This document shows, piece by piece, positions 1 to 64,000 of a stretch of DNA of 64,000 bases; the first letter of the stretch is position 1; each line of letters starts with the position of its first letter. Below the pieces are notes generated by a model, which worked only from the letters and a program-made list of their open reading frames with translations, searched no databases and had not been told where the DNA came from. Source of the DNA: Streptantibioticus cattleyicolor NRRL 8057 = DSM 46488 (GTDB taxonomy: Bacteria > Actinomycetota > Actinomycetes > Streptomycetales > Streptomycetaceae); the NCBI RefSeq assembly GCF_000240165.1, contig NC_017586.1:2046001-2110000 (forward strand), given 5' to 3'. Position numbers and translations under genes: made by a program.

Positions 1-1055
1 TCTGCATAGGCGTGGCGATCGGCTTCGCCAAGAAGGCGGACGGCTCCACGGCGCTCGCCGCGGTCGTCGGCTTCCTCGTCTACTACACCGTGATCCACCA
101 GTTCCCGGTGGCGTGCGGCGCCGGCGCCTCGTTCGTCTCGACCGGGTCGCTCGGCGGGGCGTGCGTCAAGGGGGCGACGGTGACCCCGGCCGCGTTCCAG
201 AACCCGGGGGTGCTCGGCGGCATCATCATGGGTCTGCTCTCCGCGGTGCTGTGGCAGCGGTTCCACCGCACCAAGCTGGTCGACTGGCTCGGCTTCTTCA
301 ACGGCCGCCGGCTGGTGCCGATCATCATGGCGTTCGTCGGCACCGCCGCCGGTGTGCTGGTGGTCCTGGGCTGGCAGCCGATCGGTGACGCGATCAGCTC
401 CTTCGGCAAGTGGATGACGGGCCTGGGCGCCGTCGGCTCCGGTCTGTTCGGCCTGGTCAACCGTGGTCTGCTGCCGATCGGCATGCACCAGTTCGTCAAC
501 ACCGTGGCGTGGTTCCAGATCGGTGACTTCACCAACTCGGCCCACCAGGTGGTCCACGGCGACCTCAACCGCTACTTCGCGCACGACCCGTCGGCCGGCC
601 AGTTCATGTCCGGCTTCTTCCCGATCATGATGTTCGGCCTGCCGGCGGCGGCGCTGGCCATCGCGCACTCGGCCCGTCCGGAGCGGCGCAAGGCGGTGCT
701 GGGCATGATGGTGTCGGTGGCGCTGACCGCCTTCGTCACCGGCGTCACCGAGCCGATCGAGTTCTCGTTCATGTTCATCGCGCCGGTGCTCTACGCCATC
801 CACGCGGTGCTCACCGCGCTGTCGATGGCGATCACCTGGGCGCTGGGCGTCCACGCCGGCTTCACCTTCTCGGCCGGCGCCATCGACTACCTGCTCAACT
901 GGAACCTGGCGACCAAGCCATGGCTGATCATCCCGATCGGCCTGTGCTTCGCGGTGGTGTACTACGTGCTCTTCCGCTTCGCGATCACCAAGTTCAACCT
1001 CCCCACCCCGGGCCGGGAGCCCGAGGAGGAGGTCGAGGACATCACCAAGGCGTGA
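1..1055 (+). CDS. PTS transporter EIIC subunit, 5'-truncated by the window edge
   Basis: This is the membrane channel subunit of a sugar phosphotransferase system, which moves the sugar while it is phosphorylated by EIIB. The frame is open to the first base, so the true start lies outside the window; the GTG at 12 is internal. About 350 residues are visible, with repeated hydrophobic segments and the motif GMHQFVNTVAWFQIGDF typical of glucose/N-acetylglucosamine EIIC proteins. The short charged C-terminus carries no EIIB domain. By resemblance and by its position next to the cysM/clpS cluster it is probably the N-acetylglucosamine permease NagE2, but substrate specificity is inferred. A perfect hairpin follows 27 bases after the stop. 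Confidence 0.85.
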   Translation, partial: CIGVAIGFAKKADGSTALAAVVGFLVYYTVIHQFPVACGAGASFVSTGSLGGACVKGATVTPAAFQNPGVLGGIIMGLLSAVLWQRFHRTKLVDWLGFFNGRRLVPIIMAFVGTAAGVLVVLGWQPIGDAISSFGKWMTGLGAVGSGLFGLVNRGLLPIGMHQFVNTVAWFQIGDFTNSAHQVVHGDLNRYFAHDPSAGQFMSGFFPIMMFGLPAAALAIAHSARPERRKAVLGMMVSVALTAFVTGVTEPIEFSFMFIAPVLYAIHAVLTALSMAITWALGVHAGFTFSAGAIDYLLNWNLATKPWLIIPIGLCFAVVYYVLFRFAITKFNLPTPGREPEEEVEDITKA

Positions 1056-1082
1056 CGTCCGGCCCGCACCGCGGAACGTGAG

Positions 1083-1119
1083 GAAGGCCCCCGGAACCAT
1101 GGCGGTTCCGGGGGCCTTC
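1083..1119 (+). terminator. Rho-independent-type terminator after the EIIC gene
   Basis: A perfect 16-bp stem (1083-1098 with 1104-1119) closes a 5-base loop, shortly after the EIIC stop at 1055. It could also serve the converging gene ending at 1153. There is no T-tract, as is usual in streptomycetes. Confidence 0.85.
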
Positions 1120-1152
1120 GCGGTGCCCGGGCCGGGTGCGGCGCGGCAGCGG

Positions 1153-1905
1153 TCACAGGCGGTAGACGGCGCCGGAGCGGGCCAGCTCGACCGGGCCGGG
1201 GAACGCCTCGACGGCGTGGGCCAGGCTGACCGCGGGGTCGGTCCACGGCGGGATGTGGGTGAGCACCAGCCGTCCCACCCGGGCCCGGGCCGCGTGCTCG
1301 CCGGCCTGGCGCCCGTTGAGGTGGAGGTCGGGGACGGTCTCCTTGCCGTGGGTGAAGGACGCCTCGCACAGGAAGAGGTCGGTGCCCTCGGCCAGTTCCA
1401 CCAGCGGCTCGCACGGCCCGGTGTCCCCGGAGTACGTCAGCGACCGCCCGCCGTGCTCGACCCGGAAGCCGAACGCCTCGACCGGGTGGCAGACCCGGGC
1501 GGCGGTCACCGTGAACGGGCCCACCCGGAAGGTGCCGGGGGCCAGGGTGCGGAAGTCGAAGACCTCGCTCATGCACTTCTCGTCGGGGACGTCCGCGTAC
1601 GCCGTGGCCAGCCGGGACTCGGTGCCCGCCGGCCCGTGCACCGGGATCGGCTCCGGCATGCCGCCCTCGTGCCGGTAGTAACGGGCCACGAAGTAGGCGC
1701 ACATGTCGATGCAGTGGTCGGCGTGGAGATGGCTGAGGAGTACGGCGTCGAGGTCGTACAGACCGCAGTGGCGCTGCAGCTCGCCCAGGGCGCCGTTGCC
1801 CATGTCGAGGAGCAGCCGGAAGCCGTCGGCCTCCACGAGGTAGCTCGAACAGGCCGATTCCGCGGAGGGGAACGACCCCGAGCAGCCGACGACGGTGAGC
1901 TTCAT
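1153..1905 (-). CDS. MBL-fold metallo-hydrolase (Rv1339-like)
   Basis: This 250-residue protein has the metallo-beta-lactamase fold. The metal-binding signature SHLHADHCID (HxHxDH) is visible, and the N-terminus MKLTVVGCSGSFPS is typical of this subfamily. The ATG at 1905 is chosen because GGAGG lies 8 bases upstream; a longer frame reaching 2196 is not supported. In M. tuberculosis the homologous position downstream of mec-cysO-cysM holds Rv1339, reported as an atypical cyclic-nucleotide phosphodiesterase, so a phosphodiesterase role is possible here. That role is inferred from synteny and family. It is separated from cysM by 393 bp without a gene. Confidence 0.85.
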   Translation of the reverse strand: MKLTVVGCSGSFPSAESACSSYLVEADGFRLLLDMGNGALGELQRHCGLYDLDAVLLSHLHADHCIDMCAYFVARYYRHEGGMPEPIPVHGPAGTESRLATAYADVPDEKCMSEVFDFRTLAPGTFRVGPFTVTAARVCHPVEAFGFRVEHGGRSLTYSGDTGPCEPLVELAEGTDLFLCEASFTHGKETVPDLHLNGRQAGEHAARARVGRLVLTHIPPWTDPAVSLAHAVEAFPGPVELARSGAVYRL

Positions 1906-2298
1906 GCAGGAGCCTCCAGCGGTTCCGGGGGGTCTTGCGCGGTCGGTGGCGGCCGGCACATCGCCGTGCGGGCGCCATCGGGCACCGGCGGCCACGAGGC
2001 GGGGGGGCGGGAGGTCCCGCCGGGCGGCCGGCCGGGATGGCGGAGTCGGTGGGGCGGGCCGCCATTGTTCCCAAGAGGGTAAGGCGCCTCGCCCGCCCCG
2101 GCGCCGCCATGGACCCCTGGTGTGGGCGGAATCACCAGTACGGGCGGGGGCGCCCCGGCGGGTCGCGAACCGGGCGGGGCGCACCGCGTTGCGCACGCCC
2201 CGGAACGGCTGTGCGCCCCGCCACCCGGCCGGAGTACGGCGTGGGGACGGGGCGCTGTGCCGGGGGCGGAGCAGGCCCGGCGGACCGGGCGCGGAGGG
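1906..2298. other. Gene-free interval between cysM and the MBL gene
   Basis: No reading frame here has the look of a gene. In M. tuberculosis the matching interval holds a rhomboid-like protease and murI; nothing resembling either was recognised. The only clear structure is the inverted repeat at 2173-2222. Confidence 0.6.
2173..2222 (-). terminator. Possible terminator of the mec-cysO-cysM transcript
   Basis: A perfect 12-bp inverted repeat (2173-2184 with 2211-2222) encloses a 26-base spacer that can itself fold. It begins 77 bases after the cysM stop. The spacer is long for a simple terminator, so the call is tentative. Confidence 0.4.
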
Positions 2299-3545
<1,247 letters not shown>

Positions 3546-3642
3546 GGGTGCACTCCAGTGCGGAAGTCAATGAGGAAGCACGGCAGCGAAGGGCGGCGCC
3601 GGGCGGCGGGGTGGTGCGGGGGCGGTGCGCAGCCGCGGCGGG

Positions 3643-3771
3643 CTAGCGGGCCGGGCGGGACGCAGCGCGGGTACACATGGCGCTGGCGAGACGGCACAGG
3701 TCGACGTGGAGCCGGGCGACGAGCAGCATGCCCGGCGCCTTCTCGTGTTCGCTCACGTCGTGGAGAACCAT
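3643..3771 (-). CDS. Putative cysteine-sensing leader peptide (42 aa)
   Basis: A 42-codon frame too short for routine ORF calling reads from ATG at 3771 to TAG at 3643. Its core RLHVDLCRLASAMC matches the pattern of short actinobacterial leader peptides seen upstream of sulfur and cysteine genes, with two cysteine codons late in the frame. A -10 element TACGAT ends 6 bases before the ATG, so the message is probably leaderless. An internal ATG at 3729, preceded by GAGAAGG, is an alternative start. The stretch between the stop and cysO reads C-rich and G-poor on the transcript (about 3560-3626), which would suit Rho-dependent attenuation coupled to leader translation. The function is inferred. 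Confidence 0.75.
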   Translation of the reverse strand: MVLHDVSEHEKAPGMLLVARLHVDLCRLASAMCTRAASRPAR

Positions 3772-3777
3772 ACGGAC

Positions 3778-3783
3778 ATCGTA
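3778..3783 (-). promoter_or_regulatory. -10 element (TACGAT) for the leader-cysO-cysM transcript
   Basis: TACGAT fits TAnnnT and lies 6 bases before the leader ATG, so the transcript would begin at or next to the start codon. No convincing -35 box was found. Confidence 0.5.
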
Positions 3784-3864
3784 TCGATTCCCCCGATGGC
3801 GCCGAGACGGGCGTTCCAGGATGCGGACGCTCCGATGGACGCCACCCGGCCCTCCCGCCGGAGG

Positions 3865-4305
3865 TCACCGGCTGGTCGCCGGATACGCGGCGACCACCTC
3901 GACCTCTTCCTCGGTGACGACACCGTCCACGATGCGGAACGAGCGGAAGGAGACCGGGCCCTCCTCGTTGCCGCACTCGGCGGTGGAGACCAGCACGTAG
4001 TGGGCGCCGGGCTCGTTGGCGTAGGAGATGTCGGTGCGCGAGGGGTACGCCTCGGTGGCGGTGTGCGAGTGGTAGATCACCACCGGCTCCTCGTCCCGGT
4101 CGTCCATCTCGCGGTAGAGCTTGAGCAGGTCCGTCGAGTCGAACTCGTAGAAGGTGGGCGAGCGGGCCGCGTTGAGCATCGGGACGAAGCGCTCCGGGCG
4201 GCCGGTGCCCGCCGGGCCGGCGACCACGCCGCACGCCTCGTCCGGGTGGTCCGCGCGCGCGTGGGCGACGATCGCGTCGTGCAGGGCCTGGGTGATGGTC
4301 AGCAT
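3865..4305 (-). CDS. mec: Mec-type JAMM metallopeptidase (M67 family)
   Basis: This 146-residue zinc peptidase has the full JAMM signature: E23, then HSH (H79, H81) and D92 within HSHTATEAYPSRTD. In mycobacteria, Mec hydrolyses the CysO-cysteine adduct made by CysM and releases cysteine. Related enzymes also trim C-terminal extensions from sulfur carriers, which is relevant because the CysO here has eight residues after Gly-Gly. No ribosome-binding site precedes the ATG. A -10 box TATGCT ends 6 bases upstream, which suggests a leaderless message. The gene is separated from cysO by 319 bp containing the leader peptide, so it has its own promoter and may also feed the downstream genes. Confidence 0.93.
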   Translation of the reverse strand: MLTITQALHDAIVAHARADHPDEACGVVAGPAGTGRPERFVPMLNAARSPTFYEFDSTDLLKLYREMDDRDEEPVVIYHSHTATEAYPSRTDISYANEPGAHYVLVSTAECGNEEGPVSFRSFRIVDGVVTEEEVEVVAAYPATSR

Positions 4306-4311
4306 GCCTAG

Positions 4312-4340
4312 AGCATAGGAGGGGCCCGGCCGGGCGTCGG
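4312..4340 (-). promoter_or_regulatory. Promoter of mec (leaderless)
   Basis: A -10 box TATGCT (4312-4317) and a partial -35 box CCGACG (4335-4340) are spaced by 17 bases. The -10 box ends 6 bases before the mec ATG, as in leaderless actinobacterial messages. Confidence 0.5.
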
Positions 4341-4384
4341 TGGCGGTGCGCGAACGCCTCCGGGGCGGGGCACGGAGACGCGGC

Positions 4385-4416
4385 GGGCCGCCCCCGGCTG
4401 GTGCCGGGGGCGGCCC
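4385..4416 (-). terminator. Terminator of the amino acid permease gene
   Basis: A perfect 14-bp GC stem (4385-4398 with 4403-4416) closes a 4-base loop, 21 bases beyond the permease stop. It also insulates the mec promoter. Confidence 0.85.
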
Positions 4417-4437
4417 GTGGACGCGGGGGCGCCGGGG

Positions 4438-5913
4438 TCAGACGCGTTCGACGGCCTGCTCGCGCCGGCCTTGCGGCTGCTTGGCGAAGACCTCGGGGTT
4501 GCGGGCCTTGATCACGTAGTAGGAGACGATCATCAGCAGCGCCCACACCGGGGCGGCGTAGAGCGAGACCCGGGTGTCCTTGTCGATGCCCATCAGCACG
4601 ATCACCACGCCGATGAAGGCGAGCGCCACCCAGCTGGTGACCGGGGCGCCCGGCATCCGGAAGTCGGAGGCGGGCAGCTCACCGCGGTTGACCTTGGCCC
4701 GGTAGCGGATCTGGGCGCACAGGATCATGATCCACGCCCACATGCCGGAGATGGTGGCGAAGGCGACGACGTAGGTGAACGCCTGGGACGGCCACTGGTA
4801 GTTGATCCACACGCCGACGAGCATCAGGGCGGCCGAGACGGTGGTGCCCAGCAGCGGGGTGCCGCTGGCGGTCAGCCGGTTGAAGACCTTGGGGGCCTGG
4901 CCGTTGAGGGACAGGTCGCGCAGCATGCGGCCGGTGGAGTACATCCCGGAGTTGCAGGACGACAGCGCGGCGGTGAGGACGACGAAGTTGACGATGCCGG
5001 CGCCGAGCGGCAGGCCTATCTTCCCGAACGCCACCACGAAGGGGCTGTGGCCGGCGGAGAACTCGGTCCACGGCACCACGGACATGATGATCAGCAGCGC
5101 GCCGACGTAGAACAGACCGATGCGCCACGGCACCGTGTTGATCGCCTTGGGCAGGGTCTTCTTCGGGTCCCTGGACTCGCCCGCGGTGACCCCGACGAGT
5201 TCGACGGCCATGAAGGCGAACATGACGATCTGGAGCGTCATCAGGGTGCCGCCGATGCCCTTGGGGAAGAAGCCGCCGTGCGACCAGAGGTTGGCGACCG
5301 AGGCGGTGTGGGCGGCCGGGCCCAGCGCCAGGGTGAGGACCCCGATGCCGATCAGGATCATGCCGATGATGGCGGTCACCTTGACCATGGAGAACCAGAA
5401 TTCCAGTTCACCGAAGAGCTTCACCGAGATCAGGTTGACGAAGTACAGCACGATCGTGAAGACCAGCGCCGACGCCCATTGCGGCACCCCTGGCCACCAG
5501 TACTGGACGTAGCTGGCGGCGGCGGTCACCTCGGTTATCCCGGTGACCACCCAGAAGAGCCAGTAGGTCCAGCCGGTGATGTATCCGAAGAACGGTCCGA
5601 GGAATTCCCGGGCGTATTCCGAGAAGCTTCCGGAAACCGGGCGGTACATCAGCAGCTCGCCCAGCGCCCGCATGATCAGGAAAATGATCACGCCGACGAC
5701 CGCGTAGGCGAGGATGAGGCTGGGGCCCGCTTTGGAGATCGCCTTGCCGGCGCCGAGGAAGAGCCCGGTGCCGATGGCCCCGCCGATGGCGATCATCTGG
5801 ATCTGGCGGTTGCCGAGTCCGCGCTGGTAGCCCTCTTCGGGGGCCACTTCGGTTCCGGTTCCCGCTGCGGCCTCGTCGCCGGCGATCTGAGGTGCGACCC
5901 GCTCTGAGGTCAT
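4438..5913 (-). CDS. Amino acid permease (AAT family, APC superfamily)
   Basis: This 491-residue protein is predicted to have about 12 membrane helices and to import an amino acid by proton symport. The N-terminal signature GLGNRQIQMIAIGGAIGTG (residues 32-50) is characteristic of the bacterial amino acid transporter family (GabP, AnsP, LysP and relatives). The substrate cannot be decided from sequence alone. The ATG at 5913 is chosen because GAGAAAGG precedes it and the N-terminal extension of the longer frame has no family resemblance. The gene is monocistronic, with its own terminator and a 388-bp upstream region. Confidence 0.9.
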   Translation of the reverse strand: MTSERVAPQIAGDEAAAGTGTEVAPEEGYQRGLGNRQIQMIAIGGAIGTGLFLGAGKAISKAGPSLILAYAVVGVIIFLIMRALGELLMYRPVSGSFSEYAREFLGPFFGYITGWTYWLFWVVTGITEVTAAASYVQYWWPGVPQWASALVFTIVLYFVNLISVKLFGELEFWFSMVKVTAIIGMILIGIGVLTLALGPAAHTASVANLWSHGGFFPKGIGGTLMTLQIVMFAFMAVELVGVTAGESRDPKKTLPKAINTVPWRIGLFYVGALLIIMSVVPWTEFSAGHSPFVVAFGKIGLPLGAGIVNFVVLTAALSSCNSGMYSTGRMLRDLSLNGQAPKVFNRLTASGTPLLGTTVSAALMLVGVWINYQWPSQAFTYVVAFATISGMWAWIMILCAQIRYRAKVNRGELPASDFRMPGAPVTSWVALAFIGVVIVLMGIDKDTRVSLYAAPVWALLMIVSYYVIKARNPEVFAKQPQGRREQAVERV

Positions 5914-6301
5914 GGTCGTGCGCCTTTCTCCACGTCTGCACGCCCGGTCGGGCCGTGATGACCGGACCGGGTCCTGATTCCCCCGGATGGAGTTGCACGC
6001 CGACGATCGGCCGGCACAGCGCGCCGCCTGGGCAAGGGTGGCGCCCGGCAAGCGGTCGTGTGTTCCTATCACGGACCGGCCGGCCGGGCGGTCAGATCAT
6101 CGTGACACAGCTCACTCCTATAAGCGGATGAACAACCCGCAAATGGGGCATAGGGCGCAGACAGCGTGATGGGATCGTTATGCGGATTTGAGCGTCCGCT
6201 GAGCGAACGCGCCCGAGCAGGCGGCAGCCTCCCGCACCCGACCCGGGTACGGGGGAACGTCGCAGGTCAGCCTGGGTGCCATGGGCGGAGCCCGGGCACG
6301 G
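5914..6301. other. Intergenic region upstream of the amino acid permease
   Basis: This 388-bp stretch contains no supported gene. It is less GC-rich around 6100-6190, where the permease promoter probably lies. No -35/-10 pair with normal spacing was convincing. Confidence 0.5.
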
Positions 6302-6898
6302 TCAGGGCATCAGCGCCTCGATCAGCGTCTCCTGGAGGCCGCCGAGCCACAGGTAGGCCATCACCAGCGGCTTGCGCGGGTCGCTGTCGGGCAGCCGGTA
6401 CAGCGCGCTGTCCTGGTCCTCGCTGACCTCCAGCCGCACCCCGATGGTCAGCCGCAGGTCGTTGAGGGCGCCGAGCCACTGCCGGGCTGCCGCGGGGGCG
6501 AGCCGGAGCACCGCGCCGCCGCCGGCGTCCGGGGCGAGCGCGTCCAGGGCGCGGACCACGGCGAGCGCGTCCTCCCGCTTGCGGGCCCGCAGGTCGTTCT
6601 CGGTGTAGCGGCGGAACTCCGCCGAGGCCGCCTCGGACTCCTCGTCCGGCTCCTTGGCGGGGTCGACGTAGGCGCTGGGGAAGAGGCGGGCGAGCGCCGG
6701 GTCGGCAGGCGGGCGGGTCGGCCCCTCGGCGAAGAGCGCGGCGAGCGGATCGGCCTCCGCGTCCTCGTCCGCGCCGCCCGGCCCGGGGCCGATCAGCTCC
6801 AGCAACTGCACGGCGAGGCTGCGGAGGATGGAGATCTCGACCTCGTCGAGGGCGATCGCGGCCCCGCCGTCGGGGGCGGCTTCGAAGTATCCGGCCAT
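6302..6898 (-). CDS. DUF2017 family protein
   Basis: This 198-residue protein of unknown function is conserved next to clpS in actinobacteria (Rv1332 holds the same place in M. tuberculosis). It is acidic and probably cytoplasmic, with no membrane segment. The most conserved-looking part is the C-terminal half, including WLGALNDLRLTIGVRL and YLWLGGLQETLI. The start at 6898 (MAGYFEA) gives a normal family N-terminus; the longer frame runs into clpS in another frame. It lies 53 bases downstream of clpS on the same strand, so co-transcription is likely, and a role near ClpAP/ClpCP adaptor function is a guess from this linkage only. Confidence 0.85.
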   Translation of the reverse strand: MAGYFEAAPDGGAAIALDEVEISILRSLAVQLLELIGPGPGGADEDAEADPLAALFAEGPTRPPADPALARLFPSAYVDPAKEPDEESEAASAEFRRYTENDLRARKREDALAVVRALDALAPDAGGGAVLRLAPAAARQWLGALNDLRLTIGVRLEVSEDQDSALYRLPDSDPRKPLVMAYLWLGGLQETLIEALMP

Positions 6899-6951
6899 GA
6901 GGCCCGTACGTCTCCCAGGTGCGTCGGGTCGGCGGTCAACAGCGGTTTCGG

Positions 6952-7254
6952 TCAGCGGTCCTGGCTGAGGGTGGCCCACAGACCGTAGCCGTGCATGGCC
7001 TGGACGTCGCGCTCCATCTCCTCGCGGGTACCGCTGGAGACCGCGGCACGCCCCTTGGTGTGCACGTCCATCATCAGCTTCTTCGCCTTGTCCTTGGGGT
7101 ACCCGAAGTACGCCTGGAAGACATAGGTGACGTAGCTCATCAGATTGACCGGGTCGTTGTGGACGACCGTGACCCAGGGCACGTCGGGCGAGGGCACCTC
7201 GGCGGGGGCCTCGCTGGACTCCGTGCGCTCGATCTCCATGGGGGCGACGCTCAC
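6952..7254 (-). CDS. clpS: ATP-dependent Clp protease adaptor ClpS
   Basis: ClpS binds the N-terminal domain of ClpA/ClpC-type unfoldases and delivers N-degron substrates. The 100-residue protein carries the core [20 protein letters not shown], including the conserved N-D-x-x-N segment of the substrate pocket, and ends [11 protein letters not shown] at 7254 is preferred because it gives the streptomycete-type N-terminus [16 protein letters not shown] at 7239 is an alternative. Neither has a strong ribosome-binding site. It is divergent from pncB and leads into the DUF2017 gene. Confidence 0.93.
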
Positions 7255-7347
7255 ATGTCCATGCTGCCACTCGGCGGGCGCCGAAGCGATCGAGGACGGG
7301 GTGCAAATGATCACTGCGGGGCGGTCCGGCCGGGGCCTACCCTGAAA

Positions 7348-7362
7348 TCGTCAGTCTGACGA
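7348..7362 (+). promoter_or_regulatory. Palindromic operator upstream of pncB
   Basis: TCGTCAGTCTGACGA is a perfect palindrome (7-bp arms, 1-base centre) placed over the expected -35 position of the pncB promoter and between pncB and clpS. It is a candidate repressor site. The regulator is unknown. Confidence 0.5.
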
Positions 7363-7372
7363 CTATTGGGGG

Positions 7373-7378
7373 TAGGAT
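7373..7378 (+). promoter_or_regulatory. -10 element (TAGGAT) of pncB
   Basis: TAGGAT, the usual streptomycete -10 sequence, ends 6 bases before the pncB ATG, so the message is probably leaderless or has a very short leader. Confidence 0.5.
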
Positions 7379-7384
7379 CCGGTC

Positions 7385-8776
7385 ATGGACACTCCAGCAA
7401 TGGACAGGGCCGCAACCGCCGCGCCGGGCGCCGACCGTCTGGCCGGCTCCGCCCTGGGGCTGCCGGTCGCCGTACCGTCCACCGCGCTGTTCACCGACCG
7501 CTACGAGCTGACGATGCTTCAGGCCGCGTTGCGCAGCGGTGCCGCCCACCGCCGCTCGGTCTTCGAGGTCTTCACCCGGCGGCTGCCGGAGGGGCGCCGC
7601 TACGGGGTGGTGGCGGGCACCGGCCGGGTGCTGGACGCCATCGAGAACTTCCGGTTCGACGACGACGTGCTCTCCTTCCTCTCCCGGGAGAACGTGGTGG
7701 ACCGCGACACCCTCGACTGGCTGGCCGGCTACCGGTTCCGCGGCGACGTGCACGGCTACCCGGAGGGCGAGGTCTACTTCCCCGGCTCGCCGCTGCTGCG
7801 CGTCGAGGGGACCTTCGCCGAGGGCGTGCTGCTGGAGACGGTGATCCTGTCGATCCTCAACCACGACTCGGCGGTGGCCGCGGCGGCCTCCCGGATGGCG
7901 GTGGCGGCGGGCGGCCGGCCGCTGATCGAGATGGGCGCCCGGCGCACCCACGAGCTGGGCGCGGTCGCCGCCGCCCGGGCCGCGTACGTCGGCGGCTTCA
8001 CCACCACCTCCGACCTGGCGGCCGGGTTCCGCTACCACATCCCCACCGTGGGCACGAGCGCGCACGCCTTCACCCTGCTGCACGACACCGAACGGGACGC
8101 GTTCACCGCCCAGGTGGAGTCGCTGGGCCCGGGCACCACGCTGCTGGTGGACACCTACGACCTGACCGAGGCGGTGCGCACCGCGGTCGAGGTGGCCGGC
8201 CCCGGGCTGGGCGCGGTCCGCATCGACTCCGGCGACCTGCTGCTGCTGGCCCACCGGGTCCGCCAGCAACTGGACGACCTGGGCGCCACCGACACCAAGA
8301 TCGTGGTCACCTCCGACCTGGACGAGTACGCCATCGCCTCGCTGGCCGCCGCCCCGGTGGACGCCTACGGGGTGGGCACCTCGCTGGTGACCGGCAGCGG
8401 CCACCCGACCTGCTCGATGGTGTACAAGCTGGTCGCCCGGGCCGCCGACGGCACCGACGGCCGGCCGGACGCGCCGCTGGTGCCGGTGGCCAAGAAGTCG
8501 CTGGGCGCCAAGGCGAGCACCGGCGGACGCAAGTGGGCGGCCCGCCGGCTGGACGCGGACGGGGTGGCCGAGGCCGAGGTGGTGGGCACCGGACCGGTGC
8601 CCGAGGAACTGGCCGGCCGGCAACTGCTGGTCCCGCTGATCGAACGCGGCGAGGTGGTGGCCCGCGAACCCCTGGACGCGGCCCGCCGCCGGCACATCGC
8701 GGCCCGCGCCGGGCTGCCGCTGTCGGCCACCCAGCTCTCCCGCGGCGAGCCGGTGATCCCCACCGAGTTCGTCTAG
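7385..8776 (+). CDS. pncB: Nicotinate phosphoribosyltransferase
   Basis: This 463-residue enzyme condenses nicotinate with PRPP, using ATP, to give nicotinate mononucleotide in the Preiss-Handler NAD salvage route. The family landmarks are visible: TALFTDRYELTMLQAAL near residue 35, the central HAFTLLHD, and the phosphate-binding IDSGDLLLLAHRVR and YGVGTSLVTG segments. Length is normal for the actinobacterial subgroup. ATG at 7385 is used; a second ATG at 7400 is possible. The nicotinamidase gene follows 97 bp downstream and would supply its substrate. A palindrome overlaps the promoter. Confidence 0.93.
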   Translation: MDTPAMDRAATAAPGADRLAGSALGLPVAVPSTALFTDRYELTMLQAALRSGAAHRRSVFEVFTRRLPEGRRYGVVAGTGRVLDAIENFRFDDDVLSFLSRENVVDRDTLDWLAGYRFRGDVHGYPEGEVYFPGSPLLRVEGTFAEGVLLETVILSILNHDSAVAAAASRMAVAAGGRPLIEMGARRTHELGAVAAARAAYVGGFTTTSDLAAGFRYHIPTVGTSAHAFTLLHDTERDAFTAQVESLGPGTTLLVDTYDLTEAVRTAVEVAGPGLGAVRIDSGDLLLLAHRVRQQLDDLGATDTKIVVTSDLDEYAIASLAAAPVDAYGVGTSLVTGSGHPTCSMVYKLVARAADGTDGRPDAPLVPVAKKSLGAKASTGGRKWAARRLDADGVAEAEVVGTGPVPEELAGRQLLVPLIERGEVVAREPLDAARRRHIAARAGLPLSATQLSRGEPVIPTEFV

Positions 8777-8873
8777 ACCCGTCGTTGTGTGACCGCCGCG
8801 GCGCCCTGGGTACGTACCCTTCGTCTCCCTCTCCCCGAAGCCTGACAGCCTGAAGTCTGATAGGACGTGCACC

Positions 8874-9461
8874 ATGCACCGGGCCCTGATCGTCGTCGAC
8901 GTGCAGAACGACTTCTGCGAAGGCGGCAGCCTGCCGGTGGCCGGCGGAGCCGACGTGGCCGCCGCCATCACCGATCTGGTGGCCCAGGCCACCCCCGGCT
9001 ACCGCCACATCGTGGCCACCCGTGACCGCCACATAGCGCCGGGCGACCACTTCTCCGACCACCCCGACTACGTCAGGACGTGGCCCGCGCACTGCGTGGC
9101 GGGCACCGAGGGGATCGGCTTCCACCCCAACTTCGCCCCCGCGGTGGCCTGCGGGGCGATCGAGGGCGTCTTCGACAAGGGCGCCTACTCGGCCGCGTAC
9201 AGCGGCTTCGAGGGGGTGGACGAGAACGGCACCGCGCTGGCCGACTGGCTGCGCGCCCGTGACGTGCGCGAGGTGGACGTCGTCGGGATCGCCACCGACC
9301 ACTGCGTACGGGTCACCGCGCTGGAGGCGGTGCGGCTGGGGTTCGCCACCCATGTGCTCCTCGACCTGACCGCCGGGGTCGCGGCGCGGACCACGGAACG
9401 GGCGATCGAGGAGATGCGCGCGGCCGGGGTGGAGCTGTCCGGCAAGCCGGTGGTGGGGTGA
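8874..9461 (+). CDS. pncA: Nicotinamidase (isochorismatase family)
   Basis: This 195-residue hydrolase converts nicotinamide to nicotinate and ammonia. The catalytic triad is D9 (in VVDVQNDF), K102 (in FDKGAYS) and C144 (in IATDHCVR). The metal site is represented by D51, H53 and H59 in TRDRHIAPGDHFSDH. AGGA precedes the ATG at a reasonable distance. Its position directly after pncB completes the nicotinamide salvage pathway. An AGTCTGA heptamer before the gene is also found inside the pncB palindrome, which may reflect shared control. Confidence 0.92.
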   Translation: MHRALIVVDVQNDFCEGGSLPVAGGADVAAAITDLVAQATPGYRHIVATRDRHIAPGDHFSDHPDYVRTWPAHCVAGTEGIGFHPNFAPAVACGAIEGVFDKGAYSAAYSGFEGVDENGTALADWLRARDVREVDVVGIATDHCVRVTALEAVRLGFATHVLLDLTAGVAARTTERAIEEMRAAGVELSGKPVVG

Positions 9462-9474
9462 GCCCGGTACCGGG

Positions 9475-9777
9475 TCAGTAGCGGCGCAGGGTGCGCGGGG
9501 GGTGCCAGGGCTCGCTGTCGTCGGTGCGGCAGGAGCGCCACACCAGGCCGTCGGGGTGGTGGAGGACGACGCTGATCTCGTCCGGGCTGGGCGGCTCGGC
9601 GTTGCCGCTGAGGCGGACGGTGCGGAAGCCCAGGTTCCGTACCCGGGTCAGGGCGCGCTGGCGGTTGGCGGCGTGCACCAGGACGCGTACCGTCGAGCCG
9701 TCGGCGGCGTCCGGGCGCGGCAGCGTCAGGGCGACCACCACGCTGCCGCTGGGCAGTTTCACGAATCCACCGGCCAC
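9475..9777 (-). CDS. Conserved hypothetical protein (100 aa)
   Basis: The 100-residue product has no recognised domain, signal peptide or membrane helix. The sequence looks like a small beta-rich cytoplasmic domain (VVVALTLPRP, STVRVLVHAANRQRA, ISVVLHHPDGLVWRSC) ending in a basic, proline-containing tail. Codon use is typical of the neighbours, so it is probably a real gene. It converges on the nicotinamidase gene with 13 bases between the stops. A 16-bp palindrome at 9832-9847 lies about 55 bases upstream of its start. Confidence 0.7.
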   Translation of the reverse strand: MAGGFVKLPSGSVVVALTLPRPDAADGSTVRVLVHAANRQRALTRVRNLGFRTVRLSGNAEPPSPDEISVVLHHPDGLVWRSCRTDDSEPWHPPRTLRRY

Positions 9778-9831
9778 GGTCTCTCCCTGCCTTCGCCCCG
9801 CACCATGAGTCTGCCCGCCGTGCGCTTACCG

Positions 9832-9847
9832 GGAAAACCGGTTTTCC
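9832..9847. promoter_or_regulatory. 16-bp palindrome GGAAAACCGGTTTTCC
   Basis: This perfect 16-bp palindrome stands out by its A/T blocks in a 73% GC genome. It sits in the divergent region between the genes at 9475-9777 and 10070-10342. CGCTTACCGGGA overlaps its left side, and GCTTACCGGGA recurs about 105 bases downstream, near 9929-9939. It is probably a regulator-binding site. Confidence 0.45.
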
Positions 9848-10069
9848 GACGAAAGGGCGTACCGCTGCGGCGTCCGTACCGTCATGAATCCGTGCGCCCC
9901 CTGTGCTTCACACCGTGGGTTAGGTCACGCTTACCGGGAGTTCCCCGCGGGCATCCGGAACCGTAGAGTCGATGGGCGGCACGCCCGCACGACGCCCCGG
10001 TACCGCGACCTGCCCGACGTCTCCTCCCGTACCCCTGCGGGGGGACCCCCATCGAGGACGGATTCCGCC

Positions 10070-10342
10070 ATGCCGCGTCCGACCCCCGCACAGCTCGGCT
10101 ACGGTTCGGCCACCGTGGTCTGCTCCACCCTCGTCATGCTGCTGCTGTCCGAGGTGAGTTCGCCCGCCGGGGTGGTCGCCATCTCGGTGGCCGGCCTGGC
10201 GCTCGGGGTGCTGGTGGCGCTGACCCTGGCGATGCCGTGGCCGGGCCGGGCCCGTTCCGGTTCCGCGGCCGGGGTCGCCGAGCGCCGGGAGACCGCCCGG
10301 GTGCCGCAGACCGTCGGCGCCCGGACCGACCGGGGGCGCTGA
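10070..10342 (+). CDS. Small membrane protein (90 aa)
   Basis: The 90-residue product has two predicted membrane helices (about residues 12-30 and 34-56) separated by a short Ser/Pro turn, followed by a basic and polar tail. No family was recognised. ATG at 10070 is chosen because the upstream part of the open frame lacks any hydrophobic or conserved character, and GAGGACGG lies upstream, although rather far. It converges on an RDD gene ten bases away. Confidence 0.6.
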   Translation: MPRPTPAQLGYGSATVVCSTLVMLLLSEVSSPAGVVAISVAGLALGVLVALTLAMPWPGRARSGSAAGVAERRETARVPQTVGARTDRGR

Positions 10343-10352
10343 CCCGGCGCGG

Positions 10353-10979
10353 TCACGGCACCGAGACGACGACGGTGCGGGCCGCCTTGTCGTGCAGCGC
10401 GTGGTGGTAGGGCTGGTCCCACAGACACCACGCCACGTTGACCAGCCAGAACACCGAGCCGCAGCAGGGCACGACGGGCGGCAGCGCGTAGACGGCCGCC
10501 CGCACCCAGCCGGGCCGGCCGGCCGGGTTGGTGCCGCTGTCGAGCATCGCCACCCGGATCCGCATCCACCGCTTGCCGAGGGTCTGGCCGCGGGTGGTGA
10601 GCATGTAGCCGTCGTAGCCGAAGTAGACCAGGGCGTAGATCAGCTCCTGCCAGAAGCTGCGGTTGGTGTCGTTGTAGTCGTAACCGCCCCAGGCGAAGCC
10701 CAGGATGATGCCGATCGGGATGCCCACGATCAGCGCGTCGGCGATCCGGGCCACCAGCCGTCTCCACCGGGCGGCCAGCGGCGGCATGCCCAGCAGCGGA
10801 TCGGTGCCGGTGCCGTAGGGCGTCCCGTACGGCGGCGCGGGCGGCGGCATGCCGTGGGGGCCGCCGTACGGGCCGCCCTCGGTGCCGCCGCCCTCCGGTG
10901 CGCCGGCGGCGTCGGGGTACTTCCGGGAGGGCTCCTCCGGCGGCTCGCCCGGCCCGGGCGTCGGGGGGTCGGTGCTCAT
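10353..10979 (-). CDS. RDD family membrane protein
   Basis: The 208-residue protein has a disordered N-terminus rich in Pro, Gly and Tyr (about residues 1-70), then an RDD domain with its three to four membrane helices. The signature is visible as ARWRRLVARIADALIVG, where R-x-x-A-x-x-x-D supplies the name, and in the central TLGKRWMRIRV motif. RDD proteins are poorly understood; some affect ion or sodium tolerance. The start ATG at 10979 (MSTDPPTP) is the first with a family-like N-terminus. It lies downstream of a second RDD gene on the same strand, and the two probably form a pair. Confidence 0.85.
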   Translation of the reverse strand: MSTDPPTPGPGEPPEEPSRKYPDAAGAPEGGGTEGGPYGGPHGMPPPAPPYGTPYGTGTDPLLGMPPLAARWRRLVARIADALIVGIPIGIILGFAWGGYDYNDTNRSFWQELIYALVYFGYDGYMLTTRGQTLGKRWMRIRVAMLDSGTNPAGRPGWVRAAVYALPPVVPCCGSVFWLVNVAWCLWDQPYHHALHDKAARTVVVSVP

Positions 10980-11048
10980 GTACCGAGTCAAACCCGGCCC
11001 GGGGCGCCGCGCCCGCGGCCGCATCCGTTCGGGGGACCCCCGGCGCGC

Positions 11049-12227
11049 TCAGCCGCCGGCGACGAAGGTGCGGGCGGCCTTGTCGTGCCAGCACTGCCGC
11101 CACGGCCGGTCGAACAGGCACCAGGCGACGTCCACCACACCGACGACCACGAAGCCGAGCAGCTGGCGCACGAGCACCCGGCGCAGCGCCTGGCCGAAGC
11201 CGGGGGTCAGCTGCGACTCGATGTCGAGCACCCGCACGTTGACCAGCTTCTTGCCCAGCGTGCGCCCCCATTTGACGGTGGGCAGCGCCTCGTAGAGCAC
11301 CCCGGCGACGAGCAGCGCGCCGAGGACGGCGGCGAGGATCGCGCCGGTGGTGCCGTCGATCAGCCAGACCTGCACGGTCTCGCCGGTCCGCCGGGCGGCC
11401 TCGATCTTGTCGTGGATGTGCCGCAGGGCGGCGAGGACCAGGGGGAACGCCCCGGCGCCGACCACCGCGCCGACGATCAGGGTGTCGATGACCCGGGCGG
11501 CGAGCCGGCGGGCGGTGCCGGCCGGGCGGGCGGGGTCCTGGGTGTCGAGGAAGGGGTTGGACACCGGGGGGCGCCAGGGCAGCGCGGTCCCGGCCGCCGG
11601 GTCGGCACCGGGGAGGGGGGCGGCCTTGGTGCCGGAGGAGGGGTCGGAGCCGGCCCGGGCGAGCTGTTCGATCTGCCGCTGCCAGGGCACCTGCTCGGGG
11701 CCGGCGGCCGGGGTGGCCGGGGTCTCCACCGGCGGCGCGTGCCGCGGGTAGCCGTAGCCGCCGGAGGGGGCCTGCGGGTAGCCGTACGCGGGGCCGGACA
11801 CCGGGGCGGAGGGGGCCGGGGCGGGCGGGGCCTGGGGCTCCTCGGCGCGCCCCCAGGTGACGCGGCCCTGGCCGGCGGCGGGCGGCCGGGCGGGGCCGGT
11901 GCCCCACGCGGACGGGGCCGCCGGGGCGGGCGGGGCCGGCTCGTCCTTGGGCACCTCGGCCACCGGGGCCTGCGGATCCTCGTCGAGGAACATCACCCCG
12001 GACTGGTCCACCGTCCTGGGGCGCGGCGCGGCCGGCGGGGCCGCCTGGACGGCGGAGGGGTCGAGGGCGCCGGGCGGCGGCGCCAGCACCTCGCCGGGCT
12101 TCGGCTCGGGCCGGCTGGTGCCGGGCACCCAGGCCGTGCCGTCCCAGTAGCGGACGTAGCCCGGGATGGACGGATCGGGGTAGTACCCGGCCCGGGGTCC
12201 GTTGCTGCCAGCGCCAGCGGAGGTCAC
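11049..12227 (-). CDS. RDD family protein with N-terminal DUF2510 domain
   Basis: The roughly 392-residue protein starts with a DUF2510 module (AGYYPDPSIPGYVRYWDGTAWVPG, here in two parts: YYPDP and RYWDGTAW). A long Pro/Ala-rich linker of about 170 residues follows, then a C-terminal RDD domain (ARPAGTARRLAARVIDTLIV, GRTLGKKLVNVRV) with several membrane helices. GTG at 12227 is preferred because a GGGGG ribosome-binding tract precedes it; TTG at 12239 is an upstream alternative. It shares family and the C-terminal HDKAART signature with the next gene, so the pair likely arose by duplication. Function is unknown. Confidence 0.85.
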   Translation of the reverse strand: MTSAGAGSNGPRAGYYPDPSIPGYVRYWDGTAWVPGTSRPEPKPGEVLAPPPGALDPSAVQAAPPAAPRPRTVDQSGVMFLDEDPQAPVAEVPKDEPAPPAPAAPSAWGTGPARPPAAGQGRVTWGRAEEPQAPPAPAPSAPVSGPAYGYPQAPSGGYGYPRHAPPVETPATPAAGPEQVPWQRQIEQLARAGSDPSSGTKAAPLPGADPAAGTALPWRPPVSNPFLDTQDPARPAGTARRLAARVIDTLIVGAVVGAGAFPLVLAALRHIHDKIEAARRTGETVQVWLIDGTTGAILAAVLGALLVAGVLYEALPTVKWGRTLGKKLVNVRVLDIESQLTPGFGQALRRVLVRQLLGFVVVGVVDVAWCLFDRPWRQCWHDKAARTFVAGG

Positions 12228-12534
12228 CAATGCCCCCAACTCCCATCAGAACCGACACACCGTCAAGCCGGCTGTCGCCGCCGGGCCCGCCGTCTGCGGC
12301 CGGGCCCGCCTCCACCTGTCGGGGGAAGACACTAACGAAACACGCGGCGCACCGGAGCGCCCTCCGCCCGCCGGGCCGACGGCGCGGGGCCGGCGGACGG
12401 CCACGTCGGCGGAGCCACCGGGAAGTGTACGGGGCACGTTCCACCGGTACGCCCACGCCGCCGAAGGTCACTCGTCCGGATGGCGCCGTGAACGGGCGGG
12501 CGGCCGTGCGCCGTTCGGCGTACCGGAGGGCGGG
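12228..12534. other. Intergenic region upstream of the DUF2510-RDD gene
   Basis: This 307-bp region holds no supported gene. Around 12330-12345 the sequence is less GC-rich and contains TAGTGT on the minus strand, a possible -10 box. No paired -35 was found. Confidence 0.4.
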
Positions 12535-13083
12535 TCAGCTCAGCACTCCGTCGCGGTCGAGGTCGAAGCGGCAGATCACGGTCTTGCCGCCGGCCAGCCC
12601 CGGCACCCACCACAGGGCGTCGGTGAGCCGCTGGACGATCATCAACCCGCGTCCGGAGTCGGGGAGTAACGCCTCGGCCGTGTTCTCCGGCAGCTCGGCG
12701 GAGAACCCCTCGCCGACCGGGAGCACCGGGGGGCTGGAGTCCTCGTCGGTCACCTCGATGAAGAGCCGGCGCGGCCAGCAGCGCAGCGCCAGGTCGATGC
12801 GGCGGGCGGCGCCGGGCCGGGTGCGGAAGTCGTCGGGCACCGCGTGGTGGATGACGTTGCCGACCAGTTCGGAGACGACCAGCCGGGCGTCCTCGGCCAG
12901 ATGCGGCAGGCCCCAGTCCTCCAGGGCGGCACGGGTCATCTCCCGGGCCGCCCGCACCGTGCCGGGCGTCTCCGCGAAGAGTGTCAGCGCCCGGAACCGC
13001 TCCGCGGGCTCGGACGGTTCCGGACCCGACCGGGTGAGCACGGCGAAGCTCTCGAAGCCCGGCCCACTCTTGCAGGTGTTCAT
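12535..13083 (-). CDS. Serine-kinase-like HATPase (RsbW/anti-sigma type)
   Basis: This 182-residue protein has one GHKL/HATPase domain of the anti-sigma factor type, which in streptomycetes controls sigma factors by partner switching. The ATP-lid motifs are visible: the N box SELVGNVIHHA (about residues 69-80), VTDEDSSPP, and the G box DSGRGLMIV near residue 145. There is no membrane segment or phosphatase domain. The ATG at 13083 has a strong ribosome-binding site, AGGAGGGG. Its partner sigma or antagonist is not encoded nearby; the divergent neighbour is an SsgA-like developmental gene. A kinase role is inferred from the family. Confidence 0.88.
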   Translation of the reverse strand: MNTCKSGPGFESFAVLTRSGPEPSEPAERFRALTLFAETPGTVRAAREMTRAALEDWGLPHLAEDARLVVSELVGNVIHHAVPDDFRTRPGAARRIDLALRCWPRRLFIEVTDEDSSPPVLPVGEGFSAELPENTAEALLPDSGRGLMIVQRLTDALWWVPGLAGGKTVICRFDLDRDGVLS

Positions 13084-13423
13084 CAGTCCCCTCCTGTTCG
13101 CCGTACTCCGCTGAGCCCGGCACCTCCAGTCAATGCCGTGCGGGCGCGGCGCGGGAGCGTACACAGGGGGGTTCATGTGGACACCGTGGGGGCGCAGGGG
13201 CGTGCGCCGGTGGGCCGGCCTGGGAGAAGGCCGCCGGGCGCGGCGCGACCGCGGCGGCCCCTTTAGCCGGTGCGGCGCCGTGCCGGGCCACGTTCGGCAA
13301 AATCCACCGCGCCGCGCCGAAGTCGCGTAATGGTGTGGGGGATATGCGCTCTCTCCCGGTGCGGCCCCCGCAGCGCCCGCTGCGACTTCCGCCAGGGGCC
13401 GCCGAGGAAAGGACGTCGTCTTC
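13084..13423. other. Divergent intergenic region between the HATPase and ssgA-like genes
   Basis: This 340-bp region presumably carries both promoters. The least GC-rich part is around 13325-13350. No confident promoter pair, terminator or small gene was found. Confidence 0.4.
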
Positions 13424-13903
13424 ATGCACACCGTGGTGGAACGCGAACTCGAACTGAGCCTGGTGCTGTCGCCGGAGCGCAGCGTCCCGGTGCCGGCCCG
13501 GCTGGAGTACCGGGCCGACGATCCGTTTGCCGTGCACTTCACCTTCCACGTCACCTCGGACGCCCCGGTCACCTGGACGTTTGCCCGGGAGCTGCTGATC
13601 GACGGGGTGTTCCGGCCGTGCGGGCACGGGGACGTGCGGATCTGGCCGGCCAAGTCGGAGGGGCGCCCGGTGATCTGCCTGGCGCTCAGCTCGCCGGACG
13701 GCGACGCGCTGCTGGAGGCGGCCTCGTCGCCGGTGGCGGCGTGGCTGGAGCGCACGCTGCGCCTGGTGCCGCCGGGCAGCGAGCACGAGCAGCTCGGCCT
13801 CGACCAGGAGCTGGGCGAGCTGCTGGCGCCGACCGGCCGCGACCGGGAGGAGTCCTGGCTGCGGGAGGCCCGCCCGGGCGACGACGCCCCCGAGGGCGCG
13901 TAG
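13424..13903 (+). CDS. ssgG: SsgA-like sporulation and cell division protein (SALP)
   Basis: This 159-residue protein belongs to the SsgA/SsgB family, which is restricted to morphologically complex actinobacteria and helps place septa and remodel the wall during sporulation. Family features include VVERELELSLVLSPE at the N-terminus, DPFAVHFTFHV, and the GRDLLxxG-like segment FARELLIDGVFRPCGHGDVRIWP. Neighbourhood suggests it corresponds to SsgG, but the paralogue assignment is tentative. GAGGAAAGGA precedes the ATG. It converges on the FAD oxidase gene across a bulged hairpin. Confidence 0.85.
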   Translation: MHTVVERELELSLVLSPERSVPVPARLEYRADDPFAVHFTFHVTSDAPVTWTFARELLIDGVFRPCGHGDVRIWPAKSEGRPVICLALSSPDGDALLEAASSPVAAWLERTLRLVPPGSEHEQLGLDQELGELLAPTGRDREESWLREARPGDDAPEGA

Positions 13904-13911
13904 TGCCGGAC

Positions 13912-13961
13912 GCCGGTACGGGGGCGCACGCGCGTCGCACGTCCGCTCCCCGTACCCCGGC
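13912..13961. terminator. Bidirectional terminator-like hairpin
   Basis: Two stem segments pair across a central loop: 13912-13916 with 13957-13961 and 13917-13923 with 13948-13954, separated by a 2-base bulge. It lies between converging genes. Confidence 0.5.
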
Positions 13962-13964
13962 GGG

Positions 13965-15332
13965 TCAGAGCACCTTGCCCGGGTTGAGGATGCCGAGAGG
14001 GTCGAAGACCGCCTTGATGCCGCGCTGCAACTCCAGCCCTACGGGCCCGAGTTCACGGGCGAGCCACTCCTTCTTCAGGACGCCGACGCCGTGTTCGCCG
14101 GTGATCGTGCCGCCGAGTTCCAGCCCCAGCGCCATGATCTCGTCGAAGGACTCGCGGGCGTGGCGGACCGCTTCGGGGTCGCCGGGGTCGAAGCAGACGA
14201 TGGGGTGGGTGTTGCCGTCCCCGGCGTGCGCGCAGACGCCGATGACGAGGGCGTGACGGTCGGCGATGGCGGCCACCCCGTCGAGCATGTCGGCCAGCCG
14301 GGAGCGGGGCACGGCGACGTCGTCGATCATCGTGGTGCCGGTGATCCGTTCCAGCGCGGTGAGCGCCAGCCGGCGGGCCTGGAGCAGCATCTCGGACTCG
14401 GCGGCGTCCTCGGCGGGCACCACGGCGGTGGCCCCGGCGGCGGTGCACAGCTCACCGAGGGCGGCCAGGTCGGCGGCGGGGTCGGGGGTGTCGTAGGCGG
14501 CGAGCAGCAGCGCCTCGGTGGTCTCCGGCAGCCCCATGCGGGCCAGGTCGTTGACGGCCCGGATGGTGGTGCGGTCCATCAGCTCCAGCAGCGAGGGGGC
14601 GTGGCCGCGGGCCATGATCGCGCAGACCGCGTCGCAGGCGGCCCGTACCGAGGGGAACTCGGCGGCCACGGCGAGCTGGCCGGCGGGCGCCGGCTTGAGG
14701 GCGAGCACCGCCCGGACCACCACGCCCAGGCTGCCCTCGGAGCCGACGATCAGCCGGGTCAGGTCGTAGCCGGCCACCCCCTTGGCGGTGCGGCGGCCGG
14801 TGCGCAGCAGCCGTCCGTCGGCCAGGACGACGTCCAGGCCGAGCACGTACTCGGCGGTGACCCCGTACTTGACGCAGCACAGGCCGCCGGAGCCGGTGCC
14901 GATGTTGCCGCCGATGGTGCACTGCTCCCAGCTGGAGGGGTCGGGCGGGTAGTACAGCCCGTGTTCGGCGACGGCCCGGGAGAGGACGGCGTTGACCACG
15001 CCGGGTTCGACGACGGCGGTGCGGTCCACCGGGTCGATGGCGAGGACGCGGTCCATCTTGACCAGGGAGAGCACGATCCAGCCGTCCCCGGCGTTGGCGG
15101 CGCCGGACAGCCCGGTGCGGGCGCCCTGCGGCACCACCGGTACCCGCAGCTCGGTGGCGGTGCGCATGACGTGCCGCACCTGTTCGACGGTGCGGGGCAG
15201 CACCACGACCGCGGGGGTTCCGCTCGCGCAGAAGCTCGCCATGTCGTTGGCGTACGAGGCGGTGACGTCCGGGTCGGTCACCACCGCCTCGTCGGGCAGG
15301 CCGGAACGCAGCCGTTCCACGAGATCCGTCAT
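13965..15332 (-). CDS. FAD-linked oxidase (GlcD / D-lactate dehydrogenase type)
   Basis: This 455-residue flavoenzyme has an N-terminal FAD_binding_4 (PCMH) domain, with VVLPRTVEQVRHVM and the dinucleotide-binding PQGARTGLSGAANA, and a C-terminal FAD_oxidase_C domain. The latter includes the metal/substrate histidines in VCAHAGDGNTHPI and the GTITGEHGVGVLKK signature. It probably oxidises a 2-hydroxy acid such as glycolate or D-lactate, with electrons going to a membrane acceptor. The start ATG at 15332 gives a family-length protein; the longer frame overlaps the hppD gene. It lies 68 bases downstream of hppD on the same strand and may be co-transcribed. Confidence 0.9.
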   Translation of the reverse strand: MTDLVERLRSGLPDEAVVTDPDVTASYANDMASFCASGTPAVVVLPRTVEQVRHVMRTATELRVPVVPQGARTGLSGAANAGDGWIVLSLVKMDRVLAIDPVDRTAVVEPGVVNAVLSRAVAEHGLYYPPDPSSWEQCTIGGNIGTGSGGLCCVKYGVTAEYVLGLDVVLADGRLLRTGRRTAKGVAGYDLTRLIVGSEGSLGVVVRAVLALKPAPAGQLAVAAEFPSVRAACDAVCAIMARGHAPSLLELMDRTTIRAVNDLARMGLPETTEALLLAAYDTPDPAADLAALGELCTAAGATAVVPAEDAAESEMLLQARRLALTALERITGTTMIDDVAVPRSRLADMLDGVAAIADRHALVIGVCAHAGDGNTHPIVCFDPGDPEAVRHARESFDEIMALGLELGGTITGEHGVGVLKKEWLARELGPVGLELQRGIKAVFDPLGILNPGKVL

Positions 15333-15400
15333 GGTCCCCAGCCTGGCACCGGGCGGCGGCACGGGGAAGGAGCCGTGCGGCGCCCGGTGCGGCGGGCCGG

Positions 15401-16576
<1,176 letters not shown>

Positions 16577-16636
16577 CTAGCGATATCCGATTTGTGCTCG
16601 GCATTCTGTACATGATGACTATGAAGAGGGGCGGAG

Positions 16637-17125
16637 GTGGCATTTTCCATGGGCATCGACGCGCTGGACGGGCGGCTGATCACGCTGCTGGCCGAGGAGC
16701 CGCGGATTGGGGTGCTGGAGGCGTCCCGGCGGCTCGGGGTGGCCCGCGGCACGGTGCAGGCCCGGCTGGACCGGCTCCAGGCCGGCGGGGTGATCCGCGG
16801 GTTCGGGCCGCAGGTGGACCCGGCGGCGCTGGGCTATCCGGTGACCGCCTTCGCCACCTTGGAGATCAAGCAGGGCCAGGGCCCGGACGTGCGGGCCCAT
16901 CTGGCCGGGGTGCCGGAGGTGCTGGAGCTGCACACCACCACCGGGCAGGGCGACATGCTGTGCCGGCTGGTGGCCCGCTCCAACGCCGATCTGCAACGGG
17001 TGATCGACCGGGTGGTCGGCTTCGAGGGCATCGTGCGCGCCGCCACGGCGATCGTGATGGAGAACCCGGTGCCGCTGCGGATCATCCCGCTGGTGGAGCA
17101 GGCGGCCCGGGACACCGGGCGCTGA
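16637..17125 (+). CDS. Lrp/AsnC family transcriptional regulator
   Basis: This roughly 162-residue regulator has an N-terminal helix-turn-helix (LDGRLITLLAEEPRIGVLEASRRLGVARGTVQARLDRL in pieces, about residues 10-50) and a C-terminal AsnC/RAM ligand-binding domain (about 70-150). GTG at 16637 has AGAGG 7 bases upstream. ATG at 16649, with GGAGG further away, is an equally usable start and would give MGIDALDGR. Divergent orientation next to hppD suggests it controls aromatic amino acid degradation, probably in response to an aromatic amino or keto acid. That ligand is inferred. Confidence 0.88.
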   Translation: MAFSMGIDALDGRLITLLAEEPRIGVLEASRRLGVARGTVQARLDRLQAGGVIRGFGPQVDPAALGYPVTAFATLEIKQGQGPDVRAHLAGVPEVLELHTTTGQGDMLCRLVARSNADLQRVIDRVVGFEGIVRAATAIVMENPVPLRIIPLVEQAARDTGR

Positions 17126-17131
17126 CCGCGG

Positions 17132-17920
17132 TCAGCAGGACGGCAGCGGGCGTCCGGTGGACAGCGCGTCGAGGGCGTCGAGCGCCCCGCCGAGGTCGGC
17201 GACGGGTACCAGGGTGAGCCCGGCGGGCAGGCTGGCCTTGGCGTCGGTGCACTCGTCGCGGGGGGCGAGGAAGACGGTGGCGCCGTCGCGCTTGGCGGCC
17301 TGTTCCTTCAGCGCAACGCCGCCGACGGCGCCCACCGCGCCGCTCGCGTCGATGGTGCCGGTGCCGGCGATCACCCGGCCGCCGGTGAGGTCGCCGCCGT
17401 GGCCGTCGCCACGGATCTTGTCGATGATGCCGAGGGTGAACATCAGCCCGGCGCTCGGGCCGCCGACGTCGGCCAGCCGGAGCTTGACGTTCACCCGGGC
17501 GGGTGACAGCCGGAGGTACCTGAGGGCGGCGGTGGTCGCCGCGTCCTGGGACTGCTTCATCTCGTCGGCGTTCTGCCGGGCGATCTGCTGGGGCGAGCCG
17601 TTGCCGGGGTAGACGGCGTCCGTGGGCATCACCGCCCGGTCGGTGCGGAACCACCCCTCGACCACGTCGAGCAGGTGCACCGACGCGTCGGGCCCGGTGG
17701 CCTTGATGGTGACCATCCGCAGCTGCCCGGCGGTCCCGCGGGTGGCGGCCCCGGAGACGGTGATCACCTGGGTGCTCTGGTATCTGCCGAGCACGTCGGC
17801 GGTGTCTCCCGGCTGCGCGATCGTCATCGGCAGCGGAGCGGACGCGGCCACCGCGAGCAGCGCGACGACGAGGGCGGAACAGGCGGCGAGGATCCTGGCG
17901 CGAGAAGACACGTAGGGCAT
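17132..17920 (-). CDS. Secreted Lon-like serine protease (S16 family)
   Basis: This 262-residue protein has an N-terminal hydrophobic segment (about residues 8-30) that acts as a signal anchor, and a C-terminal Lon-type proteolytic domain. The Ser-Lys dyad is visible as S156 in GGPSAGLMF and K205 in GGVALKEQAAK. Actinobacterial relatives of the YlbL type usually insert a PDZ domain between these parts; the spacing here leaves no room for a full PDZ. It converges on the AsnC gene with six bases between the stops. The substrate is unknown. Confidence 0.85.
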   Translation of the reverse strand: MPYVSSRARILAACSALVVALLAVAASAPLPMTIAQPGDTADVLGRYQSTQVITVSGAATRGTAGQLRMVTIKATGPDASVHLLDVVEGWFRTDRAVMPTDAVYPGNGSPQQIARQNADEMKQSQDAATTAALRYLRLSPARVNVKLRLADVGGPSAGLMFTLGIIDKIRGDGHGGDLTGGRVIAGTGTIDASGAVGAVGGVALKEQAAKRDGATVFLAPRDECTDAKASLPAGLTLVPVADLGGALDALDALSTGRPLPSC

Positions 17921-17989
17921 TAAAGCCGCTCCCGCCCCGGCTCCCGTCCCCGGGGCGCGCCGCGCGGAGGGCGGGCGGCGGGGCCGGGA

Positions 17990-18697
17990 TCAGCGCAGGG
18001 CCTGGGCCACTTCCTGGGCGGCGGCCACCACGCGGGGGCCGACCCGGTCGGGGATGACGTCGGAGAGCATCACGACGCCGACGCTGCCCTCGATGCCGGA
18101 GACGCCGACCAGCGGGGCGGCGGCACCGGAGGCGCCGGCCTCCAGCTCGCCGTGGGTGAGGACGTAGCCGGGGGTCTCCGGGGCCGGCTCGCCCGGGTGA
18201 CATCGGTCGGGGCCGCCGGGGGCGGGGACGGTGGCGCGGCGGCGGGCGGCGCGGCGGCGCCCCTCCAGGATCGCCTTGCCGGCCGCGCCGCGGTCGAGGG
18301 CGTGGCGGAACCCGGTGCGGTAGGCGACGTGGTAGTCGGTCCAGGAGGGTTCGACGACGGCGACGGCGAGGGCCTCGTTGCCGTCCACCAGGGTCAGGTG
18401 GGCGGTGGCGCCGATGTCCTCGGCGAGCGAGCGCAGCGCGGGCAGCGCGGCCTCGCGCAGCAGCGGGTGCACCTGGTGGGCCAGGCGCAGCACGCCGAGG
18501 CCGACCCGGGCGCGTCCACCGAGGTCGCGGCGGACCAGCGCGTGCTGCTCCAAGGTGGCCAGCAGCCGGTAGACCACGGTGCGGTTCACCCCGAGCCGGG
18601 TGGCCAGTTCGGTGACGGTGAGCCCGTGATCGGTGTCGGCCAGCAGCTTGAGGACCTTCAGTCCCCGGTCGAGCGTCTGTGAGGTCTCCGCGGTCAC
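17990..18697 (-). CDS. IclR family transcriptional regulator
   Basis: This 235-residue regulator has an N-terminal winged helix-turn-helix (LTVTELATRLGVNRTVVYRL, about residues 30-50) and a C-terminal IclR effector domain. GTG at 18697 is chosen because GAGGAGGGGG lies just upstream. The effector domain contains an Arg/Pro-rich run of about 25 residues after GKAILEG and before YVLTHGELEAG. The relatives I know have a much shorter loop there, so this may be a local expansion or a compensated frameshift. A TTGCGCAA palindrome lies in its upstream region. The target genes are not evident from the neighbours. Confidence 0.85.
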   Translation of the reverse strand: MTAETSQTLDRGLKVLKLLADTDHGLTVTELATRLGVNRTVVYRLLATLEQHALVRRDLGGRARVGLGVLRLAHQVHPLLREAALPALRSLAEDIGATAHLTLVDGNEALAVAVVEPSWTDYHVAYRTGFRHALDRGAAGKAILEGRRRAARRRATVPAPGGPDRCHPGEPAPETPGYVLTHGELEAGASGAAAPLVGVSGIEGSVGVVMLSDVIPDRVGPRVVAAAQEVAQALR

Positions 18698-19085
18698 GAC
18701 GCCCCCTCCTCGACGGTGAGTGGCGGCTGCTCCCGGTGACCGCCGCCGTGCCGTCGGCAGCGCTCGCGAAGGCCGCCGGTCGCGTGGTACCCGGCTGCGC
18801 TCCGCGGCGGCGCTGCCACGGTGCGTGCGTGTCCGGGACAGTAGCGAGGCGTACCGCTGAGCGGAAGGGTTCGTCCACAATCCGGGCACAGAGCTTTACC
18901 AATCAACGACCGAGCGGGGTGTTACGGCCTGTTTACTCGCATTGCGCAAAGCGGAATCTTGACCTCGGCATGAATTCCGGACCCGGCCCGGCGGCGGCCG
19001 GCGGCGGTTACCGGTCACCGGTCACCGCCGGCCGTCACCGGCGACCGTCACCGGCGCCCCGTCCCCACCGGCCGCCCCGGCGCCG
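18698..19085. other. Intergenic region upstream of the IclR gene
   Basis: This 388-bp region contains the palindrome TTGCGCAA (18942-18949) in a relatively A/T-rich stretch, a candidate IclR-type operator. Near 19010-19055 are several short direct repeats of GTCACCGGC, just after the end of the helicase gene. No gene is seen. Confidence 0.45.
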
Positions 19086-20867
19086 TCAGCGCATCCGGGT
19101 CGCCCACTCCTGCACCTTCTTGATCCGCTCCTGGATCTGTCCGGCGGTGGCCTCCGCACTGGGCGGGCCGCCGCAGACCCGGCGCAGTTCGTTGTGGATC
19201 ACCCCGTGCGGCTTGCCGCTCTGGTGGTTGTAGGCGGCCACCATGGTGTTGAGGCGCTTGCGCAGTTCCAGCAGTTCCTTGTGGCTGACGACCGGGCGCC
19301 GTTCGGCGGGGAGTTCGACCAGGTCGGCCTCGGCGTCGGGCTTGCGGCGGCTGTGCGCGATCTGCCGGGCCTGCCGCTTCTGGAGCAGCAGCTGCACCTG
19401 GTCGGGTTCGAGGAGACCGGGGATGCCCAGGTAGTCCTCCTCCTCCTCGCTGCCGGGGTGGGCCTGCATGCCGAACTCGGCGCCCTCGTAGAGCACCCGG
19501 TCGAAGACCGCGTCCGACTCCAGCGCCTCGAAGGGGAGTTGGTCCTCGGTGACCTCGTCCTTGCCCTTCTCGGCCTCGGCGAGCAGCTTCTCCTCCTCGG
19601 CGTACGGGTCCTCCTCGCCGCCGTCCTTCTTCGGCCGGTCCAGGACGTGGTCGCGCTCGACCTCCATCTCGCCGGCGAACCCCAGCAGCGTCGGGATGGT
19701 CGGCAGGAAGACCGACGCGGTCTCGCCGCGCCGCCGGGAGCGCACGAAGCGGCCGACGGCCTGGGCGAAGAAGAGCGGGGTGGAGATGGTGGTGGCGTAG
19801 ACCCCGACCGCGAGCCGGGGCACGTCCACGCCCTCGGAGACCATGCGCACCGCGACCATCCAGCGGTCGTCGGAGGCGCTGAACTCGTCGATGCGCTTGG
19901 AGGCGCCGGCGTCGTCGGAGAGGACCACGGTGGCGCCGGTGCCGGTGATCTCGCGGAGCAGCTTGGCGTAGGCGCGGGCGGTGTCCTGGTCGGAGGCGAT
20001 CACCAGGCCGCCGGCGTCCGGGATCGCCTTGCGCACCTCGGTCAGCCGCCGGTCGGCGGCGCGCAGCACGTTGGGGATCCAGTCGCCCGTGGGGGCGAGC
20101 GCGGTGCGCCACGCCTGGGCGACGGCGTCCTTGGTCATCGGCTCGCCGAGCCGGGCCGCGATCTCGTCCCCGGCCTTGGTCCGCCAGCGCATGTTGCCGC
20201 TGTAGGAGAGGAAGATCACCGGCCGCACGACGCCGTCGGCGAGGGCGTTGCCGTAGCCGTAGGTGTAGTCGGCGACCGACCGGCGGATGCCGTCGGAGCC
20301 CTCGGCGTAGCTGACGAACGGGATCGGGTTGGTGTCGGAACGGAACGGGGTGCCGGTGAGCGCCAGCCGGCGGGCGGCCGGTTCGAACGCCTCGAAGCAC
20401 GCCTCGCCCCACGACTTGCTGTCGCCGGCGTGGTGGATCTCGTCCAGGATCACCAGGGTCTTGCGCTGCTCGCAGCGGTTGCGGTGGAGCATCGGGCGCA
20501 CCCCGACACCGGCGTAGGTGACGGCGACGCCGTGGTATTCCCGGGAGAGCGGTCCGGCGCTGTAGTCGGGGTCCAGCTTGATCCCGACCCGGGCGCCGGC
20601 CTCGGCCCACTGCTTCTTCAGGTGCTCGGTGGGGGCGACCACGGTGACCTGCTGGACGATGTGGTTGTGCAGCAGGTACGAGGCGAGGGTGAGGGCGAAG
20701 GTGGTCTTTCCGGCGCCCGGGGTGGCCACCGCGAGGAAGTCCTTCGGCTGCTGCTGGATGTACGCGTCGAGCGCCCCCTGCTGCCAGGCGCGCAGCTTTC
20801 CGGCCGTGCCCCACGGAGCGCGGCCGGGGAATGCGGGTGAGAGGTGGTGGGAGGCGGTTGTGGTCAC
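19086..20867 (-). CDS. SF2 DEAD/DEAH-type helicase
   Basis: This 593-residue protein has a restriction-enzyme-like superfamily 2 helicase core. Walker A is ATPGAGKTT (residues 48-56), motif II is DEIHHAGDS, motif III is TGTPFRSD, and motif VI is QAVGRFVRSRRRGE. The C-terminal third is acidic and helical, with a Glu-rich linker and no recognised nuclease domain. It looks like a widely conserved single-copy streptomycete helicase rather than part of a restriction or defence system, because no methylase or nuclease is nearby. The start is GTG with GGAGA just upstream. Confidence 0.88.
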   Translation of the reverse strand: MTTTASHHLSPAFPGRAPWGTAGKLRAWQQGALDAYIQQQPKDFLAVATPGAGKTTFALTLASYLLHNHIVQQVTVVAPTEHLKKQWAEAGARVGIKLDPDYSAGPLSREYHGVAVTYAGVGVRPMLHRNRCEQRKTLVILDEIHHAGDSKSWGEACFEAFEPAARRLALTGTPFRSDTNPIPFVSYAEGSDGIRRSVADYTYGYGNALADGVVRPVIFLSYSGNMRWRTKAGDEIAARLGEPMTKDAVAQAWRTALAPTGDWIPNVLRAADRRLTEVRKAIPDAGGLVIASDQDTARAYAKLLREITGTGATVVLSDDAGASKRIDEFSASDDRWMVAVRMVSEGVDVPRLAVGVYATTISTPLFFAQAVGRFVRSRRRGETASVFLPTIPTLLGFAGEMEVERDHVLDRPKKDGGEEDPYAEEEKLLAEAEKGKDEVTEDQLPFEALESDAVFDRVLYEGAEFGMQAHPGSEEEEDYLGIPGLLEPDQVQLLLQKRQARQIAHSRRKPDAEADLVELPAERRPVVSHKELLELRKRLNTMVAAYNHQSGKPHGVIHNELRRVCGGPPSAEATAGQIQERIKKVQEWATRMR

Positions 20868-21121
20868 GGTCTCCGATCCGTCTCTCGGGGTACGTACGAA
20901 AACCGTGCCAGCCTACCGGCGCGCGGCCGTCCCGCCGGACGACGACGGCCACCGGCGGGCCCGCTGTCGCACGGGTCACATCACGCCGGGTGGCCCACGG
21001 TGCGACCCGGCGCGGTGGCGGGCCGTTCGTGAACGGCGTATGGCGGTCCCGTCGCGGTCGGTCCGCGTCCGTCGGCCCGCCCCCGGGGGGCCGCCCCCAT
21101 GGTCGTCGCGACGGGGAACAC

Positions 21122-21220
21122 GGCCGTGTGCCCGAGTGGTTGAGGGGCTCGCCCGCGCGGCATCCATCAGCGGCCTGGCGGCCGCGGGGAGTGACGCCGG
21201 TTCGATTCCGGTCACGGCCT
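21122..21220 (+). tRNA. Atypical tRNA-Ser-like gene (no normal anticodon arm)
   Basis: The 5' half reads as a serine tRNA. The 7-base acceptor strand (21122-21128) pairs perfectly with 21213-21219, and the D arm is CCC-GAGTGGTTGA-GGG. The T arm is also normal, with a GCCGG/CCGGT stem around TTCGATT. Between them are 49 bases in which no 5-bp stem with a 7-base loop and T33 could be found. Instead the segment folds into a long GC stem (21148-21157 with 21183-21191) or a competing hairpin (21170-21175 with 21180-21185). CCA is not encoded. It may be a pseudogene, a rearranged gene or an unusual tRNA; a functional anticodon could not be assigned. Confidence 0.45.
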
Positions 21221-21244
21221 CCGGACGGCGGTGGTGCGCCGTGC

Positions 21245-21295
21245 GTACGGAAAGGAACCCGCGCCCCGGTGCGGGGTGCGGGTTCCTTTCCGTAC
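21245..21295. terminator. Long bidirectional terminator hairpin
   Basis: A stem of about 23 bp (18 perfect pairs at the base, then one G-T pair and four GC pairs) closes a 5-base loop. It lies between the tRNA-like gene and the converging transglycosylase gene, whose stop is 28 bases away. Confidence 0.9.
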
Positions 21296-21322
21296 GGCAG
21301 TGCGGCGGGAACGCCGGGCGGC

Positions 21323-22204
21323 TTAGTACGCCGAGTTCACGTTGTCGATGGAACCGTAGCGGTGGGCCGCGTAATTGCAGGCGGCAACGATGTTGGCGAC
21401 CGGGTCGTACAGGTCGTTCGCGGTACCGGCGACGTGGTAGGTGTCGAATGTGGGCTGGATCACCTGGAGCAGGCCCTTGGACGGGATGCCGGCGGCGGCG
21501 TTCACGTCCCAGTTGTTGATCGCGTACGGGTTACCGCTGGACTCGCGCATGACGTTGCGGTGAATTCCCTGGTAGGTACCGGGAATGCCGTTCTGGTGCA
21601 TGATGTCGAGCGCGTGCCGGATCCAGCCGTCGAGGTTGTCGGGGTAGCTGGGGGCGGCGGGCTGGGCCTGGATCGGCTGCCGGCTCTCGGAGCGGTTGGC
21701 GGCCTCCGGCTGGGTGTGCACCTCGGCCGGCGGCTTCGGCCAGTCCTTGGCGTTCTTGGCGGCGGTGGCCTGGGCGGTGGCCTGCTTGGCCACGCCGGCC
21801 GCCTGCGCGGTGACGTCGATCTGCTTGACCTGCGGCTCCGGCTTGTCGGCGCCGCCCATGGTGTAGCTGGCGACGGTCATCACCGGGTTGGCCGGGACGG
21901 CGGCGTGGGCGGTGCCCGGGGTCACGGTGAAGCCCAGGACGGAGGCGCCGACGGCGGCCAGACCGGCGGCGGAGACCAGGTGGTTGCGGGTCAGCCGGGT
22001 TGCTGCGACGGCGGCCACGTTGCTCTTGGCGACGCGGTCGGCGCCCTTGGCGACGCGGTCGGCAGCGGTGGCGGCCATGGTGCTTCCCGTCGCCCGAGCG
22101 GCGGTGGCCGCTGCGCCGGCGGTCCGGGTGATCCGGTCCACAGCCGTGGAAACGGTGCGGTTCCGGGTCAGACGGTTGAAGGCATCAATGGCGGGAATGG
22201 GCAT
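21323..22204 (-). CDS. Secreted transglycosylase-like (SLT) protein
   Basis: The 293-residue product has a long, basic N-terminal part with a hydrophobic segment ending in TAHAAVPAN (about residues 80-105), consistent with export. A low-complexity linker follows, then a C-terminal lytic transglycosylase domain. The likely catalytic Glu is in NVMRESSGNPYAINNWD, followed by GLLQVIQPTFDTYHV, both family landmarks. It should cleave peptidoglycan glycan strands outside the membrane. ATG at 22204 is preferred, with AGAGGA upstream. The start of the longer frame has no family features. The upstream region has two near-identical 19-base elements. Confidence 0.85.
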   Translation of the reverse strand: MPIPAIDAFNRLTRNRTVSTAVDRITRTAGAAATAARATGSTMAATAADRVAKGADRVAKSNVAAVAATRLTRNHLVSAAGLAAVGASVLGFTVTPGTAHAAVPANPVMTVASYTMGGADKPEPQVKQIDVTAQAAGVAKQATAQATAAKNAKDWPKPPAEVHTQPEAANRSESRQPIQAQPAAPSYPDNLDGWIRHALDIMHQNGIPGTYQGIHRNVMRESSGNPYAINNWDVNAAAGIPSKGLLQVIQPTFDTYHVAGTANDLYDPVANIVAACNYAAHRYGSIDNVNSAY

Positions 22205-22334
22205 GACTGAGCGTGTCCTCTTCCGGTTGCTGGCCCGCAGTCGCCTTCCGGCAAAGAAAGCGCCGGACGATCTGGACGGCGCCCTGCGGTCCCGGCAATT
22301 GTTAGCGGCCGGAAATTGCCCGGGCAAAGGTGTG

Positions 22335-22353
22335 ACCTACTAAGCGGCTTCGT
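22335..22353 (-). repeat. 19-base direct repeat, copy 1
   Basis: On the minus strand this reads ACGAAGCCGCTTAGTAGGT and matches copy 2 (22417-22435) at 16 of 19 bases, 82 bp apart and in the same orientation. It may be a protein site or RNA element. Confidence 0.5.
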
Positions 22354-22416
22354 CGCCGCCCGGTTCGCCGGTACCGGAAAAATCGCCCGGATCGCCCGTG
22401 GGGCATGCCTTCGCGT

Positions 22417-22435
22417 ATCCACTAGGCGGCTTCGT
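22417..22435 (-). repeat. 19-base direct repeat, copy 2
   Basis: On the minus strand this reads ACGAAGCCGCCTAGTGGAT. Only transition differences separate it from copy 1. Confidence 0.5.
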
Positions 22436-22471
22436 AAGTGACGTGCGCCCTATGGGCGGGCTCACACGGAG

Positions 22472-22533
22472 GAGCCCTCCGCATCGCTTTCCGTGACGCG
22501 ATCGTCACCGGATTTCCGCGACCCGGAGGGCTC
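22472..22533 (-). terminator. Possible terminator of the molybdenum hydroxylase operon
   Basis: Perfect 10-bp arms (22472-22481 with 22524-22533) enclose a 42-base segment. The structure starts 45 bases after the stop at 22578. Confidence 0.4.
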
Positions 22534-22577
22534 GTTTCCGGGGCCGACCCGGAAGAGGACGGGGGAAAGGGGGAGGG

Positions 22578-24893
22578 TCAGGCCGTGGGGGCCTTGACCA
22601 CCGCGGCCTGCGGGCGGATCGGCAGCCGGTTCACCGGGCGCCCGGTGGCCGCCCGCACCGCCGAGGCCACCGCCGCCGGGGCGGCCACCACCGGCACCGC
22701 GCTGACCGCCTTGGCGCCGAACGGGGCCACCACGTCCCGTTCCTCGACCAGCTTGACGATGCGCACCGGCGGCGCGTCCAGCGCGGTGGGCAGGGCGTAG
22801 CCGGTCAGGGAGGGGCGTTTGACCGTGCCCCGCGAGGTCCGCAGGTCCTCCATGAGCGCCATCCCGACGCCCTGGGTGATCCCGGCCTCGATGCGGGCGG
22901 CGACCTGGCGGGGGTTGAGCAACCGCCCGACGTCCTGGGCGACCGCCATCTCCACCACGCGCACCGAGCCCAGCTCGATGTCCACGTCGACCACGGCGCG
23001 CACCGCGGCGAAGGCCAGGCCCACGAAGGCGTCGCCCTGCCCGTTGTCGTCCAGCGGCTCGGTGGGGTGCGGCCGGCACTGTGCGGTGGCCCACAGCTCC
23101 TTGCCGTCCAGCGCCTCGGCGACCGTGGTGCTCAGCACCCCGTCGTAGGAGGTGATCTTGCCGTCGGTGATGGTCAGCAGCTCCACCGACATCCCGAACT
23201 TGGCGGCCAGCGGTTGCAGCAGCTGGGTGCGGACCATCTTGGCGGCGCGCTCCACCGCGCCGCCGGAGACCCAGGTGTGCCGGCCGCGGGCGGAGGGCCC
23301 GGCGGGCGGCTGGTCGGTGTCGGCGGGGAGCACGGTGACGTCCTCCACCCCGAGGACCTCCTGCACGATCTGCCGGGCCAGCGTGGTGAACCCCTGGCCG
23401 GTCTCGACGGCGGCGCAGATCACCGTGGCCTCGGTGCCGCGCACCTTGACGGTGGCGGTGGAGACCTCGTCGTGGCCCTCGGCGCCCAGCATGTGGACCA
23501 TGCCGAGCCCGTAGCCGACGCCGCGGCGGATCACCCCGGGCTCCCCCGCGCCCTCCAGGCCGCCGGGGAGCAGCGCCGGTTCCTCGGCCGGCGGCAGCTC
23601 CGCGTCGCGCACCGCCTTCAGCAGCTCGCCGACGGGGGCCGGGCAGGTCACGGTCTGCCCGGTGGGCAGCAGGTCGCCGGTGGCCATCACGTTGCGCATC
23701 CGGATCTCGGCCGGGTCGAGGCCGAGGCGGGCGGCGAGCTTGTCCATCTGGCCCTCGTAGGCCGCGCAGACCTGCATCGCGCCCTCGCCGCGCACGTGGC
23801 CGGAGGGCGGGTTGTTGGTGCGCACCGCCCACCCCTCGACGAAGACGTGGGGGACGACGTAGGGGCCGGCGGCGAAGGAGACGGCGGCGGCCAGGGCGTC
23901 GGAGGAGGCGTCCGCGTACGCCCCTGCGTCCAGCAGCAGCTGGGCCTCCACCTTGACCAGCCGGCCCTCGGCGTCGGCGTGGTGGCGGTAGCGCAGCAGC
24001 GCCGGGTGGCGGTGGGCGTGGCCGAGGAACGACTCCTCGCGGGTGGCCACCAGCTTCACCGGGCGGCCGGTGCGCAGCGCCAGCAGCCCCAGCGGCAGCT
24101 GGAACCCGGGGTCCTCGCGGTCGCCCATGGCCCCCGGCACCCCGGTGACCACCACTTTCACCCGTTCGGGTGCGAGGGCGAAGCAGGCGGCGGCCAGGTC
24201 GCGGTCGGCGTGCGGATCGGTGGAGGCCACGTACAGCTCGACGCCGCCGTCCGGCCGGGGCACCGCGAGCCCGGCCTCGGCGCCCACCGGGGCCGGGTCC
24301 TGGCGGCCGATCCGGTAGAGCCCCTCCACGATCACCTCGCCGGTGACCGACGGGTCGCCGAAGCGCAGCGGGATGTGGCGGACCAGGTTGCCGTCCGGGT
24401 GCAGCGGGGGCGCGGCGAACGCCTTCTCGGGGTCGGTGACGGGCTCCAGCACCTCGTACTCGACCATGATCGCGGCGGCGGCCAGCCGGGCGGTGTCGGG
24501 GTGCTCGGCGGCGACCGCGGCGATCGGCTCGCCGTGGTGGCGGACCACGTCGTGGGCGAAGACCGGGCGGTCGGCGACCCGGCGGCCGTGCATGGCGTCA
24601 CCGGGGACGTCCTGGTGGGTGACGACGGCGTGCACCCCGGGCATGGCGGCGGCGTGGCTGGTGTCGATCGACACGATGCGGGCGTGCGGGTGCGGGGAGC
24701 GCAGCACCGCGGCCCACAGCAGCCCCTCGGCCCACAGGTCGGCGGCGTAGGGATAGGTGCCCTGCGCCTTGGCGTCGGCGTCGACGGGGAGCAACGAGGC
24801 CCCCACCCCGTGCGTCCGCTCCCCCGGCGCGGACGCGTCTGACGCGCCCGCGGCCACAGCGGTCGTCGCGGTCACCGCATCGGGTCCAGTCAT
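22578..24893 (-). CDS. Xanthine dehydrogenase-family molybdopterin-binding subunit
   Basis: This 771-residue protein is the large subunit of a molybdenum hydroxylase. It carries the N-terminal a/b-hammerhead domain (residues about 30-140, with SPHPHARI) and the molybdopterin-binding domain, including GHVRGEGAMQ and AAVETGQGFTTLARQ. In xanthine dehydrogenases the active-site base is a Glu in GVGEP near the C-terminus. The matching segment here reads GAKAVSAVP (726-734), with Ala at the Glu position. The substrate and even hydroxylase activity are therefore uncertain. It lies 43 bases downstream of the iron-sulfur subunit in a three-gene operon. Confidence 0.88.
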   Translation of the reverse strand: MTGPDAVTATTAVAAGASDASAPGERTHGVGASLLPVDADAKAQGTYPYAADLWAEGLLWAAVLRSPHPHARIVSIDTSHAAAMPGVHAVVTHQDVPGDAMHGRRVADRPVFAHDVVRHHGEPIAAVAAEHPDTARLAAAAIMVEYEVLEPVTDPEKAFAAPPLHPDGNLVRHIPLRFGDPSVTGEVIVEGLYRIGRQDPAPVGAEAGLAVPRPDGGVELYVASTDPHADRDLAAACFALAPERVKVVVTGVPGAMGDREDPGFQLPLGLLALRTGRPVKLVATREESFLGHAHRHPALLRYRHHADAEGRLVKVEAQLLLDAGAYADASSDALAAAVSFAAGPYVVPHVFVEGWAVRTNNPPSGHVRGEGAMQVCAAYEGQMDKLAARLGLDPAEIRMRNVMATGDLLPTGQTVTCPAPVGELLKAVRDAELPPAEEPALLPGGLEGAGEPGVIRRGVGYGLGMVHMLGAEGHDEVSTATVKVRGTEATVICAAVETGQGFTTLARQIVQEVLGVEDVTVLPADTDQPPAGPSARGRHTWVSGGAVERAAKMVRTQLLQPLAAKFGMSVELLTITDGKITSYDGVLSTTVAEALDGKELWATAQCRPHPTEPLDDNGQGDAFVGLAFAAVRAVVDVDIELGSVRVVEMAVAQDVGRLLNPRQVAARIEAGITQGVGMALMEDLRTSRGTVKRPSLTGYALPTALDAPPVRIVKLVEERDVVAPFGAKAVSAVPVVAAPAAVASAVRAATGRPVNRLPIRPQAAVVKAPTA

Positions 24894-24936
24894 TCGGCCA
24901 GCTCTCCGGTCAGCTCTGTCGTGGCGACGGGGCGGG

Positions 24937-26319
24937 TCACGGCGCGCTCCCGTCGGCGGGGGGTGCGGGGTCCGGCTCGGCGGTGGCCTGGTGCGGGATG
25001 CGGCCGGCCGCGGAGTCGGGGGCGGCGGGCTCCTCGGCCGCGGTGGCCTCGCGTTCGGCGACGACCTGGCGGACGGCGGCGAGCACGCCCTGGTAGCCGG
25101 AGCAGCGGCACAGGTTTCCGCAGATCGCCTGGCGGGTCTCCAGCTCGGTGGGGCGGTGGTTGCCCTCCAGCAGGTCGTGGAGGGTCATCGCCAGCCCCGG
25201 TACGCAGAAGCCGCACTGCACGGCGCCGTGGTCGACCAGGGCGCGCTGCACGTCGGAGGGCATGCCGTCGCGGGCGAGCCCTTCCACGGTGCGGACCTCG
25301 CTGCCCGCGGCGGTGGCGGCCGGGGTCAGGCAGGAGGCGACCAGCCGTCCGTCCACCTGGACCGAGCAGGCGCCGCACTCGCCCTGCTCGCAGCCGTCCT
25401 TGGCGCCGGCCAGGCCGAGCCGTTCCCGCAGGACGTACAGGAGGGACTCGCCGAGCCACGCGTCGGTGACGGGCCGGTCCACGCCGTTGACGTGGAGGAC
25501 GTAGGAGGCGGTGGAGTGCTCACTGTGGGCGTCGGGAACCTCGGGGACGTCGGGGAGTCCGGCGGCCTCCCCGGCGGCGGCCTCGGGTTCGGGTCCGGGC
25601 TCCGGGACGGGTTCGGGTTCGGGGACGGCGTCGGGTCCGGGGGCGGCGGGGGCCTCGGGTGCTTCGGGTGCGGCCTCGGCCTCCGGGGCCGGCGCGGGCT
25701 CCGCCGGGTCGGGGCGCGGGTGCGGTTCCGGTCGCGGCTCGGGGTGGGGGTGGGCGGCCTGGTCGATCGCGGCGCCCACCGGGTACTCGCCCGAGTCGTC
25801 GCCGGTGTCCCCGGCGGTGAACGGCGCGGACCAGGGCGCCGGTTCGCCCTCGGGCCCGGGCTCGTGCGACGGCTCGTGCGGCGGCGCCCACTGGTGCGTT
25901 CCGGCCGACTGCTGCCACTCGGCCGCGCGCTGGGCCGCCGCCGACTCCTCCCACGGGCTGGCCGGCGCCTGCGGGTGGCCGCCGTAGTCGTACCCGGCCG
26001 GCTCGGCGCCACCGGTGAACTCCCCGGCGGCGTACGGGTGGTAGCCGTCGTGGGGCGCGTCGGCGGTGTGCGGGGGTACGTAGCCGTGGCCGGGGGCGGC
26101 CAGCGGGTCGGCGCCGGGGGGGCCGGCGGCGAACTCGGCGAAGTGCTCGGCGAAGGAGACGTGCATCGTCGCGTCGGCGTCGTACCCCTCGCCGCGCGGC
26201 ATCGGCTGCCAGCCGGTGTCGTGCTGCGGATCCCAGTGGGCGGCGGCCGGGGTACCCGGGGCGTACCCCGGATCCGGCCGGCCCGCCGCGTTCGCGTCCG
26301 TGGTGCCGTCGTCGCTCAC
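24937..26319 (-). CDS. 2Fe-2S subunit of a molybdenum hydroxylase with long disordered N-terminus
   Basis: The C-terminal part (about residues 272-425 of 460) is a standard two-cluster subunit. The plant-type 2Fe-2S cysteines are C310, C315, C318 and C330, and the second cluster uses C369, C372, C404 and C406. It passes electrons from the molybdenum centre to FAD. The first roughly 270 residues are not part of the usual subunit. They are low-complexity, rich in Pro, Glu, Ala, His and Gly, with no recognised fold. GTG at 26319 overlaps the FAD-subunit stop by four bases (GTGA), so translation is coupled and the extension seems genuine. Confidence 0.87.
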   Translation of the reverse strand: MSDDGTTDANAAGRPDPGYAPGTPAAAHWDPQHDTGWQPMPRGEGYDADATMHVSFAEHFAEFAAGPPGADPLAAPGHGYVPPHTADAPHDGYHPYAAGEFTGGAEPAGYDYGGHPQAPASPWEESAAAQRAAEWQQSAGTHQWAPPHEPSHEPGPEGEPAPWSAPFTAGDTGDDSGEYPVGAAIDQAAHPHPEPRPEPHPRPDPAEPAPAPEAEAAPEAPEAPAAPGPDAVPEPEPVPEPGPEPEAAAGEAAGLPDVPEVPDAHSEHSTASYVLHVNGVDRPVTDAWLGESLLYVLRERLGLAGAKDGCEQGECGACSVQVDGRLVASCLTPAATAAGSEVRTVEGLARDGMPSDVQRALVDHGAVQCGFCVPGLAMTLHDLLEGNHRPTELETRQAICGNLCRCSGYQGVLAAVRQVVAEREATAAEEPAAPDSAAGRIPHQATAEPDPAPPADGSAP

Positions 26320-27188
26320 GAAAGAGCCCTCCCCAGTGCCCGGCGGGCCAGTGCGGCCACCGTACGCCGCAGATGTGCCACGGCGGGCGGCAGTTCGCCG
26401 TCCACCGCGTCCGGAATGCAGGCCATGGCGACGTACTCGCCGAACACGCCGGTCACCTGCGGGTCCAGTGTCCGGGTGCCGTCCCAGTCGATCAGCCCGG
26501 CCACCCACGCCTCGGCCTCCAGCGGGCGCAGCGGCATCGGGGCGACCGCGCCGACCGCGCACCGCACGCCGCGCCGCGCCGGGTCGAGCACCAGCGCCAC
26601 CGAGGCGATCGCCCGGCCGGGGCCGGTTCTGGCGGTGGCCTTCAGGAAGACCTGCGGGGCGTGGAGCAGCGGGGCGCGGACGTAGGCCAGCAGCTCGCCG
26701 GGGCGCAACGGGTCGCGGCCGGCCAGCAGATGGCCCACCGGCACCTCCCGGCTGCCCTGCGGCCCGGCGAGGACCACGGTGGCCTCCAGGGCGGCGAGCA
26801 CCGGCAGCGCGTCGCCGGTCGGGGCGGCGGTGGCGATGTTGCCGCCCAGCGTGCCGGCGTTGCGGATCTGCGGCGGACCGGCGGCCCGGGCGGCGGCGGC
26901 CAGCGCCGGGATGAGCGCGGCGAAGTCCGGGCGCCCCATGCGGGCGTGGGTGAGCCCGGCGCCGAGTACGGCGTGCCCGTCGGCGTAACTCCAGCCGCGG
27001 ATCTCGCTGATCCGGCCGAGTCCGACGAGCGCCGCCGGGCGCAGCAGACCGGAGTTGACGGCGGCCATCAGATCGGTGCCGCCGGCGACCGGCACGGCTG
27101 CGGGCATGGCGGCCAGCGCCGCCACCGCCTCGTCGAGCGAGGCGGGCAGCGTCACCGTGCGTCCCGTCTGCCGTGCGTACGTGCTCAA
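26316..27188 (-). CDS. FAD-binding subunit of a molybdenum hydroxylase
   Basis: This roughly 290-residue subunit has the CoxM-like FAD domain, with VPVAGGTDLMAAVNSG (residues about 30-48), and GPPQIRNAGTLGGNIATAAPTGD, the second FAD-binding stretch. The C-terminal CO-dehydrogenase flavoprotein domain follows. It is the first gene of the operon FAD, 2Fe-2S, molybdopterin subunit. TTG at 27188 is preferred because GGAAGGGAAG lies 5 bases upstream; ATG at 27221 is an alternative without a clear ribosome-binding site. Confidence 0.87.
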   Translation of the reverse strand: MSTYARQTGRTVTLPASLDEAVAALAAMPAAVPVAGGTDLMAAVNSGLLRPAALVGLGRISEIRGWSYADGHAVLGAGLTHARMGRPDFAALIPALAAAARAAGPPQIRNAGTLGGNIATAAPTGDALPVLAALEATVVLAGPQGSREVPVGHLLAGRDPLRPGELLAYVRAPLLHAPQVFLKATARTGPGRAIASVALVLDPARRGVRCAVGAVAPMPLRPLEAEAWVAGLIDWDGTRTLDPQVTGVFGEYVAMACIPDAVDGELPPAVAHLRRTVAALARRALGRALS

Positions 27189-27484
27189 CGCAGCTTCCCT
27201 TCCACGGCGCCCCGCGGCCATCCGGCCGTCACGACCATGCCCGGCCTTGTCGCCGTACGGTACGTGCTGACAGCCCGGTCACGGCAACTCTGGCACATGA
27301 TCCCAAGCGATCAACCTGTGGGTCCGTGAAGCGCGTTTCCTTCCGGGTCATGGTGGTGTGGGCGGGTTGACCACGGTCTTGACCCTGCGCGGAGTTGGCC
27401 GCCTTCCGGGCGTCCTGGGCGGATTCCGCCGGTGGCGCACGGCGCGCGGCGCGGGGGTGGCGCGGCACGGCGCCCCGACACGCC

Positions 27485-29095
27485 TCACACGATCGGGGGC
27501 GGTCCTTCGATCGGACGTCCGACGACGCCGGGGCGCCGCTGCCAGGGCCGCGGGCCGCCGGGCGGCCGGTACTCCACCCCGAGGGCGTCGAGCCGGACGT
27601 AGTGGGCGCGCATCCGGGCGGAGAAGGCGGCGAAGTCGCGCTCGGCCGGGGCGGGCAGCGCCGACCAGGCCACCTCGGCGAAGGCGGCCAGCCGCGGGAA
27701 CGCCATGTAGTCCACGGCGCGCACCGAGTCGAGCACCTCGGTCCACACGTTGGCCTGGGTGCCCATCACGTGCGCGGCCTCCTGCGCGGTCAGCTCGGCC
27801 GGGACGGGCTCGAAGCGGTAGACGTCCTCCAGGGTGCGGACGAAGCCGATGGGCACCGGTTCGTCCGGGCCGTCGGCCTGCCGGTGGTCGAGGTAGACGT
27901 ACTGCTCGGGGCACATCACCACGTCGTGGCCGGCGCGGGCGGCGGCGATCCCGCCCGCGTAGCCGCGCCAGGAGGAGACGGCCGCCTTGGGCGCCAGGCC
28001 GCCCTGGAGGATCTCGTCCCAGCCGATCAGCCGCCGGCCGCGCTCGGCGAGCCAGCGGTCGAAGTGCGCGATGAACCAGCTCTGCAGCTCGTGCTCGTCG
28101 GCGAGTTCCAGGTCCACGAGGCGGTTCTTGGCGGTGAGCGAGGCGCTCCACTGCTCCTTGGGGCACTCGTCCCCGCCGATGTGCACGAAGGTCGCCGGGA
28201 AGAGCTCCAGCACCTCGCTGAGCACGTTCTCGTAGAAGCGCACGGTGGTGTCGGTGGGGGCGAGTACGTTGGGGTTGACGCCCCAACTGGTGAGCACGGG
28301 GAGGGTGGTGGTGTCGACGACGTCGGTGTTGCCGAGTTCGGGGTAGGCGGCGATGGCGGCCTGGGAGTGACCGGGCACGTCGATCTCGGGCACCACGGTG
28401 ATCTCGCGTTCGGCGGCGTAGGCGACGATCTCGCGGATGTCGTCCTGGGTGTAGTAGCCGCCGTGCGGGCGCTCGTCCCACAGCGTGGATTCCCGCAGGC
28501 CGACCTTGGTACGGGTGCGCCAGGCGCCGACCTCGGTGAGCTTGGGGTAGCGCCGGATCTCCAGGCGCCAGCCCTGGTCGTCGGTGAGGTGGAGGTGGAG
28601 CACGTTGAGCTTGTGGGCGGCGAGCAGGTCGAGGTAGCGCAGGACGACGTCCTTGGGCATGAAGTGGCGGGCGACGTCGAGCAGCATGCCGCGCCAGGCG
28701 AAGCGGGGGGCGTCCTCGACGGTCACGCACGGCAGCCGGGCCTCGCGGGCCCCGATCGGGGCACGCCGGAAGGCGTCGGGGCCGAGCAGCTGACGCAGCG
28801 TCTGGGCGCCCCAGAAGAGCCCGGCGGGGTCGCCGCCGACGAGTTCGGCGCGGTCCGGCCGTACGGTGAGCCGGTACGACTCGGTGCCCAGCGAGCCGTC
28901 CACGCGCAGCGCCAGGGCGCCCGCCCCCTCGCCCGGCGGCAGCCCCACCCCGAACGCGCCCGCCAGGACGCCCCGCAGCCACCGCTCGGTCCGCTCCGTC
29001 CCCGGCCCCGCGTCCACCCTCGTCCGCCCGTCGACGACGAACGCCGCCCCGGGCTCGGTCCGACGGAGGCTGCGCGGTGCGGGGATGAGGTCCAT
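27485..29095 (-). CDS. Beta-N-acetylhexosaminidase (GH20)
   Basis: This 536-residue glycosidase removes terminal N-acetylhexosamine residues, for instance from chitobiose or wall fragments. The domain order is GH20b (about 1-125) and the catalytic TIM barrel (130-480). The catalytic Asp-Glu pair is D309-E310 in HIGGDECPKEQW; LHLHLTDDQGWRLEI and PEIDVPGHSQA are also typical. There is no signal peptide, so it is probably cytoplasmic and works on imported sugars. The PTS EIIC (GlcNAc type) at the left end of the window may be functionally related, although distant. Confidence 0.92.
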   Translation of the reverse strand: MDLIPAPRSLRRTEPGAAFVVDGRTRVDAGPGTERTERWLRGVLAGAFGVGLPPGEGAGALALRVDGSLGTESYRLTVRPDRAELVGGDPAGLFWGAQTLRQLLGPDAFRRAPIGAREARLPCVTVEDAPRFAWRGMLLDVARHFMPKDVVLRYLDLLAAHKLNVLHLHLTDDQGWRLEIRRYPKLTEVGAWRTRTKVGLRESTLWDERPHGGYYTQDDIREIVAYAAEREITVVPEIDVPGHSQAAIAAYPELGNTDVVDTTTLPVLTSWGVNPNVLAPTDTTVRFYENVLSEVLELFPATFVHIGGDECPKEQWSASLTAKNRLVDLELADEHELQSWFIAHFDRWLAERGRRLIGWDEILQGGLAPKAAVSSWRGYAGGIAAARAGHDVVMCPEQYVYLDHRQADGPDEPVPIGFVRTLEDVYRFEPVPAELTAQEAAHVMGTQANVWTEVLDSVRAVDYMAFPRLAAFAEVAWSALPAPAERDFAAFSARMRAHYVRLDALGVEYRPPGGPRPWQRRPGVVGRPIEGPPPIV

Positions 29096-29163
29096 GCCTC
29101 GTGCCTACCGGCTCCGCCGGTCCCGGGGCAAGGGTCTGGTCTGGTCCGGCGTGGCGCGGGGGG

Positions 29164-29733
29164 TCATTGCGGGGACTGGGTGGCGGTGGGTGGGATGAGG
29201 CATGTCGTATCGACACCGAACGAAAGCTTGGTCGGCGGCGCCGGCGGCTTCCCGGCGCTCTCCACACTCACGGTGAAACGGTTGTCCGGAGCCGTCGCCT
29301 CCACGATCGCGCTCACCCTCGGCCCGCCGTACGGGCGGTAGCCCGTGATGGTGTAGCCCTCGCGCTCCAGGGCGGCGCGGATCTTGTCCACGGCCGCCGT
29401 GTGGTGCTCCACGGGCAGCGGGGAGTACGCCGAGTACATCAACTGGAACCGCTCATCGGTCGACGTCTCGCCGTGCTTGCCGAAGCACGGGCCGAACAGC
29501 GAATCGGGGCTGCCGGGCTCAAGTTCCAACCCCGCCGCGCCGGCCGCCTCCTCGGTGAAGCGGCGCGCCCAGTCCAGGGCGTCCTGCCTGCTCATCCGCG
29601 GCAGCGGGGCGTTCTTCCCCTCGTCGGACACGCAACCTCCGGTGAGCAGTGACAGCGACAAGGCGGCACACGCCGCCAGGAGGGCGGACCGGCCACGGTG
29701 CCGTGCGGCGTCGTCCGCGTGTCGATTACGCAA
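29164..29733 (-). CDS. Predicted lipoprotein of unknown function
   Basis: The 189-residue product has a basic N-terminus, a hydrophobic stretch and a lipobox ending LLTGGC, with the lipidated Cys at position 34. The rest is a small soluble domain with two further Cys (CFGKHGE and DTTCLIPP) and no recognised family. TTG at 29733 is supported by AAGGGA 4 bases upstream. It lies 15 bases after the alpha/beta hydrolase stop on the same strand, so it is the last gene of a three-gene operon. A role as partner or protector of the hydrolase is possible but unproven. Confidence 0.75.
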   Translation of the reverse strand: MRNRHADDAARHRGRSALLAACAALSLSLLTGGCVSDEGKNAPLPRMSRQDALDWARRFTEEAAGAAGLELEPGSPDSLFGPCFGKHGETSTDERFQLMYSAYSPLPVEHHTAAVDKIRAALEREGYTITGYRPYGGPRVSAIVEATAPDNRFTVSVESAGKPPAPPTKLSFGVDTTCLIPPTATQSPQ

Positions 29734-29748
29734 CTGATCCCTTGTCCG

Positions 29749-31410
29749 TCATGGCCAATTGTAGGTGGGCGGATCAGGCGTGGGGTCGACCGTCAGCGGT
29801 TCGTACCCGGCGATGATCCGGCCCTGGTTGTGCAGGCTCTCGCTGAGCGTGCCGTTGGGGTCGACGGCCCAATATCCGCTGTGCCCATGGGTGTCGACGG
29901 CGAAGTCCCGGGCGCCGAACGACTCCCGCGCCGGGTTCTTGCCGAGTGTCGCGTCGGAGAAGTACTCGATGACCGGGTCGTCGGCGGCGGAGCCGACGAA
30001 TACGTGGTCAGCGGTCATGTGGAGCCCGCGGACGTTGTCCACCGTCATGCCGGGGCTGCCGACCACCACGATGTCGTCGGCGCCCAGCCCGTGCGGATCG
30101 TCCGCCGCGGCGGCGCCGACCGTGGTGGAGCCGTAGCTGTGCCCGATCACCGTGAGGTGGCTGTGGAGCGGCCCCTGGGCGGCCCGCAGGTCCTGGACGA
30201 ACTGCCGCAGGTTCCGACCGCCTTCCTCGGCGAGCCCGGTGCCCGCCACCCCGAGGTCGAAGTGGTCGCCGGGGACGTCCTCCTGCGGCGGGTCGTAACC
30301 GAGCCACGCGATGACGGAGGTGTCGTCTCCGGCGCCGGCTCTGGTCGCGGCCATGCGCAGCTTGTCGATCCGGTCGATCTGCCCCGGCATCGACGCCAGG
30401 TTCGTGTTGGTCCCCGGCACCAGCACCGCGGTGTTGGCGGCGGTGTCGGGGTTGCCCATGGCGACGACGGCGCGGCCGGTGCCGGAGGGGTCGAGGCGCA
30501 GGAGGTAGAGCCGGCGGCCGGGGTCGTCGTCGGTGGCGTCGTCGAGGCGGGACTTGAGGGCGCGCAGGGCGTCCTGTTGCTGGTTCCACTGGTCGGCGGT
30601 GAGGCCGGTGCCGGGGCCGGGGCCGCCGCGGCCGTCCAGGTATTCGTCGAGGAGGAGGCGGTTGGCCTGGTCGCGGGCGGTGGCGGGAAGGCCGCCGAGG
30701 GCGCCGATGAGCTCGGGGTGGAGGGTGAGGTAGCTCTGCTGCTCGTCGTGGCTGAGCGAACGCCACCAGGCCGCCGCCCGCTTCGGGTCCTTGCCGTCCG
30801 GGATGGCGTAAGGGCCGATGCCCAGCAGGCGGGTGGCCCCGGTGCTCTCCTCGGCCGCGGTGCGCAGCGCGTCGTCCTCGTCGAGGGTGCCGGGGGTGAG
30901 GGTGGCGAGGGCGCGGGCGCCTTCCTCGTCGGCCTGTTCGGCGTCCTTGACGGCCTGGTCGATCATCCGCTGGTAGGCGGCGAGTCGACGGTCCCAGGCG
31001 GCGGTCTCGTCCTGACGGTGCGGGTCCGCGCGGCCCTCCTCGACCCAGCGGGGAAGGGTGACGCGGCCGGTGGCGTCGTCCACCGTGAAGTGGTCGTGCT
31101 CGGCGTTGGCGACCGCGCTGCACAGGTTGCCCTGGGCCTCCGAGAGCCGGGCGTGCAGGGTGTCGAGCACGGTGGCGTAGGAGACCGCGTCGACCTGGGC
31201 GGCCTCCAACTGGCTCTCGATCCGGGCGAGTACGGGCAGCGCGGTCTGCGCGCCGAGCCCCTGCCAGGCGGGGTGCAGGGGGCCGGAGACCCGGTGGGTG
31301 TGGTGCTGGTGGGCGGTGGCGAAGGCGTCGGCGAGGCGGTGCCAGGAGCGGGCCGCCGCCTCCAGGTCGGCGAAGTCCTGCCGCGCCAGCCGGGCGAAGG
31401 TGCCGCTCAC
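29749..31410 (-). CDS. Alpha/beta hydrolase (DUF1023 type) with N-terminal helical domain
   Basis: This 553-residue protein has a long helical N-terminal region (about residues 1-190) resembling type VII secretion-associated or WXG-like helices, then an alpha/beta hydrolase domain. The nucleophile elbow GHSYGST places the catalytic Ser near residue 425. NLASMPGQ earlier and GHSGYW near the end (with a likely catalytic His) complete the family pattern. Probable activity is hydrolysis of an ester or amide; the substrate is unknown. GTG at 31410 overlaps the stop of the preceding gene by four bases (GTGA). Confidence 0.83.
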   Translation of the reverse strand: MSGTFARLARQDFADLEAAARSWHRLADAFATAHQHHTHRVSGPLHPAWQGLGAQTALPVLARIESQLEAAQVDAVSYATVLDTLHARLSEAQGNLCSAVANAEHDHFTVDDATGRVTLPRWVEEGRADPHRQDETAAWDRRLAAYQRMIDQAVKDAEQADEEGARALATLTPGTLDEDDALRTAAEESTGATRLLGIGPYAIPDGKDPKRAAAWWRSLSHDEQQSYLTLHPELIGALGGLPATARDQANRLLLDEYLDGRGGPGPGTGLTADQWNQQQDALRALKSRLDDATDDDPGRRLYLLRLDPSGTGRAVVAMGNPDTAANTAVLVPGTNTNLASMPGQIDRIDKLRMAATRAGAGDDTSVIAWLGYDPPQEDVPGDHFDLGVAGTGLAEEGGRNLRQFVQDLRAAQGPLHSHLTVIGHSYGSTTVGAAAADDPHGLGADDIVVVGSPGMTVDNVRGLHMTADHVFVGSAADDPVIEYFSDATLGKNPARESFGARDFAVDTHGHSGYWAVDPNGTLSESLHNQGRIIAGYEPLTVDPTPDPPTYNWP

Positions 31411-31817
31411 CGTTTGAGGTCCCCGGAGAACGCCTGGTAGACGCGGTCGTCGTGCCACTCGTGGCCGTTCGCGGTGTCGGTGAGCAGCGCGCCGATCCGG
31501 CCGATGCGCCGGTGCAGCCCCTCGAAGGCGGCCGTCCATCCGGCGGCGTCCGCCTCCAGCCGGGCGCCGGAGCCCCAGCCGGCCAGCGAGGCCGCGGCGG
31601 CCCGGACGTCGCGCAGTGCCGGGGTGACCGCCTGCGCCAGGTCACCGGCGACGGTGCCGGCCGCGGCGGCCGAGGCGCGCAGCACGGAGGGTTCGACGCC
31701 GAGCCGGTCACCGTCGGGGGAACCGGCACCCGTACCGCCACCCGCCCTCGGGTCCAGCCGCGTCCCGCCCCCGTCGAACGCCGCCCACTTGCCGCGGGCC
31801 GTGCCCCCCTCGCCCAC
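31407..31817 (-). CDS. Small helical protein, possible WXG100-like partner
   Basis: The roughly 136-residue product has a flexible Gly-rich N-terminus, then predicted helices from EPSVLRASAAAAGTVAGDL to GLHRRIGRIGALLTDTANG. A central WGSG turn is reminiscent of helical-hairpin secretion substrates. GTG at 31817 is chosen because GAGGGGGAC precedes it; the upstream frame to 31892 lacks support. Translational overlap with the DUF1023 hydrolase suggests that the two proteins work together. Assignment to the WXG100 group is uncertain. Confidence 0.65.
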   Translation of the reverse strand: MGEGGTARGKWAAFDGGGTRLDPRAGGGTGAGSPDGDRLGVEPSVLRASAAAAGTVAGDLAQAVTPALRDVRAAAASLAGWGSGARLEADAAGWTAAFEGLHRRIGRIGALLTDTANGHEWHDDRVYQAFSGDLKR

Positions 31818-31995
31818 CAGTCCCCCTCGTACCGGCCCTCGATCCCCGTCGGACGGCTCCCTACGGTACGAGGGCGCGCCGGGGGCGCGCATCCGTACGG
31901 GTACTCAGCGGCTCATGAGCACGCGAACGCGCCCGCAGGCCGCCTGCCGGGGCGGGCGGGCGGCCTGTGGGGCGGGACGGCGGGCGGGGCGGGGG

Positions 31996-32283
31996 CTACT
32001 TGTCGCCGCCCTTGCCGCCCTTGTCGTTGCCGCCGGCGTCCATGGACTCGAAGATCTCCTTGCACATGGGACAGACCGGGTACTTCTTCGGATCGCGGCC
32101 GGGCACCCAGACCTTCCCGCACAGCGCGACCACCGGGGATCCGGAGAGCGCGCTCTCCATGATCTTGTCTTTCTGGACGTAGTGGGCGAAGCGCTCGTGG
32201 TCGCCGTCGCCGTTGGACACCTGCGGTGTCGGCTCGACAAGGGTCCCGGTACCCGTCCCGCGCTCGGGCTCAAGAGTGCTCAT
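31996..32283 (-). CDS. DUF3039 family protein
   Basis: This 95-residue protein is conserved in actinobacteria. After a variable N-terminus it has HERFAHYVQKDKIMESA, and a likely zinc-binding set including ALCGKVW and PVCPMCKEIF, followed by a Gly/Lys-rich tail. The function is unknown. ATG at 32283 is preferred over the upstream ATG at 32292. It sits 30 bases downstream of the YqgE gene on the same strand and may be co-transcribed. Confidence 0.83.
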   Translation of the reverse strand: MSTLEPERGTGTGTLVEPTPQVSNGDGDHERFAHYVQKDKIMESALSGSPVVALCGKVWVPGRDPKKYPVCPMCKEIFESMDAGGNDKGGKGGDK

Positions 32284-32313
32284 GGGACCCAAGGGTACTC
32301 ATGGCGGACCTCC

Positions 32314-32898
32314 TCAGTTGAGGCTCGGGTCGTCCGGGTAGGTGGCCACCATCGCCAGTTCGTTGCGCTGGCGGCGCAGCACCGAGCGCCACAGCCCCTC
32401 GGGCGCCGGGGAGGAGATGTCGCCGGGTTCGGACTCGACCACGTACCACGCGCCCTCGACCAGTTCGTCCTCCAGCTGGCCGGGGCCCCAGCCGGCGTAG
32501 CCGGCGAAGATCCGCAGCGAGCCGAGTTCGGCGGCGAGGAGTTCCGGCGGGGCCTCCAGGTCGACCAGGCCGATGGCGCCGTGCACCCGGCGCCAGCCCA
32601 GCGGTTCGGCGGGCGCCCCCTCGCCGCCGGGCGCCTCGCCGGGGACGACGGCCAGGCCCAGCGCGGAGTCGAGCGAGACCGGGCCGCCCTGGAAGACCAC
32701 CTGGGGGACGCCGGCCAGCCGGGCCCAGGGCTCCAGCACGTCGCCGACGCCGACCGGGGTGGGCCGGTTGAGGACCACGCCGAGCGTCCCCTCCTCGTCG
32801 TGGTCGAGGAGGAGGACCACCGCCCGGTCGAAGTTGGGATCGGCGAGGGAGGGCGTGGCCACGAGCAGTCGGCCGGTGAGCGAGGACACCTCCGTCAT
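32314..32898 (-). CDS. YqgE/AlgH family protein
   Basis: This 194-residue protein belongs to the UPF0301 (YqgE/AlgH) family of unknown biochemical function. Family landmarks are SLTGRLLVATPSLADPNFDRAVVLLL at the N-terminus (in two blocks), GTLGVVLNRPT, VFQGGPV, and RIFAGYAGWGPGQLEDEL. It is probably a cytoplasmic single-domain protein. The start at 32898 matches the family N-terminus. It is divergent from murA across 373 bp. Confidence 0.9.
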   Translation of the reverse strand: MTEVSSLTGRLLVATPSLADPNFDRAVVLLLDHDEEGTLGVVLNRPTPVGVGDVLEPWARLAGVPQVVFQGGPVSLDSALGLAVVPGEAPGGEGAPAEPLGWRRVHGAIGLVDLEAPPELLAAELGSLRIFAGYAGWGPGQLEDELVEGAWYVVESEPGDISSPAPEGLWRSVLRRQRNELAMVATYPDDPSLN

Positions 32899-33271
32899 GA
32901 CCACATGATCCCGCATCCGCGGTCGGGATGGGCGCTTCTCGGCCGTGCCGGGGGCCGGGAGGGCGGACGGGGGCGGCGCCCGGGGCGGCGGGGGCGCAGG
33001 TGGGGGCGTACGGCGGGGCGCGCGCCGGGGAACCGCGGTGACCGGCCGGTGGCCGACGGGCACCGGCCTTGACGGGGGCGGCCGTCGGGCGCATTACCAT
33101 TTCTTCCGGTACCGCGCCCGCCTCCGCAGCCACGCCAGTTGCGGCGCGCGCGCATGTCCGCCCCGGTACGGCGGGACGCGTCCGCCCAGGTGAACGGGTG
33201 TACGAATGGCCCGGGCGTACCGTGGCCGGCGCCTTCCCCCGTCCTCATCCTTCTCCAGGAACGCGAGCCCC
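32899..33271. other. Divergent yqgE/murA intergenic region
   Basis: This 373-bp region has no gene. On the plus strand a TTGACG (33069-33074) and a TACCAT (33095-33100) are separated by 20 bases, slightly long for a promoter but the best candidate for murA. Confidence 0.4.
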
Positions 33272-34606
33272 ATGACCGACGACGTCCTGCTTGTCCACGG
33301 CGGCACCCCGCTGGAGGGCGAGATCCGTGTCCGCGGCGCGAAGAACCTCGTGCCCAAGGCCATGGTGGCCGCCCTGCTCGGCAGCGGTCCGAGCCGGCTG
33401 CGCAACGTCCCCGACATCCGTGACGTGCGGGTGGTGCGCGGGCTGCTCCAGCTGCACGGGGTCACGGTGGGCCCGGGTGAGGAGCCCGGCGAGCTGGTGC
33501 TGGACCCCTCGCACGTGGAGAGCGCCAACGTCGCCGACATCGACGCGCACGCCGGCTCGTCGCGCATCCCGATCCTGTTCTGCGGGCCGCTGCTGCACCG
33601 GCTGGGGCACGCGTTCATCCCGGGCCTGGGCGGCTGCGACATCGGCGGGCGGCCGATCGACTTCCACTTCGAGGTGCTGCGGCAGTTCGGCGCGGTCATC
33701 GAGAAGCGTCCGGAGGGCCAGTACCTGGAGGCCCCGCAGCGGCTGCGCGGCACCAGGATCCGGCTGCCCTACCCGTCGGTGGGCGCCACCGAGCAGGTGC
33801 TGCTGACCGCGGTGCTGGCGGACGGGGTCACCGAGCTGTCCAACGCGGCCGTGGAGCCGGAGATCGAGGACCTGATCTGCGTGCTGCAGAAGATGGGCGC
33901 GATCATCTCGATGGACACCGACCGGACGATCCGGATCACCGGCGTCGACCGCCTCGGCGGCTACAACCACCGGGCGCTGCCGGACCGCCTGGAGGCCGCC
34001 TCCTGGGCCAGCGCGGCGCTGGCGACCAGGGGCGACGTGTACGTACGCGGCGCCAGCCAGCGCGAGATGATGACCTTCCTCAACACCTACCGCAAGGTCG
34101 GCGGCGCCTTCGAGGTGGACGACGACGGCATCCGGTTCTGGCACCCGGGCGGCGCGCTCAACGCGATCGCGCTGGAGACGGACGTGCACCCCGGCTTCCA
34201 GACCGACTGGCAGCAGCCGCTGGTGGTGGCGCTCACCCAGGCGTCGGGGCTGTCCATCGTGCACGAGACGGTCTACGAGTCGCGGCTGGGCTTCACCTCG
34301 GCGCTCAACCAGATGGGCGCCCACATCCAGCTGTACCGGGAGTGCCTGGGCGGCACCCCGTGCCGGTTCGGGCAGCGCAACTTCCTGCACTCGGCCGTGG
34401 TCTCCGGGCCGACCAAGCTCCAGGGCGCCGACCTGGTCATCCCCGACCTGCGCGGCGGCTTCTCGTACCTGATCGCGGCGCTGGCCGCGGAGGGCACCTC
34501 GCGGGTGCACGGCATCGACCTGATCAACCGCGGCTACGAGAACTTCATGGAGAAGCTGCGGGCGCTCGGCGGCCACGTGGAGCTCCCGGCCGGCGTCCGC
34601 GCCTGA
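33272..34606 (+). CDS. murA: UDP-N-acetylglucosamine 1-carboxyvinyltransferase MurA
   Basis: MurA transfers enolpyruvate from PEP to UDP-GlcNAc, the first committed step of peptidoglycan synthesis in the cytoplasm. The 444-residue protein has the two-domain EPSP-synthase fold with RVRGAKNLVPKAM near the start and the active-site Cys at C122 in the GLGGCDIGGRPID loop. That Cys is the residue attacked by fosfomycin; a Cys-to-Asp change giving resistance is not present. ATG at 33272 has an AGGAA upstream. Two strong hairpins follow the gene. The location next to hup and malic enzyme genes is conserved in streptomycetes. Confidence 0.95.
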   Translation: MTDDVLLVHGGTPLEGEIRVRGAKNLVPKAMVAALLGSGPSRLRNVPDIRDVRVVRGLLQLHGVTVGPGEEPGELVLDPSHVESANVADIDAHAGSSRIPILFCGPLLHRLGHAFIPGLGGCDIGGRPIDFHFEVLRQFGAVIEKRPEGQYLEAPQRLRGTRIRLPYPSVGATEQVLLTAVLADGVTELSNAAVEPEIEDLICVLQKMGAIISMDTDRTIRITGVDRLGGYNHRALPDRLEAASWASAALATRGDVYVRGASQREMMTFLNTYRKVGGAFEVDDDGIRFWHPGGALNAIALETDVHPGFQTDWQQPLVVALTQASGLSIVHETVYESRLGFTSALNQMGAHIQLYRECLGGTPCRFGQRNFLHSAVVSGPTKLQGADLVIPDLRGGFSYLIAALAAEGTSRVHGIDLINRGYENFMEKLRALGGHVELPAGVRA

Positions 34607-34609
34607 CGG

Positions 34610-34660
34610 CCGTACGTCGCCGTCCACGGGCCCGTACGGGCCGTGGACGGCGACGTACGG
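34610..34660 (+). terminator. Terminator of murA
   Basis: A perfect 20-bp stem (34610-34629 with 34641-34660) closes an 11-base loop that is itself palindromic. It starts 4 bases after the murA stop. Confidence 0.9.
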
Positions 34661-34668
34661 GTACGGAG

Positions 34669-34704
34669 AGAGGGCGGCCACCCCGGTGGGGGTGGCCGCC
34701 CTCT
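34669..34704. terminator. Second hairpin, terminator of the HU gene
   Basis: A perfect 16-bp stem (34669-34684 with 34689-34704) closes a GGTG loop. It lies 48 bases beyond the end of the converging HU gene and backs up the murA terminator. Confidence 0.85.
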
Positions 34705-34752
34705 TCCGTCGGCTCGTCAGCGGCCGTCGCCCAGCGGCGCCGGGCCGGCTGC

Positions 34753-35034
34753 TTACTTGCCCTTGGCGGCTTCCTTGAGCTTGGAGCCCGCGGTGACCTT
34801 GACGGCGTGGCCGGCCGGGATCTCGATCGGTTCGCCGGTCTGCGGGTTGCGAGCGGTGCGAGCGGCACGGTGGGTGCGCTCGAAGGTCAGGAAACCGGGG
34901 ATGGTGACCTTCTCGTCGCCCTTGGCGACGACCTCACCGACGGTCTCGGCGAGGGCGGCCAGAACGGCGTCGGCGTCCTTGCGGGTCACCTCGGCGCGGT
35001 CGGCCAGCGCGGCCACCAGCTCACTGCGGTTCAT
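34753..35034 (-). CDS. hupA: HU-family DNA-binding protein
   Basis: This 93-residue nucleoid protein has the HU/IHF fold: helical dimerisation part MNRSELVAALADRAEVTRKDA and the DNA-binding arm region FLTFERTHRAARTARNPQTG. It lacks the long Lys-rich C-terminal tail of the second streptomycete HU (HupS), so it matches HupA. ATG at 35034 has a GGGAG 8 bases upstream; the longer open frame is not plausible. It has a long upstream region that suggests a 5' leader of more than 100 bases. Confidence 0.93.
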   Translation of the reverse strand: MNRSELVAALADRAEVTRKDADAVLAALAETVGEVVAKGDEKVTIPGFLTFERTHRAARTARNPQTGEPIEIPAGHAVKVTAGSKLKEAAKGK

Positions 35035-35191
35035 ATTCGTACTCCCGTGTTCTTCTTGCCGTTGAGGCGTGTTGCGTCCTCGGCCGCCTCTGGATGGAGG
35101 AGGACCGCCGCGTTTTGAAGCCGATGTTGCCAGGTGCCTCGGACACAGTGTGTGCCCGGGCCTGAGACACGAGCCTCTCGCCCGAGTAGGC

Positions 35192-35222
35192 ATCCTGCCC
35201 CCACCAGCGGCGGGAAAGCCAA
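35192..35222 (-). promoter_or_regulatory. Candidate promoter of the HU gene
   Basis: On the minus strand, TTGGCT (35217-35222) and CAGGAT (35192-35197) are spaced 19 bases apart. CAGGAT differs by one base from the common streptomycete TAGGAT. Confidence 0.35.
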
Positions 35223-35380
35223 TCCGGCACCCGGGAGGGTCACACGAAAAGCGCCACAGCAACGGCTTGGTGACGCTGCGTTCCCATACGGCCGCGCGAC
35301 GAGGGCCGCCCGGCGGCCCGCCCGCTCGCGTCTGGGCGACACCCTAGGGGCAGGACGGGCCGGGCGGCGGCGCGACGCGC

Positions 35381-35419
35381 CCCGGCCGGGCGGCGGATCC
35401 GTGGCCGCGCCCGGCCGGG
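35381..35419 (-). terminator. Terminator of the malic enzyme gene
   Basis: A perfect 12-bp GC stem (35381-35392 with 35408-35419) closes a 15-base loop, starting 8 bases after the stop. Confidence 0.6.
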
Positions 35420-35426
35420 CCGGGGT

Positions 35427-36869
35427 TCACTGCCCGGCGGAGGGCACCACGGCGGGGGCGGCCACCCCCTGGGCCCGGGCGGCGTCACGGACGGCGCCGG
35501 CCACCGCGCCGGCCACCTTGTCGTTGAAGACGCTGGGGATGATGTAGTTGGCGTTGATCTCGTCGTCGGCCACCACGTCGGCGAGGGCCCCGGCCGCGGC
35601 CAGCATCATCTCGGTGTTGACGGTGCGGGACTGGGCGTCCAGCAGGCCGCGGAAGACGCCGGGGAAGACCAGCACGTTGTTGATCTGGTTGGGGAAGTCG
35701 CTGCGGCCGGTGGCGACCACCGCGGCGGTCTCCCGGGCCACCGCCGGGTCGACCTCGGGGTCGGGGTTGGCCAGCGCGAAGACGATGGCGCCCTCGGCCA
35801 TGGCGGCCACGTCCTCGCCGCCGAGCACATTGGGCGCGGAGACGCCGATGAAGACGTCGGCACCGCGCACGGCCTCCTTGAGGGTGCCGGTGATGTTGTC
35901 GGGGTTGGTGTTGTCGGCGATCCAGCGCAGCGCCGAGCCCGGGTCGGCGTCGACCAGGTCGGTGCGCCCGCTGTGCACCACCCCGTGGATGTCGGCGACC
36001 ACCGCGTGCTTGACGCCGGCGGCGAGCAGCAGCTTGAGGATGGCGGTACCGGCCGCGCCCGCGCCGGACATCACGACCCGGACGTCCTCGATCTTCTTGC
36101 CGACCACCCGCAGCGCGTTGGTGAGCGCGGCGAGCACCACGATGGCGGTGCCGTGCTGGTCGTCGTGGAAGACCGGGATGTCCAGCGCCTCACGCAGCCG
36201 GGCCTCGATCTCGAAGCAGCGCGGCGCGGAGATGTCCTCCAGGTTGATGCCGGCGAACCCGGGGGCGATGGCCTTGACGATCTCCACGATGGCGTCGGTG
36301 TCCTGGGTGTCCAGGCAGATCGGCCAGGCGTCGATGCCGGCGAACCGCTTGAACAGGGCGGCCTTGCCCTCCATCACCGGCAGCGCGGCCTTGGGGCCGA
36401 TGTTGCCCAGGCCCAGCACGGCCGAGCCGTCGGTGACCACGGCCACGCTGTTGCGCTTGATGGTCAGCCGGCGGGCGTCCTCGGGGTTCTGGGCGATCGC
36501 CATGCAGACCCGGGCGACGCCGGGGGTGTAGACCATGGACAGGTCGTCACGGTTGCGGATGGGGTGCTTGGACGCCATCTCGATCTTGCCGCCGAGGTGC
36601 ATCAGGAACGTACGGTCGGAGACCTTGCCGATCGTGACGCCCTCGATGGCGCGCAGCTTGGTGACGATCTGGTCGGCGTGCGCGGTGGACGTGGCCGCGA
36701 TGGTCACGTCGATCCGGAGCCGCTCGTGGCCGGAGGCGGTGACGTCCAGGCCGGTCACCGACCCGCCGGAGGACTCCACCGCGGTGGTGAGCTGGCTGAC
36801 CGCGGTCCCGCTGGCCGGGACCTCCAGTCGCACCGTGATCGAGTAAGAGACGCTCGGCGCCGTTGCCAT
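35427..36869 (-). CDS. NAD(P)-dependent malic enzyme with N-terminal ACT domain
   Basis: This 480-residue enzyme decarboxylates malate to pyruvate. Residues about 1-85 form an ACT-like regulatory domain (SITVRLEVPASGTAVSQL), absent from the short bacterial malic enzymes. The catalytic part has YTPGVARVCMAIA, the metal/substrate region VFHDDQHGTAIV, and the dinucleotide loop MSGAGAAGTAILKLL. Whether NAD or NADP is preferred cannot be read reliably. ATG at 36869 has GGAGGAAA upstream. A strong inverted repeat lies about 65-80 bases before it. Confidence 0.92.
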   Translation of the reverse strand: MATAPSVSYSITVRLEVPASGTAVSQLTTAVESSGGSVTGLDVTASGHERLRIDVTIAATSTAHADQIVTKLRAIEGVTIGKVSDRTFLMHLGGKIEMASKHPIRNRDDLSMVYTPGVARVCMAIAQNPEDARRLTIKRNSVAVVTDGSAVLGLGNIGPKAALPVMEGKAALFKRFAGIDAWPICLDTQDTDAIVEIVKAIAPGFAGINLEDISAPRCFEIEARLREALDIPVFHDDQHGTAIVVLAALTNALRVVGKKIEDVRVVMSGAGAAGTAILKLLLAAGVKHAVVADIHGVVHSGRTDLVDADPGSALRWIADNTNPDNITGTLKEAVRGADVFIGVSAPNVLGGEDVAAMAEGAIVFALANPDPEVDPAVARETAAVVATGRSDFPNQINNVLVFPGVFRGLLDAQSRTVNTEMMLAAAGALADVVADDEINANYIIPSVFNDKVAGAVAGAVRDAARAQGVAAPAVVPSAGQ

Positions 36870-37339
36870 GCCGACTTTCCTCCGCTTGTCCGTGTCGTGT
36901 CCATGGATCGGGCACGAGACATCCGATGGTTGCACCTACCGGTGGGTAGGCGGTAACCAGCCCCGGTCGCTCGACGGAACGCCGGATTGCGGAAAGATAC
37001 TTCCACGATGCGGGATGCCAGGGAAGGCTTTTCGGCCACCCGCACCCCGGAACCCAACCCTCCGGAAAGCGGATCCGGCCAAGGGGAATGGTCTTCAGGG
37101 GAGTCTTTGTTAATCTGAATACGGCACCGGCCCGATCCAAGCCCCCGGGCCCAACCATTGTCGCTACGAGCGACCGCTAGCCGCGAGGCGAGCATGGCGG
37201 GTCGGTGTCGCAAGCGTCACGAAGGGCGCCCCCCGTCGAGCACGGGGGGCGCCCTTCGTGGTCGGGTACGCGCCCGTACCGGGGCGTCCCCGCCCGCGCC
37301 GGAGCCGGGCGGGCAAGCGGGGAGGCCGGCGCGTCGTCC
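36870..37339. other. Intergenic region between the malic enzyme and HelD-like genes
   Basis: This 470-bp region has no gene. Features are the inverted repeat CCTACCGGTGGGTAGG (36935-36950), flanked by GGTT and AACC and a candidate operator of the malic enzyme, and the terminator at 37218-37260. A relatively A/T-rich patch near 37095-37125 may hold a promoter. Confidence 0.5.
37218..37260 (-). terminator. Terminator of the HelD-like gene
   Basis: A perfect 19-bp stem closes a 5-base loop, 80 bases after the stop of the HelD-like gene. Confidence 0.85.
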
Positions 37340-39859
37340 TCAGTCGCGCAGCAGGTCCGGGACGCCCGCCGCGTCGGGCTCGTCCCGTTCGCCGGCGACC
37401 ACGGTGAGCTGCTGGGTGGCCCGGGTCAGCGCCACGTAGAGCACCCGCAGCCCGGCCGGCGACTCGTCGGCGATCTCGGCCGGGGAGACCACCACCGTGG
37501 CGTCGTACTCCAGCCCCTTGGCCTCCAGGCTGCCCAGCGGCACCACCCGGTCGCCCAGCCCGGCCAGCCACCGCCGGGCCTGCGCGCGGCGGCCCATCGC
37601 CACCACGACCCCGACCGTCCCCTCGACCTCGGCCAGCAGCTCCTCGGCCGCCGCCCGCACCGCCGCGCCCAGATCGGCGCCGGCCACCGTGAAGCGCGGC
37701 ACCACCCCGGTCGAACGCACCGCCGACGGCGCCTCCATCCCCGGCATGGCCAGCTGGAGCACCCTGGCGGCCAGCTCGGCGATCTCCGCCGGGTTGCGGT
37801 AGTTGACGGTGAGCGTGAACCGCCGCCGGGTCCGGGAGCCCAGCGCCTCGTCGCGCGCCCGGGCGGCCTCGTCCGGGTCGCTCCAGGAACTCTGCGCCGG
37901 GTCGCCGACCACCGTCCAGGTGGCGCTGGTGCCGCGCCGGGCCACCATCCGCCACTGCATGGGCGTCAGGTCCTGCGCCTCGTCCACGATGACGTGGGCG
38001 TACTCGGTACGTTCCTGCTCCCGGCGTTCGGCGCGGGACCGGCGGGAGAAGTTGCGGTCGGCGAAGGTGGTGACCTCCTCCAGGCCGGTCAGCTCGTCCA
38101 GCGGGTCCACCTCGCGCGGCTTGGGCGGCTTGGGCGGGGTGCCGAGCAGCACCCGCAGCTCGTCCAGGAGCGCCACGTCGTGCACCGAGAGCGGACCGTC
38201 GCCGGCCGCCCCGAGCCGGGCCAGCGAACGGGCCACCAGCCGCGTCTCGCGGGGCGCCAGCACCCGCCGCGACCAACGGCCCAGCCGCCGCTCGTCGGCC
38301 ATCGCGGCGAGCACCCGGCGCGGGGTGAGCACCGGCCACCACGCCTGGAGGAAGCCGCCGAACGCGTCCTCCCCCGACACGTCCTCGTCGAAGGCGGCCC
38401 GGGCCTCCGCGATCAGCTCCGGGTCCATCAGGTGACGGCCGCGCCCGGACTTGGCCCACAGCGCGTCCAGCACCAGCCGGCGGGCGCGCGGACGCATCAG
38501 GTTGAGCGGGGCGGTGCCGCCGAGGACGTTGCGGCGGATCCGGGCGAGCTCGTCGGCGTCCAGCTCCAGCCGGCCGCCGAAGGCCACCACACGCAGCGAG
38601 GTCGGCACGTCGGCGTTGTCCAGCGCGCCGCGCGCGGCCCGGCGCAGCACCTGCACCATCCGGGAGGAGCCCTTGACCCGGGCGACCGCGGGCTCGTCGT
38701 AGGTGGTCGCCTCGGCGCCGTCCAGCAGCGAGCCCAGCGCGCGGATGGCCACCTGGCCCTCCTCGCCCAGCGAGGGCAGCACGCCCTCGGTGTACGACAC
38801 CAGCAGCGGCGTCGGGCTCACCACGAGGATGCCCCCGGAGTAGCGGCGGCGGTCCTGGTAGAGCAGATAGGCGGCGCGGTGCAGGGCCACCGCGGTCTTG
38901 CCGGTGCCGGGGCCGCCGGTGACCTCGGTGACGCCCGGGGCGGGGGCGCGGATCACCATGTCCTGCTCGGCCTGGATGCTGGCCACGATGTCGCGCATGG
39001 TGTGGCCGCGGGCCCGGCCGAGCGCGGCCATCAGGGCGCCGTCGCCGATCACCACGAGTTCCTCGCCGTCGAGGGTGGCGGTCAGCTCCGGACGCATCAG
39101 GTCGTCCTCGACGCCGAGGACACGGCGGCCCTTGCTGCGGATCACCCGGCGGCGCACCACCCGGCCCGGGTCCTTGGGGGTGGCCCGGTAGAACGGCGCC
39201 GCGGCCGGCGCCCGCCAGTCGATCACCAGCGGCGAGTAGTCGGCGTCCAGCACGCCGAGCCGCCCGATGTGCAGCGTCTCGGCGATCTCGGCGCGCCGGT
39301 CCGCCCCGATGGCGTCGTCGGCGACCTCGGTCGCGGTGAACGCCCCGTCCGGGCCGCGCCTGCCGTCCTTGCCGCGCAGCAGGTCGATCCGGCCGAAGAG
39401 GAAGTCCTCGAACTCGGAGTTGAGCCGGCTGAGGTGGACGCCGGCCTGGAAGACCTGCGCGTCGCGCTCGGCGAGGGCACCGGGGGTGCCGACCTGTGCG
39501 CGCTTCTCGGCGTCGTCCACGAGGAACTCCGCCTCGTGGATCTTCTCCTCCAGTCGGCGGTACACCCGGTCCAGGTGCGCCTGCTCCACCCCCACCTCCC
39601 CGGCGTCCCGAGAACCGTCCCGGGCCGCGCCCGGCTTGCTCGGGGTGAGGGAGTCCGCGCCGCGCGAGCCGTTTCGGGCTGCGCCCGGCTGGTCCGGGGT
39701 GAGGGGATCCGCGTCGCGCGGGACGTCTTGGGCTGCGCTTGGGTCCGTGGTGTTCGCTGCCTTGTGGTCGGCGGCGCGGACCATGTCACGCCCGGCCGTC
39801 CCGGCTCCGTCCCGGCCGGCGGCGTCGGCACCGTGCCGAGCCACGTCCTGCGTTGCCAC
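37340..39859 (-). CDS. HelD/HelR-like RNA polymerase-associated ATPase (UvrD/Rep-like)
   Basis: This 839-residue protein resembles the actinobacterial HelD group, superfamily 1 helicase-like ATPases that dislodge RNA polymerase from nucleic acid. One branch, HelR, protects polymerase from rifamycins. It has an N-terminal coiled-coil arm (about residues 85-140), Walker A in VTGGPGTGKTAVALHRAAYLLY (in part), Walker B IVDEAQDLTPMQ, and the C-terminal VLYVALTRATQQLTVV motif. The first 85 residues are low-complexity repeats of PGAARDGSRDA type. GTG at 39859 has AAGAAGGGGG upstream. HelD and HelR cannot be separated here. Confidence 0.85.
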   Translation of the reverse strand: MATQDVARHGADAAGRDGAGTAGRDMVRAADHKAANTTDPSAAQDVPRDADPLTPDQPGAARNGSRGADSLTPSKPGAARDGSRDAGEVGVEQAHLDRVYRRLEEKIHEAEFLVDDAEKRAQVGTPGALAERDAQVFQAGVHLSRLNSEFEDFLFGRIDLLRGKDGRRGPDGAFTATEVADDAIGADRRAEIAETLHIGRLGVLDADYSPLVIDWRAPAAAPFYRATPKDPGRVVRRRVIRSKGRRVLGVEDDLMRPELTATLDGEELVVIGDGALMAALGRARGHTMRDIVASIQAEQDMVIRAPAPGVTEVTGGPGTGKTAVALHRAAYLLYQDRRRYSGGILVVSPTPLLVSYTEGVLPSLGEEGQVAIRALGSLLDGAEATTYDEPAVARVKGSSRMVQVLRRAARGALDNADVPTSLRVVAFGGRLELDADELARIRRNVLGGTAPLNLMRPRARRLVLDALWAKSGRGRHLMDPELIAEARAAFDEDVSGEDAFGGFLQAWWPVLTPRRVLAAMADERRLGRWSRRVLAPRETRLVARSLARLGAAGDGPLSVHDVALLDELRVLLGTPPKPPKPREVDPLDELTGLEEVTTFADRNFSRRSRAERREQERTEYAHVIVDEAQDLTPMQWRMVARRGTSATWTVVGDPAQSSWSDPDEAARARDEALGSRTRRRFTLTVNYRNPAEIAELAARVLQLAMPGMEAPSAVRSTGVVPRFTVAGADLGAAVRAAAEELLAEVEGTVGVVVAMGRRAQARRWLAGLGDRVVPLGSLEAKGLEYDATVVVSPAEIADESPAGLRVLYVALTRATQQLTVVAGERDEPDAAGVPDLLRD

Positions 39860-40046
39860 GCAAGGACCCCCTTCTTGCAAACGTCGTGCGGTGGCCCCTG
39901 CGGGGCAGCCTGCAACCGTACGCCAAAGTTGCCGTATCCGCTCGCGCTGGCGGTCACCCATTTACCTCCCCGGGTGCCCCCGGTCCCCGTCTCGTCGTGG
40001 CTGGCGTCACGGATGTTTCCCCCCGCCCACCCGTGGCTGTGTTCGT

Positions 40047-40067
40047 ACAGTGCGGGGTGCGCACTGT
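40047..40067. repeat. Small perfect hairpin within the island
   Basis: ACAGTGC (40047-40053) pairs with GCACTGT (40061-40067) across a 7-base loop. Confidence 0.6.
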
Positions 40068-40092
40068 CTTCCTTGGTTTCCGGGGGCCCTCC

Positions 40093-40367
40093 GGGGTGAC
40101 TCCTCGCTCCACGTATCCGCCAAGGCTTGGCTCCGGCTGCTGGGTCGCTGCGGGGACACCCCTGCACGCCCCCGTTCTGTTGCGTTCCGCGCTGCGGCAC
40201 GGGGTGGGTGAGAAGGAGATCGGGGTGACCCCAACCTCCTCACTCACCCCCACCCGCGAAGAGAGGCACCCGCACGACGGCACAAGGGGGTGTGCCGGGG
40301 GTGTCCCCGCAGCGACCCAACAGCCGGAGCGCAACTGTGGCGGATACGCGGAGCGAGGAGTCACCCC
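40093..40367. repeat. Long imperfect inverted repeat (about 75-bp arms)
   Basis: Arm 40093-40167 and the complement of 40292-40367 agree at roughly 88% of positions. The longest exact blocks are at the outer and inner thirds, and differences cluster in the middle. The 124-base centre also has self-complementary parts (GGGTGAG near 40206 and CTCACCC near 40242), so the whole 275 bp could fold as one cruciform or RNA hairpin. Confidence 0.75.
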
Positions 40368-40481
40368 CGGCGCGCCCCCGACCCCGTACCGGCAGTAGGC
40401 GAACCACCCCGGTGCCGAACCAAACCAAAAACCCCACCAACCACCCACCGGGCAGCGGGCCGCCGGGGGCCACCCCGGCAA

Positions 40482-40605
40482 CCTGAAACGGGCGAACCGC
40501 CCACCACCGCATGGCCGTCCCAGCCGTGGGCGACGGGGATCCGGGGGTACCCCCGCCACACCGGGCCCGCCGGCGGCGACCCCGCATCCTGAAACGGGCG
40601 AACCG
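40482..40605 (+). repeat. Direct repeat pair, 18 exact bases
   Basis: CCTGAAACGGGCGAACCG occurs at 40482-40499 and 40588-40605, 106 bp apart. The roughly 25 bases before each copy are also alike, so the repeated unit is about 45 bp. Confidence 0.7.
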
Positions 40606-40621
40606 GCCACGGAGTAATGGC

Positions 40622-40662
40622 TGACCGCCGGCGCGAGGGAACCCCCTGACCGCCAGCGCGAG
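40622..40662 (+). repeat. Tandem 16-base repeats at the right end of the island
   Basis: TGACCGCCGGCGCGAG (40622-40637) and TGACCGCCAGCGCGAG (40647-40662) are 25 bp apart. The second is the exact complement of the left end at 39941-39956. Confidence 0.7.
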
Positions 40663-40780
40663 CGAACCCGCACGTCGGGAAGCCGGTACAGTACGTACGT
40701 TGACCGTGCTCGCAGTCGGGAATGTGCTGCGGAGCTCTCCAGCGCGTGGTGTGAAGCCATGCTCGCCGAAGAGGTTCGTG

Positions 40781-41512
40781 GTGGTTTCGTCAGACATTCC
40801 AGACATGCGTACCGGTTTCCGGCTCGCCGAGGCCCTGGCTGGGGCGGCCACGGCGCTGCACGCGGCCGAGGGGCCGGAGCAGACCATGGACACCGCCGTC
40901 GCCCTCGCGCGGGAGATCGTGCCGGGGACCGCCGAGGCGGGGATCACGCTGATCGAGCGCGGCACCCGGGTGCGTACCGGTGCCTGCACCACCGAGGCGG
41001 TGCGGGCGGTGGACGCCGCGCAGCGCAGCGGGCCGCAGCGTCCGGCGGCGCCGTACTGGGAGGCGCTGTGGGAGCGTCCCGTGGTGCGCCGGGAGGACAC
41101 CGCGCGCGATCCGGCCACCGAGGCCGCCGCCAAGCTGGGCCTGCGTTCGCTGCTGTCGTTGCGGCTCTCCTCGGGCTACCGGCGGCTGTCCATCCTCAAC
41201 CTGTACGCGTCCGGCGCGGACGCCTTCGACGACCGGGCGGTGCGGATCGGCCGGTTGCTGGCCGCGCACGTCTCGGTCGCCCTGGACTCCGCGCGGGTGC
41301 AGGAGCAGCTGACCGAGGCGATGCACACCCGGGACGTGATCGGGCAGGCCACCGGGGTGCTCATGGCCAAGCTCGACCTGGACGCGCGGGAGGCGTTCCG
41401 GCGGCTGGTGCGCGCCTCGCAGCAGGAGAACGTCAAGGTGCGGGACATCGCCTTCCGGGTGGTGGAGACCATCGGCGGCGGAAACGGCGAGCGGGGCAGC
41501 GGCATCGATTGA
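40781..41512 (+). CDS. GAF-ANTAR regulatory protein (first of two)
   Basis: The roughly 243-residue protein has an N-terminal GAF sensor domain (about residues 15-165, ending LLAAHVSVALDSARV) and a C-terminal ANTAR RNA-binding domain (RDVIGQATGVLMAKLDLDA, REAFRRLVRASQQENVK). ANTAR proteins bind paired hexanucleotide stem-loops in RNA and prevent termination. GTG at 40781 has GAAGAGG 6 bases upstream; GTG at 40778 and ATG at 40805 are alternatives. A second gene of the same type starts 23 bases downstream, so the two should be co-expressed. Confidence 0.85.
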   Translation: MVSSDIPDMRTGFRLAEALAGAATALHAAEGPEQTMDTAVALAREIVPGTAEAGITLIERGTRVRTGACTTEAVRAVDAAQRSGPQRPAAPYWEALWERPVVRREDTARDPATEAAAKLGLRSLLSLRLSSGYRRLSILNLYASGADAFDDRAVRIGRLLAAHVSVALDSARVQEQLTEAMHTRDVIGQATGVLMAKLDLDAREAFRRLVRASQQENVKVRDIAFRVVETIGGGNGERGSGID

Positions 41513-41535
41513 CCCGGCGGGGGCAGACGAGGGTC

Positions 41536-42267
41536 GTGACCGCCTATGGCCCAGGGCTCGATTTCTCCGCGTTGCACCGCACGCTGGCCGGCACCGCCGG
41601 ACTCGACGAGTTCCTCCAGGAGCTGACCGTCCGGGCGGTCAAGGCGATGCCGTACGTGGACGGGTGCAGCATCATGCTCCGCCGGGACGGCCGGCCCGCC
41701 ACGGTGGCCAGCAGCGACGACGTCTCGCGGCTGCTGGACGAGCGGCAGTACGAGGCGCTGGGCGGGCCCTGCCTGAGCAGCGTGGAGCACGACCGGGAGC
41801 AGATCGTCGCGGACGCGCGCGACGAGCGGCGGTGGAACGGGTACGCCGACTTCCTGCTGGAGCGGGGCGTCCGCTCGGTGCTCGCGGTGCCGATGGGGCT
41901 GGACGGGGACGGGGTGGGGGCGCTCAACTTCTACGCCCGGCTGCCGCACACCTTCGACGCCGACGCGGTGACCGCCGCGCGCCGGCTGGCCGCCCAGGCG
42001 GCGGGCGCGGTCCACGTGGCGTTGCGCATCGACCGCCACCTGGAGGAGACCGAGGACCTGCGGACCGCGCTGACCTCCCGCTCGGTGATCGACCAGGCGC
42101 TGGGGATCGTCATGGCCCGTCGGCGCTGTCCGGCGCACGAGGCGCTGGAGCTGCTGCGCCGCGCCTCCCAGCACCGCAACCTGAAGTTGCGGGAGCTGTG
42201 CGCCGGGATCGTCGAGGAGGTCAGCGGCGCCCCGCCGTCCACCGGGGGCTTCCAGCCACGCCGGTGA
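41536..42267 (+). CDS. GAF-ANTAR regulatory protein (second of two)
   Basis: This 243-residue protein has the same order as its neighbour: GAF domain (about 15-160, with DGCSIMLRRDGRPATVASSD in part) and ANTAR domain (SRSVIDQALGIVMARRRCPA, HEALELLRRASQHRNLK). The two paralogues differ in the GAF domain, so they may sense different signals but share an RNA target. GTG at 41536 has GAGGG very close upstream; the long upstream frame is a shadow of the first gene. The ligand is unknown. It converges on the antiporter operon with three bases between the stops. Confidence 0.85.
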   Translation: MTAYGPGLDFSALHRTLAGTAGLDEFLQELTVRAVKAMPYVDGCSIMLRRDGRPATVASSDDVSRLLDERQYEALGGPCLSSVEHDREQIVADARDERRWNGYADFLLERGVRSVLAVPMGLDGDGVGALNFYARLPHTFDADAVTAARRLAAQAAGAVHVALRIDRHLEETEDLRTALTSRSVIDQALGIVMARRRCPAHEALELLRRASQHRNLKLRELCAGIVEEVSGAPPSTGGFQPRR

Positions 42268-42270
42268 GCC

Positions 42271-44058
42271 TCACCAGTGGGTGAGCACCGCCAGCAGTCC
42301 CATACCGGCCGCCGTCCAGGCCACGTAGTCGCCGATGTGGCCGGACTGGAGGCGGCGCAGCGGGCCGGTGCGGCGCAGCGGGGCGACGAGCGCCGGGCGG
42401 TACAGGGCGAGGGCGGCCAGCGCCACCGCGACGGCGGCCGACACCAGCCCGAGCAGCACGCCGGGCAGGGTCCAGCCGACGGCGGGGGGCGAGGGGGTGC
42501 CGGGCGGGCGGGCGTCGAGGACGGCGGCGGCGTAACCGGCGTGGTCGGTGAAGGAGACGGCGGCCCGCGCGACGGCGTCGGCCAGCGCGGGGACCGTACC
42601 CACCGCGAGCGCACCGAGCAGCAGCGCGGCGGCGACCGCGACCATCGGCGGCGGCACCGCGCGGACCTCGCCCTCGGTCTCCGGCTCCTCGCCGCTGCCG
42701 GAGGTGGCGTCGGCGCCGTCGTCGGTGAGGGGGCGCCCGGCGCCGAGGAAGACCCGGCCGGCCGCGCGCAGCACCGCGGCCCCGGTGAGGGCGGAGACCA
42801 GGACGAAGAGCACCGGCAGCGGGGTCGCGGACTCCTCGGCGACCGCCTTGCCCAACCCGGTGCCGAACGGCGGCAGCCCGGCCAGGGCGAGTCCGCCGAC
42901 CGCGACGAGCGTGCCGAGGAAGGGCAACTCGCGGGCGCGGCCGTGCAGTTCGTGTTCGTCCACGCTGCCGTAGCGGTCCAGCAGGACGCCGGCGCAGGCG
43001 AAGAGCGCCGCCTTGGTGCCCGCGTGGCCGAGGACGTACAGGGCGATGCCGGCGGTGGCCTTGGGGGTGAACAGGGCGAGCGCGGTGAGGAAGAGGCCGG
43101 TGTGGGCGACGGTGGAGAAGGCGAGGAGCCGTTTGAGGTGGCGTTGCTGCCAGCACATCACGGCGCCGAGGACGGCGGTGAGGACGCCGAGGACCAGTAG
43201 CGCCCGCCGCGCGTCGGCCGCCGGTACGCCGCCGGGGCCGGCGAAGACGGTGTGGTAGACGCGGAAGACGCCGTACACCCCGGTCTCCACCATCACCCCG
43301 GACAGCAGCATGCACACCGGGGTGGGGGCGACCGCGTGGGCGTCCGGCAGCCAGAAGTGGAAGGGCACGGCGGCCGACTTGACCAGCAGCCCGGTCAGCA
43401 CCAGCACGAACGCGGCGGTGAGCACGGCGTCGTGCCGGGGGAACTGGTCGAGCCGGCGGCCGATCTGGGCCATGCCGAGTTGGCCGGTGCGGGCGTAGAG
43501 CAGGCCGATGCCGAGCAGACTGGCGTAGCCGCCCAGGGAGTTGACCACCCCGAAGGTGAGGCCGCCCTGGACCGCGCGCCGGGCTTCGACCCGGTAGCCG
43601 GTGAGCGCGTAGGCGACCACGCCCATCAGCTCGAAGAAGACGAAGGCGTCGAAGAGGTCGCCGGTGAGCGCGAAGCCGGCCATGCCCGCCTGGAAGAGCA
43701 GGATCATCGCCGGGAAGGCGCCGGGGGTGCGGCGCGGCGGTTCGGCGAAGTACCGCCAGGAGTAGACCAGTACGGCGGCCGACAGCAGCGAGGCGAGTGC
43801 GGCCAGGCCCAGTCCGGTCCGGTCGCCGACGAGGACGATGCCGACGCTGTGGCCGTGTACCGGGGTCCAGCCGCCGAGCCAGGAGACGACGGGGCGGGGG
43901 CCGCGGGCGAGTTCCGCGCCGGCCAGCGCGGTGGCGGTGGCGGCGCACAGGAGGCCGAAGGTGTCGCCGGCCTGCCGGGGCAGATGGCGGCCGGCCGCGG
44001 CCAGCAGCGCGGCCCCCAGCAGCGGCACCACCACGATCAGCGGCAGCAGGCGCTCCAC
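42271..44058 (-). CDS. mrpD: Mrp/Mbh-type antiporter subunit D (NuoM/N-like)
   Basis: This 595-residue protein with about 14 membrane helices is the proton-channel subunit related to NuoL/M/N of complex I. Key charged residues of the family are visible: the helix Glu in AFVFFELMGVVAYALTGYR and the Lys in LLVKSAAVPFHFWLPDAH. It is the only large NuoL/M-like subunit in the operon. Start ATG at 44058 lies 4 bases after the stop of the C subunit. The C-terminal quarter has an acidic loop (DGADATSGSGEEPETEGEV). Confidence 0.9.
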   Translation of the reverse strand: MERLLPLIVVVPLLGAALLAAAGRHLPRQAGDTFGLLCAATATALAGAELARGPRPVVSWLGGWTPVHGHSVGIVLVGDRTGLGLAALASLLSAAVLVYSWRYFAEPPRRTPGAFPAMILLFQAGMAGFALTGDLFDAFVFFELMGVVAYALTGYRVEARRAVQGGLTFGVVNSLGGYASLLGIGLLYARTGQLGMAQIGRRLDQFPRHDAVLTAAFVLVLTGLLVKSAAVPFHFWLPDAHAVAPTPVCMLLSGVMVETGVYGVFRVYHTVFAGPGGVPAADARRALLVLGVLTAVLGAVMCWQQRHLKRLLAFSTVAHTGLFLTALALFTPKATAGIALYVLGHAGTKAALFACAGVLLDRYGSVDEHELHGRARELPFLGTLVAVGGLALAGLPPFGTGLGKAVAEESATPLPVLFVLVSALTGAAVLRAAGRVFLGAGRPLTDDGADATSGSGEEPETEGEVRAVPPPMVAVAAALLLGALAVGTVPALADAVARAAVSFTDHAGYAAAVLDARPPGTPSPPAVGWTLPGVLLGLVSAAVAVALAALALYRPALVAPLRRTGPLRRLQSGHIGDYVAWTAAGMGLLAVLTHW

Positions 44059-44062
44059 CCGC

Positions 44063-44407
44063 TCACCCCTTCAGTTCGGAGAGCGCGTCGGGGTCGACGG
44101 TGCCGTGGCGTTTGGCGATCTGGATGACCAGGGCGAGCAGCAGCGCGGTGACGGTGGCACCGACCACGACGTCGGTGAGGGCGAGTGCCTGCACCACCGG
44201 GTCGACCACCGGCCGGCCGGGCTTGATGTCGGAGAAGACCGGGGCGGTGGCGCCACGCCGGTAGCCGACGGCGAGCAGCAGCACGTAGGTGGCGGACTGG
44301 GCTACCGACAGGCAGCCGACCGCGTGCACCAGGTTGCGGCTGGTGGCGATGCCGGCCATCCCGGCCAGGAAGACGTACCCGGCGACCAGGTACGGAAAGA
44401 CGCTCAT
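44063..44407 (-). CDS. mrpC: Mrp antiporter subunit C (NuoK-like)
   Basis: This 114-residue protein with three membrane helices resembles MrpC/MnhC and NuoK. Recognisable parts are AGIATSRNLVHAVGCLSVAQSATYVLLLAVGY (in part) and the C-terminal VVQALALTDVVVGATVTALLLAL. Its ATG overlaps the stop of the upstream gene (ATGA). It belongs to the antiporter operon running from 45986 to 42271. Confidence 0.9.
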   Translation of the reverse strand: MSVFPYLVAGYVFLAGMAGIATSRNLVHAVGCLSVAQSATYVLLLAVGYRRGATAPVFSDIKPGRPVVDPVVQALALTDVVVGATVTALLLALVIQIAKRHGTVDPDALSELKG

Positions 44408-45144
44408 GCCTCCTCGTCCTCCTCCTCGATCTCGACGGCCTGGTCGAGGAAGGAGGCCAGCAGGACGACCACGCCCGCCGCGACCTCCATCCCGACGGCC
44501 GCGTTGAGCAGCGGCACGGTGCCGCCGGACGACATGGTGTTGAGGGTGCCGTGCGGCAGCGTGTTGGTCAGGTAGGCGGCGCCGGTCAGCAGGGCGGCGG
44601 CGCCGAGGACCAGATAGGCGGCCTCGCCCGCGGCGTCGGCGAGTTCGTAGGCCCAGGTGGGGCGGACGCGTTCGATGGCGCGGTAGTCGGCGCCGATGTA
44701 GAGCAGGTGGAGGGCGGTGGCGACGACGACGCCGCCCTGGAAGCCGCCGCCGGGGCTGAGCTGGCCGTGGGCGATCACGTACAGGCCGATCAGCAGGGTG
44801 ACCGGCAGCGCGACGCGGCCGTAGCGGCGCAGGGCGGGGACGACGGGGGCGGGCTGCGGCGGCACCCGGTGTTCGTCGCTGGCCTGGCGCAGCAGCACCA
44901 GGGTGCCGATGACCGAGGAGAACAGGATGGACTCCTCGCCGAGGGTGTCGAAGGCGCGCTGGTCGAAGTTGACGGAGCTGACGGTGTTGGCGGTGTGCTG
45001 GCGCAGCGCCGTCCATACCGCGCGGTCGCCGTAGGGGTGCCAGGCGCCGCCGAAGCGGGGCAGGCCGAGGCAGGCGGCGGTCAGCAGGACGGCGAGGACC
45101 GCGAGTCCGGCGGCCAGCACCCAGCGGCGTTCGCGCAGGCTCAC
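44404..45144 (-). CDS. Fused MbhE/MrpB-type antiporter subunit
   Basis: The 246-residue protein combines two pieces that are separate in many complexes. The N-terminal part (about 1-90, with NFDQRAFDTLGEESILFSS) matches the MbhE-like end of MrpA. The rest matches MnhB/MrpB (IAHGQLSPGGGFQGGVVVAT and later helices). GTG at 45144 overlaps the preceding stop (GTGA). About six membrane helices are expected. Confidence 0.85.
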   Translation of the reverse strand: MSLRERRWVLAAGLAVLAVLLTAACLGLPRFGGAWHPYGDRAVWTALRQHTANTVSSVNFDQRAFDTLGEESILFSSVIGTLVLLRQASDEHRVPPQPAPVVPALRRYGRVALPVTLLIGLYVIAHGQLSPGGGFQGGVVVATALHLLYIGADYRAIERVRPTWAYELADAAGEAAYLVLGAAALLTGAAYLTNTLPHGTLNTMSSGGTVPLLNAAVGMEVAAGVVVLLASFLDQAVEIEEEDEEA

Positions 45145-45389
45145 TCGCGCCGCCCCTTGCGCCGTACCTTGCGCACCGTCAGCATGATCATCAGCGGGGT
45201 GACCGCCGACCCCACGGCCAGCTGCGACAGGCCGACGTCGGGTGCCTGGACGACCGTGAAGAGCACCGCGAAGCCGAGGCCGAGGAGCGACAGGACGATC
45301 GCCTGGCGGGCCGGGTCGCGGTTGAGCACGGCGGCGGTCGCGGCGACGGCGACGAAGACCAGGGCGAGCGCGATGAGGACGTCAGCCAC
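45141..45389 (-). CDS. MbhD-like antiporter subunit (DUF4040)
   Basis: This 82-residue protein has three membrane helices and matches the DUF4040/MbhD segment that forms part of MrpA elsewhere; its core is VLFTVVQAPDVGLSQLAVG. GTG at 45389 lies inside the end of the previous gene, with an 8-base overlap. The next gene continues the MrpA C-terminal region. Confidence 0.85.
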   Translation of the reverse strand: MADVLIALALVFVAVAATAAVLNRDPARQAIVLSLLGLGFAVLFTVVQAPDVGLSQLAVGSAVTPLMIMLTVRKVRRKGRRE

Positions 45390-45813
45390 GGCTGACCGCC
45401 TTGCTGGTGACCGCGCCGCCGACGATCAGCAGCACCCCGATGACCAGCAGCTTGACCAGGGAGCGGCCGGGGCCGGTCACCACGCACAGCGGGATGACGG
45501 TGAGCGGGGTGCCGACGAGGGTGACCGGGGTGAGCAGCCGCGCGCCGGGCGGGGTGCGCCGGATCTCCTCGTCCAGGAGTTTGGCGAAGACCAGGGTGCC
45601 GGCCGGGCCCAGCACCGAGATCACCAGGGCGAGGTCGACGTAGGCGGTGCGTCCGTAGCCCTGCGCGAGCAGCAGGAAGACCAGGCAGAGCAGCAGGGTC
45701 GCCATGTTCTGGGCGACCACGCGGCGTCCGGTGGTGCCGCGGGCGGCGCCCCACAGGCAGGGTCCGACGCCGCCGGCGAAGACCACGGCGGCGGCGATCA
45801 GCCAGCCGTTCAC
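45382..45813 (-). CDS. Fused MrpF/MrpG-like antiporter subunit
   Basis: The 143-residue product has an N-terminal MrpF-like part (residues about 1-80, with GRTAYVDLALVISVLGPAGT) and a C-terminal part resembling the MrpG/MnhG end (VIGVLLIVGGAVTSKAVSR). These are normally separate proteins of about 90-110 residues each, so the fusion is condensed. GTG at 45813 overlaps the preceding stop (GTGA). Confidence 0.75.
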   Translation of the reverse strand: MNGWLIAAAVVFAGGVGPCLWGAARGTTGRRVVAQNMATLLLCLVFLLLAQGYGRTAYVDLALVISVLGPAGTLVFAKLLDEEIRRTPPGARLLTPVTLVGTPLTVIPLCVVTGPGRSLVKLLVIGVLLIVGGAVTSKAVSRG

Positions 45814-45986
45814 CCGGTCACCGCCCGCCGGGCCACGTACGCGCTGACCGCGCCGAGCAGCGCGGCGACCGCGCCGATCGCCGTCTCCAGCACGTCCACC
45901 GTGCTGATCAGCATCAGCCACAGCACCAGCAGTCCGGCCCACCAGCCCGCCACCTCGGCCACCGCCCGGACGTCACGCCGCCTCAC
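45810..45986 (-). CDS. Very short MrpE-like subunit
   Basis: The 58-residue product has two predicted membrane helices (AVAEVAGWWAGLLVLWLMLIST and ETAIGAVAALLGAVSAYVA, shown in part). Its place at the head of the operon is that of MrpE/MbhA, but it is only about a third of the usual length, so identity rests mainly on position. GTG at 45986 has GGAG 5 bases upstream. Confidence 0.6.
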   Translation of the reverse strand: MRRRDVRAVAEVAGWWAGLLVLWLMLISTVDVLETAIGAVAALLGAVSAYVARRAVTG

Positions 45987-46237
45987 GTCAACTCCACCTC
46001 CGCGCCGCCGGGTACCCGCCATCGCCCGCGTTGCACTCCGGAGAAACCCCAGCAAACCACGTAGAACGGGTGATTCACCGGCGCGACGCGTATCCCGCCG
46101 CCCGGGATCGGCGAGTTGACGGTGACGGCACGCCAGGAAGGCGTCGGGGCGCGGGCCTTGGGGGCCGGAGCGTGTCCGGCGGACCGGCGGAGGGAAGATC
46201 GGGACGGAGGAACGGCACCGATCGGGAAGGACCCCCC

Positions 46238-47386
46238 ATGGCCCGCACCTGGCACGACGTACCCCTGACCGGCGGCCCCGTGGAGTTCCGGGGGGCGCTC
46301 GACGCGCGGCGCACCGAGCACGGGGTGCTGCCGCTGCGGCTGCCCGGCTGGACCCGGGCGCAGTACCCGGACGCGTTCGTGCGGGGCGTGGCGGAGATGC
46401 CGGCCGGGGTGCGGCTGGCGTTCGCCACCCGGGCGCGGACGCTGGAGCTGGAGGTGCACACCACGGTGTGGCGGTTCGAGGGCGAACCGGACGCGGTGCC
46501 CCCCGGCGTCTTCGAGGTGTACGCGGACGGGGAGCCGGCCGGGCGGACGGCGGTGCCGGCGTGCACGGTGTGGTGGCTGACCGGGCCCCGGGCGAGCCCC
46601 CGGGTGGTCCCCGGCCCGGCGGCCACCGTGCGGTTCACGCTGCCGCCCGGTACCGAGCAGGTGGAGCTGTGGCTGCCGCAGCAGACCCCCACCGAGCTGG
46701 TGGCGTTGCGGGCGGACGCCGAGGTCACCGCCCCGGCGCCGGACGGCCGCCGCCGCTGGGTGCACCACGGCAGCTCCATCAGCCACTGCCTGGGCGCCGA
46801 CGGGCCCACCGGCACCTGGCCGGCGGTGGCGGCGCTGCGCGGCGGGGTGGACGGGGTCAATCTGAGCCTGGCCGGCAACGCCATGCTCGACCCGTTCGTG
46901 GCACGGGTGATCCGGGACGCCCCGGCGGACCTGATCAGCCTGAAGGCGGGCATCAACATCGTGGGCCGGGCGGCGTTCCGGCTGCGCACCTTCGGCCCGG
47001 CGGTCCACGGGTTCCTGGACACCGTGCGGGAGGGCCATTCGGACACCCCGCTGCTGGTGATCTCCCCGGTGACCGCCCCGGCGCTGGAGGAGACGCCGGG
47101 GCCGGCCGGGGCGGACGGCGACGGCATGCTGACCGCCCTCGGCGATCCGGCGGACGTGGCGGAGGGAGCGCTCACCCTGGGCGTGGTGCGCGAGGAGCTG
47201 GCGCGGATCGTCGCCGAGCGCCGGGCGCACGACCCCCGGCTGCACTACCTGGACGGCCGGGAGCTGTTCGGCCCGGCGGACGTGGCCGACCTGCCGGACG
47301 GGCTCCACCCCAACGCCGCGGCCACCCGGCGGATGGGCGAGCGGTTCGCGGTGCTGGCCTTCGGCCCGGACGGGATCTTCGGCTGA
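46238..47386 (+). CDS. SGNH/GDSL-type hydrolase
   Basis: This 382-residue protein has an N-terminal beta-sandwich-like region (about 1-165) and a C-terminal SGNH hydrolase domain. The four blocks are visible: nucleophile Ser in HHGSSIS (near residue 180), LAGNA, KAGINI in place of the usual GxND, and DGLHPN with the catalytic Asp-His. This type usually acts as an esterase on carbohydrate or lipid substrates. There is no signal peptide, so it is cytoplasmic. ATG at 46238 has GGGAAGGA upstream. Confidence 0.85.
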   Translation: MARTWHDVPLTGGPVEFRGALDARRTEHGVLPLRLPGWTRAQYPDAFVRGVAEMPAGVRLAFATRARTLELEVHTTVWRFEGEPDAVPPGVFEVYADGEPAGRTAVPACTVWWLTGPRASPRVVPGPAATVRFTLPPGTEQVELWLPQQTPTELVALRADAEVTAPAPDGRRRWVHHGSSISHCLGADGPTGTWPAVAALRGGVDGVNLSLAGNAMLDPFVARVIRDAPADLISLKAGINIVGRAAFRLRTFGPAVHGFLDTVREGHSDTPLLVISPVTAPALEETPGPAGADGDGMLTALGDPADVAEGALTLGVVREELARIVAERRAHDPRLHYLDGRELFGPADVADLPDGLHPNAAATRRMGERFAVLAFGPDGIFG

Positions 47387-47413
47387 GCACGAAGAGACCA
47401 GGGAGCCGGAAAA

Positions 47414-47451
47414 GCCGAAGGGCCCCGCCGGTGTCGGCGGGGCCCTTCGGC
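47414..47451. terminator. Bidirectional terminator between the SGNH gene and tmRNA
   Basis: A perfect 17-bp stem (47414-47430 with 47435-47451) closes a GTGT loop. It serves the plus-strand hydrolase gene and, 14 bases past its end, the minus-strand tmRNA. Confidence 0.9.
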
Positions 47452-47464
47452 CACATGGGACGAG

Positions 47465-47832
47465 TGGAGATGGCGGGAATCGAACCCGCGTCCTGAAGTG
47501 CGGAAACAGGGCTTCTCCGAGCGCAGTCTGCTGTGCTTTTCTCAGCCCCGGCGGTCACGCAGACAAGCCGCCGACGGGCTCAGCCACTGTTTGATTTCCC
47601 ACCAGATCCCGTGGCCGGACCTAGTGGTTTAGTCCCCTAGCTGATGCCAGACACCGGGCCGGGAACACTCCCGGGCTGACACTTCGCGAGTCGCTACTTA
47701 GGCAGCGAGGGCGAAGGAATCGCGCTTGTTGTTGGCGATTATTTTTTTGCGACACGTGGTTTACGAGATCATTGCCGCTTCCTCGGCTCGCTTCCCCTGT
47801 CTCGACAGCTCCAGTCGAAACCGATCATCCCC
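47465..47832 (-). ncRNA. ssrA: Transfer-messenger RNA (tmRNA)
   Basis: The tRNA-like ends are clear: GGGGATG (47826-47832) pairs with CATCTCC (47466-47472), followed by discriminator A at 47465, and the T arm CGGGTTCGATTCCCG is present. CCA is not encoded. The tag frame reads GCC resume codon then AAC AAC AAG CGC GAT TCC TTC GCC CTC GCT GCC TAA, giving ANNKRDSFALAA, 12 residues. The longer ANTKRDSSQQAFALAA is what I recall for S. coelicolor. smpB lies just upstream in transcription, on the same strand. Confidence 0.95.
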
Positions 47833-47959
47833 ATGTTCTCTTCTCAAGGTGCGGCCCTCGCGGGGCCTGGGCCACGCGACGGCGTCGAGCCCATGGTACG
47901 GGATCAACGGGCGGCCGGGCCAGCGTATTCCCGCCGGGCCCGGGGCGCGCCCCGCCGGG

Positions 47960-48439
47960 TCAGCCGCGGCTGCGCCGCCGGGCCGCCGACATCGCCCGGT
48001 CCGCCTCGCGGCGGTCCTGCTTCTCGCGCAGGGTCTGGCGCTTGTCGTAGTCCTTCTTGCCCTTGGCGAGCGCGATCTCGACCTTCGCGCGGCCGTCCTT
48101 GAAGTACAACGCCAGCGGGACGATGGTGTTGCCGGTCTCCTGGGTCTTGCCGACCAGTTTGTCGATCTCGGCTCGGTGCAGCAGGAGCTTGCGCTTGCGG
48201 CGTGCCGAGTGGTTGGTCCACGTGCCCTGGCTGTACTCGGGGATGTGGACGTTGTGCAGCCACGCCTCGCCGCCGTCGAGCTGCGCGAAGCCGTCGACCA
48301 GCGAGGCGCGTCCCTGGCGCAGCGACTTGACCTCGGTGCCGGTGAGCACCAGGCCCGCCTCGTAGGTGTCCAGAATGTGATAGTCGTGCCGCGCCTTCTT
48401 GTTCTGCGCGATCAGCTTGCGACCGGTCTCTTTAGCCAT
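47960..48439 (-). CDS. smpB: SsrA-binding protein SmpB
   Basis: SmpB binds tmRNA and brings it to stalled ribosomes. The 159-residue protein has the OB-fold core with [21 protein letters not shown] and [13 protein letters not shown], the binding loop [12 protein letters not shown], and the basic C-terminal tail [19 protein letters not shown]. The tmRNA gene lies 127 bases downstream, so the two partners are adjacent. ATG at 48439 gives the standard start [16 protein letters not shown]. Confidence 0.95.
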
Positions 48440-48457
48440 AGCCTGGTCATTCTCCCA

Positions 48458-49663
48458 CTACGAGGCGGTGCCGAGGCCACTCAATACCGTCTCGGCGGCG
48501 GCCCCCGCGTCCCGGCCGCCGGCCACCGTCAGATCGGGGCGGATGCCGTGGCCGTCCACGGTGCGGCCGGACGGGGTGCGGTAGTGGCCGACGGTCAGCT
48601 CGGCGACCGAGCCGTCCGGCAGGGTGCTGGGCATCTGCACCGAGCCCTTGCCGAAGGTGGGCGAGCCGGCCACCACGGCCCGGCCGCGGTCCTGCAACGC
48701 CCCGGCCAGCAGCTCGGCGGCGCTCATCGTGCCGCCGTCCACCAGCACCACCAGCGGCGTGGTGGTGTCGCCGCCCTGGGCCGCGTACAGCGAACGCGTC
48801 CGGCCGTGCACGTCGTAGCGGGCCACCAGGCCGCCGTCGAGGAACGCGGAGGCCACCTCGACGGCCTCGGTGACCAGTCCGCCGCTGTTGCCGCGCAGGT
48901 CCAGCAGGACGCCGCGCCGGTGGTCGCCGGCGGCCAGCGCGCGCCGTACCCGGCCGGCCGTGCCGTGCGGGAACGAGTCCACCGCGATCTGGAGGATCCC
49001 CGGGCCCGGGCGGGAGACGGTGACCGTCTCGGCGGTGAGCACCGCGCGGCGCAGGGTGACCGTACGGTCGCGGGCGCCACGCCGCAGCACCAGCCGGACC
49101 GGGCTGCCGGGGCGGGGCGCGGCGGTGGCGTCCGGGTCACCACCGGCCCCGCGCAGCCGGGCCACCACCTCGGTCACCGGGCGTCCGGTCACCGCGGTGC
49201 CGTCCACCGCCACCAGCCGGTCGCCGGTGCGCACCCCGGCCCGGCGGGCGGGCGAGGCGTCCTGGACGCGGCTGACGCGCACCACGCCGTCCGGCGCGCG
49301 GCGCACCCACAGCCCGACCCCGGTGTAGCGGCCGTCGAGTTCCTGCTGGAAGCCCTCGTACTCCTGGGCGGTGTAGAACGCCGCCCAGCGGTCGCCGCTG
49401 CGGCTGACGAGCGCGGCGGCGTCCTGCGGGCCGACGGCGCCGTCGTCGATGGCGCGGGCCAGGCGTGCGGCGTCGAGCCGGTCGGCGGCCGGGGTGTACG
49501 GGCGCGGACGGGTGCGGACGGCGGCCGGGGCCGGGTCGCCCTCGGCCGCGCGGCCGAAGGAGCCGGTGGCCGCGCCGGTCGCCAGCACCGCCCCGAAGAC
49601 CAAGGTCAGCGTCACCCCGCGGCGGATCGACCGGGGTTCGGCGAACATCGTGCGGCCGGACAT
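48458..49663 (-). CDS. S41 family carboxyl-terminal processing protease
   Basis: This 401-residue protease has an N-terminal hydrophobic segment (about residues 15-33), then a PDZ domain (about 115-200) and the S41 catalytic domain. The Ser-Lys dyad is S314 in GGTMSAAELLAGAL and K339 in TFGKGSVQ. It should act outside the membrane, trimming secreted or surface proteins. It lies 40 bases... upstream of smpB by only 18 bases, and downstream of ftsX, a typical streptomycete arrangement. Confidence 0.92.
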   Translation of the reverse strand: MSGRTMFAEPRSIRRGVTLTLVFGAVLATGAATGSFGRAAEGDPAPAAVRTRPRPYTPAADRLDAARLARAIDDGAVGPQDAAALVSRSGDRWAAFYTAQEYEGFQQELDGRYTGVGLWVRRAPDGVVRVSRVQDASPARRAGVRTGDRLVAVDGTAVTGRPVTEVVARLRGAGGDPDATAAPRPGSPVRLVLRRGARDRTVTLRRAVLTAETVTVSRPGPGILQIAVDSFPHGTAGRVRRALAAGDHRRGVLLDLRGNSGGLVTEAVEVASAFLDGGLVARYDVHGRTRSLYAAQGGDTTTPLVVLVDGGTMSAAELLAGALQDRGRAVVAGSPTFGKGSVQMPSTLPDGSVAELTVGHYRTPSGRTVDGHGIRPDLTVAGGRDAGAAAETVLSGLGTAS

Positions 49664-49739
49664 GCCCGGGAGTGTAACGCCACGGCCGCGTCAACGGCGG
49701 GGCGCGTGGGCGGCGTTGGGCGGTGACCGGAACGACGGC

Positions 49740-49784
49740 GGGCGCCGCACGGACCGTTCGCACGACGGCGTCCGTACGGCGCCC
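49740..49784 (-). terminator. Terminator after ftsX
   Basis: Arms of 14 bp with one mismatch (49740-49753 with 49771-49784) enclose a 17-base loop, 45 bases beyond the ftsX stop. Confidence 0.5.
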
Positions 49785-49829
49785 GCAAGCGCCTTCGCAC
49801 GGCGCGGACTTGGGGCCCGCGCCACAGGG

Positions 49830-50747
49830 TCACACCTTCAGGTACTTGCGCAGCGCGATGAAGGCGGCCAGGGCGGGCATCAGTATGCCGACCACCAGCA
49901 CCAGCGGCAGCACCTTGATCACATCTCCCCAGCCGAGGAAGTGGATCAGCTGCACCTTCTGCGCCAGGCCGAGCCCCGCGTCGATCAGGTAGTAGCGCCC
50001 CACCAGCAGCATCACGCAGGCCACCACGCCGCCGATGAGCCCGGCGAGCGCGGCCTCCATGATGAACGGCATCTGGATGTAGAAGCTGGAGGCGCCCACC
50101 AGCCGCATGATGCTGGTCTCCCGGCGCCGGCTGAACGCCGAGACGCGCACGGTGTTGACGATCAGCAGCATCGCCACCGTCAGCATGAACGCCAGCACCG
50201 CCAGGGCCACGATGGTCATGCCGTTGAGCAGCCCGAAGAGGTTGTCCAGCAACTTGCGCTGGTCCTGCACCGACTGCACGCCGGGGCGGCCGTCGAAGGC
50301 GCTGGAGATCACCTGGAACTGGGTGGGGTCCTTGAGCTTGACGCGGAACGAGTACTGCATCTGGTCCGGGGTGATCAGATCGGCCCCGGGCTGCCCGGCG
50401 AACTGCTCCTTGTAGTGCTTGTACGCCTCCTGGGGCGTCTCCTTGTAGATCTTGTCGACCACCGGCAGCTTCTTCAGATCGGCCTCGATCTGGTCCATCT
50501 GCTCCTGGGTCACCGCGCCCTTGGAGCAGTTGGCGGTCTCGGTGCCGTCGGCCTTGTTGCACAGGAAGATCGACACCTGGACCTTGTCGTACCAGTAGCC
50601 CTTCATGGAGCTCACCTGCTCACGGGCGAGCCAGGAACCCCCGGCGAGCGCGAGGGAGAGGGCGACGGAGACGATCACCGCGAAGGTCATGGTGAGGTTG
50701 CGCCGGAGACCGACGCCGATCTCCGACAGGACGAACTGGGCGCGCAT
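49830..50747 (-). CDS. ftsX: Cell division ABC transporter permease FtsX
   Basis: This 305-residue protein has four membrane helices and a large extracellular loop between the first two (about residues 45-170). With FtsE it activates peptidoglycan hydrolases at division sites. MRAQFVLSEIGVGLRRNLTM is the conserved N-terminus, and SRRRETSIMRLVGASSFYIQ near residue 205 matches the FtsX signature. It lies 39 bases downstream of ftsE on the same strand. Confidence 0.94.
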   Translation of the reverse strand: MRAQFVLSEIGVGLRRNLTMTFAVIVSVALSLALAGGSWLAREQVSSMKGYWYDKVQVSIFLCNKADGTETANCSKGAVTQEQMDQIEADLKKLPVVDKIYKETPQEAYKHYKEQFAGQPGADLITPDQMQYSFRVKLKDPTQFQVISSAFDGRPGVQSVQDQRKLLDNLFGLLNGMTIVALAVLAFMLTVAMLLIVNTVRVSAFSRRRETSIMRLVGASSFYIQMPFIMEAALAGLIGGVVACVMLLVGRYYLIDAGLGLAQKVQLIHFLGWGDVIKVLPLVLVVGILMPALAAFIALRKYLKV

Positions 50748-50786
50748 GAGGACCTTTCTGCCGCTGCCTCGGCTGCTGTTGGGGTT

Positions 50787-51476
50787 TCAGTGCTGGTAGC
50801 CGTAGACACCGCGTGACTGGTCGCGGACGAGCCGCCCCTGCTCCAACTCGATGACGCGCTTGCGCATCTGGTCGACGATCTGCTGGTCGTGGGTGGCCAT
50901 CACCACGGTGGTACCGGTGCGGTTGATCCGGTCCAGCAGCTTCATGATGCCGACCGAGGTCTGCGGGTCGAGGTTGCCGGTGGGCTCGTCGGCGATCAGC
51001 AGCAGGGGCCGGTTGACGAACGCCCGGGCGATCGCCACCCGCTGCTGCTCACCGCCGGAGAGCTCCCCCGGCATGCGGTCCTCCTTGCCGCCGAGGCCGA
51101 CCAGGTCGAGCACCTCGGGCACGGTCTTGCGGATCGTGCCGCGCGGCTTGCCGATGACCTCCAGGGCGAAGGCCACGTTCTGCGCCACGGTCTTGTTGGG
51201 CAGCAGCCGGAAGTCCTGGAAGACGGTGCCGATCTGACGCCGCATGTGCGGCACCTTCCAGTTGGACAGCCGGGCCAGGTCCTTGCCGAGGACGTGCACC
51301 GAGCCGGTGTCGGTGCGTTCCTCGCGCAGCATCAGCCGCAGGAACGTGGACTTGCCGGAGCCGGAAGAACCCACCAGGAAGACGAACTCGCCCTTGTCGA
51401 TCTCCAGCGAAACGTCGCGGAGCGCGGGACGGTTCTGTTTCGGATAGGTCTTGCTCACATTGTCGAAACGGATCAC
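50787..51476 (-). CDS. ftsE: Cell division ATP-binding protein FtsE
   Basis: This 229-residue ABC ATPase is the cytoplasmic partner of FtsX. Walker A is [10 protein letters not shown], the signature is [14 protein letters not shown], and Walker B is [24 protein letters not shown] is the usual start. It is the first gene of the ftsE-ftsX operon. The upstream 327 bp separate it from a small divergent gene. Confidence 0.95.
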
Positions 51477-51803
51477 AGCGATGCACCAGGGGTGGACTGG
51501 AGGGACGGACAGCCGACAGCACGGCTCTCCCGGTGGGGCGACCTTACGCGAAGCGCGCGCGAGCGCGCAGTCGCCGTCCGTGGTTGGTGGGTTTCCTCAC
51601 CCGCTATAGGGGGACAAAGGTCGCATCGGTCACATCCGCCCGAACCGTTCCGCACGGGGCGCGCCGATTCGGCCGGAAGCTGGCACAGTGGGAGGAGGGC
51701 GGTACGCGGGGCACGGGTGGACGCGCCCCGGGGAACCGCCGGACGCCCCACGGCGTTAGGACAGGTGATACATGCGGCAGGGCCGTGTGGGAGGAGGCGG
51801 CGC
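51477..51803. other. Divergent region upstream of ftsE
   Basis: This 327-bp region has a TATAGG near 51605 on the plus strand and an alternating GC stretch near 51555, but no -35/-10 pair of normal spacing. No gene is seen. Confidence 0.4.
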
Positions 51804-51992
51804 ATGACTTGCGACCGACTGGTGTGCGCCAACTGCGCCGGACCCGTCGCGGAGGGCCGCTGCGCCGTCTGCCGGGCCAACCGGGAACGGCTGCACCAGG
51901 AGAACCCCTTCGCCGCGCTGACCCCGGCGACCCTGGTCGCGCTGCTGCTCGCCCTGATCGCCGTCGCGGTGCTGGTGCGCCAGGCGGTCTGA
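51804..51992 (+). CDS. Small CxxC membrane protein (62 aa)
   Basis: The 62-residue product starts with a likely zinc ribbon, CANCAGPVAEGRCAVCRAN, whose two CxxC pairs are C8/C11 and C20/C23. A helix at about residues 43-59 (ATLVALLLALIAVAVLV) follows. GGAGGAGG precedes the ATG, so it is probably a translated gene although too short for many gene finders. It is divergent from ftsE. No function is known. Confidence 0.75.
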   Translation: MTCDRLVCANCAGPVAEGRCAVCRANRERLHQENPFAALTPATLVALLLALIAVAVLVRQAV

Positions 51993-52075
51993 GGCCGGGC
52001 CGCGGTACGGGAAAGGGGCCGGGTGGCGCGCATGGCCTGCGCGCTCCCCGCCCCCTTGTGACGTACCGGCCCCGG

Positions 52076-52966
52076 TCAGGCCGCGTTGCGCCGGTTGGCC
52101 AGGCGCGGCATCAGCCGGAAGCCGATCCCGCCCGCGATCATCGTCGCGGCGCCCACCAGCAGGAACGTGGTCTGCCCCGCCCCGGTCTCGGCCAGCTGCT
52201 CCTTGGCCTTGGCCTGCGTGACGGCCTGGGTGTCGGTGGACGTGTTGTTGTTGCCCCCGCCCCCGCAGTTCACGCTGTCCTGCGACAGCGTGCAGGTGCC
52301 GCCGTTGCCGCCACCGCTGTTGCCGGTGCCGCCGCTGTTCGCGGTGCCGCCGCTCTGGCTGCCGGTGGTCGAGCCCGCGCTGGTACCGGTCGACGTCCCG
52401 GTGCTGGTGCCCGTGGACGTACCCGTGCTGGTACCGGTGGAGGTGCCCGTGCTGGTACCCGTCGAGGTCCCGGTGGACGTACCCGTGGAGGTACCGGTGG
52501 ACGTGCCGGAGTCGGTACCCGTGCTGGTACCGGAGTCGGTACCCGTCGAGGTGCCGGTGGACGTGCCCGTGGACGTACCGGTCGAGGTTCCGGTCGACGT
52601 ACCCGTGGAGGTACCGGTGGACTCACCGGTCGAAGTCCCGGTGGATTCACCAGTGCTCGTGCCGGTCGAAGTGCCGGTGCTGGTACCGGTGGAGGTACCC
52701 GTGCTGGTGCCGGTGGAGGTACCCGTCGAGGTACCCGTGGACTCGCCGCCCTGGGCGCCCTGGGCGGCCCCGGCGACGGAGCCGCCGTCGGTCTCGCCGC
52801 CGTCCAGCGCGACGCTCACGCCGTGCGAGCCGGCGTTGACGCTCACGCCGCCGGCCTGGATGCCGATGGCCTGGGCGGTGCCGACCGCGGTCAGTGAGGC
52901 GCCGGCGGCGAAGACGGCGCCGGCGGCTATGCGTGCCATGCGCACGCGAGTTTTACGGTTGGTCAT
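52076..52966 (-). CDS. STGT-repeat surface protein with LAxTG sorting signal
   Basis: The 296-residue protein has a cleavable signal (to about residue 33, AQA), a short domain, and then 30 tandem tetrapeptides (residues 76-195). These are mostly STGT, with two STGE and two DSGT. A Gly/Asn-rich Cys-containing segment follows, then the sortase signal LAETG (258-262), a membrane helix and a basic tail ending RLANRRNAA. LAxTG is the motif of class E sortases, so the protein should be linked to the wall. The repeat region is likely O-glycosylated or extended. The gene is monocistronic. Confidence 0.88.
   Translation of the reverse strand: MTNRKTRVRMARIAAGAVFAAGASLTAVGTAQAIGIQAGGVSVNAGSHGVSVALDGGETDGGSVAGAAQGAQGGESTGTSTGTSTGTSTGTSTGTSTGTSTGTSTGESTGTSTGESTGTSTGTSTGTSTGTSTGTSTGTSTGTDSGTSTGTDSGTSTGTSTGTSTGTSTGTSTGTSTGTSTGTSTGTSTGTSTGTSAGSTTGSQSGGTANSGGTGNSGGGNGGTCTLSQDSVNCGGGGNNNTSTDTQAVTQAKAKEQLAETGAGQTTFLLVGAATMIAGGIGFRLMPRLANRRNAA
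52382..52741 (-). repeat. 12-bp minisatellite encoding (STGT)30
   Basis: Thirty 12-bp units, with third-position variation between units, run without interruption in frame. The DNA repeats are imperfect, so the array is not newly expanded, but the unit count is likely to vary between strains. Confidence 0.85.
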
Positions 52967-53266
52967 CAGCCAACTACCCCCAGTAGCTGCTAGCTCGAAT
53001 TTGGGGCAGCTATGCGCAGGGGCGCGGTGGCCCGGGGTGTTCGCGGTACGGGATTCACGCCCGTCGCCCCCCGTCGGCTCACACCCCGTTCATAGATATG
53101 CCGGGCGCCAGCTTTCCTACTTTGCCGTGCATCGTCAAGGGCATTTCATACGCAATGCCCGGAACAATGGGCTATGTCAATGCCCCGGCCACCCAGCCTT
53201 TGCGAAAAAGGCACATGCCGCGGTGCCCAAGAGCCCGCGGCATGGGTCGTCGGCGCGCTTCCGCGC
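52967..53266. other. Region between the surface protein gene and prfB
   Basis: This 300-bp stretch is relatively A/T-rich near 53090-53200. It includes a 7-bp inverted repeat, TAGCTGC/GCAGCTA, just upstream of the surface protein start (around 52986-53014), and the prfB terminator. No gene is seen. Confidence 0.45.
53214..53244 (-). terminator. Terminator of prfB
   Basis: A perfect 10-bp stem (53214-53223 with 53235-53244) closes an 11-base loop, 23 bases past the prfB stop. Confidence 0.6.
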
Positions 53267-54373
53267 CTACTTCTCGCGCTGCTTCCGCCAGCGGATACCG
53301 GCCTCCAGGAAGCCGTCGATCTCGCCGTCGAGGACGGCCTGCGGGTTGCCGACCTCGTGGTCGGTGCGCAGGTCCTTCACCATCTGGTAGGGGTGGAGGA
53401 CGTACGAACGCATCTGGTTGCCCCAGGAGTTGCCGCCGTCGCCCTTGAGGGCGTCCATCTTGGCCTGCTCCTCCTGGCGGCGCCGCTCCAGCAGCTTGGC
53501 CTGGAGGACGTTCATCGCCGAGGCGCGGTTCTGGATCTGCGAGCGCTCGTTCTGACAGGAGACCACGATGCCGGTGGGCAGGTGGGTGATGCGCACCGCG
53601 GAGTCCGTGGTGTTGACGCCCTGGCCGCCGGGGCCGGAGGAACGGTAGACGTCGATGCGGAGTTCGGACTCGTCGATCTCGACGTGGTCGCTCTGCTCCA
53701 CCACCGGCAGCACCTCGACGCCGGCGAACGAGGTCTGGCGGCGCCCCTGGTTGTCGAAGGGCGAGATGCGCACCAGGCGGTGGGTGCCCTGCTCGACGGA
53801 GAGCGTGCCGTACGCGTACGGGCTCTTGACCGCGAACGTGGTCGACTTGATGCCCGCCTCTTCGGCGTAGGAGGTCTCCAGCACCTCGGTGGGGTAGCCG
53901 TGGCGCTCGGCCCAGCGCAGGTACATCCGCTGGAGCTGCTCGGCGAAGTCGGCGGCGTCCACCCCGCCGGCCTCGGCGCGCACGCTCACCAGCGCCTCAC
54001 GCGCGTCGTACTCGCCGGACAGCAGCGTGCGGACCTCCATCTCGTCCACCGCCTGCCGTACCGAGACCAGCTCGGTCTCGGCCTCGGCGCGGGTGTCGGC
54101 GTCGTTCTCCGCCTCGGCGAGTTCGAAGAGCACCGCCAGGTCCTCGATGCGGGAGCGCAGCGCCTCGGTCTTGCGCAGCTCGCCCTGGAGGTAGGAGAGC
54201 CGGCTGGTGATCTTCTGGGCGTTGTCGGGGTCGTCCCACAGCGAGGGGGCCGCGGCCTGCTCCTCGAGCATGGCGACATCGGCCCTCATCTTGTCGAGGT
54301 CCAGAACGGCCTCGATGGACTCCATGGTGGAGGAGAGGGACTTGAGCTCTTCGGATGCGTCGAGGATTGCCAC
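53267..54373 (-). CDS. prfB: Peptide chain release factor 2
   Basis: RF2 (368 residues) recognises UGA and UAA. The recognition tripeptide SPF is in [12 protein letters not shown], and the catalytic GGQ is in [10 protein letters not shown]. The frame is continuous from GTG at 54373 to the stop, so there is no programmed +1 frameshift of the E. coli kind. It lies 46 bases downstream of a Ser/Thr kinase gene on the same strand and may be co-transcribed. Confidence 0.95.
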
Positions 54374-54419
54374 GCCTCAAGCGTAGCCGGTGGCCGCTGC
54401 GGCTCGCCCGTGTCCGGCG

Positions 54420-56564
54420 TCACCCCGGGAGGGCCCCGGCGCGGGAGAGGCGGCCGGCCGGGGTGACGGTCCACAGCTCCAGGCCGCCTGAGGCGGTGGC
54501 GGCGACCGGCCGGGAGGTGGGGGCGGGCAGCCCGGTCACGGTCCAGTCGGTGGGGTCGGCGGTGGGGGTGGCCGGGCCGACGGCCTGGGTGAGGCCGCCG
54601 CCGTCCGCCGGGGCGAACACGTAGACGTGGTGCCCGCGCACCACCGCCTCCGGGCGCCCGGCGGCCGACAGCCGGCCGATGATCTGGGTGGGCCGCCAGG
54701 CCCCGTTGGCGTACGGCAGCCGCAGCACGGCGCCGTCCGCCTTGCGCACCACGAAGGCATCCAGGGTGCCCGGGGCGCGGGAGAGGAGGGCGGGGGCGGC
54801 AGTGACGCGGCCGGGGGTGGGGACGACGGCCCAGGCGTTCCAGCGGTCGTCCACCAGGGAGGCGGTGACCAGGTCGCCGCCGGTGCGGCCGACGAGGTCG
54901 ATGCGGCCGGGGGCGGAGGAGGCGGCGGCCGGGGCGGCGTCGAAGCGGGTGCGCTGGTCGACCATGTACCAGTCGTTCCACACCCCGCCGGCCAGCGTGC
55001 GCCGGTAGAGCAGGCCGTCGGTGCCGAGGGCGAACAGGTCGAGGCTGCCGGGGCGGGCGGAGACCACGGCCGGGTCGTCGGCGACGTGGATGCCGGTCAG
55101 CAGCTGCCAGCTTCCGTACCGGCCGTCGGACGCGTCGCGGGTGATGTACCACACATTGCGGTCGGTGCCGGTGACGAAGACGTAGGTGGCGCCGGCCATC
55201 CGCACCGCGCGCGGGCCGCCGGCCGGGCGGACCGGCGGGGCGGGGGCGTCGCGGAAGGCGGACCAGTGCGGCAGGACGGCCGGGGTGCCGGTGCTGCCCT
55301 GCGGGGAGGCGGCGCCGGCGGTGGGCGCGGTGGGGGTGGTGCGGTGGCCGGCCCCGCCGTCGGGGTGGTGGTCGTCGCGGCTGTTGGCCTTGGCGTCGTC
55401 GCCGGAGGAGGCGATGGCCCAGCCGCCGAGGCCCGCGGCGACCACGGCGGCGGTCGCGGCGGCGGCCAGCCGGAGCCGGCGGCGGCGCAGCGTCTCGGGT
55501 TCGGCGCGGCGGGGGCCGGCGCCGCGTCCGGCACCGGGGTCGCGGCGCGGGTAGGCGGCGAGTTCGCGGGCGGAGGGGAGCTTGATGTTGGTGTGGGTCT
55601 CGCGGCTGGAGTCCGGGGCGGCGGAGCGCACCAGGGGGACGGCGCCGCGGCGGGGGCGGGCGGGTTCCTCGGCGGCGCCGGGCGCGGCGGGGTCGGCGGC
55701 CGGGTCGGCCGGGGGCGCGGCGACGCGCAGCGGCGGCAGTCCGGCGAGCCCGGGGAGCTGTTCGCGCAGCCGGTCACCGAGTTCGCCGGCGGTCAGCCGG
55801 GAGGCGGGGGCCTTGGACAGGCACTGGGCGAGGATCTGCCACAGCGGGTCGGGCAGCCCGGGGACCGGGGCGACGGTCTCGGTGACGTGGCGGCGCAGCA
55901 CCGCCCCGGGGTGTCCGCCGCCGAACGGGGTGGCCCCGGTGAGCAGTTCGTACAGGACCGTGGCGAGCGCGTAGATGTCGACGCTGGCGCGGGGCGGCAG
56001 CCCTTCGATGATCTCCGGGGCGAGGTAGTCGGGGGTGCCGATGATGCGGGTGGCGCGGGTGCGGCGGGGCGAGTCGACGAGCCGGGCGATGCCGAAGTCG
56101 GTCAGGAGGGCGGGCGGGGCGCCGCCGGGGCCGGCCGGGGCGGCGGTGTCCAGCAGGACGTTCTCGGGCTTGACGTCGCGGTGGACGACGCCGGCGGCGT
56201 GGGCGGCGGCGAGCGCGTCGGCGACGTCGGCGGCGACGGCGACCGCGGCGGCCGGGGCGAGGCGGCCCTCGCGTTCCAGCCGGGAGCGCAGGTCGCAGCC
56301 GCGCACCAGGTCCATCACGAGGGCGAGGTCGGTGCCGTCCACCACGAGGTCGCGGACGCCGACGATGCGCGGGTGGTCCAGCGAGAGCAGCGCCGTGCGT
56401 TCCTGGACGAAGCGGCCGACCAGGTCCTGGTCGGAGGCGAGGTCCTCGCGCAGCAGCTTGATGGCGACCGGACCCTCGGGTCCCTCGCCCAGCCACACCG
56501 TTCCGGCCGACCCCCGCCCGAGCACCTGCTGGGCGGTGTACCGGCTGCCGATCTTCCGTGCCAA
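54420..56564 (-). CDS. pkaB: Membrane Ser/Thr kinase with C-terminal propeller-like sensor (PkaB-like)
   Basis: This 714-residue protein has an N-terminal Hanks-type kinase domain (1-265), with GRGSAGTVW, catalytic loop HRDVKPENVL and DFGIAR. A juxtamembrane Arg-rich region follows, then one membrane helix (about 375-392), and an extracellular region from about 440. This is made of repeated blocks like GRIDLVGRTGGDLVTASLVDD, each with an aromatic and a Gly turn, which looks like a beta-propeller. TTG at 56564 has GGAG upstream. PkaB is the tentative symbol from position and neighbours. Confidence 0.85.
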   Translation of the reverse strand: MARKIGSRYTAQQVLGRGSAGTVWLGEGPEGPVAIKLLREDLASDQDLVGRFVQERTALLSLDHPRIVGVRDLVVDGTDLALVMDLVRGCDLRSRLEREGRLAPAAAVAVAADVADALAAAHAAGVVHRDVKPENVLLDTAAPAGPGGAPPALLTDFGIARLVDSPRRTRATRIIGTPDYLAPEIIEGLPPRASVDIYALATVLYELLTGATPFGGGHPGAVLRRHVTETVAPVPGLPDPLWQILAQCLSKAPASRLTAGELGDRLREQLPGLAGLPPLRVAAPPADPAADPAAPGAAEEPARPRRGAVPLVRSAAPDSSRETHTNIKLPSARELAAYPRRDPGAGRGAGPRRAEPETLRRRRLRLAAAATAAVVAAGLGGWAIASSGDDAKANSRDDHHPDGGAGHRTTPTAPTAGAASPQGSTGTPAVLPHWSAFRDAPAPPVRPAGGPRAVRMAGATYVFVTGTDRNVWYITRDASDGRYGSWQLLTGIHVADDPAVVSARPGSLDLFALGTDGLLYRRTLAGGVWNDWYMVDQRTRFDAAPAAASSAPGRIDLVGRTGGDLVTASLVDDRWNAWAVVPTPGRVTAAPALLSRAPGTLDAFVVRKADGAVLRLPYANGAWRPTQIIGRLSAAGRPEAVVRGHHVYVFAPADGGGLTQAVGPATPTADPTDWTVTGLPAPTSRPVAATASGGLELWTVTPAGRLSRAGALPG

Positions 56565-56737
56565 GACTGCTCCGACTCATCCGACGTCCGGGACGTCATC
56601 CGACGGTCTGTTGGCGACAAAGCTACGCGGAGGACCGCCGGTTGGGGGCACCGGATGGTGGTGACCGCGGCTTCTGCGGGGGAAATCACCCTTCGGAAGT
56701 CGATAAATCTCCTAACTCGCGGTCCGCCGGGACGCGT

Positions 56738-56761
56738 GGGCCCGGTCCGCGGACCGGGCCC
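56738..56761 (-). terminator. Terminator of the upstream kinase gene
   Basis: A 24-base perfect palindrome (12-bp arms) begins 16 bases past the stop at 56777. A second short hairpin, CTGACGCTCCGTCAG, overlaps the stop codon itself. Confidence 0.8.
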
Positions 56762-56776
56762 TTATCTGACGCTCCG

Positions 56777-58459
56777 TCAGTTTCCTTGGTTCAGGTCGTG
56801 CGCCGCGGAACCGATCGTGGAGACCCAGTGCCAGGCGGTGCTGACCAGGCTGGAGGCGGTCTCCCACAGCGAACGGCCCTTGGCCACCCACTCCGGCAGC
56901 GGGGTGAAGTTCCACACCAGCACCGCGACGACCACCAGGACGACGATGGTGAACAGGCACCCCTTGAGGCAGCCGGCGCCGGGGATGCGCATCCGGCTGC
57001 GCGGACGCGGCTCGCGGCGCGGGGCGGGCTCCCGGCGGGGCGGGGGCTCCCGGCGCGGGGCCGGCTCCGGCTCGGGCCGCCGGGACGGCTGGTAGCGCGG
57101 CGGCTCCGGTTCGTACCGCTGGGGCGGCGGCGGGGCCGGGCGGGCGCCGTAGCCGGCGGCGGGCGGCCCCGGGCGGCGGCGCGGCCGGTGGCGCAGCGGG
57201 TCCTGCGCGGGGTCGAGGTAGCCCAGCTCGGTCTGCTCGTTGCGCTGCCGGGCCGCGTTGAGCTGGGACTCCCACGGGTGCGGGCCCTGCGCGCCGGGCT
57301 GCTCCGGCGGCATCGGGGGCATCACCCGGGTGCCGCCGGCCGGCCCGGCACCGTCGGCGCCCGCGGTGGGCGGCAGCAGGCTGGTGGCCGCCTCCGGGTC
57401 GCCCGCGGACAGGCCGCGGCTGCCGCCGGGCAGCACTTGCGTGGGGTCGGCCTGGCCGCCGGCCGGGAGCACCTGGGTCGGGTCGGCGTCCGGGCCGGCC
57501 ATGGCGGCGCCGGTGCCGGGGACCCGGGCCGGCCGCGGGTCGGGGGCGAGCAGCGCGGCGACGCCCAGCGCCGTCTCGGCGGCCTCCGGGGTGGCGTGCA
57601 CCCCGATGCCGTGGGCCACCACGCGCAGCGCCCGGGCGAGGCTGACGGCGCTGGGCCGCTCGTCGGGGTTCTTGCGCAGACAGCGCTCGATCACCGTCCA
57701 CAGCGGCTCGGGCATGGTGGACGGACGGCGCGGGTCGGCGCTCAGATGCTGGTGGAGCACTTCCAGGGCGCTCTCGCCGCGGAACGGCGGACGGCCGGTG
57801 GCCAGCTCGTACAGCAGGATGCCGGCGCCGTAGACGTCCACCGCCGAGGTCTGCGGGCGCCCCTCGGCGGACTCCGGCGCGACGTACGCGGGGGTGCCCA
57901 CGAATTCATGCGTACGGGTGACTCCGGGCGAATCCGCCAGCCGGGCGATGCCGAAGTCGGTCAGCATCGGGTGCATCTGCGAGCCGTCCGGGGTGGCGGC
58001 GAGCAGGACGTTGGCGGGCTTCAGGTCGCGGTGCACGACGCCGTCGGCGTGGCTGGCGGCGAGCGCGTCGGCGATCTGCGCGGTCAGCAGCGCCGCGCCG
58101 GCCGGGCTGAACGGGCCGTTCTCCCGCACATAGCGATGGAGATCCGGACCGTCGACCAGGTCCATCACCAGGGCCAGCAGCTCCCCCTCGACCACCAGGT
58201 CGCGGGTGCGCACGATGTTGGGGTGGGAGAGCCGGAGCAGCACCGAGCGCTCCCGGAGGAAACGCATGACGATGTCCGCGTCGCCGGCCAGCTCCTCCTT
58301 GAGCACCTTGATGGCGACGACCTCGCCGGCCTGTGACGCGGTGCCGGCGCCGCCGCCCTGGGGGTACACCGTCTCGCGGACCCGGGCCCGCCAGACGGTG
58401 CCCGTGGCTCCTCGCCCGAGCACCTCCTCGAGCAGGTATTTGCTGCCTACCGGCCGCAC
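56777..58459 (-). CDS. pkaA: Membrane Ser/Thr kinase (PkaA-like)
   Basis: The 560-residue protein has an N-terminal Hanks kinase domain (about 1-285: GRGATGTVW, HRDLKPANVL, DFGIARL). A long disordered Pro/Arg-rich region (about 300-500) follows, then a membrane helix (CLFTIVVLVVVAVLVWNF) near the end and a short external tail without PASTA repeats. GTG at 58459 is preferred; GGGAG lies about 9 bases upstream, and the overlapping ATG frame stops after five codons. The much longer open frame seen on this strand is not part of the gene. It lies upstream of the other kinase on the same strand. Confidence 0.88.
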   Translation of the reverse strand: MRPVGSKYLLEEVLGRGATGTVWRARVRETVYPQGGGAGTASQAGEVVAIKVLKEELAGDADIVMRFLRERSVLLRLSHPNIVRTRDLVVEGELLALVMDLVDGPDLHRYVRENGPFSPAGAALLTAQIADALAASHADGVVHRDLKPANVLLAATPDGSQMHPMLTDFGIARLADSPGVTRTHEFVGTPAYVAPESAEGRPQTSAVDVYGAGILLYELATGRPPFRGESALEVLHQHLSADPRRPSTMPEPLWTVIERCLRKNPDERPSAVSLARALRVVAHGIGVHATPEAAETALGVAALLAPDPRPARVPGTGAAMAGPDADPTQVLPAGGQADPTQVLPGGSRGLSAGDPEAATSLLPPTAGADGAGPAGGTRVMPPMPPEQPGAQGPHPWESQLNAARQRNEQTELGYLDPAQDPLRHRPRRRPGPPAAGYGARPAPPPPQRYEPEPPRYQPSRRPEPEPAPRREPPPRREPAPRREPRPRSRMRIPGAGCLKGCLFTIVVLVVVAVLVWNFTPLPEWVAKGRSLWETASSLVSTAWHWVSTIGSAAHDLNQGN

Positions 58460-58780
58460 GTCATGCGCTCCCAGATCGTGGTCGAGTGGTGTTCTCCGGC
58501 CCGCCGGACCCGTGCGGGCCCGGAACCGCCCCGTACGCCCGGTCCACTGTAGTGCCGGACCGCCGGTCGGGCCGGGGACCGCGAGCCGGGGGCTTCGGTG
58601 TAGGACGCGGACGGCCGCCGGTTGGTTGCCCCGGCCGGCGGCGGGCCGGGGCGCCGGGGCCGCCGAGGGGGGCGCCGGACGCGAGGTGTCGGTGGCAGGT
58701 GGGAGGATGCCTCCCGTACGACGCGGTGGGGGGCACGGCGCCCCTGCCGGGCTTCCCGGGGAGAAGGGACGCGCACGACG
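58460..58780. other. Divergent region between the kinase and FHA-FtsK genes
   Basis: This 321-bp region presumably holds both promoters. The sequence is extremely GC-rich and no -10/-35 pair or gene was identified. Confidence 0.4.
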
Positions 58781-61700
58781 ATGCAGATCCGGCTGACCGT
58801 CCTCGGGCCGCGCAGCGGCCGTGGCTGCGATGTGCTCGTCACCGCTCCGGCGGGGACGGTGCTGGGCGCGGTGGCCGGTGCGCTCGCGGCGAGCGCCGGT
58901 TCCGGGCGCCCGGCGCCGCGCTCCGGCGCGTCGGTGGTGCTCTACGCGGGGGCCCAGCGGCTCGATCCGGCCACCGCCCGGCTGGGCGTGCCGCCGCTGG
59001 TCGACGGGGCGGTGCTCGCGCTGCACGCCCCGGCGGACCCGGGCGGCTTCGACCGTACGCCGCCGGAGGCGCCCGCCCGGCTGCACGTGGTCGGCGGCCC
59101 GGACGCGGGCGGGGTCCACCTGCTCCAGGGCGGCCGGGTGCGGATAGGGCGCTCGGGCGACGCCGACGTCCCGCTGGACGACCCGGACGTCTCCCGGCTG
59201 CACTGCGTGGTCACCGTGGACCCGGCGGGCGGCCGGGTGACCGTGGCCGACCTGGGGTCCACCAACGGCACGTGGCTCGACGGCCGCCAGGTCGGGGAGC
59301 GGGCGGTGCCGGTGGCGCCCGGGGCGCTGCTGCGCATCGGCGAGTCGACGCTGCGGCTGGAGGCGGCCGAGGGGGCGGGGCGGGCGGTGCCGCCGCTGCC
59401 CGCGGGTCCGCCGGTGGTGCCGGACGCGGAGGGCCATCTGCGGGTCACCGTGGCGCACGGGTCCGGCGCCCGCCTGCTGCCCGCGCCGCGCGATCCCCGG
59501 CGCGACGACCAGGGGCGGCGCCCGGCCCGGCCCGCGCCCGCGGTGGCCAGCGCCCCGGACGGCCAGGACGCCGCGCTCGACCGGGCGGCCGGGGCGCGCC
59601 GGGAGACCACCACGCACGCCGGACGGGGCGGGATACTGGGCGGCCCGCTGCGCCCGGAGGCGTTCGCCCCGGCCGCGGAGGGCGCCGACGCGGAGGGCGC
59701 GGGGACGTCCCGCGGGATCTCCTCGGCCATAGGCGCCTGGGCCCGGCGGATCGCGGCCGGCCGGGGCACCGGGCGCGGCGCCGGCGGGCGGGACGCGGCC
59801 GAGCGGCTGGCCGCCGAGGCCGCCGCGCTGCGCGACCGCGCCCCCGACCCGGCCTGCGTCCTGGTCACCGCGCTCGGTCCGGGGCCGCGGCTGTGGGAGC
59901 GCACGCCGGAGCATCCGGACGCGCTGACGGTGCGGCTGGGCACCGCCGACCTGCCCACCGGCGCGGCGGACGTCCCGGCGCCGTCGGACGGCCCGGCGGT
60001 GCTGCCGGCGGTGCCGGTCACGGTGGACCTGCGGCGGTCCGGCTCGCTGGGGCTGGCCGGGCCGCGTCCCCGGCTGAGCGGGCTGGCCCGGTCGGTGGTG
60101 GCCCAGCTGTGCGCGCTGCACGCGCCGGCCACCGTCGAACTCGTCCTGATCAGCGCCGACCGCGAACGCCCCGCCGAGCAGCGGGCCGACGAGTGGGGCT
60201 GGCTCAACTGGCTGCCCCATCTGCGTCCCGCCCACGGTCAGGACTGCCGGCTGCTGGTGGCCTTCGACCGCGACCAGGCCGAGGCGCGCACCGCGGAGCT
60301 GGCCCGGCGGCTGGCGGACGGTCCGCTGGGCCCGGGGTGGGCCGGGGCGGACGACGACTCGGTGGCCGCGGCGGCGGCCGGGCGCGGCGGCGGCTTCACG
60401 GTCGTGGTGGTGGACGGCGATCCGGGGTCGGCGGCGCTGCGGGAGACGGTGGAGCGGCTGGCGCACGCCGGTCCGGCCGCCGGGATCCATCTGGTGTGCC
60501 TGGCCGACTCGGTGGAGCGGCTGCCCGCCCGGTGCGGCGCGGTGGCCCGGCTGGAGGGCGAGGTGGCGACCGCGCTGACGCTGCTGCCCGAGGGGCCGGG
60601 CCAGGTGACGGTGGACGCGGTGTCGGGGGCCTGGGCCGAGCGGTTCGGGCGGGCGCTGGCGCCGTTGCGGGAGGCGGACGGGGCCGGGCCCCGGGTGCGC
60701 AGCGCGCTGCCGCCGACGGCACGGCTGCTGGACGAGCTGGACCTGGCGTTGGCGACCCCGGCGAAGATCTCGGCGCGGTGGCGTTCGGGGGCGGCGGGGC
60801 GGGCGGTGCTCGGCGCCGGTCCGGAGGGGCCGGTGGCCGTCGATCTGGTCGCGGACGGGCCGCATCTGCTGGTGGGCGGGGCGCCCGGGTCGGGCAAGAC
60901 GGAGCTGCTGCGGTCGCTGACGGCGGCGCTGGCGGCCTCGGCGCCCCCGGACGAGCTGGCCCTGGTGCTGCTGGACGGCGCCCCGGAACGCGGTGAGGGG
61001 CTGCGGCTGTGCACCGACCTGCCGCACGTGACGACGTACCTGGCCGCCGCCGACCCGGCCCGGATGCGGCAGCTGGCCCAGGCGCTCGGGGCCGAACTCC
61101 GTCGCCGCGAGGAGCTGTTGGGCCCGGTGGCGTACGAGGCGTGGCGGGCCGCGCGGGTGGCGGCGGGTCCGGCGTCGGCCACGGCGGGCGCGGCGGGGCC
61201 GGCGGCGGACGGCGCGGAGCCCGGCTCCGTCGCGCTGCACGACCGGACCGGCGCCGGGCTGCCCCGGCTGGTGCTGGTGGTGGACGACTTCGACGCGCTG
61301 GCGGCGCCGGCGCTGGGCAGCCCCGGCCGCCCCGCCGCCGGTTCCGTGGTGCGGGCGGTGGAGGCGGTGGCCCGGGCCGGGGCGCGGCTGGGGGTGCACC
61401 TGATGGCCGCCACCGGACGGCCGGAGCGCACCGCGGGCACCGAGGCCGACGAGCTGGCCCGGCTGCGGATCGCGCTGCGCACCGGGGATGCGGAGTCGGC
61501 GACGCTGCTGGTGCACGTGGAGGAGCCGGCCGCGCTGGACGAGTCGGTGCCGGGGCGGGGCTACCTGCGCCGGCCGGACGGCGCGGTGACCGCGTTCCAG
61601 ACCGGCCGGGTCAGCGGGCGCATCCCGCGCACCGCGACGCTGCGGCCCACCGTGGTGCCGGTGGAGTGGGAGCGGATGGGCGACCCGCCGGCCCGGCGTC

Positions 61701-61807
61701 CGGTGCGGGAGCTGGGCAACGGTCCGACCGATCTGGCGCTGCTGGCCAGCGCGTTGCACCGGGCCGCCGAGTCGGTCGGCGCCCAGCCCGGCGAACCGCT
61801 GCTGTGA
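58781..61807 (+). CDS. FHA domain protein with FtsK/SpoIIIE-type ATPase
   Basis: The 1008-residue protein starts with a ubiquitin-like fold (about 1-85, MQIRLTVLGPRSGRGCDVLV), then an FHA phosphothreonine-binding domain (about 105-180, with GRSGDADVPLDDPDVSRLHC and LGSTNGTWLDG). A long Ala/Arg-rich linker follows, and then an FtsK/SpoIIIE ATPase core (Walker A GGAPGSGKTELLR near 698, Walker B LVLVVDDFDAL near 830). This order resembles EccC-type type VII secretion motors. It is soluble apart from weak hydrophobic stretches. The divergent kinase gene nearby could provide the phosphothreonine that FHA reads. ATG at 58781 has GAAGGGA upstream. Confidence 0.82.
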   Translation: MQIRLTVLGPRSGRGCDVLVTAPAGTVLGAVAGALAASAGSGRPAPRSGASVVLYAGAQRLDPATARLGVPPLVDGAVLALHAPADPGGFDRTPPEAPARLHVVGGPDAGGVHLLQGGRVRIGRSGDADVPLDDPDVSRLHCVVTVDPAGGRVTVADLGSTNGTWLDGRQVGERAVPVAPGALLRIGESTLRLEAAEGAGRAVPPLPAGPPVVPDAEGHLRVTVAHGSGARLLPAPRDPRRDDQGRRPARPAPAVASAPDGQDAALDRAAGARRETTTHAGRGGILGGPLRPEAFAPAAEGADAEGAGTSRGISSAIGAWARRIAAGRGTGRGAGGRDAAERLAAEAAALRDRAPDPACVLVTALGPGPRLWERTPEHPDALTVRLGTADLPTGAADVPAPSDGPAVLPAVPVTVDLRRSGSLGLAGPRPRLSGLARSVVAQLCALHAPATVELVLISADRERPAEQRADEWGWLNWLPHLRPAHGQDCRLLVAFDRDQAEARTAELARRLADGPLGPGWAGADDDSVAAAAAGRGGGFTVVVVDGDPGSAALRETVERLAHAGPAAGIHLVCLADSVERLPARCGAVARLEGEVATALTLLPEGPGQVTVDAVSGAWAERFGRALAPLREADGAGPRVRSALPPTARLLDELDLALATPAKISARWRSGAAGRAVLGAGPEGPVAVDLVADGPHLLVGGAPGSGKTELLRSLTAALAASAPPDELALVLLDGAPERGEGLRLCTDLPHVTTYLAAADPARMRQLAQALGAELRRREELLGPVAYEAWRAARVAAGPASATAGAAGPAADGAEPGSVALHDRTGAGLPRLVLVVDDFDALAAPALGSPGRPAAGSVVRAVEAVARAGARLGVHLMAATGRPERTAGTEADELARLRIALRTGDAESATLLVHVEEPAALDESVPGRGYLRRPDGAVTAFQTGRVSGRIPRTATLRPTVVPVEWERMGDPPARRPVRELGNGPTDLALLASALHRAAESVGAQPGEPLL

Positions 61808-61858
61808 CCCGGCGGACGGCCCCGTCGAGGCGCCCAAGTCACGCCCGCCGAACGGGGT

Positions 61859-61886
61859 TTGACCTTGCATCACGTCATGGTAACGA
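61859..61886 (+). promoter_or_regulatory. Promoter of the ABC importer operon
   Basis: TTGACC (61859-61864) and TAACGA (61881-61886) are 16 bases apart, a good match to a housekeeping promoter, about 160 bases before the binding-protein gene. Confidence 0.5.
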
Positions 61887-62046
61887 TCACCGTTCCGGCC
61901 CCGCAGGCGGCCTTGCGAGGGGTGACCGGGCGGCGTAGGACTGTGCCGCACGGTAACTGCGAGCAGCGCTACATCACGGGGGACGGGACGCCCGGCGCGT
62001 AGGTTCCGGCGCCGCCGGTGGCCGGCCCCCACGAGGGGATGGGCAC

Positions 62047-63417
62047 ATGCGTGGAGCGGGCGGGGTGCGGTCCGTCGTGACGGCGGCGGTGGTGGCCGCG
62101 CTGGCGGTCGGCGCGGCCGGCTGCGGCAGCGGCGGTGGCAAGGGCGGCGGCAGCGGGTCCTCCCCCGGCACGGGCGGCGGCCGGCCCTCGGTGAGCCTGC
62201 CGGACCTGCACGGCCAGCACCTGGAACTGGCCGCCGTGTGGACCGGGCCCGAGCAGAAGAACATGGAGAAGGTCCTCAAGGAGTTCGAGAAGCGCACCGG
62301 GGCCACCGTCACCTACACGCCCACCGGCGACAGCGCCTCCACCTTCCTCGGTACCAAGATCGCGGGCGGCAAGCCGCCGGACGTCGCGCTCCTGTCCCAG
62401 GTCGGCGTCCTGCACCAGTTCGCGCAGAAGGGGTGGATCAAACCGGCCGACGCCGAGGTGCAGCGGCAGCTCGACGCCAACTACTCCAAGGGGTGGCAGG
62501 ACCTGGGCGCGTACCAGGGCAAGCGGTACGGGGTGCCGTTCAAGGCCGCCAACAAGTCGCTGGTCTGGTACAACTCCGCCGCGTTCCAGAACGCGGGGGT
62601 GGCGGTGCCGAAGACCTGGGCGGACTTCCTGAAGACCGCGCAGGCCATCTCCGACTCCGGCACCCCGCCGGTCTCGGTGGGCGGCGCGGACGGCTGGCCG
62701 CTGACCGACTGGTTCGAGAACGTCTACCTCAGCCAGGCCGGCGGCGAGAAGTACGACCAGCTCACCCAGCACAAGATCAAGTGGACCGATCCGTCGGTGA
62801 AGGCGGCGCTGACCACCCTCGCCCAGCTCTTCGGCAAGGACCAGCTCCTCGCCGGGGGCCGCAACGGCGCGTTGCAGACCGACTTCCCCAAGGCGGTCAC
62901 CCAGACCTTCACCGGCAACCCGCCGGGCGCCGCCATGGTCTACGCGGGCGACTTCGCGGCCAGCTTCATCCTGGCCAACACCAAGGCCAAGGTGGGCGCC
63001 GAGGCCAAGATCTTCCCGTTCCCGGCGGTGGGCGGCGGGCGTCCGCCGGTGGTCACCGGGGCCGACACGGCGGTGGCGCTGACCGGGGGCAAGGGCGCCC
63101 AGGCGCTGCTGGCGTTCCTCGCCTCCCCGGACGCGGCCCGCATCTGGGCCCAGGCGGGCGGCTTCATCTCGCCGGACAAGTCGCTGGACCCGTCGGTCTA
63201 CCCGGACGAGGTGACCCGGTCCATCGCCAAGCAGCTGATCGACGCCGGTGACACCTTCCGGATGGACATGTCCGACCAGGCGCCGGCCGCGTTCGGCGGC
63301 ACCAAGGGCGAGGGCGAGTGGAAGGACCTCCAGGACTTCCTGGCGCATCCGGACGACATCGCCGGGGCGCAGGCGAAACTGGAGCAGGACGCCGCCAAGG
63401 CGTACGGGAACGGCTGA
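62047..63417 (+). CDS. Extracellular solute-binding lipoprotein (sugar ABC importer)
   Basis: This 456-residue protein has a lipoprotein signal (VGAAGC, lipidated Cys at 26) and a family-1 solute-binding domain, typical of oligosaccharide importers. Recognisable stretches are VWTGPEQKNMEKVLKEFEKRTG and ANKSLVWYNSAAFQNAGVAVPK. It should capture a sugar at the cell surface and hand it to the membrane permease encoded next. The sugar cannot be assigned from the sequence. Confidence 0.9.
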   Translation: MRGAGGVRSVVTAAVVAALAVGAAGCGSGGGKGGGSGSSPGTGGGRPSVSLPDLHGQHLELAAVWTGPEQKNMEKVLKEFEKRTGATVTYTPTGDSASTFLGTKIAGGKPPDVALLSQVGVLHQFAQKGWIKPADAEVQRQLDANYSKGWQDLGAYQGKRYGVPFKAANKSLVWYNSAAFQNAGVAVPKTWADFLKTAQAISDSGTPPVSVGGADGWPLTDWFENVYLSQAGGEKYDQLTQHKIKWTDPSVKAALTTLAQLFGKDQLLAGGRNGALQTDFPKAVTQTFTGNPPGAAMVYAGDFAASFILANTKAKVGAEAKIFPFPAVGGGRPPVVTGADTAVALTGGKGAQALLAFLASPDAARIWAQAGGFISPDKSLDPSVYPDEVTRSIAKQLIDAGDTFRMDMSDQAPAAFGGTKGEGEWKDLQDFLAHPDDIAGAQAKLEQDAAKAYGNG

Positions 63418-63421
63418 CGCC

Positions 63422-64000
63422 ATGTCGTCCGCATCGGTCGCCGCGGGGGACGCGGCCGGGCCCGTGGCTCCCCCCGCCCGCCGGCCCCCGGCCGGCCGGG
63501 GCCGGGTGCTCGGCGCCCGGCCGTGGGTGGCGGCGCTCTTCCTGCTGCCCGCGCTGGTGCTCCTCGGGGCACTGGTGGTCTACCCGATCGGCTACTCCGT
63601 GGTGCGCTCCCTGTTCGACGCCGACGGGTCGCGCTTCGTCGGGGCGCACAACTACGGGGCGGTGTTCTCCGATCCGGGCACGCTGACCGCCATCCGCAAC
63701 AACGCGATCTGGGTGGTGGTGGCCCCGTCGGTCACCACCGCGCTCGGCCTGATCTTCGCGGTGCTCACCGAACGGGTGCGCTGGGGAACCGCGTTCAAGC
63801 TGGTGGTCTTCATGCCGATGGCGATCTCCATGCTCGCCTCCGGGATCATCTTCCGGCTCGTCTACGAGCAGGACCCGGCCCGCGGCGTGGCCAACGCGGT
63901 GATCACCGGCGTCCACGACACGTTCGCCGAGGCCTCGGCGTACCCGGGGGCCCGGCCCCGTCCCGGCGCCGACCTGGCGCCCTCGGACGGCGGCGGGTAC
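63422..64000 (+). CDS. ABC sugar permease (MalF-type), 3'-truncated by the window edge
   Basis: The frame starts with ATG at 63422, four bases after the binding-protein stop, and stays open to the end of the window (193 codons). After a Pro/Arg-rich cytoplasmic start, membrane helices include ALFLLPALVLLGALVVYPIG and AIWVVVAPSVTTALGLIFAV. This matches binding-protein-dependent transport inner membrane components. A second permease and other genes probably lie beyond the window. Confidence 0.88.
   Translation, partial: MSSASVAAGDAAGPVAPPARRPPAGRGRVLGARPWVAALFLLPALVLLGALVVYPIGYSVVRSLFDADGSRFVGAHNYGAVFSDPGTLTAIRNNAIWVVVAPSVTTALGLIFAVLTERVRWGTAFKLVVFMPMAISMLASGIIFRLVYEQDPARGVANAVITGVHDTFAEASAYPGARPRPGADLAPSDGGGY

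Follow-up and report, generated by a model that had tools for sequence, protein, structure and literature searches.

An MrpA-less Mrp-type operon of Streptantibioticus cattleyicolor belongs to a conserved actinobacterial branch and is predicted to have a rewired ion path

The six-gene operon at positions 45986-42271 on the minus strand of the window (the whole 64,000-nucleotide stretch of S. cattleyicolor DNA analyzed here) probably encodes a self-contained, MrpA-less Mrp-type complex (CPA3, group 3) of six chains, predicted to act as a proton-driven cation/proton exchanger with a rewired path, a reading that we favor with modest confidence. It draws on the make-up of the operon, the absence of MrpA from the genome, the conservation of the branch across Actinomycetota and a set of residue changes, each read directly from sequence. 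Since an MrpA-less group 3 Mrp has been published for Pyrococcus furiosus, the absence of MrpA is not new in itself; what is new is a well-separated branch with signatures of its own, which sequence comparison finds conserved in Actinomycetota. Proton-cation coupling in Mrp complexes and the route of the cation are debated between published structures (PMC7419157, PMC9568556), and a natural complex without the MrpA channel, the proposed vestibule and the proposed first loading-site acid, in which a new conserved acid adjoins known path residues, offers a direct test. If cations are exchanged, the mechanism can do without the vestibule and MrpA; if they are not, the complex shows what the leftover core does. 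The largest subunit and several ion-path parts have been lost, yet many soil actinomycetes keep the operon whole; this makes it a natural test of the minimal needs of the Mrp machine. A descent of complex I from Mrp has also been discussed.

All six open reading frames, which are on the minus strand, lie within the coordinates that an initial annotation of this DNA had given, as the ORF list bears out. The run begins with an MrpE-like protein of 58 aa (45810..45986), judged by comparison to consist of two short helices only, which has a GTG start at 45986 and, read by eye, a GGAGG-like site upstream. A 143-aa MrpF/MrpG fusion (45382..45813; PF04066) follows, with three MrpF helices and the last two MrpG helices, its MrpF_PhaF match (3e-12) covering residues 31-80. 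MbhD (82 aa, 45141..45389; PF13244, 1.2e-16), also assigned by PDB alignments, corresponds to a portion of the C-terminal domain of MrpA. Next come an MbhE-MrpB fusion of 246 aa (44404..45144; PF04039, MnhB, 9e-25), which was aligned to MbsE, MbhE and MbhF, MrpC (114 aa, 44063..44407; PF00420, Oxidored_q2, 6.7e-18, and PDB alignments) and MrpD (595 aa, 42271..44058; PF00361, Proton_antipo_M, 4.6e-55), the single antiporter-like subunit. Overlaps of 4 nt (E with F/G, MbhD with MbhE-MrpB, and MbhE-MrpB with MrpC) or 8 nt (F/G with MbhD) and a 4-nt gap between MrpC and MrpD support, by spacing, the single transcription unit proposed earlier. Both fusions named in that annotation were confirmed, and its Mbh-like gene order and 58-residue E are likewise correct. 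Homologues of MrpB, MrpC, MrpD and MrpF, recognized by Pfam and NCBIfam, lie together in one operon, as in CPA3 antiporters. The short E and the G half of the F/G protein in the window have no direct Pfam match, and their identity was assigned via relatives with a full-length E and a separate G.

In phylogenetic trees, MrpD clusters with the MrpD proteins of ordinary Mrp operons and not with NuoL/MrpA. Support for this grouping was 0.951 in a tree whose complex I proteins were picked by profile and from which the D-like protein L243_D3 was left out, and 0.923 in a second tree that included L243_D3, which then became the nearest neighbor of the branch (support 0.929) without disturbing the grouping. 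A single MrpA or the MrpA group served as the root of these two trees; the MrpA tips of the 0.923 tree did not form one small group. An earlier tree, with complex I proteins chosen by ORF length, had put three such proteins and L243_D3 beside the branch and was replaced by the profile-based choice. The description of the operon as MrpA-less and Mbh-like in order stands, refined by the grouping of its D with ordinary MrpD proteins. By sequence, the closest solved relatives of D are the MBH, MBS and Mrp D subunits, and the structural model (mean pLDDT 82.7) fits MrpD over its core, with Z-scores of 43.0 to 9a6h_B and 42.6 to 7qru_D, and NuoL over nearly its full length. Glu143 in TM5, Lys227 in TM7 and Lys404 in TM12 are present in the window, and the TM5 Glu and TM7 Lys occur in 107/107 branch rows. 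The TM8 Lys is replaced by Glu258; this Lys is found in 0/123 branch members versus 60/68 sequences outside, and the position is Glu in 94/94 Streptomycetaceae. MrpD also carries an extra C-terminal two-helix extension that yields nothing convincing in Pfam when searched alone. A profile of the extension weakly matched an L200 ORF located upstream of MbhD (2e-4, domain), a D-like protein in L209 (0.021) and an antisense-looking ORF in L243 (0.007).

Further signatures of the branch concern its cation path. The acid of the proposed first sodium-loading site (Bacillus MrpA Glu687, MBH MbhD Glu69) has been lost in 112 of 121 branch members, including the window, where PDB alignment places Gln56 of MbhD at this site. 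While the MbhD acid is present in only 9/121 members as compared to 47/49 sequences outside the branch, an acid in MrpC helix 3 (Asp79 in the window) is present in 121/122 members and 0/48 outside; these counts leave out L192, on whose contig D stands alone, and 19 loci outside the clade that do not have both MbhD and MrpC. The nine members that carry both acids plausibly represent an evolutionary intermediate. Asp79 was placed relative to the ion path from the published geometry of its neighbors. The MbhE-MrpB fusion keeps the exit-site motif D66-TLG-E70, and both MbhE exit acids are retained in 106/106 scored branch rows, with one gap. We treat the acid loss as a departure from known members and not as bearing on a strict definition of CPA3. 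The initial annotation had called the operon a reduced antiporter; its make-up agrees with that label, but because several known cation-path residues are missing and an acid has arisen elsewhere, Na+/H+ exchange cannot be assumed. Loss of an MrpC His pair and of MrpF Asp35/38 had also been considered branch-specific, and both were dropped as arguments because the references vary at these sites too (MrpC position 37, Gln in 18/51; MrpF, Asp in 16 and Asn in 20 of 39).

The window belongs to a sub-branch in which the small subunits are further reduced. Its E aligns with the N-terminus of full-length E relatives (L046 and L087 above the MNHE cut-off, L048 below it) and lacks the ferredoxin-like domain that MrpE has in the cytoplasm; E is 53-65 residues long in 33/33 members of the sub-branch. 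Alignment of the G half with separate G proteins showed that the F/G fusion lacks the first MrpG helix together with its RLHA loop, an RLHA-like motif being found in 0/33 fused G versus 59/61 separate G. Loss of the MrpE domain always goes with loss of MrpG helix 1 (33/33 in the sub-branch versus 0/61), and on the sequences compared this joint loss occurred once, in the sub-branch of the window. The F/G model is of low confidence and has five long helices; a Foldseek search with it returned nothing at E <= 0.001, the best rows being complex I K and MrpF/MbsB chains. In Bacillus, mutation of MrpF Asp29/32 abolishes activity and complex formation. At this site, Asp is found once and Glu 12 times among 94 Streptomycetaceae, with no acid in 33/33 members of the window's sub-branch, as compared to Asp in 38/39 and Glu in 1/39 outside the branch. 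Bacillus MrpG-P81A abolishes Na+/H+ antiport while still complementing sodium sensitivity, and Pro is found at the P81 site in 0/33 fused sub-branch members; a pattern for the MrpG Pro motif matched 1/64 in the reference loci, by chance, and was not used. The loss of most MrpF Asp29/32 acids, the loss of the MrpG Pro in the sub-branch and the TM8 Lys to Glu change were counted against an exchanger.

In the exchanger that we favor, protons would enter down the proton-motive force via the lone MrpD, in which the TM5 Glu, TM7 Lys and TM12 Lys are kept, and their entry would expel a monovalent cation through MbhD, MbhE and MrpC to the retained MbhE exit acids. The cation-binding carboxylate at the coupling point would have moved from MbhD (Bacillus MrpA Glu687) to Asp79 of MrpC helix 3. 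The proposed entry vestibule, which consists of helix 1 of MrpG and the MrpE domain, appears to have been removed in the sub-branch, so the ion would enter more directly, a possibility in keeping with the second uptake path proposed for Bacillus. The MrpD C-terminal helices may cap the face that serves relatives as the docking site for MrpA or a hydrogenase. The role is likely an accessory one, in pH or cation homeostasis alongside other exchangers, and the ion could be Na+, K+ or another. More tentatively, the complex might be the smallest working Mrp exchanger, with the carboxylate moved to MrpC helix 3, the TM8 Lys of MrpD changed to Glu and, in the sub-branch, the vestibule removed, having a single proton channel and moving the cation along a route unlike that in every solved Mrp structure.

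The main alternative, possible if on the whole doubtful, is that no Na+/K+ exchange is left and that MrpD serves as a regulated proton path, for pH relief or coupling to another substrate, with the small subunits retained for assembly. The lost MbhD acid would fit such a path, as would the loss of MrpF Asp29/32 in 93/94 Streptomycetaceae (12 of these with Glu) and of the vestibule parts in the sub-branch, and six Na_H_Exchanger (PF00999) matches in the genome could take on Na+. The near-uniform new acid in MrpC and the kept MbhE exit acids argue against it, as does MrpC being the most constrained subunit, with median dN/dS of 0.23 and 0.27.

A redox-driven module is an unlikely reading; the operon product would then dock on a redox unit whose genes lie elsewhere, either a hydrogenase or parts of complex I, in the manner of MbhA-H in MBH. 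The gene order is like that of MBH and MBS (6cfw, 6u8y), MbsE of MBS is the same MbhE-MrpB fusion and aligns along it, and the best PDB match of D is 6cfw_H of MBH; the operon differs from them in lacking the MbhD Glu and in its D, which groups with ordinary MrpD in trees that held no sequence recognized as MBH. Seven Proton_antipo_M matches occur in the 8.1 Mb genome, whose completeness is rated at 100%: two sets of three read as NuoL/M/N, one of them an extra set, and the operon's MrpD. A single NiFe hydrogenase large-subunit match lies on another contig. PF00374 matched that protein at positions 1-82 and 153-508 of 508, a split that we take to be untypical of group 4 hydrogenases. As stated in the initial annotation, no hydrogenase genes lie nearby: by eye, no redox module gene was seen among the ORFs of window positions 36000-52000, nor a sulfur reductase, NuoH or peripheral-arm gene around the operon. 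Across 36 loci, 16 neighbor families outside the operon were common to 3-6 loci, as clustered with a rough gene caller that mis-framed several genes in GC-rich DNA, some families being strands opposite the operon. The ten families named, from one representative each, include neither a hydrogenase nor a part of complex I; they comprise a STAS domain family (the most widespread, 6/36 loci), NAD epimerase, MFS, enolase-like, short-chain dehydrogenase, alcohol dehydrogenase, sigma-70, hemerythrin and glutamate-cysteine ligase families and one without a match.

D homologues are found in 96/297 Streptomycetaceae genomes and in other Actinomycetota. Another reading is that the operon is what remains of an Mrp operon in decay. 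Domains and residues have been lost, three of 97 Streptomycetaceae loci (L178, L180, L181) are incomplete or broken, and D of L100 is split across two frames. However, 94/97 loci keep all parts, the branch signatures are near uniform, and median dN/dS is below 1 for each part tested (0.23-0.49 for parts of the fused sub-branch), which makes decay very improbable. The three incomplete or broken loci, together with L091, L100 and L101 (contig edges or split genes), were left out before counting. Least credible is an ordinary Mrp with MrpA, reported essential in Bacillus, supplied in trans from another locus: a separate MrpA, which the annotation proposed to look for, was rejected for S. cattleyicolor because neither the Proton_antipo_M matches nor the MbhD profile, which in the whole-genome assembly matched at the operon alone, revealed one, and an MrpA-type gene occurs in 3/96 carrier genomes versus 19 expected by chance (relatedness not corrected).

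Among known systems, the stand-alone group 3 Mrp of P. furiosus (mrpEFGBB'CD), as described in PMC8415708, is most alike, with the same subunit order, no MrpA, one MrpD and, as here, no energy-input module in the operon; the operon also has the group 3 hallmarks of that text (no mrpA and at least one mrpD). In P. furiosus, MbhD is joined to MbhE and each of E, F and G has its own gene, whereas here MbhE-MrpB and F/G are fused and E is truncated; several proposed pathway residues are described there as highly conserved, whereas here the acids are rearranged. Deletion and Na+-stimulation data for that MrpA-less system, given in the same paper, serve as a precedent for the favored reading. Group 1/2 Mrp complexes (Bacillus, Anoxybacillus, Dietzia; 7qru, 6z16, 7d3u) share the MrpD fold and homologues of MrpB, MrpC and MrpF, but their hallmark, an MrpA with a NuoL-like N-domain, is absent from the S. 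cattleyicolor genome, 93/96 carriers have no MrpA-type open frame, and cation-path residues are changed. Published work has generally found every Mrp subunit to be required (PMC5703873), which counts against an exchanger. Group 3-like reference loci such as L201, L207 and L211 have the F-MbhD-B-C-D order, with MbhD unjoined to a D-like ORF, but carry three antiporter-like ORFs as compared to one with a C-terminal extension in the branch. No published description of the branch was recognized in open-licence literature on Streptomyces Mrp systems, on group 3 Mrp and on F/G fusions; a group 2 Mrp has been described in Salinispora (PMC3314556). A single carrier was found in the plasmid collection, a 1.16 Mb Streptomyces chartreusis plasmid whose gene table has no gene at the locus, and mnhB, mnhC, mnhD and mnhF are listed for a S. 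chartreusis genome in PMC6338045.

Six open reading frames on the minus strand, from 45986 to 42271, lie in the order assigned by the initial annotation: an E-like protein of 58 aa, an F/G fusion (143 aa), MbhD (82 aa), an MbhE-MrpB fusion (246 aa), MrpC (114 aa) and MrpD (595 aa). Overlaps of 4 or 8 nt join four adjacent pairs, with a 4-nt gap between MrpC and MrpD, making a single transcription unit very likely; the very short E, both fusions and the overlaps noted initially were all seen in this layout. Family matches were clear for F, MbhD, MrpB, MrpC and MrpD, and a Pfam search gave none for the short E or the G half of F/G. E was identified via the full-length E of equivalent operons in relatives (above the MNHE cut-off in loci L046 and L087, below it in L048), and the G half by comparison with relatives' separate G proteins. 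GAF/ANTAR-like regulator ORFs, named by eye, run towards the operon on the plus strand (40700-42267), leaving 4 nt between their end and the stop codon of MrpD.

MrpA proteins bear MbhD (PF13244) in their C-terminal half. In this 8.1 Mb genome, rated 100% complete, PF13244 matches nowhere outside the operon, and the antiporter domain PF00361 is matched seven times, by the operon MrpD and by two close-set triplets, which were read as NuoL/M/N. Neither domain search of the complete genome thus found a separate MrpA, the check proposed with the initial annotation. The only NiFe hydrogenase large subunit is encoded far from the operon (contig C1, 1247674-1249236), and six PF00999 exchangers lie elsewhere. 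Around 36 homologous loci, rough gene calling yielded 16 non-operon families, each common to 3 to 6 loci, and no hydrogenase or complex I part is among the 10 families that were named. The commonest is a STAS-domain protein (6 of 36 loci: L043-L046, L053 and L058); hemerythrin and glutamate-cysteine ligase genes each occur near the operon in three loci. These neighbours give only a hint of stress functions.

MrpD matches at 1e-60 were found in 96 of 297 Streptomycetaceae genomes, from 13 of 17 genera, and at 1e-50 in 44 of 396 genomes of a phylum sample, where four weaker matches that were inspected (L102-L105) proved to be ordinary operons bearing a second D copy, which were used as references. 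In named genomes, where up to 80 loci were taken, the best matches included Streptomyces rimosus, S. mashuensis, S. guryensis, S. xanthochromogenes and a Nocardia, together with bins labelled Actinomycetes, Planctomycetales, Delta- and Gammaproteobacteria and Rhodospirillales, labels that may be wrong; one copy is borne on a 1.16 Mb Streptomyces plasmid. MrpA, marked by MbhD within an open frame longer than 850 aa, was present in at least 59 of the same 297 genomes. Among the matches listed, only three genomes (G031, G273 and G293) carry both, versus 19 expected (Fisher p 5e-8, with genomes treated as independent of kinship), which argues that the compact operon, if it works, does so without MrpA.

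A tree built from 178 D-like proteins places the compact operons in one branch of 22 tips (support 1.0), apart from NuoL and MrpA; this branch groups with one single D and with 20 MrpD from two-D loci, most of them MrpA-bearing (0.951), and several deeper nodes are weak (for example, 0.719 and 0.585). This tree excluded the third D-like protein of L243, a locus from a gammaproteobacterial bin. When this 590-aa ORF (from 7143 of L243) was added, giving 179 proteins, it fell closest to the branch (0.929), with the branch itself at 0.999 and the grouping with MrpD at 0.923. The top PDB match of D by sequence is MbhH of MBH (3.4e-46), and by fold the D model matches MrpD best (Z 43.0, 42.6 and 41.0). 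The model has extra C-terminal helices at 531-553 and 575-594; in the fold alignment MrpD rows end near residue 516 and NuoL rows reach 580 or 581, so the extension overlies the end region of NuoL. Searched as a profile, the extension gave weak matches to an ORF lying upstream of MbhD in L200 (2e-4), to one D-like protein of L209 (0.021) and to an improbable antisense ORF of L243 (0.007). At a guess, the extension caps the face on which MrpA or MbhM docks. In a distant relative, L100, MrpD is broken across two frames, and two Streptomycetaceae loci (L180 and L181) have damaged operon genes.

Among 97 Streptomycetaceae loci, the window and 96 others retrieved, 94 retain every operon part. A fused F/G goes with an E of 53-65 residues lacking the cytoplasmic domain in 33, and separate F and G go with a full-length E in 61; no mixed state occurs among the 94. 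A tree made from MbhD, EB (the MbhE-MrpB fusion), C and D gathers the 33 fused loci into one clade (0.999) nested among the Streptomycetaceae (1.0), so both losses map to one branch and represent one evolutionary event rather than 33. An RLHA-like motif is present in 59 of 61 separate G proteins versus 0 of 33 fused ones, and the fusion lacks the first G helix; its model, of low confidence (mean pLDDT 66.9), shows five long helices. As the Anoxybacillus structure is described in PMC7419157, the MrpE domain and MrpG histidines make up the proposed cation entry, and it is this portion that has been lost here.

Along the ion path, MrpD Glu143 (TM5) and Lys227 (TM7) are retained in 107/107 branch rows and Lys404 (TM12) in 106/107, or in 12/16 as aligned in a separate alignment of 16 named branch loci. 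Residue numbers run from the window's start codons; in the alignment, where the MbhD, EB and D rows start at residue 2, their numbers are one lower. The MbhE acids Asp66 and Glu70, equivalent to exit-site Asp792 and Glu796 of Anoxybacillus, are retained in all 106 rows bearing a letter. Glu687 of Bacillus MrpA sits one turn after the position of MBH MbhD Glu69; 112 of 121 branch members lack an acid at both positions, and one is present in 47 of 49 others, which, as in all these counts, take in complex I-like loci such as L208. Conversely, 121 of 122 branch members versus 0 of 48 others have an acid in MrpC helix 3 (Asp79 in the window). By PDB alignment and published numbering, it sits between Thr78 (Anoxybacillus Thr75, which faces the exit Glu; PMC7419157) and Val80 (Bacillus Ile77, between the exit tunnel and Glu687; PMC9568556). 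Nine branch members have both the MbhD and MrpC acids, which fits gain of the latter before loss of the former. At MrpD Lys250 (TM8), part of a Lys-His-Lys triad (PMC9568556), the branch has Lys in 0 and Glu in 112 of 123, and others Lys in 60 and Glu in 3 of 68. The MrpD of L103, whose ordinary-type operon carries an additional D copy, likewise has the TM8 Glu, so this change may have arisen more than once. The position of MrpF Asp29/32 is Asp in 38 and Glu in 1 of 39 references, Asp in 2 and Glu in 2 of 13 other branch loci, and Asp in 1 and Glu in 12 of 94 Streptomycetaceae, with no acid in the 33 fused; MrpG Pro81 is Pro in 0/33 fused and 27/61 separate. Branch members are related and some genomes possibly of the same species, so these counts are not independent events.

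In the Bacillus model (PMC9568556), sodium reaches Glu687, the first loading site, via MrpF Asp38 or more directly from the cytoplasm and exits by Glu780, the second site, driven by protons through MrpA and MrpD. In the branch the first site is mostly without an acid, and the new MrpC acid stands between both sites. The simplest interpretation would be a move of the loading site to this acid, with the cation using the direct route from the cytoplasm and protons entering through MrpD alone. Alternatively, the branch complex could be a proton path without cation exchange, which accounts equally well for the residue and domain losses but does not fit the new, conserved MrpC acid. Proton entry by MrpD alone would match the MrpA-less Mrp of P. 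furiosus; there, sodium coupling and a pH role are reported, and PMC8415708 calls the driving force unknown.

Median pairwise dN/dS in the fused group is 0.49 for E, 0.38 for F, 0.49 for the G part, 0.32 for MbhD, 0.37 for EB, 0.23 for C and 0.34 for D; among loci with separate F and G, constraint is weakest in the MrpE cytoplasmic domain (0.74). Pairs were restricted to dS 0.2-1.2, and only the order and values below 1 are used because synonymous rates are poorly measured in GC-rich DNA. MrpA-less Mrp has been published as group 3 (PMC8415708), and the MbhE-MrpB fusion is already known from MBS. Among the papers listed by the literature searches, none was recognised as describing the branch signatures, the fused F/G accompanied by a truncated E, or the near-exclusion with MrpA across Streptomycetaceae, and these appear new.

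Elsewhere in the window, a minus-strand tmRNA gene (47464-47832) encodes the tag ANNKRDSFALAA; SmpB-like (47960-48439), S41-protease-like (48458-49663) and FtsX/FtsE-like (49830-51476) ORFs, named by eye, are also on the minus strand. No clear gene occupies the stretch that contains an imperfect inverted repeat at 40079-40381 (two 101-nt arms, 79% complementary, 101 nt between) and, at 40453 and 40559, a 52-nt direct repeat.
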